From assembly GCA_017473945.1 (NCBI GenBank), contig JAFUIW010000044.1:1-33599 (forward strand): a stretch of 33,599 nucleotides of DNA, in the 5' to 3' direction. Of this stretch, positions 1 to 33,599 are shown piece by piece. This DNA comes from Methanobrevibacter sp. (lineage in GTDB: Archaea > Methanobacteriota > Methanobacteria > Methanobacteriales > Methanobacteriaceae). The translations under genes were made by a program, and so were the position numbers. The notes beneath the pieces are model-generated. The model was not told the origin of the DNA. It saw only the letters and a list, made by a program, of their open reading frames with translations, and did no database searches. Every line of letters starts with the position of its first letter. Position 1 is the stretch's first letter.

Positions 1-500
1 AAAATATTTAATTTTTTTAAATGACATTATACTATTTCATATGCAATAATATATAAACAATTACAAAGAGCATTTGAAAAGTAACATTACAATTTTTATG
101 AAAAGTACACCAAATATAAAATTAAAAACAAATAATAACAATAAATCAATATTTTTTAAAAATAAAAACACAAAAAGGTATTTTACACCCATACACCCAA
201 CAGTACAATTCATCCCCAACCTCAGAGAGATTGAGGTATTCTTGCATTTTTAAGATAAAATTGGGTGTGGGGTTAAGATTATCTGGCCCCTCACTAAAAT
301 TAACTCATTATAAAAAATTGATGTCAATGTGAAAAATTGATTTATCCCTATAAAATTGCAGTTATATCCAAGAAAAATAATATATATCAATCAAAAACAA
401 AATTTGATGTGTAATGGGTCGGCAAAAATAAGATTCCATCGTAAGACCCATTACTTAAATCTTTTCTGCAAATCTAAAAAAAATGCAAGGATTTAAATCC
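1..500. other. AT-rich intergenic stretch with nested inverted repeats
   Basis: I see no convincing gene in these 500 bases. Two structured spots stand out. ACACCCAA at 193-200 can pair with TTGGGTGT at 261-268 and encloses a small hairpin, CCTCA (220-224) with TGAGG (232-236). GTAATGGGTC at 411-420 pairs perfectly with GACCCATTAC at 445-454 across a 24-base loop. These could be terminators of flanking transcripts or parts of a small structured RNA. The sequence alone does not decide, and no family of structured RNA is recognised. Confidence 0.5.
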
Positions 501-508
501 CTACATTT
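484..508 (-). terminator. Possible terminator over the TPR gene stop codon
   Basis: The palindrome GGATTTAAATCC (489-500) lies directly beyond the stop codon of the minus-strand TPR gene. Imperfect flanks (AAATG on one side, CATTT on the other) extend it, and an A-run (about 476-483) on the plus strand becomes a U-run in the minus transcript. This fits an archaeal stem plus U-tract terminator, but the stem is AT-rich and weak. Confidence 0.35.
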
Positions 509-1292
509 TCTCCAAACACAAATCCCAAATCTCTTTGGATTTTTCATCCAAATCCAATAGGGAATTTGCTTTTTCAAAATAGTTATTAGCTTTTTTATAC
601 TCTTCCATTTCAAAATAGGCCAATGCCTTTCCTTTAAATGCTTCATATGATCCGTTATTTATTTTTAAAACTGAATTATAGACATCAATCGCATCTTCAT
701 ACTCACCAGTTAACCGGTTTATATCAGCAATTCCCAATCTTGCTTGCCAGTAATCACCGTCAACAGCCAATGCGTTGATAAACTCTTCAGTAGCATCATC
801 ATAGCTTTTTAGATTTACCAAAGCACAACCCTTAAGATAGTATGCCTCAACATTTGATTTGTCAATGTCAGTTGCCTTGTCACACAATTCAATGACTCTG
901 GCGTTAGACCTGTAGGAATCTCCTTTTTCAAGTTTCCTTCTTGCTTTTCTGATATAGACCTCATCACGATTCAGATATGCCTTTGTATTTTTGGAAAATT
1001 CCTTAACGTCATCCGGAAGGTCATCCTTATTGATTACCTGATCTTTGAATTGGGAAATCTCATCAACTACATCATCAATTTGACTAATGGCATCTTCACT
1101 GAACTCCTGCAAATCCATCTCATCAATTCTCTGCTTGAATTCAGTTGAATCCAATTCTTCCAATATTTGTGTTGCCTCATCCTTTAAAAAATCAATACTG
1201 TCTGAAATATTCTGCAACAAACTGGATTCGAAGTAAACCCTGTCTGTTTTTCTTTGGTTAACATCAATGTCTTCCCAATCATTTTTCTTCAC
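501..1292 (-). CDS. TPR-repeat protein
   Basis: A 263-residue protein with an acidic, helical N-terminal half (about residues 1-120, rich in Asp and Glu, probably coiled coil) and tandem tetratricopeptide repeats from about 125 to 255. The repeats show the alternating small and aromatic pattern, for example AYYLKGCALVNLKSYDDATE and AFKGKALAYFEMEEYKKA. TPR proteins are protein-protein interaction scaffolds; no catalytic motif is visible and there is no signal peptide, so a cytosolic adaptor is likely. The start codon is GTG at 1290-1292, preceded by GGAG about nine bases upstream. Another TPR protein begins at 33221, so two lie in this window; TPR proteins are numerous in Methanobrevibacter. 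The specific partner is unknown. Confidence 0.85.
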   Translation of the reverse strand: MKKNDWEDIDVNQRKTDRVYFESSLLQNISDSIDFLKDEATQILEELDSTEFKQRIDEMDLQEFSEDAISQIDDVVDEISQFKDQVINKDDLPDDVKEFSKNTKAYLNRDEVYIRKARRKLEKGDSYRSNARVIELCDKATDIDKSNVEAYYLKGCALVNLKSYDDATEEFINALAVDGDYWQARLGIADINRLTGEYEDAIDVYNSVLKINNGSYEAFKGKALAYFEMEEYKKANNYFEKANSLLDLDEKSKEIWDLCLEKM

Positions 1293-1491
1293 AATATCAA
1301 CTCCAAATATGAATTAATTAGTAATTATTGAAAGAAGTATTTAAATGTTATCATACCAGAATATTGATTAAACTCAGTAAAAATAACATTAACCTCTAAA
1401 CATTCAATCAAATAATAAAATTAAGCTTTATTATTAATTTTTAAATGAAATAGAACCAAAACTATTTGTATTTAAAAAATAAAGTATTAGT

Positions 1492-2037
1492 ATGACACCA
1501 AAAGATATTTTGAAAAACTATCACTATGAGAAACTCACTTCAAAACATGACTTAAGCAACTTTACATGCGGAGTCGATGATTTGGATGAATTTTTGAAGT
1601 GTGATGCACTAGACCAGCAGAACCAGAACCTGAATGTCACCTATTTGGCTGTTCATAAAAATGAAATACTGGGATATGTCTCCATTTCAGCAGACAAAAT
1701 AGAATGTAAAAAAATCAACAAAAAAATTGAAGTCAAATATCCATTTTATCCCTCCGTGAAAATATGTCGATTAGCAGTGAATCAAAAGTACAAAGGAATT
1801 GGGCTTGGAAACGAAATATTGGCATCAATTTGCGGATTGATTAAAAACTTATCAAAAGAATTAGGCGTAAAATTCATTACCGTTGATGCATATCTCAATG
1901 CATATGAATTCTATAAGAAAAACTCATTTACACCAAAACGAATTCACAATATTAAAAAATTAGAAAGAAAAGCAAAACGAAATGAAACAACATCCATCTT
2001 CATGTATAAAAGCATTAAAAAGATTAAAATTTCCTAG
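1492..2037 (+). CDS. GNAT acetyltransferase, TacT/AtaT toxin-like
   Basis: A 181-residue GCN5-related N-acetyltransferase. The N-terminal signature FTCGVDDLDEFL (residues 24-35) is typical of the TacT/AtaT branch, whose members acetylate the amino group of charged tRNA and act as toxins. The acetyl-CoA pyrophosphate loop is visible as CRLAVNQKYKGIGLG (about 92-106), and a Tyr in AYEFYKK (Y141) sits where the catalytic Tyr of TacT lies. The Lys-rich C-terminus is basic, which would suit tRNA binding. No Shine-Dalgarno motif is seen before the ATG. In classical pairs the antitoxin is an upstream ribbon-helix-helix protein; here none is upstream, but a 47-residue protein converges on the gene and shares a bidirectional terminator. 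Fold assignment is firm; toxin activity is inferred from subfamily resemblance. Confidence 0.8.
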   Translation: MTPKDILKNYHYEKLTSKHDLSNFTCGVDDLDEFLKCDALDQQNQNLNVTYLAVHKNEILGYVSISADKIECKKINKKIEVKYPFYPSVKICRLAVNQKYKGIGLGNEILASICGLIKNLSKELGVKFITVDAYLNAYEFYKKNSFTPKRIHNIKKLERKAKRNETTSIFMYKSIKKIKIS

Positions 2038-2052
2038 ATTAAAGTCTAGGAA
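2031..2052. terminator. Bidirectional terminator between GNAT gene and small protein
   Basis: TTCCTAGA (2031-2038) pairs perfectly with TCTAGGAA (2045-2052) around a six-base loop, followed by eight T residues on the plus strand. The hairpin contains the stop codons of both converging genes (TAG of the acetyltransferase, TAA of the small protein), so it can serve both transcripts. Confidence 0.65.
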
Positions 2053-2182
2053 TTTTTTTTGCTTTTTTAACACGTTCATTAAATTCTTTTTCTTTTTTGG
2101 TTAATGGTCTTTTCATATAATTTATTAAATCTATTACGTCTTCACCCTCCAAAACTGGAGTGGATGCAATTGGTTTTGCCAT
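2039..2182 (-). CDS. Small 47-residue protein, possible antitoxin or partner of the GNAT protein
   Basis: The protein starts MAKPIASTPVLEGEDVIDLI and ends in a very basic tail. The start at 2180-2182 is chosen because AGGTGAT lies at the right distance upstream; an in-frame extension to 2347 gives low-complexity AT-rich coding without a ribosome site. From memory, short proteins with a (K/P)-x-x-x-TPVL-x-G-x-(D/E) opening and a helical Lys/Glu-rich tail occur widely in archaea and bacteria, and I recall some next to GNAT or PIN genes; this needs a search. The gene ends inside the same hairpin as the GNAT gene, tail to tail. An antitoxin role is inference; it could also be an unrelated conserved small protein. 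Confidence 0.7.
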   Translation of the reverse strand: MAKPIASTPVLEGEDVIDLINYMKRPLTKKEKEFNERVKKAKKIPRL

Positions 2183-2447
2183 CGTATCACCTAAATATAT
2201 TATGTAATCCTCCATTAATATAATTATCTGATTAATGAGAGCAATTTTACAATTTAAAGGCAATTTTGAAGTTATTTTTTTAAAATTATGAAAAATGAAT
2301 TTTTTTAAATAGGAATCCGTACATGTAAACAAAATAATCATTGCCATTTTTTCAAGAATTCAAAATTCTGAAAGCAAGGAATCATTAAAATTAATAACAT
2401 GTGAGAAAATATTGAAATAAATCATCGAATTTTTAAAATAAAAAAAG

Positions 2448-2476
2448 AAAAAATAGAGGATGAAACTCTATTTTTT
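2448..2476 (-). terminator. Terminator of the DUF3344 gene
   Basis: An 11-base perfect stem, AAAAAATAGAG (2448-2458) with CTCTATTTTTT (2466-2476), has a seven-base loop and overlaps the TAG stop codon of the minus-strand gene. Read on the minus strand it continues into a second T-run (complement of 2438-2450), as expected for U-tract termination. Confidence 0.65.
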
Positions 2477-5053
2477 GATTGTAATTAAACTCTTAGCACT
2501 GACAGTGTATTTTGAGTTACCGGAGGATAATACAACTTTGTGTTTACCAACTTTAAGGGATTTGGTGTTTAACTGAGCAACACCTTTCTTGTTGGTTTTA
2601 ATAGTTACAGATTTGTATTTTTTACCAGTGTATACTTTTACTTTAATTTTAAGGTTTTTAACTACTTTTTTGGTTGCTTTGTTTTTGACTGTTACTTTAA
2701 AGTATTTGGTCTTTTTAAGCTTTGCAGTTACTTTTGGTGCTTTAACAGTTGTTTTTGCCTTAGCTACCTTAATTGTTGATGTTGTTTTTTGAACATCATA
2801 TACCATGTTTGCTGAAGTGATTTCTACTTTATGTGTGCCGATAGCTAATTTTGAAGCATCTTTAAAGCTTGCAACACCTTTTGAATTGGTTGCTGCATAA
2901 TATGTTTTGGAATTTTTGCCTGTAAATACTTTCAAAGTGAGATAAAGATCTTTTACAGGTTTTTTATCAGCACCCAAAACAGTTACAGTGAACGCTTTTC
3001 CAGAATCATATGTAGTTGACAATGCCTTTGCAGTTACAGCTGTTTTGATAGGTGCTTTTTCGGAAGTAACAATCATTTGCTGTAAAGCCAAAATTGTTGA
3101 GCCTGTTGCGACAAATGAAATGTCATTTGATTCCTTGACAATGTCAGTTACATTTAACAGGTACAAATCAGAAGTCTTACTTGTTCCGTTCCAGACATTT
3201 TCAAATGTAATGCCGTTGAAGATGATGTTACCTTCGCCAGATTGTGCTCCTGATGCAAATACATAAAGTGCGGCATCAATGATATCCACGGATGTGACAT
3301 TGATTTGTGAGTTTGCAACAACGCTTCTTCCTGCATTGTTGTTGGAGTTTGCAAGTAAATCTGCACCGTTAATAAGGTATGCATGATATATTAGGTCACT
3401 GTCTGCAGAGTCATATGCATAAATTAAAGTGCTTGGATATATTGTAGGAGTAGGATTGATTTTGGATAATTCAAAAGTGTTGTTTCCGTCTGCAATCAAA
3501 TCGCTTACATCATATACTAAAACTCCATATCCGTATTTGCCGTAGCTTCCAAGATTGGACTGGTCCCTGTAGAATGCTAAAGGTGTGAGAGTTACATTGT
3601 TGAAGCTTACATTGAACATTGTATCATTTTCAATGTATGTTTTTCCATTGAACCAGTTATAAGGAACATATAATAATCCTTTTACAATTGAAGAACTATT
3701 ATCAAGGTTAACAGTCCATATTTCAGTAGTGCCTGTTGCACCGCTTTTATAGGAGTCTTCGTACTTAGTATCAACTACTATGCCTCCAGTGAATTTGATA
3801 TCAATTACCTCATCAAATCCGCCAGCAGGATAAGCCATGTCTTTACCTAAATTACCGTTGTATAAAACAGGAACTGTCTTGTTTGCACTTACAACAGCAA
3901 TACCGTTCAAATTAAGTTTTACTGCATAAACCACATTTGTATTGTTTGCACCGTTGACAGTTGTTTCGTCAATTTCCCTGATAGTTGAATCAGTCAATAA
4001 GATAGTAGTTGTATTTTCACCGTCAAGGTCTATTTCACTACTGTTTACGATATTTCCATCAGCCCAAAGCTCAATTAGATATTTACCTGCCTTGTTTGAG
4101 TTAACATTAACTGTAATAGTATTGTTTGTTCCAGCATAACAGGTATTTGCATATTCTGTAGCTAGAGATATATCAGCCATAATTTGAGATTTTACTTTTA
4201 AAATTGATAAAACATTTTTTAAGGAAGCATATGAACTTGTTCCAGCATTTATTGATACAAATTCAGTGTCATTGCCTTCACTAATTTTATCGGTTACATC
4301 CCAGTAGTTATATTGATAGTAATTGCCTGCACTGTGGTTTTTAGCATCACCAATCAATTCATCATTGATTTTAAAGCTTCCGTCAGCACTTGAAAGAGCC
4401 ACATTGATTAAATCAGCAGAATATATGTTGGTCAAATCTTTTGTGGCAAAATTGGTTGTGATGTTGGTTTTAGTCCACTTTTGAGTAGCATCAACCCAAT
4501 AGTTGATTACATCATTGTCACCGTCATCATATGCCAAAACGAGTGCAATCAGTTTAATTCTGCCGTCAAATGTCTTATGTTCCATTTGGAATGTGTCAAC
4601 CTTAAGCACTATTGAAGAACCGTTCAAACCTTTCAGGGAATCAGTTATGTCATAATGCATTTGATAGTCTGAGTAACATTTGTCAGTGTGATTGTTTACT
4701 GGATAAATGGTTCCGTCTGTTGTTCCGTCTTCTATCCACAATTCTTCACTAGCTATTTGATTTTCACCATTTACGGTTTTTAAACTAACATTTGCGTTAG
4801 CTCCGTGAGTGTTTTTAGCGCTTCCACCATAGACATTAACATATACATCTGCACTTTTGATGTCCTTTGCATCTGCAGGTATGTCATATGTAAGGTTTCC
4901 GCTTGTTGTCCATGGATTTGCGGTTGCCACATCAACATCCCCTGATACTTCACCAGAGCTTGTTGTCTGCATATCATCCGCACATACAGCACTAAGGGAG
5001 AAAACCATCATGAAAATCAAAACAGATAAAAAAATAAATGATTTACTTTTCAT
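2468..5053 (-). CDS. Secreted DUF3344 protein with C-terminal Ig-like repeats
   Basis: An 861-residue exported protein. Residues 1-25 form a classical signal peptide with a likely cleavage after AVCA. The body has two related halves, about 45-290 and 390-680, with the DUF3344 pattern (VYVNVYGGS, LALVLAYDDGD-like and YDVSDLI/YDITDSL segments). From about 695 to 861 come two Lys-rich beta-sandwich repeats, each opening with a (T/K)VTVK-type strand and ending in a KVGKHKV-like strand. Such Ig-like repeats are common in Methanobrevibacter adhesin-like proteins and may bind the pseudomurein wall; no membrane anchor is seen at the end. GGGAT lies before the ATG. The promoter carries an array of AGTAATACT elements also found before the CobN-family gene, so the protein may be a surface binder working with that system. 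Ligand unknown. Confidence 0.85.
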   Translation of the reverse strand: MKSKSFIFLSVLIFMMVFSLSAVCADDMQTTSSGEVSGDVDVATANPWTTSGNLTYDIPADAKDIKSADVYVNVYGGSAKNTHGANANVSLKTVNGENQIASEELWIEDGTTDGTIYPVNNHTDKCYSDYQMHYDITDSLKGLNGSSIVLKVDTFQMEHKTFDGRIKLIALVLAYDDGDNDVINYWVDATQKWTKTNITTNFATKDLTNIYSADLINVALSSADGSFKINDELIGDAKNHSAGNYYQYNYWDVTDKISEGNDTEFVSINAGTSSYASLKNVLSILKVKSQIMADISLATEYANTCYAGTNNTITVNVNSNKAGKYLIELWADGNIVNSSEIDLDGENTTTILLTDSTIREIDETTVNGANNTNVVYAVKLNLNGIAVVSANKTVPVLYNGNLGKDMAYPAGGFDEVIDIKFTGGIVVDTKYEDSYKSGATGTTEIWTVNLDNSSSIVKGLLYVPYNWFNGKTYIENDTMFNVSFNNVTLTPLAFYRDQSNLGSYGKYGYGVLVYDVSDLIADGNNTFELSKINPTPTIYPSTLIYAYDSADSDLIYHAYLINGADLLANSNNNAGRSVVANSQINVTSVDIIDAALYVFASGAQSGEGNIIFNGITFENVWNGTSKTSDLYLLNVTDIVKESNDISFVATGSTILALQQMIVTSEKAPIKTAVTAKALSTTYDSGKAFTVTVLGADKKPVKDLYLTLKVFTGKNSKTYYAATNSKGVASFKDASKLAIGTHKVEITSANMVYDVQKTTSTIKVAKAKTTVKAPKVTAKLKKTKYFKVTVKNKATKKVVKNLKIKVKVYTGKKYKSVTIKTNKKGVAQLNTKSLKVGKHKVVLSSGNSKYTVSAKSLITIKK

Positions 5054-5121
5054 AATATCCCATAAATTAATTCTAAGGAATTATACTAATTAAAATATAA
5101 TATCCTCACTTTAAATGAAGT

Positions 5122-5267
5122 AGTAATACTGATATAAAGATTATCTTATTACCATATTAGAAATAACGCTTGAAAAGTAATACTTTTGCCCAAAAGTAAT
5201 ACTAAATAAAGAAAAAATTAAAAAAAGTAATAAAAAATAGAATTGATGAAAATTAAAAAGTAATACT
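5122..5267 (-). promoter_or_regulatory. Array of AGTAATACT operators upstream of the DUF3344 gene
   Basis: Four exact copies of AGTAATACT lie at 5122-5130, 5176-5184, 5195-5203 and 5259-5267, and a degenerate one (AGTAATAAA) at 5226-5234. The wider consensus is AAAAGTAATACT; the copy at 5176 extends to the 15-base palindrome AAAAGTAATACTTTT. The array sits just upstream of an AT-rich TATA-like stretch (about 5081-5105) of the DUF3344 gene. The same element recurs before the CobN-family gene and I found no exact copy elsewhere in the window. The binding protein is unknown. The rest of the gap up to 5474 is AT-rich with nothing else recognised. Confidence 0.7.
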
Positions 5268-5474
5268 TTGTAAAAAATATATATTATCCGTTCACCTCAA
5301 CTACAACTGAAAATTACAAACTAAAAACAATATTTATATTGACTTATTTTTAATAAATACACATTAATAATGACCTATACTCATATCAAAGAATTTATAT
5401 AGTTTTAAATTAAATATAAAACCTAAATAATTAATTAAAATTAAATTTAATAAAAAATTTGAGGATAGATATTT

Positions 5475-6383
5475 ATGATTGCAGAAGAGATTAGACCAGT
5501 ACATGACGCAATGGACAAGTCATTTAGATTTGCCGGAGATCAATGGAGCCAAGATTTCCACATGACCCTAGAACTGCCAGGAATTTTCAAAGAACTACTA
5601 CAAAATGATACAGTTAAAGACCCAAAAACAGGAATGAGAATGGATTTGCTGGAACTGGTGGAACTTGAAGGAGGAATAGAAATTTTAATTAACATTGAAC
5701 ACCAATCCACAGTATTGGACACCGTTAAAATTAAAATAATCGACAGATACAAAAACCACTCAAAATGCAAGCACAAACTCCCTTTACTTTCAGTCATAGT
5801 CAGTCCATTTCCAAAAGAACAACACGAAAACGAATATCATTCAACAGAATCAGACATACTCAAACCAATCTTCATAACCATCGATGAAAAAGAAATTAAA
5901 AAAAGATTAAATATACTCAAAAACAATATACAAAATAAGAACATAGAAAACCGCATTGTTTTAAACATAGCCATAATATCCATATTTGTACTTGAAAACA
6001 AATATGAAATTCTAAAAGAATTATGCAAAATACTCAAAGAAGCTAAAGGAATAACAGGAAAAATTAAAAACGATATGACAAAAATTTTAGAAGAAATGAT
6101 TAAATACAAATTAAAAGACAATGAAAATCAAGTTATGGAGTTGTTAAATATGTTAAAAGAAGAAAGGGAAACTGCCAGGAGAGGAATGAAAATTTGGTAT
6201 GAAGAAGAATTTGAAAAAATTGAACTTCAACACCAAAATGAAATCCGATTAAAAGATAGTGAAATTAACTTAAACAAAGCGCAATTCCAAAAACAATTAG
6301 CAGAAAAAGAAAATGAACTTGTAGAAAAAGAAAATGAACTAGCAGAATTGCGAGCAAAACTCAAATCAAATGGAATTACATGA
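5475..6383 (+). CDS. Rpn/PD-(D/E)XK nuclease-family (transposase-like) protein
   Basis: A 302-residue protein whose first 130 residues match the Rpn/YhgA-like branch of the PD-(D/E)XK nuclease fold. The core motif is visible as RMDLLELVE (Asp57) followed by ILINIEHQS (Glu75-x-Gln77), the E-x-Q variant usual in this branch. The middle (about 130-220) is helical, and the end (about 225-300) is a coiled coil with a short internal repeat, LAEKENELVEKENELAEL. Rpn proteins promote recombination or restrict incoming DNA, and many are annotated as transposases without terminal repeats. No inverted repeats or target duplication were found around this gene, so it is not called an insertion sequence. 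GAGG about ten bases upstream supports the ATG. It stands alone between the DUF3344 gene and the chelatase operon. Confidence 0.7.
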   Translation: MIAEEIRPVHDAMDKSFRFAGDQWSQDFHMTLELPGIFKELLQNDTVKDPKTGMRMDLLELVELEGGIEILINIEHQSTVLDTVKIKIIDRYKNHSKCKHKLPLLSVIVSPFPKEQHENEYHSTESDILKPIFITIDEKEIKKRLNILKNNIQNKNIENRIVLNIAIISIFVLENKYEILKELCKILKEAKGITGKIKNDMTKILEEMIKYKLKDNENQVMELLNMLKEERETARRGMKIWYEEEFEKIELQHQNEIRLKDSEINLNKAQFQKQLAEKENELVEKENELAELRAKLKSNGIT

Positions 6384-6439
6384 ATCCATTAATAGATTAG
6401 TTTAAAACACCACAACCCTATTGAAAATGAAATTAAACA

Positions 6440-6464
6440 TCTCCAGCTTGATTTAAGTTGGAGA
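6440..6464. terminator. Hairpin between convergent Rpn-like and DUF2149 genes
   Basis: TCTCCAGCTT (6440-6449) pairs with AAGTTGGAGA (6455-6464), ten pairs including one G-U, around a five-base loop. It lies between two converging genes. Neither side has a strong T-run, so its role as a terminator is probable rather than certain. Confidence 0.5.
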
Positions 6465-6507
6465 ATTCTAAATTTCACTATGATTAAAAAGTATCAGTAG
6501 GAGAAGT

Positions 6508-6843
6508 TTAACCTTCAACCATTATCAGTTTTCCCGTCGATGGATCCTTATACACCTTACCCATTTCCATATAACCCTGACCTGAGCTTTCGGAAGATTC
6601 TGGAGTGTCATTCAACTCTTGGCCTTCAGTCACTTCAGTTATGTTTGCATGTGATTCCTGAACGGCCTGTGACTGCTCATGGGAGGTGTCCTGAAAGACC
6701 ACACTCTGCATATTCCAGCTGATTACAACAAATATCAAAAAACCAACTGCAATTACAAGCATTGCATCAACTAGATTTGAGGTTCCGGCCATCGGGTCCT
6801 CTTCGCCTTCGGAAAATCTTTTCTTGCACTTTCGCCTGACCAT
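6508..6843 (-). CDS. DUF2149 membrane protein, ExbD/TolR-like
   Basis: A 111-residue single-span protein. A basic N-terminus leads into a membrane segment at about 23-44 whose start, NLVDAMLVIAVGFLIFVV, closely resembles the ExbD/TolR segment PLxDVMLVLL. Asp26 falls where the proton-carrying Asp of ExbD/TolR sits. A Gln/Glu/Ser-rich extracellular part follows. The gene is the last of the operon, 15 bases behind the ExbB-like gene, with AGGAG before the ATG. In the known Exb/Tol/Mot motors the B and D subunits together turn ion flow into movement, so this is the likely D subunit of a motor acting on the chelatase. Family name DUF2149 is from recognition; function is inferred from the Asp and the neighbours. 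Confidence 0.8.
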   Translation of the reverse strand: MVRRKCKKRFSEGEEDPMAGTSNLVDAMLVIAVGFLIFVVISWNMQSVVFQDTSHEQSQAVQESHANITEVTEGQELNDTPESSESSGQGYMEMGKVYKDPSTGKLIMVEG

Positions 6844-6858
6844 AATGAAAACTCCTAA

Positions 6859-7503
6859 TTACTGTTTCAATTTATCAAGCAATGCATCACATAATGCATC
6901 CAGGTTTGATAAATCTTCCTCATACCATCTGCGCCTTATTTTAGACACAAAATAACCGACAGCACCTGCACCGATACCTACAACGGTTGTGTCAAATGCA
7001 ACAATGATTGCATTTGCTAAAGTATTTACATCACCTGCACCCAATGCAGCAAGACCCGGACCCATTGGAATCAAAGTACCCATAAGACCCAATGTTGGTC
7101 CGATACGAGTAACAATATCGGTTCTCTCAATGGTTTTTCCAAGTTTTGTCTCTTCAAACTCAATCAATTTTCTTGCCAAGGTTTCACGAGTATCCTCAGT
7201 CAAGGAATCTGCACGCAATACCTTCACTAAAATGACCTTCTGATTTTCATAAAGCCTAGCGTTTTTGATTACATTCATCAGCTCATCACGGGAGGTAGCT
7301 TTTGAGATGGAATAGATTAATTTCTCCAAAGCGTCCGGAGTTACCTTTTTTCTTGAGGTATACTCTGCTATAAGGCTACCCAATGTAACTATTGCAAAAA
7401 ATGCAAAGATTACCAGAAATATAATTACAGGAATCTGCAGACTCTGCGCAATCATGTTTAGACCGGAAGTTAAAATTTCACTTCCTGGAACTGTTGTCAC
7501 CAT
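6859..7503 (-). CDS. MotA/TolQ/ExbB-type proton channel subunit
   Basis: A 214-residue membrane protein with a first span at about 18-42, a cytoplasmic helical loop (about 45-125), and two closing spans. The family core is clear: RIGPTLGLMGTLIPMGPGLAALG (about 135-157) followed by NAIIVAFDTTVVGIGAGAVGYFV, matching the TolQ/ExbB pattern with small residues and a Thr pair in the pore helix. GGTGATT precedes the ATG. It lies 12 bases behind the DUF2162 gene and 15 bases ahead of the ExbD-like gene, so the complex is complete within the operon. It should form the ion-conducting ring that energises an exported partner; no flagellar or Tol genes are near, so the partner is most likely the CobN-family protein. 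Confidence 0.9.
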   Translation of the reverse strand: MVTTVPGSEILTSGLNMIAQSLQIPVIIFLVIFAFFAIVTLGSLIAEYTSRKKVTPDALEKLIYSISKATSRDELMNVIKNARLYENQKVILVKVLRADSLTEDTRETLARKLIEFEETKLGKTIERTDIVTRIGPTLGLMGTLIPMGPGLAALGAGDVNTLANAIIVAFDTTVVGIGAGAVGYFVSKIRRRWYEEDLSNLDALCDALLDKLKQ

Positions 7504-7515
7504 ATTTAATCACCA

Positions 7516-8223
7516 TTAATCTAAATAACTATTGTTTTTAAAGTAAAATCCGCCTAAAAACATCATCAACAACATTAAACCTAAAACCGCAAGAATATAT
7601 TCAGGAGATTGGATGGATATTGCATCCATCGGATTTTGAATCAGTGCAGTGATATTAGGCAGGAACAATGCAGATAACAGGAAATAAATTCCCAAAAAGA
7701 ACATGAAATTTCCCAAAACTATTGGATAAGGCTTTTTAATGAATTGAACAAGGTAATTTGAAGCGAAGTAAGTTAAAATGATTGTCAAAACCAATGCGGC
7801 AGCTACAATAAGGCTTAAATTCATAAGACCTAAACCTACAGTAGGTGCAACCAGCATGATGCTCACAATAATTGAACCGAAACAGCACGGACATGGAGCT
7901 ACAACAGCCATGCATGTTGCTGCAGTGGTGTTTTTTTCAAAAACCTTGTATTCACGGATTGTGAATATTCCGGCAAGAATCATTATGACTGCCATTATCA
8001 AAAAGAATTCAAAATTATAAGTGTATATCAAATCTGTAATCTGTGCAGTGTAAAATGATGAAATTTCTGTTAGAATTAAAACTCCACCACCATAACCTAT
8101 TGAAACCAATGCCAAATATCTTTTGGACATGTTGGCGAGACCTGTTGCAAGACCCAATTTGATTCCAAAGATTAAAACTGCAGACAATATTCCCAACTGC
8201 CATAACAAGTTAATTACTTCCAT
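7516..8223 (-). CDS. DUF2162 polytopic membrane protein
   Basis: A 235-residue protein with about six to seven membrane spans, of the DUF2162 (putative transporter) family. The start at 8221-8223 is chosen because GAGGG lies upstream and because a longer in-frame start would overlap the preceding gene. A striking motif, VVAPCPCCFGS (around residues 107-117), places three closely spaced Cys residues at the mouth of a span, a plausible metal or haem ligand site. The gene lies 37 bases after the chelatase gene and 12 before the ExbB-like gene. By position it corresponds to the HmuT-like member in hmu operons of Bacteroidetes, as I recall them. It may pass the released metal or the tetrapyrrole through the membrane; this is inference. 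Confidence 0.75.
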   Translation of the reverse strand: MEVINLLWQLGILSAVLIFGIKLGLATGLANMSKRYLALVSIGYGGGVLILTEISSFYTAQITDLIYTYNFEFFLIMAVIMILAGIFTIREYKVFEKNTTAATCMAVVAPCPCCFGSIIVSIMLVAPTVGLGLMNLSLIVAAALVLTIILTYFASNYLVQFIKKPYPIVLGNFMFFLGIYFLLSALFLPNITALIQNPMDAISIQSPEYILAVLGLMLLMMFLGGFYFKNNSYLD

Positions 8224-8260
8224 TTCATTCCCTCTTTTAAAAATAAAATAAAAAAATGAA

Positions 8261-11200
8261 CTATAATTTTTCATTAAATAGTTCATCTAAATTGCTTGAT
8301 TTTTTATCTTCATCCTTGTCTCTAAAGTATCCGACTCCAATTATTAGAATTAAACATATAACACCTAAAACAGCTATCAGACTCATTCCAACTTCACTTG
8401 CAGACTGCTGAGTAACAGGATTGATTTCAATGGATTTCTTAACGTCTGCACCCTGTGCTGAAGCTCCACCAACATCACCTGCTGATTCACTTTCACCGGC
8501 AGCAGAAACGGACTGACCGTTTGAAGCTGAAGAAGACTGTGAAAACTGATTGTTGCTTGTTGTTGAGTTGGCAGACATTGTGTTTGATGATGTTGAGCCT
8601 TCGGTAGGATTAGGGGTTGACGGATCCACATTTGAAGGGTCGACATTTTCAGGGGGAATACTATTGGTATTGTTTAAAAATACCGGATTCTGAGTTGCCT
8701 CATAAAGTTTAGGCAACAATTGTGCAAGTATATCCGGATTTACATATTGTACCGCCCACTGCATCATTGCAATGTTACCGCAACTGCAGTCACAGCATGC
8801 TACACCGTTTTTGACAGTAGCCTGTGCCCATGTGTTTGCAATGTCACTGATAGTCGCCTTATCTGCATTCCAGTAACCCTCATGGATTGAAGTCAGCATT
8901 GTACCGCTCATGGAAATCAATGAATATGCATTGTTTCCGCTCATAAGCCAGTCCTTAACTCCAATGCCGTACTTGTCCTTATAATATGTATTGTAAACAC
9001 GGTTCCACAAGTCATCAGATACTGAACTAGGTCTTGTTACCTGCCAGCCGTATAAATTGCTAACAAATTTGTTTGACATGTAACGGGCCCCGCTATAGCC
9101 TTCCTTCATCATTCCACTAATCCAGTTCGGATTGTCGTATCTTGCAGCTATCTCACGATACATTACCTCTTCAAGAGATGAGATATATGCATTGTCCTTG
9201 TCCGAATACATCAAAACATTCATTTTAGGTGTTTTTCCTGAGACATTTTCAACAGCCATAGAAAGACCTCCCCAGTAATCGAAGAAGTCATCGTTGTCCA
9301 ATACACCATACTGATTGGTGTTACGGCTTGTAACGATAGTGTCAGAATCAGACAGTGCTCTGATGAATACTAAAGGATTTGTATCTCCCCAGTAGTTTTT
9401 GGAGTACATGTTTCCCATTCTGCCCAAGTAAAATTGTGCCAGCTCATCTGTATCGTTCCATGTCCATGACATTGACACCAGTTTTGATATTCCCGCACCG
9501 TAATCACCGTTAGGAGGTGCAAAGATACGTGTAATGGCGCATTCTCCCGCATAACTTGCATTGTATCCTATGCTTAAATAATATTTGCAGTCCTCAATCC
9601 AGTGCTGTGCAACATAGTTTGAATCCAAAGGTTCGTTTGAAACCCCATAATAGTTGATTGACTGCATCACGCCTTCCAAAGCACGTTTTAAATCATCACT
9701 CATCAATGTTTTGTTGTTTATTAATGTGAAATATGACCTTGCAAGTGCAACCCTGTATGCATTGTCCATCAAGATTGACTGGGAGGAATAAAGGTCTCTG
9801 AATAGACCGCTTGTGATTACAGTTACGTCTATTCTTTTTTTATCCCAACCGTCGGGACGTGTCAAATCATCAAGCTTGATGACTTCAGGCATCGAACCAA
9901 CCTTCTTACCTGTAGGATTTCCCTCATCATCATAACCTGCACTTGATGAATCTGTCCACACAGGTTTCATTCCAAGCAGATACAGGACACTTGAAACCAA
10001 TGCACCGTCATCCCTTGCAGTTTCCACACACCAGATTCCCATGATGACTTTCTCTGTTGTGTCATTAAGACCTGACAATGTCAAAAGAGCAAGAGTCTTA
10101 CCGTATTGCCATGCATCCTGGGTTGGAAGCTCTGAAGACTGGTCCTGGAACATATTTCCACCGGTTGGAAGAATTGCAGGTTTTACAACTATTTCTCCGC
10201 CTTCACCAACTGGAATATAGCGTCCGTTCAATCCGTCAAGCATTGAATTCAGCTCAGATGAAATGCTCTGATTAATCAATTGAATATAGTCTTTAGCTAA
10301 GTTTAGACATGCAACAACGTTTGAATTGTTGAGTTTGGAGTTTTCAGATGAGATAACCTGTAAAACAACACACTCATCCCAATAAATCAATGCCCTGCAG
10401 ATATCATAAGATTTATTCAGGATAAATTCCCTTTCAAATGAGGTTAATTTAGAATATTCCTTTGAGAAATATGCTCCGGATAACTCAGTGAATAGATTAA
10501 TTATACCCTGATTGTTTTCTAGAACATGATCTTTTGAAAGCATTGCTGAGACCGTACTGGCCAAATCCTGTTCACTCCACGCATCACCCAATGCATGCAA
10601 ACCTAACGGATACAATGTATCCTGAGTTGAAATTAAAAATTCATTCATTTTATCAATTAAAGAATCGATAGAAATTCTTTTTATTTCACTTTTATTCAGA
10701 CCCAAGTTTGTTGAATAGTCATTGGCGATTATCAGATTCCTCAGTTGTGATTCAATTTTTGATTTGTCGAAACTGCCTTTTTGATAATCATTTATCAAGT
10801 TAGCTGCAACGGTGAGATTGCCATACAAATGAGTGTATGACATTGGAGAGGTCAAGTGTGATATGATTACTGCAAAACCTCTTCTTTTTGCCTGAATTGC
10901 TTCTGCCAGACCGTCAGCAATATAGAAATAAAGTTGCGGAACATCACCAACTACAACAGAACCATAATCAGTTGCTGATAAAAGGATTTCCTTTCCAGGC
11001 AGCCATTCATGGGTTGCATGCCTTCCGACAAACACCATTGCATTCGGATGAGTGGTTTGCATATAATAATATGCCGCCAGATACTGGTGTGTCGGAGCGA
11101 CTGCAGTACAGTGGTACAGGTTTTCAATATCTGACTCCCATCCCCTTTGAGGTTCAGGAGCAATGAAAACATTGCCAAAGGTCAGACCAGGAATAACAAA

Positions 11201-13309
11201 GTAATCTGTTCCATTCTTGTTGATTACCATTACGTTTCCTGGAGCTTCACCCCAACCGTTCAAACCGGAAATGTTTAAATTCTTGAATTCGTCATAGTAC
11301 TTTAAATATAAGTTGTAATAATCAACTGATTGAGTTTTTGCATAATTTTTTAGACTCAATACAATATTTTCCAGAACATTTTTAGCTTCAGATGCCTTGT
11401 CCTCAGGCAACAGTGAAACAACCTGATTATACCAGTCATCAATTGTGTCTGAAATTGTTTTGGTATAATTTAACTCAACAGCCCTTTTTGTCAACTCGCC
11501 GATATATGCGACTGTTCCGTTTGTTACCTGTATTTTTACAATGTCATCCAATGAGTTGAACCAGGAAGTGTACTCTTTTACAGGAAGCAAAGTTACCTCA
11601 GGCCTATCAGCAAGCTTTGCAAGCTCACCTGGAGCCCAAGTAGCCACATTAATACCGCAGGATATTATCATGTCTTCAAGCTCTGAAACATTTTTAGGAA
11701 TTTCACCAACATCGTATCCCGCATCCTTTAGGGTGTAAAGCATGTTATAGATACTTTTTATTGTGTCCAGATAACTTGAGCCGATATTCTGTTTTCCAGG
11801 AGGGTAATTGTAGTAAATTATGGACAGAAGTTTGTCATCGTTGCTGGTGTATTTCAAATCCACCCATGAATCAATTCTATCGGCTAAAAGCTCAATGTTT
11901 CCCTTATGTGCAATGTATGTTGTGATTTCTGCACCTGTCATGTTTGAAATATAGCTTGAAGCACCGCCAATGAATGTGGCATCGATTATACCCTGAGTTT
12001 CAGCAATGGTAATGTGCCACCATTTGTCGCTTCTCTCAGTTGTCAAACCGGTTGAGCCAAGTTCCCACTGTTCGTTTGAAACATAATCAGAGTGAACTGC
12101 CCTGAATACTGGAACTCCTGCTTCCTCAAAGAAGTCTGTAGCTTTTGTGAAGTTTTCACCGCCGACACCATAAGCAACCATGGAAACAATAGCATCAATG
12201 CATACATCATATGCAGATGAGTTAGATAAAAATCCGGAAATGTCAGATCCTGCATCTGTCCAAGATTCAACCATGACCTTAAGCTGGTCTGCTGAACCTC
12301 CTGCAGCAAAAACAGGTATTACATTATATCCTCTTGATTCCAAAGAATCAATTATGGAATAGCATGTATGCAGCTGCTGAGATTCAATATACATTGTACT
12401 TTCAAGAACACCAACTGTGCGATTGAAATCGGGGTTGAAAAAAGTAGCAATATACTCATCCAATGAATACCATCTGTCCCTGTAGATTCCATAGGTCTTG
12501 GAACCGGTGAATGCAGGATTGTCAAATGCAACATCAAAGCCCATATAATTCAAAATGTACAATATCTGGTTTTTCAAGTTATCCTTGTCGTTCAAGTCCT
12601 TATAAAGAATTAACTGATTTAAAAATGGGTTGAAATCTTTTGCATCACTTGTCAAAAAATTGTAAACATTGAAATAAGAGAGTCCTCTTTTAGTATTTTT
12701 AAAATATTTGATTAATTCTTCATTTGAATAAGTTGCAAATATCTTATTGTAATTCAGAGTATTGTTTCTAATCAGTTTTATTGAACTTGAATCGGAATTC
12801 AAATTACCTGAAGGAGGTTCCAGAATCAAAAACAGTTTTTTGTTGGACAAATCAGGATTCTTTGAAAGAATGCTTGTCAACACTGAATCGACATCACTGC
12901 TGACCCATTCGCCAACAAAAGCATCACAGCTTGAAAGCAAATGTGTGAGTTCACTTTCATCCATTGTTTTAATTTGATTTCCGTTTCGGATAACCAGATT
13001 AACATTATCAAGCTTGTTTTCACCTTCAAGTTCCAAGCTGGCCTTGTCAAGAATGTTTGTTCCAGGATTATCACTGATTATAAATAAAGTAGCATTTTGA
13101 GAATTGGATAAATCCTCATGTGAATTTTCAATTGAAAGCTTATTAGAGACTCCAGAGTCATCAATTTGCATTTCAGCCATATCACCATCACTTTGAGCAA
13201 TTGCCAAAGTATCATTTGACCCTGCAAATGCAATTTGTGACAATAAACTAAAGGACAGTAATATAAGAATTGCTAAAAGAATTGTCTGTTTTGTTCCATA
13301 AAATTTCAT
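8261..13309 (-). CDS. cobN: Secreted, membrane-anchored CobN/HmuS-family chelatase
   Basis: A 1682-residue CobN/BchH-type chelatase large subunit. The family core is visible around residue 765 as VGRHATHEWLPGK (CobN consensus GTHGxLEWLPGK) followed by VGDVPQLYFYIADGLAEAIQAKRRG. Unlike cytosolic CobN, it has a signal peptide (1-30, ending AFAG), a Ser/Thr/Asn-rich stalk (about 1545-1635) and one C-terminal span (about 1640-1660) with a charged tail, so the catalytic body is outside the cell. A Cys cluster, CCDCSC, lies at 1505-1510. Anaerobic archaea insert cobalt early with CbiX/CbiK and do not need CobN, and no ATPase partner (CobS/CobT, BchI/D) is present. With the ExbB/ExbD-like pair behind it, it resembles HmuS, which removes metal from haem. 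The symbol gives only the family; substrate may be haem, corrinoid, F430 or a metal. GGGGAT precedes the ATG. Confidence 0.85.
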   Translation of the reverse strand: MKFYGTKQTILLAILILLSFSLLSQIAFAGSNDTLAIAQSDGDMAEMQIDDSGVSNKLSIENSHEDLSNSQNATLFIISDNPGTNILDKASLELEGENKLDNVNLVIRNGNQIKTMDESELTHLLSSCDAFVGEWVSSDVDSVLTSILSKNPDLSNKKLFLILEPPSGNLNSDSSSIKLIRNNTLNYNKIFATYSNEELIKYFKNTKRGLSYFNVYNFLTSDAKDFNPFLNQLILYKDLNDKDNLKNQILYILNYMGFDVAFDNPAFTGSKTYGIYRDRWYSLDEYIATFFNPDFNRTVGVLESTMYIESQQLHTCYSIIDSLESRGYNVIPVFAAGGSADQLKVMVESWTDAGSDISGFLSNSSAYDVCIDAIVSMVAYGVGGENFTKATDFFEEAGVPVFRAVHSDYVSNEQWELGSTGLTTERSDKWWHITIAETQGIIDATFIGGASSYISNMTGAEITTYIAHKGNIELLADRIDSWVDLKYTSNDDKLLSIIYYNYPPGKQNIGSSYLDTIKSIYNMLYTLKDAGYDVGEIPKNVSELEDMIISCGINVATWAPGELAKLADRPEVTLLPVKEYTSWFNSLDDIVKIQVTNGTVAYIGELTKRAVELNYTKTISDTIDDWYNQVVSLLPEDKASEAKNVLENIVLSLKNYAKTQSVDYYNLYLKYYDEFKNLNISGLNGWGEAPGNVMVINKNGTDYFVIPGLTFGNVFIAPEPQRGWESDIENLYHCTAVAPTHQYLAAYYYMQTTHPNAMVFVGRHATHEWLPGKEILLSATDYGSVVVGDVPQLYFYIADGLAEAIQAKRRGFAVIISHLTSPMSYTHLYGNLTVAANLINDYQKGSFDKSKIESQLRNLIIANDYSTNLGLNKSEIKRISIDSLIDKMNEFLISTQDTLYPLGLHALGDAWSEQDLASTVSAMLSKDHVLENNQGIINLFTELSGAYFSKEYSKLTSFEREFILNKSYDICRALIYWDECVVLQVISSENSKLNNSNVVACLNLAKDYIQLINQSISSELNSMLDGLNGRYIPVGEGGEIVVKPAILPTGGNMFQDQSSELPTQDAWQYGKTLALLTLSGLNDTTEKVIMGIWCVETARDDGALVSSVLYLLGMKPVWTDSSSAGYDDEGNPTGKKVGSMPEVIKLDDLTRPDGWDKKRIDVTVITSGLFRDLYSSQSILMDNAYRVALARSYFTLINNKTLMSDDLKRALEGVMQSINYYGVSNEPLDSNYVAQHWIEDCKYYLSIGYNASYAGECAITRIFAPPNGDYGAGISKLVSMSWTWNDTDELAQFYLGRMGNMYSKNYWGDTNPLVFIRALSDSDTIVTSRNTNQYGVLDNDDFFDYWGGLSMAVENVSGKTPKMNVLMYSDKDNAYISSLEEVMYREIAARYDNPNWISGMMKEGYSGARYMSNKFVSNLYGWQVTRPSSVSDDLWNRVYNTYYKDKYGIGVKDWLMSGNNAYSLISMSGTMLTSIHEGYWNADKATISDIANTWAQATVKNGVACCDCSCGNIAMMQWAVQYVNPDILAQLLPKLYEATQNPVFLNNTNSIPPENVDPSNVDPSTPNPTEGSTSSNTMSANSTTSNNQFSQSSSASNGQSVSAAGESESAGDVGGASAQGADVKKSIEINPVTQQSASEVGMSLIAVLGVICLILIIGVGYFRDKDEDKKSSNLDELFNEKL

Positions 13310-13342
13310 TTAAATCCCCACAGTAGTAAGATAATTAATAAA

Positions 13343-13550
13343 AATATTACTACCATGGATAAATTTGTAATAATTTATAATATATAATTTTCTAAAAAAA
13401 GTAATACTAAATCGCTTTAAATCATCTAAAAAGTAATAACAATTGCTTAAATTAATCAATTGTAATAATTAGTATTTAAATAAATAAAATAAAAGTAATA
13501 CTATCTTAAAGTATTACTAAAAGCCTTAAATTGATAAAAAAAGTAATACT
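13343..13550 (-). promoter_or_regulatory. Array of AGTAATACT operators upstream of the CobN-family gene
   Basis: Exact copies of AGTAATACT occur at 13400-13408, 13494-13502 and 13542-13550, and an inverted exact copy (AGTATTACT) at 13510-13518. Near copies lie at 13432-13440 (AGTAATAAC) and, inverted, 13343-13351. Several start-to-start distances are about 32 or 62 bases, near three and six helical turns. The array begins just upstream of an AT-rich TATA-like stretch (about 13370-13392), the same layout as before the DUF3344 gene. The last copy touches the stop codon of the MATE gene. A shared regulator is inferred. Confidence 0.7.
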
Positions 13551-14914
13551 TAGGAATATATTTTTTGCTTAAATTTCATGTTGAAAATCCAAATGAAAGC
13601 AAAACCTATCAGAGAACCAATGTTCATTCCGATGATTGCACCCAGATATACTCCAAAGACACCCATACCCATAGTGATTCCCATAACATATGCAAATGCC
13701 ATACTCAATATAAGTTCCCTTAAAATTGTCAATGCCAGTGATTTGAAACCAGAACCTACACCCTGATAGGTATATGCAGCAGTTGCTCCAAACGAAATCA
13801 GACAGTTATAAAACACCAACAGCTGCAATATTTCAGCTGACCTGTCGACCAGCGCCATGTTTCCCGCCTGGAAATTAAAGATTTCACAGATCGGATAGGC
13901 AAATACAAAGAATGCTAAACAAATCAGCAATGTAATTGCCAGACTGAGCAATGTTGAGTATTTTATGGTTTCATTGAAGTTCGGCCAGTTACGAGCCCCG
14001 TAGGCAACTCCCGAAACGGTTATTGTAGCTATTCCAATAGCCATGCAAGGCAAAAAGGCAATGCAAATGAATCTCCATGCAATTGTAAATGAAGCTACCT
14101 CACCAACACCCGCAGTTGTGATAATCATGTAGTTGAAAAGGATTGCAACGATTGCAAATATTATCTCCTCTGTTCCTGCAGGAAGTGAAACAACCAGGAT
14201 TTCCTTGTAAATTTCCAATTTACGTTTGTAATAGCTTAATTTGAATTTAAAAAATGTGTCCTTTTTAACATATATCCAGTAAAGCATCCATATCCAGCCG
14301 ACAAGTGAGGCAATCACTGTTGCAAGACCTGCTCCGAATATTCCCAAATTCAGTCCAAAAATCAGTATAGGATCAATAATCATATTCAAGACAGCAGTGA
14401 ATATCAAAGGATTTGTTGCACGTGCCACATTACCCTCCGCCCTGAAGATGCTTGCAGTGACATTGGGTGCCAAAAACACAATATTCAACAAAAATATGAT
14501 ACTTCCATAGCTTAGGCAATATGAACTGACGGACTTAGCACCCAAAAGAATTATCAAATCATCCAAAAAGAAGATACCTACAATTAAAACAATGATAGAA
14601 ACAATAATCATCAAAATAATTGAGTGGATAACTGCATTGTTTGCATCATCAAACCTTGATGCACCGACATACCTTGATATAAGTGAGTTTGCACCTGCAC
14701 CGATACCGTTTCCAAGGCCAATCATGACCAGATACAACGGTGAAATGAAACCCAACGCAGCAAGGGCATCAGCATTTATGCCCGCAACCCAAAAGCTGTC
14801 AATAAGATTGTTTAAAAACATCAGAAGCATTGAAAGGATAGTCGGAAAAGCCAACCTGTTTATGGCCTTTCGAGGGTTTCCTGTAATTGATTCAATGTTG
14901 TCATTGGCCTGCAT
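13550..14914 (-). CDS. MATE family efflux transporter
   Basis: A 454-residue protein with about twelve membrane spans in two related halves, the standard MATE length. It opens with a family-typical stretch, NPRKAINRLAFPTILSMLL (about residues 12-30), then IDSFWVAG, and the second half has SLPAGTEEIIF at about 240. MATE proteins export drugs or metabolites in exchange for sodium or protons. The ATG has no clear Shine-Dalgarno motif. The gene ends inside the operator array of the chelatase operon, 240 bases upstream of that gene's start and on the same strand, but no array element lies in its own promoter, so co-regulation is not indicated. Substrate unknown. Confidence 0.92.
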   Translation of the reverse strand: MQANDNIESITGNPRKAINRLAFPTILSMLLMFLNNLIDSFWVAGINADALAALGFISPLYLVMIGLGNGIGAGANSLISRYVGASRFDDANNAVIHSIILMIIVSIIVLIVGIFFLDDLIILLGAKSVSSYCLSYGSIIFLLNIVFLAPNVTASIFRAEGNVARATNPLIFTAVLNMIIDPILIFGLNLGIFGAGLATVIASLVGWIWMLYWIYVKKDTFFKFKLSYYKRKLEIYKEILVVSLPAGTEEIIFAIVAILFNYMIITTAGVGEVASFTIAWRFICIAFLPCMAIGIATITVSGVAYGARNWPNFNETIKYSTLLSLAITLLICLAFFVFAYPICEIFNFQAGNMALVDRSAEILQLLVFYNCLISFGATAAYTYQGVGSGFKSLALTILRELILSMAFAYVMGITMGMGVFGVYLGAIIGMNIGSLIGFAFIWIFNMKFKQKIYS

Positions 14915-14990
14915 GAAATTATTTTAACTGACAAATTATTTAAAATTTAAAAAAGATAAAAATATATTACAAAATTAAAAAGGTGTGAAC

Positions 14991-15566
14991 ATGGATTCAG
15001 AAAAATTAGAAACATTTGTCGATGCAGTACTTGCAATCATACTAACTGTTATTGTTCTAGAACTCCCACAACCAGAAACAATAACTTTAGCAGGATTTTG
15101 GGCCTTGAAAACTAACTTTTTTGCATACTTGATAAGTTTTATTGTTGTTCTGACAAACTGGTATTTTTTCCACATAATCTTCGAGATAATTAAAAAAATA
15201 AATGGAAAAGTAATAGCAATGACTGGACTGGTCGTGTTTGTAATGTCACTGCTCCCATACTTTACATTATTAATTTCAAACAATTTCAGCAATTTGAACG
15301 CCCAAATATGTTACTGCGCATTCTTTATTGTGGTTGAACTTGCATATGATGTTTTATTCTGGATGATAACAAAAATAGAACACAACAAAGACCTGAAAGC
15401 ATTATTAAACATCAAAAGAACATCAATTCATTTAATATTCTATGCAATCGGAATTATTTTAGGAATTCTTGTAACTCCCGAAATCATTGTCCTATTTGTA
15501 TTCATAGCTGTGCTGACATGGTTCATCCATGTTTATATATCAATTAAGGACATTGACACCAACTAG
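14991..15566 (+). CDS. TMEM175-family (DUF1211) potassium channel-like protein
   Basis: A 191-residue membrane protein with about six spans. The N-terminus, KLETFVDAVLAIILTVIVLEL, is the TMEM175 signature (canonical R/K-x3-FSD-x-V-x-AI), with Val in place of the usual Ser. Bacterial and archaeal TMEM175 proteins form tetrameric, mostly potassium-conducting channels. The ATG at 14991 is preferred over the in-frame GTG two codons earlier because AGGTG lies five bases upstream. The gene is transcribed alone and faces away from the MATE gene. A second copy of the family, with a frameshift, lies at 20507-21063 and helps define the conserved WALKTNFFAYLISF-type segment. Confidence 0.85.
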   Translation: MDSEKLETFVDAVLAIILTVIVLELPQPETITLAGFWALKTNFFAYLISFIVVLTNWYFFHIIFEIIKKINGKVIAMTGLVVFVMSLLPYFTLLISNNFSNLNAQICYCAFFIVVELAYDVLFWMITKIEHNKDLKALLNIKRTSIHLIFYAIGIILGILVTPEIIVLFVFIAVLTWFIHVYISIKDIDTN

Positions 15567-15588
15567 ACAATCACGCCATCACCATAAT

Positions 15589-16581
15589 CTAAAAATGATA
15601 GCAGGTGCTTTTTTTGGTTCTGTAGCAGTTGTTGCACATAAGACATCTGGACTCATCAGATTTGCCGTTTTTCCAATTGACTAAAAAATCATTCTCACAT
15701 ACGAACGGCCTGTACATTGAAAGATAGTCAATATTAGTGTTGTTTAAAAGCTCGTTCATGTGATTTGCATTGTTGAAACCGCCTCCGACAATGACCGGAA
15801 CATCAACTGAATCAATAAGTTGAGTGGTGTAGTCAACAAGCTCACCTTCAGCAGACAGTTTTTTGGTGAAATACAAAGGAGACAATGGCCTTGTCACCTG
15901 AATTGAATCGACACCTACCTTTTCAAGAAGTTTGCATGCCTCAAGACTTTCTGAGGAATCAAAACCGTCCTTTCGCTCATCAAATGAGTTAACCTTAACT
16001 GAAATGTGCAAATCGAGATTGTCCTTCATCACCTTGACCAGTTCCAATACCATTCTCATTCTGTTCATGACGTTTCCGCCGTAGTCGTCCTCACGCTGAT
16101 TATAATATGGATTTATGAATTTTGACAAAAAGAAATTGTTTCCAACAGACAGCTGGATACCGTCAAAGTCTGCATACTGAAGCTTTTGAGCTGCTTCAAT
16201 GACATCTGCCTGGATTTTTCTGATATCATCAATTGTCAAATCATTAACTGGAATGTCAAGATCAATTCCCCTATTGTATTTTATGAATTCAACTTGACCT
16301 AAAATCGGAACGCCATAGCTATGAGTGATTTCAGCAAGTTTTCTGGCCATTGTCATGAAATTTCTGCTGTCCATCCTGAAGGAATGTTCCACAAATTTAT
16401 CTTTAGGATATATTGAATAGAGCTCTGATGTGACAAGTCCGACACCGCTTGATGCAATCCTTTCATACCTATCATATATTTCATCAAGGTCTGATTGCTG
16501 GGACTCCCATAAACCTGTTCTGATAATGCGGCTGTTTAGTGTTAAATCCCCAAATTTACATTTATCAAATATTGTTTTCAT
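15589..16581 (-). CDS. Old-yellow-enzyme-like NADH:flavin oxidoreductase, divergent
   Basis: A 330-residue TIM-barrel flavoprotein of the NADH:flavin oxidoreductase/OYE family. It has the opening FGDLTLNSRIIRTGL, the segment INPYYNQREDDYGGNVMNR (about 162-180) that matches the family NxRxDxYGGSxxNR motif, and the phosphate site IVGGGF. The usual HGAHGYL motif is replaced by LSVGNNFFL, so the active-site His pair is absent, and the enzyme may have a different acceptor. The C-terminus has CLMCNNCYRTKKSTC, a Cys-x2-Cys-x2-Cys-x7-Cys cluster that resembles the 4Fe-4S site of 2,4-dienoyl-CoA reductase but without the following domains. A palindrome shared with the hxlR promoter lies 37 bases upstream. 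Likely role: reduction of electrophiles or quinone-like compounds under redox stress. Confidence 0.85.
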   Translation of the reverse strand: MKTIFDKCKFGDLTLNSRIIRTGLWESQQSDLDEIYDRYERIASSGVGLVTSELYSIYPKDKFVEHSFRMDSRNFMTMARKLAEITHSYGVPILGQVEFIKYNRGIDLDIPVNDLTIDDIRKIQADVIEAAQKLQYADFDGIQLSVGNNFFLSKFINPYYNQREDDYGGNVMNRMRMVLELVKVMKDNLDLHISVKVNSFDERKDGFDSSESLEACKLLEKVGVDSIQVTRPLSPLYFTKKLSAEGELVDYTTQLIDSVDVPVIVGGGFNNANHMNELLNNTNIDYLSMYRPFVCENDFLVNWKNGKSDESRCLMCNNCYRTKKSTCYHF

Positions 16582-16617
16582 GAAAAGTAATTAGTTAAAA
16601 ATAGTATTTAAACAAAT

Positions 16618-16637
16618 AAGTAATTCTAAACTTACTT
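16618..16637 (-). promoter_or_regulatory. HxlR-type operator before the oxidoreductase gene
   Basis: AAGTAA (16618-16623) and TTACTT (16632-16637) form a perfect inverted repeat with an eight-base spacer. It overlaps the stop codon of hxlR and lies upstream of the TATA-like TTTAAATAC of the oxidoreductase promoter. A lone half-site, AAGTAA, also occurs at 16585-16590. The same repeat with the same spacing lies before hxlR at 17017. Confidence 0.65.
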
Positions 16638-17006
16638 GATACCATAAACCTCACGATACTCCTTTAAAAGACTTTCCTTTTCCTCATCACTTCTTGAATC
16701 GTCCAGCTCATTGAAAAAATAGGAGGTTATCTCATACAATATCTTATTTGTTTTCAAGCCCTTTTCTGTCAGTGAATATTCTGTCCTGTTGTGAACCTCA
16801 TCTGTGACAGTTTTGATGACCATGCCCTGCTCCTCCATATATTTCAGGGTTTGGGCAAGAACATGGTTGCTTATTGTCGGATTCATCTGCTTAAATTCGT
16901 TAAAATGAGTTTTTCCATTGTAGATATTGGACATTATGCAGAAGATCCATTTCCTGTTAAATACATCCAGAGTGTTTCCGATTGGACAAATGTTATTTTC
17001 AACCAT
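16632..17006 (-). CDS. HxlR-family winged-helix regulator
   Basis: A protein of about 124 residues with the complete HxlR core: CPIGNTLDVFNRKWIFCIMSNI, then the recognition part FNEFKQMNPTISNHVLAQTLKYMEEQGMV and the wing TEYSLTEKG. HxlR proteins are small dimeric DNA-binding proteins, and the Cys at the start of the core corresponds to the redox-sensing Cys of YodB/HypR-type members. The ATG at 17004-17006 is preferred over an in-frame TTG at 17018, because the TTG lies inside a palindrome likely to be its operator. No Shine-Dalgarno motif is seen. Its gene separates an oxidoreductase from a thiol-oxidoreductase, which supports control of a redox or electrophile response. Confidence 0.88.
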   Translation of the reverse strand: MVENNICPIGNTLDVFNRKWIFCIMSNIYNGKTHFNEFKQMNPTISNHVLAQTLKYMEEQGMVIKTVTDEVHNRTEYSLTEKGLKTNKILYEITSYFFNELDDSRSDEEKESLLKEYREVYGIK

Positions 17007-17016
17007 AGTATCATGC

Positions 17017-17036
17017 AAGTAATTTTATAGTTACTT
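17017..17036. promoter_or_regulatory. HxlR-type operator between hxlR and the FrnE-like gene
   Basis: AAGTAA (17017-17022) and TTACTT (17031-17036), a perfect inverted repeat with an eight-base spacer, lie in the gap between divergent genes. Arms and spacing are identical to the copy at 16618-16637 while the spacers differ, which is what a true operator would show. It could give autoregulation of hxlR and control of the FrnE-like gene at once. Confidence 0.65.
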
Positions 17037-17083
17037 TATTATTTATTAACCAAACATTTTAAATATTTCAGTGAGGTATTAAA

Positions 17084-17773
17084 ATGAAAATTACATATTG
17101 GAGCGACTTTGCCTGCCCATACTGCTATATAGGCAACAGCCGTCTAAAAAGAGCCATCAAAGATTTGGATTTGGATGTTGAATTTGATATCCGTGCATTT
17201 GAACTGGACCAGAATGCACCTAAAGACGTTGAGTCCACAACTGTTGAGAGATTTGCCATCAAGTATGGTCTTTCAAAAGAGGATGCTGCTAAACAAGTTG
17301 CACAGATTTCTTCATTAGGCATTGAGGAAGGAATTAATTTCAAATACGAAACAACATTATATACAAACACCCGTGATGCCCACAGACTGATGAAACTGGC
17401 TGAAAACAGATATCCCGAAAGTGTCGAAACATTAGCCACACTGTTGTTTGACGGTTATTTTGTTGAAAACCGAAAGTTGGCTGACCATGAAGTGCTTATG
17501 GAAATTGCTCTTGAAGCAGGTTTAAATGAAAATGACATTGAAAATGTATTAAACAGCGATTTGTACAACTCAGATGTTGAAAATGATGAAAGCATTGCAC
17601 TTTCAGGCGGAATCCATGCAGTCCCGTTTTATCTGTTTGACAACAAATACTCAATTCCAGGGGCATTATCATATGATGATTTCAAAAGCGTATTGAAACA
17701 GATTATCGCTGAAAGTGAAGTGGATGATGATAAGGACACTGACAACTGTGCTGACGGAGTATGTAAGATATGA
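17084..17773 (+). CDS. DsbA/FrnE-family thiol oxidoreductase
   Basis: A 229-residue thioredoxin-fold protein with an inserted helical domain. The active site CPYC is at residues 11-14 in WSDFACPYCYIG, the typical FrnE opening, and the cis-Pro loop is GIHAVPFYLF (about 182-191). The C-terminal tail carries a second Cys pair, CADGVC, as in FrnE proteins. There is no signal peptide, so it works in the cytosol, likely as a disulfide isomerase or oxidoreductase. GAGGT lies seven bases before the ATG. The stop overlaps the start of the UPF0173 gene by four bases (ATGA), showing translational coupling. The upstream palindrome links it to HxlR control. Confidence 0.9.
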   Translation: MKITYWSDFACPYCYIGNSRLKRAIKDLDLDVEFDIRAFELDQNAPKDVESTTVERFAIKYGLSKEDAAKQVAQISSLGIEEGINFKYETTLYTNTRDAHRLMKLAENRYPESVETLATLLFDGYFVENRKLADHEVLMEIALEAGLNENDIENVLNSDLYNSDVENDESIALSGGIHAVPFYLFDNKYSIPGALSYDDFKSVLKQIIAESEVDDDKDTDNCADGVCKI

Positions 17774-18459
17774 ATCTCAGATGGCTAGGTCATTCCGCTT
17801 TTGAGATGACATCAAACAGTGGATTGAAGATTCTCGTTGACCCGTTCATTCAGGCAAATCCTGCATGTCCTCTGAAAGTGAGTGAAGTTCATCCGGATGT
17901 TGTCTGCATCACTCACGGCCATGCGGATCACTTCGGAGATGTTGTTGAAATCGCAAGAGCGAATCCTGATTTAGTTGTGATTGCAAACTATGAAATATCA
18001 ATTTACCTGCAAAGAAAAGGAGTCAATGCAATTGGAATCAACTACGGAGCGCATGTAAAAATCAAAGATGTTGAAATAAGGATGCTTAAGGCAGAACACA
18101 CATCAACATTTGATTTTGAAATTGACACAAAATATGCTGGAAATCCTGCAGGATTTCTTTTCACATTCAATGAAGGTTTTAAGGTATTTCATGCAGGTGA
18201 CACCGGACTTTTCAGCGACATGAAATTCGTGATTGGAGATATCTACAAACCGGACATTGCACTTCTGCCAATCGGAAACATATTCACCATGGACATTACA
18301 GAAGCGGCAATTGCAGCAGAATGGATCAATCCAGAATATGTTATTCCAATGCACTACAATTCATTTCCATCAATTGCGCAAAATCCGGATGAATTGAAAA
18401 AACTGGTAAAAAACTGTAAAGTATTGGTTCCAAAAGTACTTGAAACACTTAAATTTTAA
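17770..18459 (+). CDS. UPF0173 metal-dependent hydrolase
   Basis: A 229-residue metallo-beta-lactamase-fold hydrolase, full length for UPF0173. It opens MNLRWLGHSAFE, the standard start of this family, and has the metal site THGHADHFGD (residues 48-57), the Asp in FHAGDTGLFSDM and the His in PMHYNSFP. Substrate is unknown; members lack the lactamase-specific parts. It overlaps the FrnE-like gene by four bases and precedes a flavodoxin gene by 48 bases, so it belongs to the redox cluster. Confidence 0.9.
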   Translation: MNLRWLGHSAFEMTSNSGLKILVDPFIQANPACPLKVSEVHPDVVCITHGHADHFGDVVEIARANPDLVVIANYEISIYLQRKGVNAIGINYGAHVKIKDVEIRMLKAEHTSTFDFEIDTKYAGNPAGFLFTFNEGFKVFHAGDTGLFSDMKFVIGDIYKPDIALLPIGNIFTMDITEAAIAAEWINPEYVIPMHYNSFPSIAQNPDELKKLVKNCKVLVPKVLETLKF

Positions 18460-18507
18460 CGAGAGTTTAAATAAAATGAAACAATATCTAATTAAAGGTG
18501 TTAAAAA

Positions 18508-18915
18508 ATGAAAATTGCAATTAGATATTACACAAAAACCGGAAATACCAAAAAGCTTGCAGAAGCAATAGCTAGTGCAGTTAATGTTAAAGCAAAAACA
18601 GTGGATGAACCATTGACAGAAGATGTTGACATCCTATTTTTAGGAAGTGCTGTGTACGCCGCAGGAATTGATCAGAAAATCAAGGATTTCATCAAAAGCA
18701 TCAACGTCGATGTTGGTGAGGTAGTCAATTTTTCATCAGCCGCTCTAATCGAGTCAACCTACAAACAGGTTAAAAAGGAAGTTGAAGCAAAAGGATTGAA
18801 AATAAGCGAAGATGAATTCCACTGCAGAGGTGCATTCAAGTTCGTCCACAGGGGAAAGCCTGATGACAATGACCTGAAAAACGTTCAGGAATTTGCAAAA
18901 AGAATAGTTAATTAA
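18508..18915 (+). CDS. Flavodoxin
   Basis: A 135-residue flavodoxin-fold protein. The FMN phosphate loop TKTGNTKKLAEAI is at residues 9-21, and the second loop is FLGSAVYAAGI (about 50-60). The size is at the short end of the flavodoxin range. It would carry one or two electrons to or from a redox partner, possibly the neighbouring oxidoreductases. AGGTG precedes the ATG, and an own promoter in the 48-base gap is possible but not obvious. Its stop codon overlaps the stop of the converging channel gene by four bases. Confidence 0.88.
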   Translation: MKIAIRYYTKTGNTKKLAEAIASAVNVKAKTVDEPLTEDVDILFLGSAVYAAGIDQKIKDFIKSINVDVGEVVNFSSAALIESTYKQVKKEVEAKGLKISEDEFHCRGAFKFVHRGKPDDNDLKNVQEFAKRIVN

Positions 18916-19712
18916 TTTTTCTTATTCTTTTTTATCTTTTCTTCCAAATCATCAAAGCGACTGTTCAGGTGTCTTTTGATGATTGCAACCGTCAGGGTTG
19001 CAGTACCAACACCAGACAATATGAAACCAGCCCAAACCAGAACTATAGCATTAAGTTTACCGAAACTTGATTGACCCAGAATAGCATAACCGTTACTGGT
19101 AAAAGCATTGGAAACCATTGCAAGAGAGTTTAAGGGACTGACATTTTCAACAGGCATGGTAATCAAAAAGCTGATGAATACTATTGAGAACAACAGCGTT
19201 ATGGTTATCCCCAAACTGTTGGTTTGGGTGTATTCCATGAATTTGTCAAAGTAAAACTTAATGAAATATATGAAGACCATTTGATGGAAAAATTCCAATA
19301 TAAATATCCAATCATTTGAGAAGAGTATATAGTTTAAAGAACCTACAGGAACCAATAACAATAGTAACAACTTATTTTTACGACCTTCCCAATCAATATT
19401 CATTGCAACTAATAGAGAAATGACAATGTCAAAGAGGACCAAATTATTGGTGTCGCCTCCCCAACTGACAAATGAATATAAAATATTCACAATGAAACAC
19501 ACTATCATAACCAGATAAAATACCTGATTTAAGGTGGAAACCTCCTCATCAGGAAGATAATTTTTCGGATTTAAAAATTCATGGGACATTATGCGAGGAT
19601 TTGAAGTAATCTTATCATATACATATTTTACGACCTTAATCATCACGGCAAAAATACCAATGTAAACTAAAAGCGCTATGATGAAAAAAAGAATTTCCAC
19701 TATAATGTTCAT
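18912..19712 (-). CDS. Ion-channel-like membrane protein, paralogue A
   Basis: A 266-residue protein with six to seven membrane spans. Its C-terminal part has the span-pore loop-span layout of a cation channel: a span ending at MPVENVSPLN, a re-entrant segment LAMVSNAFTSNGYAILG (about 192-208), and a closing span GFILSGVGTATLTVAII, followed by a short basic coiled tail. TSNGYA holds the place of a TVGYG-type filter but is not canonical; a TrkH-like pore loop is an alternative reading. A conserved cytoplasmic LPDEEVSTLNQVFYL segment lies after the first span. It is 4 bases overlapped with its paralogue upstream (ATGA). No known family is firmly recognised. Confidence 0.7.
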   Translation of the reverse strand: MNIIVEILFFIIALLVYIGIFAVMIKVVKYVYDKITSNPRIMSHEFLNPKNYLPDEEVSTLNQVFYLVMIVCFIVNILYSFVSWGGDTNNLVLFDIVISLLVAMNIDWEGRKNKLLLLLLVPVGSLNYILFSNDWIFILEFFHQMVFIYFIKFYFDKFMEYTQTNSLGITITLLFSIVFISFLITMPVENVSPLNSLAMVSNAFTSNGYAILGQSSFGKLNAIVLVWAGFILSGVGTATLTVAIIKRHLNSRFDDLEEKIKKNKKN

Positions 19713-20494
19713 TCTTCAGCCTCCCCTTCGTCAATCAACTCTTCAAGTCTTTTAATTCGTCTGTTAAAGTATTTTAGTAGAATTGCCGCAGTCAGTGTTG
19801 CAGTACCCGCACCGGATATGATATAGCCTCCCCAGACTAAAAAGAGACTGTTAATCTTTCCAACAACACTATTTCCTAAAACGGCATAACCGTTACTGGT
19901 AAAAGCATTGGAAACCATAACCAAAGAATTCAACGGATTCTGCACCTCAACAAACATGGTTACTATAAAACTCACGAAAATTATCAAAAACAACAAAAGG
20001 ATTGTAAAACCCAGACCGTGGCTTTGAGTATACTGCCTAAATTTCCTATAGTATATAATAATGACATACACCAAAATCGGAAGGTGAATAATGTCAAATA
20101 AAGTCAAATAAGTGGAACTGAATAAAATGAAAGACAATGATCCAAACGGCAATAAGAAAAATACCACAAGTTTATCCTTCCATGTATCCTTATCAAAGAG
20201 AATTGCGGCAACTAAACAGAGCACAATGTCAAAAAATGATAAATAATATATGTCATTTCCAAAAACAATGAACGCATAAGTGAAATCAACGAAAAACAGT
20301 GCCATCATTATAAGATAAAAAACCTGTTTCAGTGTTTGAATTTCCTCTTCAGGAAGATATTCCTGAGGGTTTAAAGCAGAGCTGGAACTATTTTGCACTT
20401 TTTTTACTATAAAAGTTCCAAAAGCTACTAAAACCGAAAAAATCACCAAATTAATAATGAATTGGAGCGAAAACTCTATAAACAAATCCCACAT
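19709..20494 (-). CDS. Ion-channel-like membrane protein, paralogue B
   Basis: A 261-residue paralogue of the next gene, alike over the full length: LPEEEIQTLKQVFYLIM after the first span, PLNSLVMVSNAFTSNGYAVLG as pore loop, and GGYIISGAGTATLTAAIL as last span, then an acidic tail (EELIDEGEAEE) where paralogue A is basic. Opposite-charged tails and translational coupling suggest that A and B form one hetero-oligomeric channel. It follows the broken TMEM175 gene by 12 bases, so the cluster as a whole concerns cation flux. Gating and ion are unknown. Confidence 0.7.
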   Translation of the reverse strand: MWDLFIEFSLQFIINLVIFSVLVAFGTFIVKKVQNSSSSALNPQEYLPEEEIQTLKQVFYLIMMALFFVDFTYAFIVFGNDIYYLSFFDIVLCLVAAILFDKDTWKDKLVVFFLLPFGSLSFILFSSTYLTLFDIIHLPILVYVIIIYYRKFRQYTQSHGLGFTILLLFLIIFVSFIVTMFVEVQNPLNSLVMVSNAFTSNGYAVLGNSVVGKINSLFLVWGGYIISGAGTATLTAAILLKYFNRRIKRLEELIDEGEAEE

Positions 20495-20506
20495 TCTACC
20501 ACTTTA

Positions 20507-21063
20507 CTATTTCAATGAAAACAATATTGACCTTGCGATTGTAATCAGAATACATATACTTATTGCAACAGAATAGTCTAAAAATGCACAAACAAGACCG
20601 ACAATAAACAGCAATGACGGAATTGCAATGGCATTTTTAACATCCAATGCATCCTTCAGGTAATCCTGGTCAGGGTTCATTTTAATCAATAGTCTTGCCA
20701 TTACAAACAGGATGACATTGATTAAAAGAAAGTCAACACCATAAATCACCTGAGTAAGGAATGAAAACGGATTATTTGCCACAAATGTAGTCAAATAAGG
20801 CACTATAGAAACAACCAGCATCAACAGTATATTCAGCCATATGACCCTTGAGTTGATTCTTTCTACATGATGATAAATCAAATGATGATACTGCCAAAGG
20901 TTTGTACATACCAAAAAACTAATCAGATATGCAAAATAGGATGTTTGATTGCCCAGATTGAAGCCAAAGATGCAGTTGCAGGTTGAGGAAGTTCCAAAAC
21001 CCGAACAGTTACGATAATCGCAATGATTGCATCATAGAATGCTTCAAGCCTACCGGTTTCCAT
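20507..21063 (-). pseudogene. TMEM175-family channel gene with a one-base frameshift
   Basis: The reading frame opens at the ATG 21061-21063 with METGRLEAFYDAIIAIIVTV and LELPQPAT, the TMEM175 N-terminus, and hits a stop soon after SIWAIK. The continuing frame gives TSYFAYLISFLV and the rest of the protein to 20507. Comparison with the intact copy at 14991 (WALKTNFFAYLISF) places the break in the A-run complementary to T residues at 20944-20946, where one base is missing. Restoring it yields a continuous protein of about 185 residues. It may be a genuine inactivation, phase variation in a homopolymer, or a sequencing error. The frame downstream shows no further damage, so the event is recent or artefactual. 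Confidence 0.75.
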
Positions 21064-21183
21064 GTAATTTTTTTCATCACATTTAATTATATATCAAAAC
21101 AAGTATTAAAAGTAATCCGATTAATCAATTACATCAACGTAATTTGTGAAATCATGAAAATTAAAAAAAAATGAATAATGAAA

Positions 21184-23406
21184 TTATTCACTTTTAACAA
21201 TTTTTAAACCAACATCATTGGCTAGGTTTTGAAGGTTGCTTAAAGTCCGAATATTTAGTTTTTTAACCTTGTTGTTTAGTTTTTTCCAGGATACCAGGTT
21301 AGGATTAATTTTTTGCTCATTATCTCTTCTGTGACCATATTTCCAACCTAAATTGACACAATCCATATACCAAGACTCATGTTCTCTTCGGGCAAGATAG
21401 TCCACTTCTTTTGCAGATAGAGAAATCTTTTCACCAGGCTCGTCTAGGGAAACCAATTTATAACCCAAATCTCCCAATGTTTTAACTAAGCGTTCTGTTT
21501 GCTTATAATTTGAGAATCTGATATCTTTAGATAATTCTTCAAATTTCTTCCCTTTAACTTTAATACTGTAATATTTATGTTTTTCAATAGTGAGCAATTT
21601 TAATTTGGAAATAACAACTTTCAATCCTATTGAATCTAAAATATCAGGAATGTTTGCTACAGCATTCCTATCTTTTTGTTTTTCCTCATCAGGCAACTTC
21701 TCCCATTCAACTAAAGAAGGTTGAATCTTATTTTCCTCATCACGCACTTCCCCATAAGTCCATCCGTTTTGAATTTTCTCATTGCACCATCGTTCATGTT
21801 CAAATACAGCCATATTTTCAATTTCATCCTCCGTGAATTCGTATTCTTCACGGACATCATTTTTCAAGGCTATTTCGCAACCGATCATACTGAGTTTAGC
21901 CGGAATTGATTTGGCCTGGCGAACATTGGACAATTTATATCCTGCAGGCAAATCCTCATAATTTTCATCAACTACAACATTACCGTTTTTCTTCTCAGAT
22001 TCTATATAATTGTTGTGTATCTGAATAGCCAATTTCTCAATATTGCTCATTATCACATAAGGAGCATGAACTTCTTTTCTTTCTATCTCCTTGATAACAT
22101 CATCAAGTTCAATCTTGGTTACCACATTGAACTTTTCAAACAATACGTCCACATAAAGCACATCATTTAAAAATGAAACCTTATCTTTTGAGAATCCGAA
22201 TCCGAGGGAGCCTGAATTGAGTATATATTGAATATCCAATTCATCATCAGTTACTGTAATAATTGAGTCATTAACATGATTCTTTTGTTTATCCTTTACA
22301 CCCAGTGGCCTGCGGTTCCACTCCTGAAGCTCATCACACAATATAAGCATAAACGCTAAAGGAGAATCTTGTGGATGGAGTTGTTCCAGGTCGAAAGGTT
22401 CCTCCTGAAGAGTGTTTCTATAATAATTATGCAGTAAAATTGCACTTGCACTGTCCACTATTGGATAAAAGAAGAAGTCTTGATCTTTTTCACCGATATT
22501 TTGAATCAGAGAACCATATGAATTAAGTACCAGAATGGATGAGAAAAATCCATGGTCTATGAATCCCTTATTTCCCATATACTCTACAAAACCCTCTAAA
22601 TGATTAATCAGCATATCTATATCAATATCCAAATCTGTGGATATTTTATGGGCCATGATATTGGTAGGTTTGAATAGGTCTAAAAATTTGGATTCAGGAT
22701 AAACATCCCGGTATTTATCTGCAAATTCAGGTTTAATCTTGCGGATTGAATTAAACTCATCGAAATCCTTAAAATCGATGGCAGTATTCACATCATAGGT
22801 AGGTGAAATTGATTTTACACCTTCTTTAATGAAATTTTTCAATTGCTTTCCTATAATTTCAACAGGATATCCGATGTCATGGAAAAGTGAAGCTATACCC
22901 CAACGATATAGGAATTCCTCATTGGACACTTCAATATCTCCAGACACGCCTTCCAGTCGATAATACTTATGATATGGACTTTCTTCAATATAATCTTTGA
23001 ATATGTCCCTATAATTTGAGTTTTGAGAGTAAATTGCCAAACCTAAAAGAAATACATTGACGGAATGGATAAAATGATCTCTTTGTTTTTCAATTAAATC
23101 CCCAGTATTGCTTTCATATCTCTTCATGATTTTAACCAATTCCAAAAGGGAATTAGGTTCATTTTTAATCAAGGACTCATCAAATTCACTATTGCCCTTA
23201 TCTGATTTATTTTCAGATGTGATTTGATAAATCATGAAAAAAGTTTCATATACCTCATAAGCATTAAATGTATTCTCATTATCTAAAAAATTATCAATGA
23301 CTGCTTTTAAAAGATCCTTATAATTATGGCCGTTATGGATATCATCATATAACTCCAAATCATTGAAAAAGTCATTGATATAATTTTTAAAATTATCTTC
23401 GCTCAT
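21184..23406 (-). CDS. HD-domain protein with two C-terminal RyR domains
   Basis: A 740-residue cytosolic protein. Residues about 105-330 carry an HD-type phosphohydrolase-like domain, with QRDHFIHSVNVFLLG (H111, H114) and SLFHDIGYP (H176, D177). Two RyR (pfam02026-type) domains follow at about 521-600 and 661-740; each shows EHExW, GWxYG, a basic-acidic loop, P-x-L-V-x-W-x-x-L and a final helix ending GLK. RyR domains are known from ryanodine receptors and from prokaryotic proteins in nucleotide-signalling and conflict systems, where they are predicted ligand sensors. The residues between (about 330-520) are unrecognised. GGGG precedes the ATG, and a run of TTAA repeats at 23422-23444 supplies a promoter of its own. 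It could hydrolyse or sense a nucleotide signal. Confidence 0.8.
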   Translation of the reverse strand: MSEDNFKNYINDFFNDLELYDDIHNGHNYKDLLKAVIDNFLDNENTFNAYEVYETFFMIYQITSENKSDKGNSEFDESLIKNEPNSLLELVKIMKRYESNTGDLIEKQRDHFIHSVNVFLLGLAIYSQNSNYRDIFKDYIEESPYHKYYRLEGVSGDIEVSNEEFLYRWGIASLFHDIGYPVEIIGKQLKNFIKEGVKSISPTYDVNTAIDFKDFDEFNSIRKIKPEFADKYRDVYPESKFLDLFKPTNIMAHKISTDLDIDIDMLINHLEGFVEYMGNKGFIDHGFFSSILVLNSYGSLIQNIGEKDQDFFFYPIVDSASAILLHNYYRNTLQEEPFDLEQLHPQDSPLAFMLILCDELQEWNRRPLGVKDKQKNHVNDSIITVTDDELDIQYILNSGSLGFGFSKDKVSFLNDVLYVDVLFEKFNVVTKIELDDVIKEIERKEVHAPYVIMSNIEKLAIQIHNNYIESEKKNGNVVVDENYEDLPAGYKLSNVRQAKSIPAKLSMIGCEIALKNDVREEYEFTEDEIENMAVFEHERWCNEKIQNGWTYGEVRDEENKIQPSLVEWEKLPDEEKQKDRNAVANIPDILDSIGLKVVISKLKLLTIEKHKYYSIKVKGKKFEELSKDIRFSNYKQTERLVKTLGDLGYKLVSLDEPGEKISLSAKEVDYLARREHESWYMDCVNLGWKYGHRRDNEQKINPNLVSWKKLNNKVKKLNIRTLSNLQNLANDVGLKIVKSE

Positions 23407-23421
23407 ATTAATAGCCCCACA

Positions 23422-23450
23422 TTTAATTAATTAATTAATTAATATATTTA
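23422..23450 (-). promoter_or_regulatory. TTAA repeat and TATA-like promoter of the HD-RyR gene
   Basis: The sequence TTAATTAATTAATTAATTAA followed by TATATTTA lies 16-45 bases before the start codon of the HD-RyR gene. It is a short tandem tetranucleotide repeat and also the only TATA-like stretch in the 94-base gap, so the gene is probably transcribed apart from the operon upstream. Confidence 0.4.
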
Positions 23451-23500
23451 AAGTAGGTAGTTAATATATCAATACAATAATGTATGAAAAATGTTACAAA

Positions 23501-24259
23501 TTATGAGGAATATTTCCTTAAACCTCCATAAAATTTTTCTACTTGTCGAACATTGAAATTAGATGTATCAACATGAAAACGCATAGTCTCTATTTCAAAA
23601 AAATCATAACTTTTGAATTCGAGTTTTCCAGGTTTCTTATAAATTTTTTCAACAGCAATTAAGTATAAATCTATTATCAAGTCCCCTATTTCCTCAGTTA
23701 CATTTCCAACACATTCCTCAAACCAATCGGCAAGATGAGTTACAACAAAAGCCGGAATGGAAGTTGGCCTTGATGCGTCTACAATCTCCCTAATCAAATC
23801 ATGATTCTTGCTTTCAAAATACTCCTCGAAAAGATTGTACAATCTCAACATGTCCTCACCCATCAATGTTAAGAGTTCATCTGGCATGTCCAATGCCTCA
23901 ATATCCTCGCTGAACGGACCAAGATATATCAAATCATAAAAAAACAGATAAATAAATGGATTTAATTTATTTCCATATATAAATGCTTCACTGAACATTG
24001 CATATATCTGCATCCATTCATCCTTTGAAAAAATATGATACTCAAAAGCCCTGAAATCCTCGAAATCCAATTCAAAATCAAGCACATAGGGGGAGTTGAA
24101 ATTAAACTTTAAGAAAATATTCAATACATGATCAGAATATCCAATATCTTCAGCTGAAGATATATAAGCCAAGAAAGTTCTGGCCAGTTCTTTGAAAAAC
24201 TTTCTTTTGGCCTTTTTAAAATCCCTTGATTTGTAATTGAACATTCCATCAATAATCAT
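23501..24259 (-). CDS. Conserved-looking protein of unknown function in the kinase-Hsp70 operon
   Basis: A 252-residue soluble, mainly helical protein that I do not recognise. It is rich in Phe, Tyr, Asp and Glu, with the basic start YKSRDFKKAKRKFFKELART, a central acidic helical part, and no signal peptide, membrane span or obvious catalytic triad. HLADWFEECVGNVTEEIGDL (about 175-195) is the most patterned segment. GGGTGAT lies before the ATG, only four bases behind the stop of the phosphatase gene, so both are surely co-transcribed. By position it is the last gene of the phospho-signalling operon, perhaps an adaptor or target. Confidence 0.75.
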   Translation of the reverse strand: MIIDGMFNYKSRDFKKAKRKFFKELARTFLAYISSAEDIGYSDHVLNIFLKFNFNSPYVLDFELDFEDFRAFEYHIFSKDEWMQIYAMFSEAFIYGNKLNPFIYLFFYDLIYLGPFSEDIEALDMPDELLTLMGEDMLRLYNLFEEYFESKNHDLIREIVDASRPTSIPAFVVTHLADWFEECVGNVTEEIGDLIIDLYLIAVEKIYKKPGKLEFKSYDFFEIETMRFHVDTSNFNVRQVEKFYGGLRKYSS

Positions 24260-24263
24260 ATAA

Positions 24264-25034
24264 TCACCCGATAATGAATTTCAATTGTTTTTGAACATCT
24301 TCAATGCATGTAATCTCCATTGACAAATCCATGTCAAGATAAGTCTTGACTTTGGTGTTGAAGCTTGATGACATAATAATCTGCTTTGAAAACACTTTAT
24401 AGGATTCAACTGGACAATGCCCAACAATCATAGCCTTCAAATCCATTATTTCCAGAAACCTATCAACATCGCTTTGGATATAGTCTGTGACATTATTGTA
24501 CCTGTTCCATAGAAAATCATATAAAATTGGACTTGAATAGTCGCTTGCAAATATGGTGTTAAATCCGTCAACTGATTTGACCTTTGTTGATGGACCTGAA
24601 TGAGATATGAACAATCCGTTTTTTGTTTTTGCAAAATAAGGCATTGACTTGAAAAATCTGATGTATCGAGTCAGGTGAGGTTCTATAAAACCTTTTTTGT
24701 ATGATATTACGTTTTTGAATCCCAAAAGCAATGGCTGATTGTTTTTATATATTTCAGTGCTGGTGATTTGAGCCCATTCATGGTTTCCCAAAAGAGTGTG
24801 GAAATTCGAAAATTCCTTTGATTTTGCAATGGCATCATCCAAAATTTCTACAGACTGATCTTTTTTCACGTCAAGGCCATGAATCATATCTCCTGTAAAA
24901 ATAATGTGGAAATCTTCATCTGATTCATCCCATAAGTTCAGATAATGATTATAATCATCAAAATTGCCGTGCAAATCTGTCACTACAATTAAACGACCAT
25001 GGCCAGGCAATTCAATCAATTTATCATTGGTCAT
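24264..25034 (-). CDS. PPP-type metallophosphatase
   Basis: A 256-residue calcineurin-fold phosphatase with the full metal-site series in order: TDLHGN (Asp-x-His), FTGDMIHG, LLGNHEW, then ISHSGPS and IVGHCPV. The order and GNHE form place it in the PPP branch with protein Ser/Thr phosphatases and ApaH-like enzymes. The ATG at 25032-25034 is preferred over an in-frame GTG at 25043 because AGGTG sits six bases before it. It lies in one operon with a Ser/Thr kinase and an FHA protein, so dephosphorylation of phospho-Ser/Thr proteins is the most likely job. Hydrolysis of a dinucleotide such as Ap4A cannot be excluded. Confidence 0.85.
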   Translation of the reverse strand: MTNDKLIELPGHGRLIVVTDLHGNFDDYNHYLNLWDESDEDFHIIFTGDMIHGLDVKKDQSVEILDDAIAKSKEFSNFHTLLGNHEWAQITSTEIYKNNQPLLLGFKNVISYKKGFIEPHLTRYIRFFKSMPYFAKTKNGLFISHSGPSTKVKSVDGFNTIFASDYSSPILYDFLWNRYNNVTDYIQSDVDRFLEIMDLKAMIVGHCPVESYKVFSKQIIMSSSFNTKVKTYLDMDLSMEITCIEDVQKQLKFIIG

Positions 25035-25043
25035 AATCAACAC

Positions 25044-25166
25044 CTATTTTTTCAATTTTTTTAGTGCTTTAATAACTTCATCCAAATCAGTATGGAAGTT
25101 TAAATCTAAAAATCCATCTGAATTATTTTTATTAAGTACCACAGTTGCTTTTATTTGGTCTTTCAT
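25044..25166 (-). CDS. Small 40-residue protein between kinase and phosphatase genes
   Basis: An uninterrupted 40-codon frame, MKDQIKATVVLNKNNSDGFL at the start and a Lys-rich end (IKALKKLKK), with AAGGGT before the ATG. It follows the kinase-Hsp70 gene by 47 bases, and its stop codon lies 9 bases before the phosphatase start, within that gene's ribosome site, as expected for coupled genes. The mix of a short beta stretch and a basic helix looks protein-like. No family recognised. If real it may be a regulator or peptide substrate of the system; otherwise it is a leader that spaces the two genes. Confidence 0.55.
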   Translation of the reverse strand: MKDQIKATVVLNKNNSDGFLDLNFHTDLDEVIKALKKLKK

Positions 25167-25213
25167 GAAATTACCCTTATTATTTTATTTATCAAACAGC
25201 ATATTTAAATGAG

Positions 25214-28200
25214 TTAAAGTTTTTTATTTATGTGCCTTTCATCAAGCTCATATAGCAGTTCCACAATATTGAACAGCTCGTCATAATCATACATGTTAAG
25301 GCAATCCTGTGCCTTTCCAATTAGCTCATCTGCAAGTTTTTCATTGTTCGTATAAATTCCTTCAAGTTTTAAATTGAAATAGCACTCCTCAAGAACACTA
25401 TCCCTATTCAATGCAACATATCTTGCAACCAAATCACTATGATATCGCTTCAGCTGCTTTAAGTCATTATTTGCCAATATTTCATCGATTTCTTCGATTT
25501 CAAATAGACCCTTGGCCTTTGCAATTTCCATTTTTCTTAAAACATTTTCCCTTAATGTGACAAATTCCAAATCCTCTTTTTTATACTCCACCAAAGTTTC
25601 CAAGTAATCAATGTAAATTAAAGTCTGATTATATGCAATAGGGTATCGTTTGGACATCTCAACTAACCGGTCAATGTAGTCAAGGATTTCCTGATTGAAT
25701 TCATATGAATAATCCTTTAAAAACTCAATGTCATTCATTATTCTGACATGACGATTCATCAAGTCCCTTAAAATGATGCCATCATCATTCATGCCAAATG
25801 ACCTGTTAAGGTATGGAATATGGATGAGTTCATTTTCAACTATGTTCGGTGATTTAACGTCAATGCCAACCGTCAAGGCTTTATTATAAATGTTGATGGT
25901 GAATGACTCAAAAGGCAAACTAACCCTAAATTGACCATCAATTGTTAATGGAACCACCATTGAATTATCATTGCTTTTGAATTCTATTTCATATCCTAAA
26001 AACGAGCATTTGGAATCCATGCAAAATACTTTTCCTGAAATAATTCCATTGGCAGAATTCAGAACAACTGAAAATGGCTCTTCAGAGTGCATTGAGTGCG
26101 GTTTTTCAAGGCTTCCCGCATAGAGGGCTGCACCTCTTGACACGACAGTCAATGGATTCAGGCCTGATTCAATCTCAATATTGAATTCCTCGGCAATGCT
26201 TTCATGAACAATCGGACTGAGAGATGAACCGCCAACAAGAATAATTTTGTTTATGTCATCGTCACTAAGTGAGTTTTCATCTAACAGGTCTCTTGAGATT
26301 TTAAATGTGTAGTTAATTAATGGAAGCATGATTTCCTTGAGTGTTTCTTGAGTTAAACTGTACTTAAAATCATAACCATCAAAAAGATTAGGAGCACATA
26401 TAGATGACTCTGTTGAAATAGTTAAATCTTTCTTGATTTCTTCTGCAAGATTTTTCAGTCTTGCGAAAATCTTGTCATATTTTTTATTTTCCCGTCTGAA
26501 ATCATCAAGATTAAGGTCATAAGCAATTTTCGGCTTGAACAAATCATTGACAATCTTCCAGTCAATGGCGTTTCCTCCAAGATTTTCCAAACCATCAGTT
26601 GCAAGCTTCTCAATCTCTCCGTTGTTATCTCTAATCAATGTGACATTGAAAGTTCCACCACCCAGGTCATAAATCATCCAAACGCCATTATCTGCTTTAA
26701 GATTATAGGCCAGGCTTACGGCAATAGGCTCCAACAGAAGGCTGTGTGATCTGAATCCTGCAAGTTCAGCAGCATCATTGACAGCCCTTGTCTTTATGGG
26801 ATTTGAATTGGCAGGAACACAAATAACAACATGTTCCATATTCACTCCAGTTTCATCATATACGGAAACTCTCAAGTCCTTTAAAACCTCTGCAGACAGC
26901 TCTTCCGGAAACATCACGCGGGAAGAATTTTCAAACTTGAACGGAACTGAAAATCCCATGTTCTGTTTGAATTCAGATACTGCATTACGGCTGTTTTCAA
27001 AAATCGCATTCCGTGCGACTGCACCCACTTTAACATTATCAGAATCATCAATCAAAACTGCTGACGGTGTAAAATCTTCCCCTGTCCGGTGATTTTTTAT
27101 GACTGTAGGATTTCCATCATTAAAGTAAGAAACAACAGAGTCTGTTGTTCCCAAATCGATTGCATAGTCAATGGTGTCCTTTTTAATCTCATATGTGTTT
27201 TTGAAATGCATTTTCATGTTCTGTTTCCACAGTGACATTTTATATGCATATTTCTGTCGGATTTGTGGGTTTACAACAACAGCAAATTCCATCAGATTGG
27301 CTCCAGAGGAGAGCTTATTCAAGTTGACCAATCTTACTGCCTCAACAGCAATCTCATCTACTGAGTAGGTTTTAAGCGTTGGAAGAATATCTTCATACAA
27401 TGCATTAATTTCGCTGCTTGACTTCATCAGATTCTCAAGCAACACTACAGATTTGAACAGGCTTCCATGACTCTGAAGGTCAATGAATATTTTCCACAGT
27501 TCAATATAATGCTGATACTTATTTTTAAGCGATGGATTGTAAGCTATAGCTTCATTTAAAAAGTTACAGGCAAGCTTGTAATTCTGTCCTTTGAGATTTA
27601 CAGTGAAAGCCTTTGATATCAGCTTCAAATCGGGATTTTTAGACTTCCATATTCTCAGCGTTTCGGAATAGCACTTACGAACATCATAATCTGCCAAAAC
27701 TTCCCCTTCCAATATCTCAATAGCTTCATCCAGTTTATTTTCACGCTTAGCAAGTTCAAAAGCTTCCCTAATCGAATCATTTATTATGTACTCAGCATAT
27801 TCGTCATGATAGTCATCACTGATGCTTGAACCGTATGAAATTTGTGAAGATGTAAACTCGTCAATGGCTTTTTCAACATCACCTAAAAGGCCATATGCAT
27901 CGCCATATCGCTTGTCCGGATTGGTGTCAAGACATTTCATTACAATCTCATCAACTTTGCCAGAGACATGTTTATTATAATAGCTGGGTGCTTTCAGCTC
28001 CTTTTTCCATGGTTTTAAATCAATCAGCTCTTCATTAGAGTATTCATCAACATCATAGGGATAACGATTGGTCAAAAGCTGATAGAAAATAACACCAACG
28101 GCATAGACATCACTTCTGGTCGATACTGATTTGGTGAATAGTTCAGGAGCCATGTACGGCCTTGTTCCGGCAATGTCAATGTCCGATATGCCGGTTGTTA

Positions 28201-28741
28201 CTTCCTTTGCAAAACCGAAATCAGATATCTTGATTAGAATATTTCCACAGGCGTTAAAACTGAGCAAAACATTGTTTGGCTTTAAATCTCTATGTATTAT
28301 AGGAGGGTTGGCAGAATGCAAAGTGTTTAGTCCATTGAGTATCTGGCGAATCAAATCCAGACTCCTGGACATTGGCATGAACAGGTTATTTTCAATGAAT
28401 GAATTCAAATAACGCTCCAGATCTCCTCCTGAAACGTATTCCATTACAAAATAAGCATGGTTTTGGCCGTCTTCAAAATCAGATATCTCGGCAGCGTCAT
28501 AAATAGCTATGATATTTTCATTTCTGAGCTGACTGGCCAATGTGACCTCACGAAAAACTTCTTTTTTATTAGTGGAAGCACTTAAGGGTTCCTTGATGAT
28601 TTTCATTGCCATCAATGTATCTAGATAGTTATGATTTACCAGATAAACCTTTGCAAATGATCCTTCACCCAAAAATTTTTTAACTTCAAATTTTCCATTA
28701 AAAAATTCTTCTATCAGGCGTTTAACTTCATCAAAGCCCAC
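25214..28741 (-). CDS. Ser/Thr protein kinase fused to an Hsp70 ATPase domain
   Basis: An 1175-residue cytosolic fusion. Residues about 15-290 form a Hanks-type kinase with every catalytic part: GEGSFAKV (25-32), Lys47, HRDLKPNN (150-157), DFG (174-176) and APE (198-200). Residues 320-515 are helical and repeat-like. From about 525 to 880 comes an Hsp70-type ATPase: DLGTT (529-533), the phosphate-2 loop DLGGGTF (692-698), the adenosine loop VGGSS (837-841) and RGAALYAG; the remaining 295 residues hold a short beta part and helices, not a standard DnaK tail. No membrane span or DnaJ partner is visible. It lies between an FHA protein gene (30 bases) and a phosphatase gene. A kinase that senses or is gated by protein folding is an attractive reading. 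GTG/ATG choice: ATG at 28741. Confidence 0.92.
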   Translation of the reverse strand: MGFDEVKRLIEEFFNGKFEVKKFLGEGSFAKVYLVNHNYLDTLMAMKIIKEPLSASTNKKEVFREVTLASQLRNENIIAIYDAAEISDFEDGQNHAYFVMEYVSGGDLERYLNSFIENNLFMPMSRSLDLIRQILNGLNTLHSANPPIIHRDLKPNNVLLSFNACGNILIKISDFGFAKEVTTGISDIDIAGTRPYMAPELFTKSVSTRSDVYAVGVIFYQLLTNRYPYDVDEYSNEELIDLKPWKKELKAPSYYNKHVSGKVDEIVMKCLDTNPDKRYGDAYGLLGDVEKAIDEFTSSQISYGSSISDDYHDEYAEYIINDSIREAFELAKRENKLDEAIEILEGEVLADYDVRKCYSETLRIWKSKNPDLKLISKAFTVNLKGQNYKLACNFLNEAIAYNPSLKNKYQHYIELWKIFIDLQSHGSLFKSVVLLENLMKSSSEINALYEDILPTLKTYSVDEIAVEAVRLVNLNKLSSGANLMEFAVVVNPQIRQKYAYKMSLWKQNMKMHFKNTYEIKKDTIDYAIDLGTTDSVVSYFNDGNPTVIKNHRTGEDFTPSAVLIDDSDNVKVGAVARNAIFENSRNAVSEFKQNMGFSVPFKFENSSRVMFPEELSAEVLKDLRVSVYDETGVNMEHVVICVPANSNPIKTRAVNDAAELAGFRSHSLLLEPIAVSLAYNLKADNGVWMIYDLGGGTFNVTLIRDNNGEIEKLATDGLENLGGNAIDWKIVNDLFKPKIAYDLNLDDFRRENKKYDKIFARLKNLAEEIKKDLTISTESSICAPNLFDGYDFKYSLTQETLKEIMLPLINYTFKISRDLLDENSLSDDDINKIILVGGSSLSPIVHESIAEEFNIEIESGLNPLTVVSRGAALYAGSLEKPHSMHSEEPFSVVLNSANGIISGKVFCMDSKCSFLGYEIEFKSNDNSMVVPLTIDGQFRVSLPFESFTINIYNKALTVGIDVKSPNIVENELIHIPYLNRSFGMNDDGIILRDLMNRHVRIMNDIEFLKDYSYEFNQEILDYIDRLVEMSKRYPIAYNQTLIYIDYLETLVEYKKEDLEFVTLRENVLRKMEIAKAKGLFEIEEIDEILANNDLKQLKRYHSDLVARYVALNRDSVLEECYFNLKLEGIYTNNEKLADELIGKAQDCLNMYDYDELFNIVELLYELDERHINKKL

Positions 28742-28771
28742 TTAAACCACCTAATTAGATTTGAAATCTAA

Positions 28772-29563
28772 TTAAAATGTACAATAAATTACTGCTCCGC
28801 CATTTCCCCTGGACAACTTTAAAAATGAATTAGGTTTTAATTTGGTAGCTTTGCCCTTTTGAACTTCAATATCTCCTATGTAAGTTCCGTTTGAGCTAGC
28901 CTCATCAATTATATACCAACCGTCATTTTTATAAAACAATTTCAAATGAGGTTTTGACACGTTGGAAACTGTATCATAACTGTTGTCCAAAAGAATGGAA
29001 AATGATGCCAGATCTGCCTGGCTGAAATTTGCCTTACGACCAATTAGGACTGTTTCATCCCGGCGAACTTTAAATGTTTTTCCTTTATCCACACCATTGA
29101 ATATTGTGAGTACGCAGTTGTCATCCTCATGGTATTTTTGATTAGACTTATACAAATCAAAGAATGTGAAGAGCTCATCGGAAAGGAAGTTAATTTCCAA
29201 AAATAAGTCTTCAAATGCATCTTCCTTGATAACGTAAGCCTTAACTGTTCTTTTACCAATCTTATTGGGCACTTCCTTTTTTATTTCAACTTCACAAACG
29301 AGATTGGCGTTCATGAGCTGTTTCATGTGTTGGCCCAACATCTGTGGAGTTATTTCAATATTGTAATTTTTTAAAAGAATGGAGTTGATTTCACGTGAAT
29401 ATAAAGGGTCTGTTGACTGTGACTGATTGTATTTCTGATTGTCCCTTAAGATTTCAAGTATTGAAAATCTCACTTTATTATTTACTGCTGCTAGTTTCTG
29501 AGAAATTAAGTCAGAACTTTCTGAATCTATAATTACTGTTTTATCGATATCTGAATCGAACAT
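28772..29563 (-). CDS. Winged-helix and FHA domain protein
   Basis: A 263-residue protein. Residues about 25-115 form a winged-helix DNA-binding domain (VRFSILEILRDN, SREINSILLKNY, TPQMLGQHMKQLMNANLV, then a wing). Residues about 150-263 are an FHA domain with the phosphothreonine-binding set GR (175-176), SxxH (203-206) and NG (225-226). The N-terminus has DKTVII, a Thr context like those phosphorylated in other kinase-FHA systems. Joined with the next gene, a Ser/Thr kinase, it offers a direct route from phosphorylation to transcription: the phosphorylated kinase or N-terminus would be bound by the FHA domain and alter DNA binding. It might autoregulate the operon. Confidence 0.88.
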   Translation of the reverse strand: MFDSDIDKTVIIDSESSDLISQKLAAVNNKVRFSILEILRDNQKYNQSQSTDPLYSREINSILLKNYNIEITPQMLGQHMKQLMNANLVCEVEIKKEVPNKIGKRTVKAYVIKEDAFEDLFLEINFLSDELFTFFDLYKSNQKYHEDDNCVLTIFNGVDKGKTFKVRRDETVLIGRKANFSQADLASFSILLDNSYDTVSNVSKPHLKLFYKNDGWYIIDEASSNGTYIGDIEVQKGKATKLKPNSFLKLSRGNGGAVIYCTF

Positions 29564-29598
29564 GGTGAAATCTCCTATGTTAAATTATAATTGTTAAT

Positions 29599-30399
29599 CT
29601 AAATTGCACTGCTTAAAACATCATGATAAGCTTTCAAGTCTTTTTCACGTAAATTCAGCTTATCCATAAGCTCAACAATTAATGCATCAAGCAATACCAA
29701 AGCTGAAACCTCAAATGCAGTTCCCATCAAAATCAATTCCAATGGACGGTATATATTACTTATACCATATATTTCATGAGGCAATTCGTACATCTGCGCC
29801 ATTATCTTTTTATCAGCCATATCTATATTTTTTCTAGGAAGCTCTTCGAGTTGACGTTTTATATCCTCATCCCTTTCAAAATTCATGATAGTCTTTGGTA
29901 AAAATTCAATGAAGCGTTCTATGTCTGAATCTTCAAGGTTTACAAGCATCTGCGGCAGTGAATCAATTACAATTCTTGCATCAGACTTCTGGGCGAGGTC
30001 TGATTCTGTATTGCCGCAAACGGTTAAGAACTTGACATTGTCGATTTTGGAGTCCTCTACAATCTGAGTAATTGAATTGGATTTACCTGATTTGGATATG
30101 ATTATGATAATATCTCCATCCTGGACAGGCGGAGCTATTGTTTCATTGAATACATATACGTAAAATCCCAAATGCATCAGTCTCATTGCAAATGACTTAG
30201 CAACGAAACCTGATCTGCCTGCACCTGCGAGGAAAATTGTGGTTTTTCTCTCTGTGGCAGTTCTCTTATTTGAAGCTGTCAAAATTATGTCCCTAAACTT
30301 GCAGATAGCTTCTTCCTGATTTTCTAAAACTGATTTTGTTCTATTAAGATTTTTTAGGATTTCATCCAAAGATAAATCCATATATTTTAACTCAGACAT
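29599..30399 (-). CDS. SIS-domain protein, 6-phospho-3-hexuloisomerase-like with insertion
   Basis: A 266-residue SIS (sugar isomerase) protein. The fold is shown by FLAGAGRSGFVAKSFAMRLMHLG (about 53-75), DIIIIISKSGKSNSIT (about 95-110) and the closing helix GTAFEVSALVLLDALIVELM, which is diagnostic for 6-phospho-3-hexuloisomerase (HxlB). Normal HxlB has about 180-200 residues; here some 60-70 acidic and helical residues (about 165-228) are inserted before the last part. HxlB acts in the ribulose monophosphate pathway that makes pentoses in many archaea, but no hxlA is adjacent. AGGTTATT precedes the ATG. It sits between RtcB and FHA genes, so a regulatory or repair-linked role is possible. 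Confidence 0.82.
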   Translation of the reverse strand: MSELKYMDLSLDEILKNLNRTKSVLENQEEAICKFRDIILTASNKRTATERKTTIFLAGAGRSGFVAKSFAMRLMHLGFYVYVFNETIAPPVQDGDIIIIISKSGKSNSITQIVEDSKIDNVKFLTVCGNTESDLAQKSDARIVIDSLPQMLVNLEDSDIERFIEFLPKTIMNFERDEDIKRQLEELPRKNIDMADKKIMAQMYELPHEIYGISNIYRPLELILMGTAFEVSALVLLDALIVELMDKLNLREKDLKAYHDVLSSAI

Positions 30400-30411
30400 G
30401 TCAATAACCTT

Positions 30412-31518
30412 TTAAGCTTTGAAATTATAAACTGGTTTTACAATATCTATTATTTTAACTGTATCTTCGACATTATTTAAAATATTATCTATTGGTTTAT
30501 ATGCCATCGGAGATTCATCCAATGTTTTTTTGGAAACTGATGTTGAATATATTCCTTCCATTGCCCTTTCGAAATCATCAAATGACAATTCTTCCTTGGC
30601 TTTGGAACGGCTGAAAAGACGTCCTGCACCATGAGGGGCAGAATAGTTCCAGTCACTGTTTCCCTTTCCTTTACAGATTATTGACCCATCGCGCATGTTT
30701 ATCGGAATTATTAATGTTTCGTTTTTGTTTGCTGAAACAGCACCTTTTCTTAAAATCATCCTGTCCATATCAATGTAGTTGTGGATTGTAGTGAATGATT
30801 TGGTGAAGTCCATTCCGTATTCGCTTAAAATGGTCTCGGCTATGGCCTTACGGTTCAGTGATGCAAAGTCCTGCATTATTTTCATGTCATGTATGTAATC
30901 CTCAAATATCCTTCCTTCACAGTAAATCAGGTCCTTGTCCGATGCCATGTTGTGGAATCTCTTGAACTCCTTCAACGCTGCATTCTGATAGTATTCACAA
31001 ACATCAGCACCGATTCTGCGACTTCCTGAATGGATTACCATTATCAAATCACCATCTTTGGTTTGATTGATTTCAATGAAATGGTTTCCACCTCCAAGAG
31101 TGCCCAGTGCGAAATTGCCTTCGCTTCCAGCCTCTAAATTGAAATAACATTTGAGTTCTGTCAAGTCAAAATTATTCATGAAATGATGAGGTATTGCCCT
31201 TTTCTTGTAGCCGTGAGGCACCTTATGATGAATTATATGGTCAAGGCGTTCAAAATCAATCACATCGACATCAAGATAAACCACCTCCATTCCACAGCCT
31301 ATATCAGATCCTACCAGATTTGGAACAACCCTGTCTGTAATTGTCATTGTTGTTCCGATTGTACAGCCCCTTCCAGCATGGATGTCTGGCATCATGCGTA
31401 TTTTCTGGCCTTCAGCGATGGGCTGGTTTAGAAATTGGATTACCTGTGAAATGCTGACCGGATCAACATCATCTGAAAATATTTTGGCTGTTGCATATCT
31501 CCCATTTAATTCAAACAT
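30412..31518 (-). CDS. rtcB: RtcB-family RNA ligase, short form
   Basis: A 368-residue RtcB-family protein. Visible are DIHAGRGCTIG, the metal Cys in LVGSDIGCGM, GGGNHFIE, HSGSRRIG and SAPHGAGRLFSRSKAKEE, which holds the His that takes the GMP adduct. RtcB joins 2',3'-cyclic phosphate to 5'-hydroxyl RNA ends using GTP. The canonical archaeal tRNA-splicing RtcB has about 480 residues; this one is more than 100 shorter, like bacterial accessory RtcB forms used for RNA repair. GAGGTGAT precedes the ATG, the strongest ribosome site in the region, and a TATA-like run lies at about 31541-31575. It is the first gene of the string that leads through SIS and FHA genes to the kinase, with gaps of 12-35 bases. 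Confidence 0.88.
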   Translation of the reverse strand: MFELNGRYATAKIFSDDVDPVSISQVIQFLNQPIAEGQKIRMMPDIHAGRGCTIGTTMTITDRVVPNLVGSDIGCGMEVVYLDVDVIDFERLDHIIHHKVPHGYKKRAIPHHFMNNFDLTELKCYFNLEAGSEGNFALGTLGGGNHFIEINQTKDGDLIMVIHSGSRRIGADVCEYYQNAALKEFKRFHNMASDKDLIYCEGRIFEDYIHDMKIMQDFASLNRKAIAETILSEYGMDFTKSFTTIHNYIDMDRMILRKGAVSANKNETLIIPINMRDGSIICKGKGNSDWNYSAPHGAGRLFSRSKAKEELSFDDFERAMEGIYSTSVSKKTLDESPMAYKPIDNILNNVEDTVKIIDIVKPVYNFKA

Positions 31519-31628
31519 TTTATCACCTCACGAAATCGGTTATTTAAATTTATAATTTATTTTATATTTAAATCGTATAAATGAATTGCTTTACATAAGT
31601 TAAATATTTTTAACAAAAACTTTAGGTC

Positions 31629-31985
31629 ATGAAACAACTAATCAATAGCTTCAAACATGCAACTGAAGGAATAATCACCACAATTTGCGTTGAGCAAAAC
31701 GTGAAAATACAAGTTCTGGCAATGATTTGCACTGTCATTTTGGGATTAGTATTAAAATTATCACAAATCGAGTGGATTATCTGTATCTTACTGTTTGGAG
31801 GCGTAATCAGTGCCGAGATGTTCAACACATCTCTGGAAAAGACGCTTGACTACATCAACACCGAATACGATGAAAAAATCAAGTTCATCAAGGATGCATC
31901 GGCAGGGGCAGTTCTGGTTTTGGCAAACACATCCACAATAATCGGACTGATTATTTTCATCCCAAAAATCATATCCTCAATCTAG
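31629..31985 (+). CDS. Diacylglycerol/undecaprenol kinase family protein (DgkA-like)
   Basis: A 118-residue three-span membrane protein with the prokaryotic DgkA signature AEMFNTSLEKTLD (about 64-76) and KDASAGAVLVLA (about 90-100), where the Glu and Asn bind metal and ATP. It phosphorylates a membrane lipid alcohol such as diacylglycerol or a polyprenol; in archaea the lipid is probably an isoprenoid alcohol. The ribosome site (TAGG close to the ATG) is weak. It is divergent from rtcB, and its last 17 bases overlap the converging phosphatase gene. Confidence 0.88.
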   Translation: MKQLINSFKHATEGIITTICVEQNVKIQVLAMICTVILGLVLKLSQIEWIICILLFGGVISAEMFNTSLEKTLDYINTEYDEKIKFIKDASAGAVLVLANTSTIIGLIIFIPKIISSI

Positions 31986-32394
31986 CGATTTTCAATGCTC
32001 TTGAGATTTCCATGAAACATGCATCATATACAGAATAATTTCCTCCGACAGGATCTGGAATGTCAAGAGGATATTCATGGATGAATTCCCTGATTGTGTA
32101 TATCTCGACATCAGGATAGTATATTTTAACTTTTTCCTTGTGATACTGCTCAAATGTCAGTACCAAATCCATATCATCTATTTTCGCATCCTTAAAGTAA
32201 GTTGCCCTATGGTCAGATAAGTCTATTCCATGAGCCATGCAAACAGATAGAGTGTTTTTTGACGGTGATTTGCCGTTTTTTGCAATGACTCCGCAAGAAT
32301 GGACTTCAACATCACTTTTCACCATAAGTTTGAATATTGCTTCAGCCATTGCACTTCTGCATGTATTTGCAGTGCAAACAAATATGATTTTCAT
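31969..32394 (-). CDS. Low-molecular-weight protein phosphatase (LMW-PTP family)
   Basis: A 141-residue protein beginning MKIIFVCTANTCRSAMAEAI, with the phosphate loop Cys7-x5-Arg13-Ser, and the general-acid loop IPDPVGG (about 112-118). Length and order are standard for the family, which includes phosphotyrosine and phosphoarginine phosphatases and thioredoxin-type arsenate reductases; the extra Cys12 in the loop is compatible with a redox switch. It overlaps the DgkA-like gene tail to tail by 17 bases, so transcription of one may affect the other. A link with the kinase operon nearby is possible but not shown. Confidence 0.88.
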   Translation of the reverse strand: MKIIFVCTANTCRSAMAEAIFKLMVKSDVEVHSCGVIAKNGKSPSKNTLSVCMAHGIDLSDHRATYFKDAKIDDMDLVLTFEQYHKEKVKIYYPDVEIYTIREFIHEYPLDIPDPVGGNYSVYDACFMEISRALKIARLRI

Positions 32395-32515
32395 CCCATC
32401 ACTCCTTAAAGTTAATCAGTGATACTTTTATAAAATATCGTATTTAACATGATGAAAGAAATCCATTTATGTGATTTATTTATCCAAGAAAGTCTATTTT
32501 AATTGAGGTGGTAAT

Positions 32516-33037
32516 ATGGATGCAATTTTAAACGAATACAAAAAACATGGTGTAGACGAGTTCTACAGACTCCACAGCCACGACTATGAAAATCCACACA
32601 ATGACATTATAGAAAACCTCCTGGTTGAAGCCAAAAGCGTTTGGAATATCAAAGGAAACATTCTGGATTTGTGCTGTGGCAGCGGAGAAGTGTCAAGGAT
32701 GTTTAAAGAATGCAATGTTGAGGGCCTGGATCCTTACACCAAGGAGTTGTATGAGAAAAACACAGCAAACCACTGCATCGAGATGACTTTCAAAGACATT
32801 GTTCGAAACGGTTTTGAAAGAAATTATGATTTTGTAATCTGCTCATATGCAATGCATCTTTGTGAAAAATCCATGCTTCCGATGCTTTTGTACCGCATCA
32901 GCGAAGCAAGCGAAAATCTCATAATAATTACCCCTCACAAAAAACCGAATTGTAATGGCAAATTCTTTTTGGAAAGAAAAAGAATGAAAAAAGAGCGCAC
33001 AAGCATCATCTTGTATGAAAAGCATATGACCAATTAA
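32516..33037 (+). CDS. SAM-dependent methyltransferase, class I
   Basis: A 173-residue Rossmann-fold methyltransferase. Motif I is NILDLCCGSGEVSRMF (about 43-58), with the acidic residue of motif II in VEGLDPYTKELYE, and YDFVICSYAMHLCEK (about 101-115) as the motif IV region. It ends shortly after strand 6, so it is a minimal form. GAGGTGGT precedes the ATG. Substrate cannot be told: the short form and the Cys-rich motif I are seen in several uncharacterised archaeal methyltransferases. A weak hairpin (TAAAGA-GTTT-TCTTTA, 33035-33050) follows. Confidence 0.82.
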   Translation: MDAILNEYKKHGVDEFYRLHSHDYENPHNDIIENLLVEAKSVWNIKGNILDLCCGSGEVSRMFKECNVEGLDPYTKELYEKNTANHCIEMTFKDIVRNGFERNYDFVICSYAMHLCEKSMLPMLLYRISEASENLIIITPHKKPNCNGKFFLERKRMKKERTSIILYEKHMTN

Positions 33038-33060
33038 AGAGTTTTCTTTATGCGACTTAT

Positions 33061-33186
33061 TAATGGGAACAGTTAAAACTAAAAAATGGTGCTTGAAGAT
33101 GATTGGTTTGAATTCCTTAAAAACTATTAATAAATACCTACGAATATTGTCTAGATTCAAGCGAATCATCTCTTTTAAGCCCATTA
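33061..33186. repeat. Long imperfect inverted repeat
   Basis: The outer arms TAATGGG (33061-33067) and CCCATTA (33180-33186) enclose TTAAAA (33073-33078) with TTTTAA (33173-33178) and the 16-base arms starting GATGATTGG (33098-33113) and ending GAATCATC (33155-33170), which match at 14 of 16 positions. The whole 126 bases could fold back on itself. It may be a miniature inverted-repeat element, a structured RNA or the remnant of a mobile element; no flanking duplication was found. Confidence 0.45.
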
Positions 33187-33220
33187 CTCTTTTTACAATA
33201 ACAATTCAGAGATGATTATC

Positions 33221-33599
33221 ATGTTAAAGGATTACATCAAAACGAAAATCGATGAAGCCTATGACTTTATGCAGAATGATACAGAAAAAGCGCTTGAAAT
33301 CTTTGATGAAATTTTAGAAATCGAACCTGAAAGTATCGGTGCACTAAACGGCAAGGGGTCAACCCTTATGAAATTTAATAAACTCGAAGAAGCTGAAAAC
33401 TGTTTCAACAAATCACTGTCAATACGTGAAAACTCATCTGCACTTCTAAACAAAGGCAATATCTGCAAACACCAAAAAGACTTTGACAATGCACTTTTAT
33501 ACTACGACAAGGCATTGAAAACCAATCCAAATCTTGAAAACATCATCCAAATCCTGAAAAGTGAAATATCTGAAGCTAATGAAACTAATTTTAATGAAT
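33221..33599 (+). CDS. TPR-repeat protein, cut by the window edge
   Basis: The frame opens with ATG at 33221 (MLKDYIKTKIDEAYDFMQND) and stays open for 126 codons to the end of the window. Tetratricopeptide repeats fill it: KALEIFDEILEIEPESIGAL, LEEAENCFNKSLSIRENSSA and FDNALLYYDKALKTNPN are helix-turn-helix units with the usual spacing of 34 residues. No signal peptide is present. It is a cytosolic scaffold of the same broad type as the protein at 501-1292. The C-terminus and any additional domain lie outside the window. Confidence 0.85.
   Translation, partial: MLKDYIKTKIDEAYDFMQNDTEKALEIFDEILEIEPESIGALNGKGSTLMKFNKLEEAENCFNKSLSIRENSSALLNKGNICKHQKDFDNALLYYDKALKTNPNLENIIQILKSEISEANETNFNE

Follow-up and report, generated by a model that had tools for sequence, protein, structure and literature searches.

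The RNA ligase RtcB reseals RNA molecules with 3′-phosphate or 2′,3′-cyclic phosphate and 5′-hydroxyl ends. In the eukaryotic unfolded protein response it is found together with IRE1/PERK, BiP and PP1. Regulons dedicated to RNA damage are known in bacteria. In enterobacteria, RtcR, the regulator of rtcBA, is activated by tRNA fragments (PMC7790460). In Anabaena, TrcR is an autoregulated ribbon-helix-helix repressor controlling rtcB, a silent trn operon of 26 tRNAs and other translation genes, and the trn array is induced by antibiotics targeting translation (PMC10272220). None has been found for archaea, as far as the searchable literature goes.

The locus analysed here lies in the window, i.e. 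the whole 33,599-nucleotide stretch of contig JAFUIW010000044.1 of Methanobrevibacter sp. The initial annotation had pointed to no described system of this make-up. Parts of it are nevertheless known: a Pirellula kinase-HSP70 fusion reported in 2005 (PMC1262709), archaeal tRNA clusters in 2019 (PMC6333295), and the Anabaena regulon of rtcB and tRNA operon in 2023 (PMC10272220). As with TrcR, rtcB, a long redundant tRNA array and the regulator gene share an operator in relatives of the window's genome, which itself has it only at rtcB, an L40e-like gene and RlaP; unlike with TrcR, the candidate regulator is a winged-helix-FHA protein accompanied by a kinase-Hsp70 and a PPP phosphatase, the operator differs, spare elongation factors are included and the hosts are archaeal. 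By analogy, the locus probably works like TrcR/trn, as a functional parallel with unrelated regulators. What the locus would share with RtcR-rtcBA is an RtcB gene within an operon that is inducible, has its own regulator and is linked to damaged tRNA (PMC7790460); it has phospho-signalling genes in place of RtcA and of the CARF-type activator RtcR, both absent from all operon genes in a Pfam scan.

The tRNA clusters described for M. ruminantium M1, RUG344 and RUG648 (PMC6333295) are arrays that lie behind operator sites; that study put forward neither a regulator nor a promoter element nor a link to the rtcB/kinase operon. In M. ruminantium M1 the array lies at 360-364 kb. In the Pirellula protein, too, a Ser/Thr kinase is followed by an HSP70-like domain at the C-terminus, but it is a single planctomycete protein listed with no gene context (PMC1262709), whereas the archaeal fusion sits in a conserved operon. 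Phage RyDEP proteins (PMC13232231) have an RyR domain whose H/W/D ligand residues are also kept in the first RyR repeat of the operon; here two RyR domains follow an HD phosphohydrolase-like domain in a host-encoded protein of the operon. Thoeris-type NAD signalling, which pairs a TIR signal synthase with an ADPR-responsive effector, may be echoed by TIR-RyR fusions and cassettes in relatives, and no TIR was detected in the window operon by Pfam scan. Compared to the unfolded protein response, a kinase, an Hsp70, RtcB and a PPP phosphatase would again be gathered within one stress response, with no IRE1-type RNase or luminal sensor seen; this is a resemblance of parts lists, and no descent is claimed.

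Composition and conservation of the operon

Seven minus-strand genes had been claimed, and all open reading frames were found in place, separated by 12, 35, 30, 47, 0 and 4 nt. A Pfam profile scan upheld the domains assigned to them (RtcB, SIS, FHA, Pkinase plus HSP70, Metallophos). The leading gene (30412..31518) encodes a short second RtcB of 368 aa (PF01139, 2.6e-66), 33% identical to the genome's canonical RtcB; when the two are aligned, the metal- and GMP-binding residues (Asp/Cys, NH, the His of HSGSR, HN, the His of HGAGR) are all present, and the ligase motifs are retained. It is followed by an HxlB-like SIS-domain protein (29599..30399, 2.2e-16) and by the winged-helix-FHA protein, wHFHA (28772..29563, FHA 4.9e-9), the candidate regulator on account of its alignment and its co-occurrence with the sites described below. 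Among the phosphothreonine-binding residues of its FHA domain (GR, SxxH, NG), G175, H206 and G226 are invariant, R176 and N225 are conserved at 90% or more, and the Ser of SxxH is variable. The next gene (25214..28741) encodes the 1175-aa Ser/Thr kinase fused to an Hsp70-like ATPase (Pkinase 1.2e-53, HSP70 1.1e-61). K47, E65, D152, N157 and D174 of the kinase half are invariant among 17 orthologues, with the VAIK lysine, HRDxKxxN and DFG all present. The predicted fold of the Hsp70 half matches the DnaK ATPase domain with a TM score of 0.91, and equivalents of DnaK K70, D194, T199 and E171 are found, the D201 equivalent being N, H, S or T. Past the ATPase, the model shows a beta domain (890-983) and then helices (991-1166), a region where the Pfam scan recognised no peptide-binding domain by sequence.

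The small protein p40 (25044..25166, 40 aa, 16 homologues) carries a T-V-V-L-N motif in 15 of 15 clustered homologues, and wHFHA a conserved KTVIID at residues 7-12; both threonine motifs were spotted post hoc, and their threonines are Thr8 of p40 and Thr9 of wHFHA when the initiator Met is included in the numbering. For the gene of the PPP or calcineurin-like phosphatase (24264..25034, PF00149 Metallophos 6.8e-13), ATG 25034 is the probable start codon, with GTG 25043 as a second option. Its product contains TDLHG, GDMIHG and GNHE, to be compared with the family motifs GDxHG, GDxVDRG and GNHE, and a search against the PDB gave nothing at E 0.01. The last gene of the seven encodes U252, an accessory protein of 252 aa (23501..24259). 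Neither U252 nor p40 matched a family in domain profile searches.

The seven-gene unit is real, yet one member had been overlooked: 94 nt beyond it, also on the minus strand, lies a gene (21184..23406) for a 740-aa protein with an HD phosphohydrolase-like domain and two RyR domains (RyR 5.9e-28), with invariant HD and RyR residues, and it is found downstream of the operon in nearly all relatives. By comparison with RyDEP, whose reference residues are H75, W78, H100 and D117, repeat 1 has invariant H537, W540 and D579 and a Gln at the H100 position, and repeat 2 has invariant H676 and W679 and an Asn at the D117 position. In the structure model the HD core was poor (mean pLDDT 62) and unsuitable for a fold search.

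Comparing gene neighbourhoods had been proposed as a way to refute the unit; the genes stay together in relatives. The order RtcB-SIS-wHFHA-kinase/Hsp70-p40-PPP is conserved in about 15 Methanobrevibacter genomes, and the spacing is kept as well. RyR accompanies the fused kinase-Hsp70 in 21 of 22 genomes, and in 15 of 16 genomes the second short RtcB is encoded within the operon. U252 is the least conserved member (window, L043 and L070, with a fusion to HD-RyR in L053/L159) and is not core to the operon. When 84,980 species were scanned for the fusion, matches came from Methanobrevibacter MAGs only, with patterns so narrow (HRDLK stretch plus N-terminal motif) that true absence elsewhere is uncertain. 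Scans of viral contigs produced one distant HD-RyR-like locus, L171, and no match for the phrog_1735 protein. PADLOC assigned the operon to no known defence system, returning generic kinase families only (PD-T4-6, mad6).

A promoter element shared with translation and repair genes

The initial annotation had also missed a candidate regulon sharing the promoter element of the operon. This element is a 16-bp inverted repeat, TAAAG-N6-[C/A]TTTA, placed six bases 5′ of a TATA box. Ahead of rtcB, the putative operator-promoter (31565..31593, minus strand) consists of the repeat TAAAGCAATTCATTTA and the TATA box TTTAAATA, 46 nt before the gene, and is conserved in relatives. The same palindrome faces the divergent DgkA-like gene with one mismatch (31578..31606, plus strand), exact divergent sites being present in relatives, and a possible internal operator with one mismatch precedes p40/PPP (25202..25230, minus strand). 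These three window matches with at most one mismatch compare to 0.01 expected by chance. Relatives keep the operator 5′ of rtcB, or 5′ of wHFHA where wHFHA leads the operon, and in a second genus PPP is preceded by its own site.

Within the genus, the 25 genomes with wHFHA contain on average 4.08 sites, one per genome at the operon being counted by construction, and 15 of them contain at least 2; the mean is 0.17 in the 42 genomes lacking wHFHA, none of which has 2. The difference is significant in the genus (p=7.5e-11), in other genera (p=6.1e-8) and in the whole family (p=5.8e-18), by statistics that ignore kinship. The reversed pattern, used as a control, gave near zero in the genus. Some wHFHA-containing genomes, G041, G098 and G075 among them, have zero or one site. 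Judging from the genome sequences, the association recurs independently in two genera, though the DNA binder could instead be another regulator linked to wHFHA.

Three exact sites are found in the window's own genome, ahead of the rtcB operon, the L40e-like ribosomal protein gene and an operon encoding an Ig-like protein and the RNA-repair protein RlaP. With 34 tRNAs and one EF-2, this incomplete genome (141 contigs, 93% complete) yielded neither a tRNA array nor a second EF-2; the large regulon is visible in relatives, and not here. There, tRNA arrays follow the sites, as do a second EF-2, additional RlaP genes and the wHFHA gene. The arrays comprise 10-24 divergent genes starting 200-470 nt past the sites, and their tRNAs are 58-78% identical to the canonical ones; in one relative, 34 array tRNA genes cover all 20 amino acids. 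Total tRNAs reach 77 in G038, 66 in G069, 52 in G074 and G057, 45 in G095 and 43 in G086; ten genomes that lack the kinase-Hsp70 operon have 24-34. The second, divergent EF-2 is confined to system-bearing genomes among 23 checked; in G038 it is 66% identical to canonical EF-2 and adjoined by a second EF-1A. Short putative leader peptides precede the arrays: they are rich in Leu, Ser and Thr ahead of Leu/Ser/Thr arrays, and poor in Leu and Thr, spanning 18 amino acids, ahead of others. A U-run follows the stop codon of the leader. An origin of the arrays in known phages was considered and rejected, as single tRNA matches only were obtained. A phage-family protein was also seen recurrently.

A proposed translation-damage response and its alternatives

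We consider it likely that the operon serves as the unit that controls, and carries out repair in, a response to translation damage, probably damage to tRNA or other RNA. The most likely sensor of damage or of stalled protein synthesis would be the fusion's Hsp70-like half, and nucleotide signals might be read by the HD-RyR protein. The kinase would then phosphorylate wHFHA at its conserved N-terminal Thr and p40 at a similar Thr. Reading of these phosphothreonines by the FHA domain would let wHFHA assemble on DNA, with p40 tuning or competing. Comparative genomics suggests that wHFHA acts at the TAAAG-N6-[CA]TTTA sites, and a site just upstream of the TATA box is the position typical of archaeal activators. 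From their positions, the sites would drive the rtcB operon, RlaP and the L40e-like gene, and in relatives the tRNA arrays, the second EF-2 and wHFHA. Repair by RtcB, together with spare tRNAs and factors, would allow translation to continue, and PPP would close the response by undoing the phosphorylation. DNA binding by wHFHA, the phosphorylation steps and the trigger are deductions, and the variable Ser of SxxH in the FHA domain counts against the model. The stress or damage response coupled to transcription that had first been proposed is supported on its RNA and translation side by the promoter element found before RNA-repair and translation genes and, in relatives, before tRNA arrays; its protein-misfolding part stays unproven. 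More tentatively, and with slightly less than even confidence, we suggest for gut methanogens a phosphorylation-controlled programme of emergency translation, in which the kinase-Hsp70 senses failing synthesis, the FHA activator induces RtcB, RlaP, a complete divergent second tRNA set and second elongation factors, and leader peptides tune each array to the shortage of its own charged tRNA.

An unlikely alternative, though the strongest, is an immunity based on NAD or ADP-ribose, where ADPR-type signals made by TIR proteins are bound or cleaved by HD-RyR, and RtcB and the tRNAs make good, by repair or replacement, the RNA cleaved in abortive infection. TIR indeed co-occurs with RyR (25 of 33 genomes with RyR versus 16 of 106 without, p=1.8e-10), is fused to HD-RyR, in G086 inside the operon and in G114 and G095 at other places, and RyR repeat 1 retains the H/W/D residues that RyDEP uses on cyclic ADPR; the operon is moreover patchy in its presence, with some decayed copies. 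However, the window operon has no TIR and only generic kinases by PADLOC, the H100 position of RyDEP is occupied by Gln, and the regulon consists of genes for translation and repair instead of killing effectors. NAD/ADPR signalling may also be the input of the translation-damage response instead of its rival. It is rather improbable that the Hsp70 half detects misfolded protein and that the operon responds to heat or misfolding, with RNA repair as a side branch. The fusion itself, with its beta domain and helical end, the ClpP gene that follows operator sites in G038 and in G057, and a sister locus encoding ClpB-like, J-like and GrpE-like proteins would fit such a proteostasis role, but no chaperone gene is found at the three sites of the window's genome, sites lie mainly ahead of tRNA arrays, RlaP, EF-2 and rtcB, and the Hsp70 lacks both the D201 equivalent and a recognisable peptide-binding sequence.

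Equally improbable, in our opinion, is the view that the repeat characterises strong promoters or marks a mobile element and travels with horizontally acquired tRNA arrays, its link to wHFHA reflecting shared ancestry or hitch-hiking. The arrays are made of divergent tRNAs and move with their sites between genera, as seen from promoter pairs that are identical between G072 and G031; tRNA clusters have been tied to mobile elements (PMC6333295), and the phage-family protein recurs. Against this, chromosomal protein genes (L40e-like, RlaP, EF-2, wHFHA, PPP) also have sites, genomes without wHFHA possess the same ordinary tRNA genes yet almost no sites, and the pattern is independent in two genera.

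A possible setting for archaeal tRNA clusters and HD-RyR proteins

For tRNA gene clusters in archaea, whose function has so far been an open question, the proposed regulon would offer a setting. A Hanks-type kinase-Hsp70, a transcription factor that putatively reads phosphorylation, and a PPP phosphatase would be joined to RNA repair and reserve tRNAs via a defined DNA motif, which lends itself to immediate testing, for instance in M. ruminantium M1, a cultured strain from the rumen. If the proposal is true, it would also provide the first functional setting for those HD-RyR proteins that are encoded by the host and accompany TIR proteins.

Make-up and conservation of the operon

All seven genes that the initial annotation had grouped at 23501-31518 (minus strand) were recovered with their domains: RtcB, a SIS enzyme, a winged-helix-FHA protein (wHFHA), a kinase-Hsp70 fusion, a 40 aa protein (p40), a PPP phosphatase and a 252 aa protein (U252), with intergenic gaps of 12, 35, 30, 47, 0 and 4 nt. 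The end of the unit had to be moved, since a 740-aa protein composed of HD, RyR and RyR domains (HD-RyR, 21184-23406) follows. Of the 139 genomes in the family, 36 encode wHFHA homologues, and the genes next to these repeatedly follow the closely spaced order RtcB-SIS-wHFHA-kinase/Hsp70-p40-PPP-(U252)-HDRyR(-HDRyR). A second, short RtcB was found in 16 genomes and belongs to the kinase-Hsp70 operon in 15 of them, while RyR and the fused kinase-Hsp70 occur together in 21 of 22 genomes. In other genera (g9, g12), adjoining genes mostly encode kinase and Hsp70 separately, so fusion of the two probably came later. Decaying operon copies (L045, L046, L054, L057) indicate that the system is gained and lost.

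Catalytic residues of the kinase were retained in 17/17 orthologues. In the Hsp70 ATPase, counterparts of DnaK K70, E171, D194 and T199 are retained, and that of D201 is not; in a model of the fusion, the ATPase domain (TM 0.91 to DnaK) is followed by a beta domain and then by terminal helices, the order found in Hsp70, and no profile matched this beta/helical end. Comparison with the canonical RtcB of the same genome showed that the operon RtcB retains all ligase motifs. In HD-RyR, the HD residues H111, H114, H176-D177, H285 and D358 are invariant. Its first repeat has three (H, W, D) of the four residues with which phage RyDEP binds and cleaves cyclic ADP-ribose, the fourth position being Gln; in the second repeat, Asn replaces the Asp of these ligand residues. 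A distant HD-RyR-like protein (27% identity) is encoded on a viral contig (L171).

A shared operator and its regulon

Comparison of the DNA before rtcB across relatives revealed the inverted repeat TAAAG-N6-[CA]TTTA, then six bases, TTAWATA, about 46 nt and the ATG. Archaeal activators are usually seated just upstream of the TATA box, so the position of this operator argues for activation rather than repression. In loci headed by the wHFHA gene (L064, L066, L079), this gene is preceded by the same operator. In a whole-genome search it was frequent only in genomes with wHFHA: in counts that ignore phylogeny, genomes with and without wHFHA averaged 4.08 versus 0.17 sites per genome in the genus (p = 7.5×10−11) and 3.36 versus 0.26 in other genera (p = 6.1×10−8), with p = 5.8×10−18 over all 139 genomes. 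The reversed pattern was near zero in the genus, and genomes carrying the rtcB operon had a mean of 6.9 sites. Because the search required exact matches, regulon sizes are lower bounds; a few isolated matches, including those in genomes lacking wHFHA, will be due to chance.

Three exact sites were found in the genome under study. One lies before the rtcB operon, one, on C88, before the gene of an L40e-like ribosomal protein, and the third, on C141, before an Ig-like secreted protein gene that is followed by the gene of RlaP, an RNA-repair polymerase-beta-type nucleotidyltransferase. RlaP also lies behind operators in relatives (PF10127 confirmed in L192, L216 and L043; by sequence likeness in L053 and L202). 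A second, divergent EF-2 is present in eight genomes (G019, G028, G031, G038, G069, G074, G081, G086) and has operators upstream in G019, G028, G031, G038, G081 and G086; it was not found in the genome under study, whose assembly is incomplete. EF-1A (L204), ClpP, NAD kinase and DgkA-like genes divergent from rtcB are also operator-linked in relatives; in G038 a second EF-1A adjoins the second EF-2, and in g9 the PPP gene has an operator by itself. The window has such a DgkA-like gene (31629-31985, plus strand), sharing its operator with rtcB, and exact divergent sites occur in G038, G086, G074 and G019. A protein of phage family phrog_1735 (660-690 aa; matched by 510 of 50,697 phage records) recurs behind operators (L188, L196, L197, L199, L209, L211, L280, L298:7388-9367).

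Arrays of 10-24 tRNA genes start 200-470 nt after single or tandem operators in relatives; none was found in the incomplete assembly under study. Total tRNA genes reach 66 in G069 and 77 in G038, versus 24-34 in ten genomes that lack the kinase-Hsp70 operon. In G069, the 34 tRNAs encoded in arrays serve all 20 amino acids; compared with the normal tRNAs of matching isotype in that genome, they are only 58-78% identical. Identical array promoter pairs in two genera (G072:C110:8843-9138, G031:C50:7361-7656) suggest recent horizontal transfer of the array.

Short ORFs, the majority preceded by a GTGAT ribosome site, separate the array from its promoter. Ahead of Leu/Ser/Thr arrays (L181, L186, L191, L205, L206) the leader peptide is 37 aa long in all five genomes, with 39-56% Leu+Ser+Thr versus a background of 21%; before other arrays (L184, L189, L268, L274, L278, L213), leaders use 18 of 20 amino acids, and Leu and Thr are scarce. 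Leader composition mirrors the downstream array. U-runs soon after the stop, in the Leu/Ser/Thr class and in one of the other two, together with this composition, suggest as a lead that arrays may be controlled by attenuation that responds to uncharged tRNA. A conserved leader (MGLEDxExDFxxMK) also lies between operator and second EF-2 in both genera (L182, L199, L271, L276, L277).

Known systems and a possible signalling route

The operon and its regulon work like the Anabaena TrcR system, and resemble enterobacterial RtcR-rtcBA on the repair side; the present system is a member of neither, because both defining regulators are absent. A kinase-HSP70 fusion and tRNA clusters were each already known separately, the clusters of M. 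ruminantium M1 (G019) and RUG344 (G069) being listed in PMC6333295; the literature searched describes neither a connection between the two nor the operator, the spare elongation factors or the phospho-signalling operon. PMC7159879 describes chaperone/kinase/phosphatase conflict systems of a different make-up.

The operon may receive a NAD-signal input: TIR and RyR proteins tend to occur together and are fused in relatives, in one case inside the kinase-Hsp70 operon, and a sister kinase/Hsp70/PPP locus in the genome under study has TIR and ClpB-like genes. TIR fusions to HD-RyR or RyR, and TIR-TIR-~250 aa-HD-RyR cassettes, occur in Methanobacteriaceae (L159:6437-9649, L162:2843-6133, L164:1154-2698; L160, L161, L165). 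The sister locus (L042, C30:24000-43900) encodes a TIR-adhesin protein, a ClpB-like AAA+ protein, separate kinase and Hsp70, TPR and PPP proteins and, judging from sequence reading, a J-like membrane protein (FWFWP) and a GrpE-like protein. On a MAG contig filed as Pseudomonadota (L102), a related kinase adjoins two FWFWP + repeat proteins, a bacterial counterpart of part of this locus.

The FHA site of wHFHA retains G, R, H, N and G, and not the Ser of SxxH. Both wHFHA and p40 carry the motif T-[VIAMLE]-[VIL]-[VIL]-[DN], found in 15/15 clustered p40 proteins, 22/52 wHFHA proteins (near the N-terminus in all but one of the 22) and 7/412 other proteins. Since some FHA domains are known to recognise pT-x-x-I/L, these motifs are, on a reading made after the fact, the most likely substrates of the kinase and ligands of the FHA domain. 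The Hsp70 half of the fusion would be the sensor, wHFHA and p40 would be phosphorylated, PPP would provide the off-switch, and wHFHA would bind the operator from which RNA repair and tRNA genes would be controlled.

Follow-up and report, generated by a model that had tools for sequence, protein, structure and literature searches.

Locus and domain architecture

The window, the whole stretch of DNA analysed here (33,599 nucleotides), comes from a methane-producing archaeon of the rumen, Methanobrevibacter sp. One of its genes encodes a Hanks-type kinase, a helical linker, an Hsp70 nucleotide-binding domain (NBD), a beta-sandwich and a set of helices, in that order along a single chain. The earlier note had placed a kinase and an Hsp70 ATPase in one protein here, and the open reading frame lies at exactly the coordinates given there: Pfam Pkinase matches residues 18-280 (E 1.2e-53, well over the cut-off), Pfam HSP70 matches residues 528-879 (E 1.1e-61, 209 bits against a cut-off of 20.6), and the start position is the same in relatives. 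The features are as follows.

25214..28741, minus strand: gene of the kinase-Hsp70 fusion, encoding 1175 aa from a GTG start
27902..28690, minus strand: Hanks-type Ser/Thr kinase domain, residues 18-280, with motifs K47, E65, HRDLK 150-154, N157, DFG 174-176, APE, D211 and R278
27182..27901, minus strand: helical linker, residues 281-520
26105..27181, minus strand: Hsp70 NBD, residues about 521-879
26645..26647, minus strand: codon of N699, the equivalent of the catalytic-site Asp, D201 of DnaK and D206 of Hsc70
25787..26077, minus strand: beta-sandwich, residues about 889-985, FNIII/Ig-like arrangement by weak matches only
25832..25837, minus strand: point (residues 969/970) at which the substrate-binding beta domain (SBD-beta) is deleted, a unit of about 120-150 residues in unfused partners
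25232..25780, minus strand: C-terminal helices, residues about 988-1170

The joining segment, anticipated as about 200 helical residues, measures about 240 and is mostly predicted helix; it is assigned to the kinase because separate kinases share it and stop at its end. Structure prediction of the full chain was of low quality (mean pLDDT 64, and below 50 in the kinase N-lobe) and contains no reliable kinase-Hsp70 contact. A guess by eye that the beta-sandwich is transthyretin-like was dropped: Foldseek matched nothing at an E of 0.001 or less, and FNIII/cytokine-receptor chains headed the VIA rows with Z no higher than 6.0, which lies in the uninformative range, so the domain is named no further; none of the 50 VIA rows listed was an Hsp70 SBD-beta stretch, which carries no weight. 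Helices are predicted at residues 991-1166 and are possibly a remnant of the Hsp70 lid, one row of the structure comparison being a DnaK lid with a Z of only 4.5.

Distribution and single origin of the fusion

The search for the same fusion elsewhere, which the earlier note had proposed, found an open fused frame of more than 1000 aa in 20 of 151 Methanobacteriota genomes, all of one genus, as well as fusions judged independent in Streptomyces and Halomicrobium. Chance, and the assembly artefact that the note had named as a refuting possibility, are excluded by 18 distinct fused proteins, the window's included, from 18 genomes and on separate contigs, with low dN/dS; duplicate contigs (L049, L096, L099, L101, L102 and L103) had been dropped. 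Thirteen of these 18 proteins, aligned as A1, are 52-84% identical. The fusion is patchy across the genus, and broken copies occur.

An unfused kinase of 527-592 aa that ends at the fusion junction is present in 14 of the 151 genomes, and in four of these (L086-L089) the kinase and Hsp70 genes are adjacent, with gaps of 33-164 bp. Two of the split pairs (L086 and L088) occupy the same RtcB-SIS-HTH/FHA locus as the fusion. In the trees of both the kinase and the NBD, proteins from separate operons lie outside, the split pairs lie near, and the fused proteins form one clade (100/98 and 100/100). The two trees concur in tracing the fusion to a single event.

A mobile or viral origin was considered and set aside, since the viral contig scan yielded no relative; no record covering 80% of the fusion protein was found among 72,556 plasmid or 50,697 phage records. 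The PADLOC matches listed begin in the kinase domain and none spans the Hsp70 part, which led us to reject a named defence system, and NCBIfam matches all fell far under their cut-offs. No description of a single-chain kinase-Hsp70 protein was found in the open-access literature, which is weak evidence of absence, and the M. ruminantium genome paper (Leahy 2010, PMC2812497) gave no hit for the terms DnaK, FHA, chaperone or ryanodine.

An intact kinase and a reduced Hsp70

The Hanks motifs tested (the Gly-rich loop, the Lys of VAIK, the Glu of helix alpha-C, HRDxxxxN, DFG, APE, the conserved Asp and the Arg) are all found in the window protein, as the earlier note had said. They are retained in all 14 unfused kinases and in 18/18 fused proteins, the single change being F-to-L in the DFG of one protein (F175 in 17/18). 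Judged by sequence, the kinase half of the fused proteins is intact. The note's claim that both halves are intact is wrong for the Hsp70 half, and its refuting test, catalytic residue loss in most homologues, comes out positive for that half, at one residue, but not for the kinase half.

An actin-fold NBD with phosphate and adenosine loops is present by Pfam HSP70, and the window protein keeps D529, K592, E671, D692 and T697. Both phosphate loops reported earlier do exist, but the second reads DLGGGTFN rather than ending in TFD. All 14 unfused Hsp70s examined carry the Asp that corresponds to DnaK D201/Hsc70 D206, which occurs in none of 21 fused proteins (the 18, plus the incomplete L008 and L014 and a broken copy in L045, counted for the Asp only), where N, H, T or S replaces it. 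Equivalents of DnaK D8, K70, D194 and T199 are retained in 18/18 fused proteins and E171 in 17/18, and 4/18 lack the third glycine in phosphate loop 2; the complete catalytic site (D8, K70, E171, D194, T199 and D201 of DnaK) is not found in the fused proteins. Mutation of Hsc70 D206 affects ATP binding and hydrolysis, according to PMC3137890, which cites Wilbanks 1994; no literature was found on DnaK D201N. Slow ATP hydrolysis may still be possible when this Asp is replaced.

SBD-beta, recognisable in the unfused partners, is deleted in 17/17 full-length fused proteins (L105 ends at a contig edge and was excluded from C-terminal counts), and in the profile alignment of fused versus unfused proteins the gap falls exactly at SBD-beta. 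At E up to 1, the unfused segment (A4, 13 of the 14 unfused sequences, L095 being omitted as near-identical to L048) matched 59 PDB sequences, nearly all named Hsp70s, with a best E of 3.8e-6, while the fused C-terminal profile (A3) matched none. The earlier view that a full substrate-binding domain and lid are lacking is thereby sharpened to an internal deletion of SBD-beta relative to unfused relatives, behind which a predicted helical C-terminal part remains. The hydrophobic interdomain linker of the VLLLD type is absent at the aligned place in the 13 fused proteins compared; the host's own DnaK carries IVLLLDV. Loss of the Asp maps to one branch, as does loss of SBD-beta, so each is one event and not repeated evidence, and the two losses may be unrelated to the fusion. 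NBD dN/dS is 0.05-0.13 in four pairs, about as low as the linker's, which indicates that purifying selection acts on what remains of the ATPase fold.

Gene neighbourhood

The fusion gene stands in a row of genes on the same strand.

30412..31518, minus strand: gene for an RtcB-like protein, at the head of the row
29599..30399, minus strand: SIS-domain (HxlB-like) protein gene
28772..29563, minus strand: HTH-FHA protein gene, 30 bp upstream of the fusion; FHA by Pfam, HTH by eye
24264..25043, minus strand: metallophosphoesterase with PPP-like motifs (by eye)
23501..24259, minus strand: short protein without a Pfam domain that clusters with the RyR family
21184..23406, minus strand: protein with two repeats of the RyR domain and an N-terminal part that is HD-like by eye
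18912..20494, minus strand: two paralogous membrane proteins, channel-like by eye; no Pfam match in the window copies

The constant neighbour is the HTH-FHA gene, directly upstream in 18/18 fused loci; it is also upstream in the three split loci whose sequence extends far enough to reveal it. An FHA pattern that demanded an often-variable Ser and fixed spacing matched only 13 of 26 HTH-FHA proteins; GR, His and NG are visible in HTH-FHA proteins among the matches listed. In 13/18 fused loci the upstream genes include RtcB and/or SIS. The metallophosphoesterase is a candidate opposing phosphatase: the same family occurs in the separate-gene operons, and the gene is found in 10/18 fused loci, compared with 14/18 for RyR-family genes, although contig ends cut some stretches in both counts. 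Across its three arrangements the core adjoins RyR, TIR, ClpB or DUF4062-AAA-WD40 genes. A J-domain guessed by eye in operon protein f21 was rejected, since Pfam found no DnaJ in three members even at an E limit of 1.

Proposed mechanism and alternatives

The sequences themselves establish the fusion and its origin in one event, the full set of kinase motifs, both Hsp70 losses and the constant HTH-FHA neighbour; what follows on mechanism is inferred from them. An active kinase controlled by the NBD is the best reading because both halves are conserved and split relatives encode them adjacently. Once the fused lineage had parted from the unfused one, its Hsp70 half lost SBD-beta and the D201 Asp while keeping a nucleotide-binding fold; this half may now hold ATP with slow or no hydrolysis and act on the kinase in cis, as its regulator or as a scaffold for its assembly, instead of as a chaperone. 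The beta-sandwich and C-terminal helices could bind a partner or signal. The kinase would phosphorylate itself and/or the HTH-FHA protein, to which it is linked by neighbourhood; FHA would read phosphothreonine, HTH would alter transcription, and the PPP-like phosphatase would reset the system. With RyR, TIR, ClpB or DUF4062-AAA-WD40 genes beside the core, the output may be a response to stress or conflict (immunity-like). Taken whole, an active kinase fused once to an Hsp70-like partner that is now a client-less, hydrolysis-poor regulator or scaffold with an FHA-read stress or conflict output is an explanation that we hold to be about as apt to be right as wrong. A more specific version is doubtful, and we offer it tentatively: an Hsp70 that became, after its fusion to a kinase, a pseudo-chaperone, client-less, ATP-binding and hydrolysis-impaired, that acts like a pseudokinase as the cis switch of a Ser/Thr kinase heading an FHA-read archaeal cascade over RyR/TIR-type nucleotide (cADPR-like) signalling.

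That the Hsp70 half is still a working chaperone-type sensor, one that gates the kinase by its ATP cycle or by binding clients, or whose clients the kinase phosphorylates, would fit the retained NBD fold, most of its ATP-site residues and the purifying selection on it; the deletion of SBD-beta, the missing catalytic-site Asp and the lack of a DnaK linker sequence in the fused proteins make it quite improbable. The earlier proposal that the Hsp70 part gates the kinase thus survives as control by the NBD and not as gating by client binding, and phosphorylation of chaperone clients fails with the client-binding beta domain. Somewhat more credible, though still on the improbable side, is a passive scaffold or dimerisation platform whose nucleotide has no regulatory role, the kinase being controlled only through the helical linker or partners. 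The variety of residues replacing the Asp and the lost loop-2 Gly suggest relaxed demands on the site, against which stand the near-complete retention of its other residues and a dN/dS for the NBD close to the low value of the linker. The upstream RtcB and SIS genes could instead mark the row as a regulator with a housekeeping role in RNA repair or sugar-phosphate metabolism, unrelated to stress or conflict signalling; this is unlikely, given that both are absent at L043, L051, L100, L104 and L105 while HTH-FHA stays, that presence across the genus is patchy with broken copies, and that the neighbours include TIR, RyR, ClpB and DUF4062-AAA-WD40.

Kinases and Hsp70-like proteins adjoin in several prokaryotes. 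In this family, living relatives still display the split form, the one fusion event and what the Hsp70 has shed, and they show what the kinase needs of its Hsp70 partner, namely a nucleotide-binding fold and not client binding; how the two work together thereby becomes testable with a handful of proteins. The fused Hsp70 looks like a former chaperone made a built-in part of a signalling switch; if an ATP-held switch is true, Hsp70s would join kinases among the folds that evolved catalytically weakened regulators.

Comparison with known systems

The closest counterparts have homologous parts in two chains: the split relatives (L086-L089) encode kinase, linker and Hsp70 as two adjacent genes, and the separate operons (L042, L045, L047, L048 and L090-L095) have the order ClpB-kinase-Hsp70-phosphatase. 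Their Hsp70s keep both the Asp and SBD-beta, which the fused ones lack. In E. coli, the Hsp70-like YegD (450 aa) also ends with the NBD, and its gene adjoins a kinase gene (yegI) and a phosphatase gene; however, yegD, yegI, pphC and yegL are separate genes, with yegD on the other strand, and the phosphatase is PP2C-like, whereas the window's candidate is PPP-like. YegD keeps GGGTTD where the window fusion has GGGTFN, and the two NBDs share 25% identity over part of the domain only (E 1e-6). YegI reportedly lacks conserved kinase motifs, as the title of the YegI paper has it. An HSP70 domain without a peptide-binding domain also occurs in predicted GTPase-centred conflict operons with HSP70/GrpE, according to Kaur et al. 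2020 (PMC7159879); the systems described there have GTPase and tubulin-type partners, and the passages on them mention no kinase-Hsp70 fusion.

Two plasmid proteins share the single chain. The Streptomyces anulatus protein (L106) has the same order, with an N-terminal kinase and a C-terminal Hsp70, but keeps the Asp and SBD-beta, has a short C-terminus and lacks a helical linker of this kind; from its make-up we judge it an independent fusion. Because it keeps both features, their loss is no rule for kinase-Hsp70 fusions. The Halomicrobium protein (L055) reverses the order to Hsp70-GrpE-kinase and has an SBD, with Ser at the D201 and T199 equivalents and Asp at the E171 equivalent. Among the three kinds of kinase/Hsp70 fusion seen, the Asp is lost in two and SBD-beta in one, and those of Streptomyces and Halomicrobium are taken to be of independent origin.

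A conserved single-chain protein of single origin

The kinase-Hsp70 fusion of the window is real and conserved, and the point of interest differs from that of the earlier note: it is the Hsp70 half, which has been pared down. The following features define the protein.

25214-28741, minus strand: kinase-Hsp70 fusion open reading frame, 1175 aa, GTG start
Residues 18-280 of the fusion: Pkinase domain (Pfam, E 1.2e-53)
Residues 528-879 of the fusion: HSP70 domain (Pfam, E 1.1e-61)

The window corresponds to contig G000:C33 in a 2.36 Mb assembly, and its relatives in named genome contigs are all uncultured Methanobrevibacter (7/7). A search of the same genome also found a standalone DnaK (L004), as well as another locus where kinase and Hsp70 are individual genes (L002, L003). 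Of 151 Methanobacteriota genomes searched with a kinase-plus-linker profile (A2), 37 gave a match at E up to 1e-15. The fused form (open frame >1000 aa) occurred in 20 genomes, all of the window's genus, and the unfused form (527-592 aa) in 14, nine of the same genus and five from two other genera of the family. Frames of this length in 20 genomes rule out the assembly artefact that the earlier note had allowed for. After same-contig copies were dropped, the working set comprised 18 distinct fused proteins (17 full length) alongside 14 kinase/Hsp70 pairs in unfused form. The fusion or its kinase is broken or shortened in G019:C27 (L045:2336-5856), in G001:C27 (L016) and at L053:5721-6830, which points to repeated loss.

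The gene organisation falls into three ARRANGEMENTS, namely fused (set A), split (set B) and separate (set C). The helical linker is part of the kinase, because unfused kinases carry it and end where Hsp70 starts in the fused chain. In kinase+linker and NBD (nucleotide-binding domain) trees, made independently of each other, the fused proteins form a single clade (support 100/98 and 100/100, respectively). Set C lies on one side of a branch in both trees and the split pairs group with the fused clade; L087 sits on a long branch, and in the NBD tree set B does not form a single clade. Both trees point to a single fusion event.

Retained and lost parts

The earlier note had regarded both halves as apparently intact and catalytic-residue loss in most homologues as grounds for refutation. 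Its reading stands for the kinase, whose motif residues are all retained in 18/18 fused proteins except for one DLG, but not for the Hsp70 half. Across four fused pairs, dN/dS was 0.03-0.15 (kinase), 0.05-0.12 (linker), 0.05-0.13 (NBD) and 0.10-0.28 (C-terminus), ratios that are rough because dS exceeds 0.9 in three of the four; the nucleotide-binding fold is under selection, as judged from sequence. The full-chain structure model is of poor quality.

ATP-site columns were scored against the organism's own DnaK. Equivalents of D8, K70, D194 and T199 are kept in 18/18 fused proteins and that of E171 in 17/18, and 4/18 carry a change at the third Gly of phosphate loop 2. The D201 equivalent is Asp in all 14 unfused Hsp70s, whereas in the 18 fused proteins it is N (14), T (2), H (1) or S (1); N also occurs in two further fused proteins that are incomplete and in one broken copy, and Asp is therefore retained in 0/21. 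We take D206 of Hsc70 to be DnaK D201, which agrees with the motif alignment. Mutation of Hsc70 D206 affects both ATP binding and hydrolysis, according to PMC3137890, which cites Wilbanks 1994.

The suspected absence of a full substrate-binding domain was confirmed. The C-terminus after the NBD measures 281-312 aa in the 17 full-length fused proteins versus 373-476 aa in unfused ones, and profile alignment paired the two end to end with a single large gap on the fused side. It is the unfused residues inside this gap that match the DnaK substrate-binding domain (E 4.5e-6, probability 87%; only 11% with set B alone). In an independent test against PDB sequences (E up to 1), the unfused segment (A4, 13 of 14 sequences) gave 59 matches, the strongest at 3.8e-6, and almost every one carries an Hsp70-family name (exceptions: 5tky_A, without a name, and 31gn_A, named as an import motor subunit), whereas the complete C-terminus of the fused proteins (A3, 17 sequences) gave none. 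Because of this gap and these searches, the fused lineage is concluded to have lost SBD-beta (the substrate-binding beta domain) through an internal deletion near residue 969; loss is the simpler direction since DnaK, set B and set C all have it. The C-terminal structure, which is predicted confidently (pLDDT 89.6), is a beta-sandwich at ~889-985 followed by helices to 1166. In structure comparison the matches were limited to weak FNIII/Ig-like rows, with Z no higher than 6.0, and, for residues 988-1059, one DnaK-lid row (Z 4.5).

Gene neighbourhoods and a possible mechanism

The fullest order in set A is RtcB, SIS, HTH/FHA, kinase-Hsp70, metallophosphatase, RyR proteins and a membrane-protein pair. 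The HTH-FHA gene lies upstream in 18/18 fused loci, while RyR-family genes (14/18) and the phosphatase gene (10/18) lie downstream in stretches some of which are cut by contig ends. The membrane-protein pair of the window (18912-20494) is paralogous, has a TSNGYAxLG-type loop that looks channel-pore-like by eye and yielded no Pfam domain. Elsewhere in the window, a further phospho-signalling gene, for a low-molecular-weight phosphotyrosine phosphatase-like protein (31969-32394), lies just past the RtcB-like gene, and a 1682-aa open reading frame (8261-13309) adjoins ExbB-like, DUF2149 and DUF2162 genes.

In set B, kinase and then Hsp70 are neighbouring genes with gaps of 164 (L086), 98 (L087), 58 (L088) and 33 bp (L089); HTH-FHA is upstream in all three loci with sufficient upstream room, and RtcB and SIS are upstream in L086 and L088. 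Proteins of the DUF4062-AAA-WD40 type (~1570 aa) are encoded directly downstream of two split pairs (L086:1124-5887, L088:481-5166). The ten loci of set C (L042, L045, L047, L048, L090-L095) have the order ClpB-like AAA, kinase, f21, f20, Hsp70, (TPR-TM) and PPP-like phosphatase, and the window's own genome has a copy (L042:3322-15485, contig C30). A TIR domain is Pfam-confirmed in L042, L047 and L048, and a TIR-PMP protein heads the operon in some loci.

The fusion, with its intact kinase motifs, nucleotide-binding fold under selection, missing client-binding unit and constant HTH-FHA neighbour, may act as follows. The Hsp70 module would bind ATP with slow or no hydrolysis and would regulate or assemble the kinase in cis. 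FHA domains read phosphothreonine; the phosphosignal could pass through the HTH-FHA protein to transcription and be reset by the PPP-like enzyme. A role in conflict or stress is suggested by the neighbours, namely RyR, TIR, ClpB (set C) and DUF4062-AAA-WD40 (downstream of two split pairs). One fused locus encodes, downstream of the kinase-Hsp70 gene, a 1070-aa TIR-RyR single chain (L035:17566-20778), a protein that could both produce and sense a cADPR-like signal. Phage RyR domains bind or cleave 2'/3'cADPR produced by TIR enzymes, and the ligand residues of phage RyDEP are named as His, Trp, His and Asp, according to PMC13232231. By eye rather than by structure, the first repeat of several RyR proteins of fused loci has these same residues, and that of the window RyR protein (21184-23406) has Gln in place of the second ligand His.

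Other kinase-Hsp70 combinations

The earlier note had proposed a search for the same fusion elsewhere, and beyond the 20 Methanobacteriota genomes other single-chain combinations were found. Fusion per se is not unique to methanogens, because Halomicrobium plasmids encode Hsp70-GrpE-kinase in one chain (3 of 72,556 plasmid records) and one Streptomyces anulatus plasmid encodes kinase-Hsp70. The Asp is likewise gone in the Halomicrobium protein (Ser), which has Ser at the T199 place and Asp at the E171 place, whereas the Streptomyces protein retains both Asp and SBD-beta, unlike the methanogen fusion. By residue comparison, Asp loss thus accompanies fusion in two of the three kinds seen. The 4 kb adjoining the Halomicrobium gene (L055:8578-12060) translate to repeated peptides, a putative CRISPR array by look. 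HSP70 without a peptide-binding domain is described in conflict operons by Kaur et al. 2020 (PMC7159879). E. coli yegD ends with the NBD (450 aa) and retains the Asp; yegI (kinase) is its neighbour, and pphC (phosphatase) is close by.
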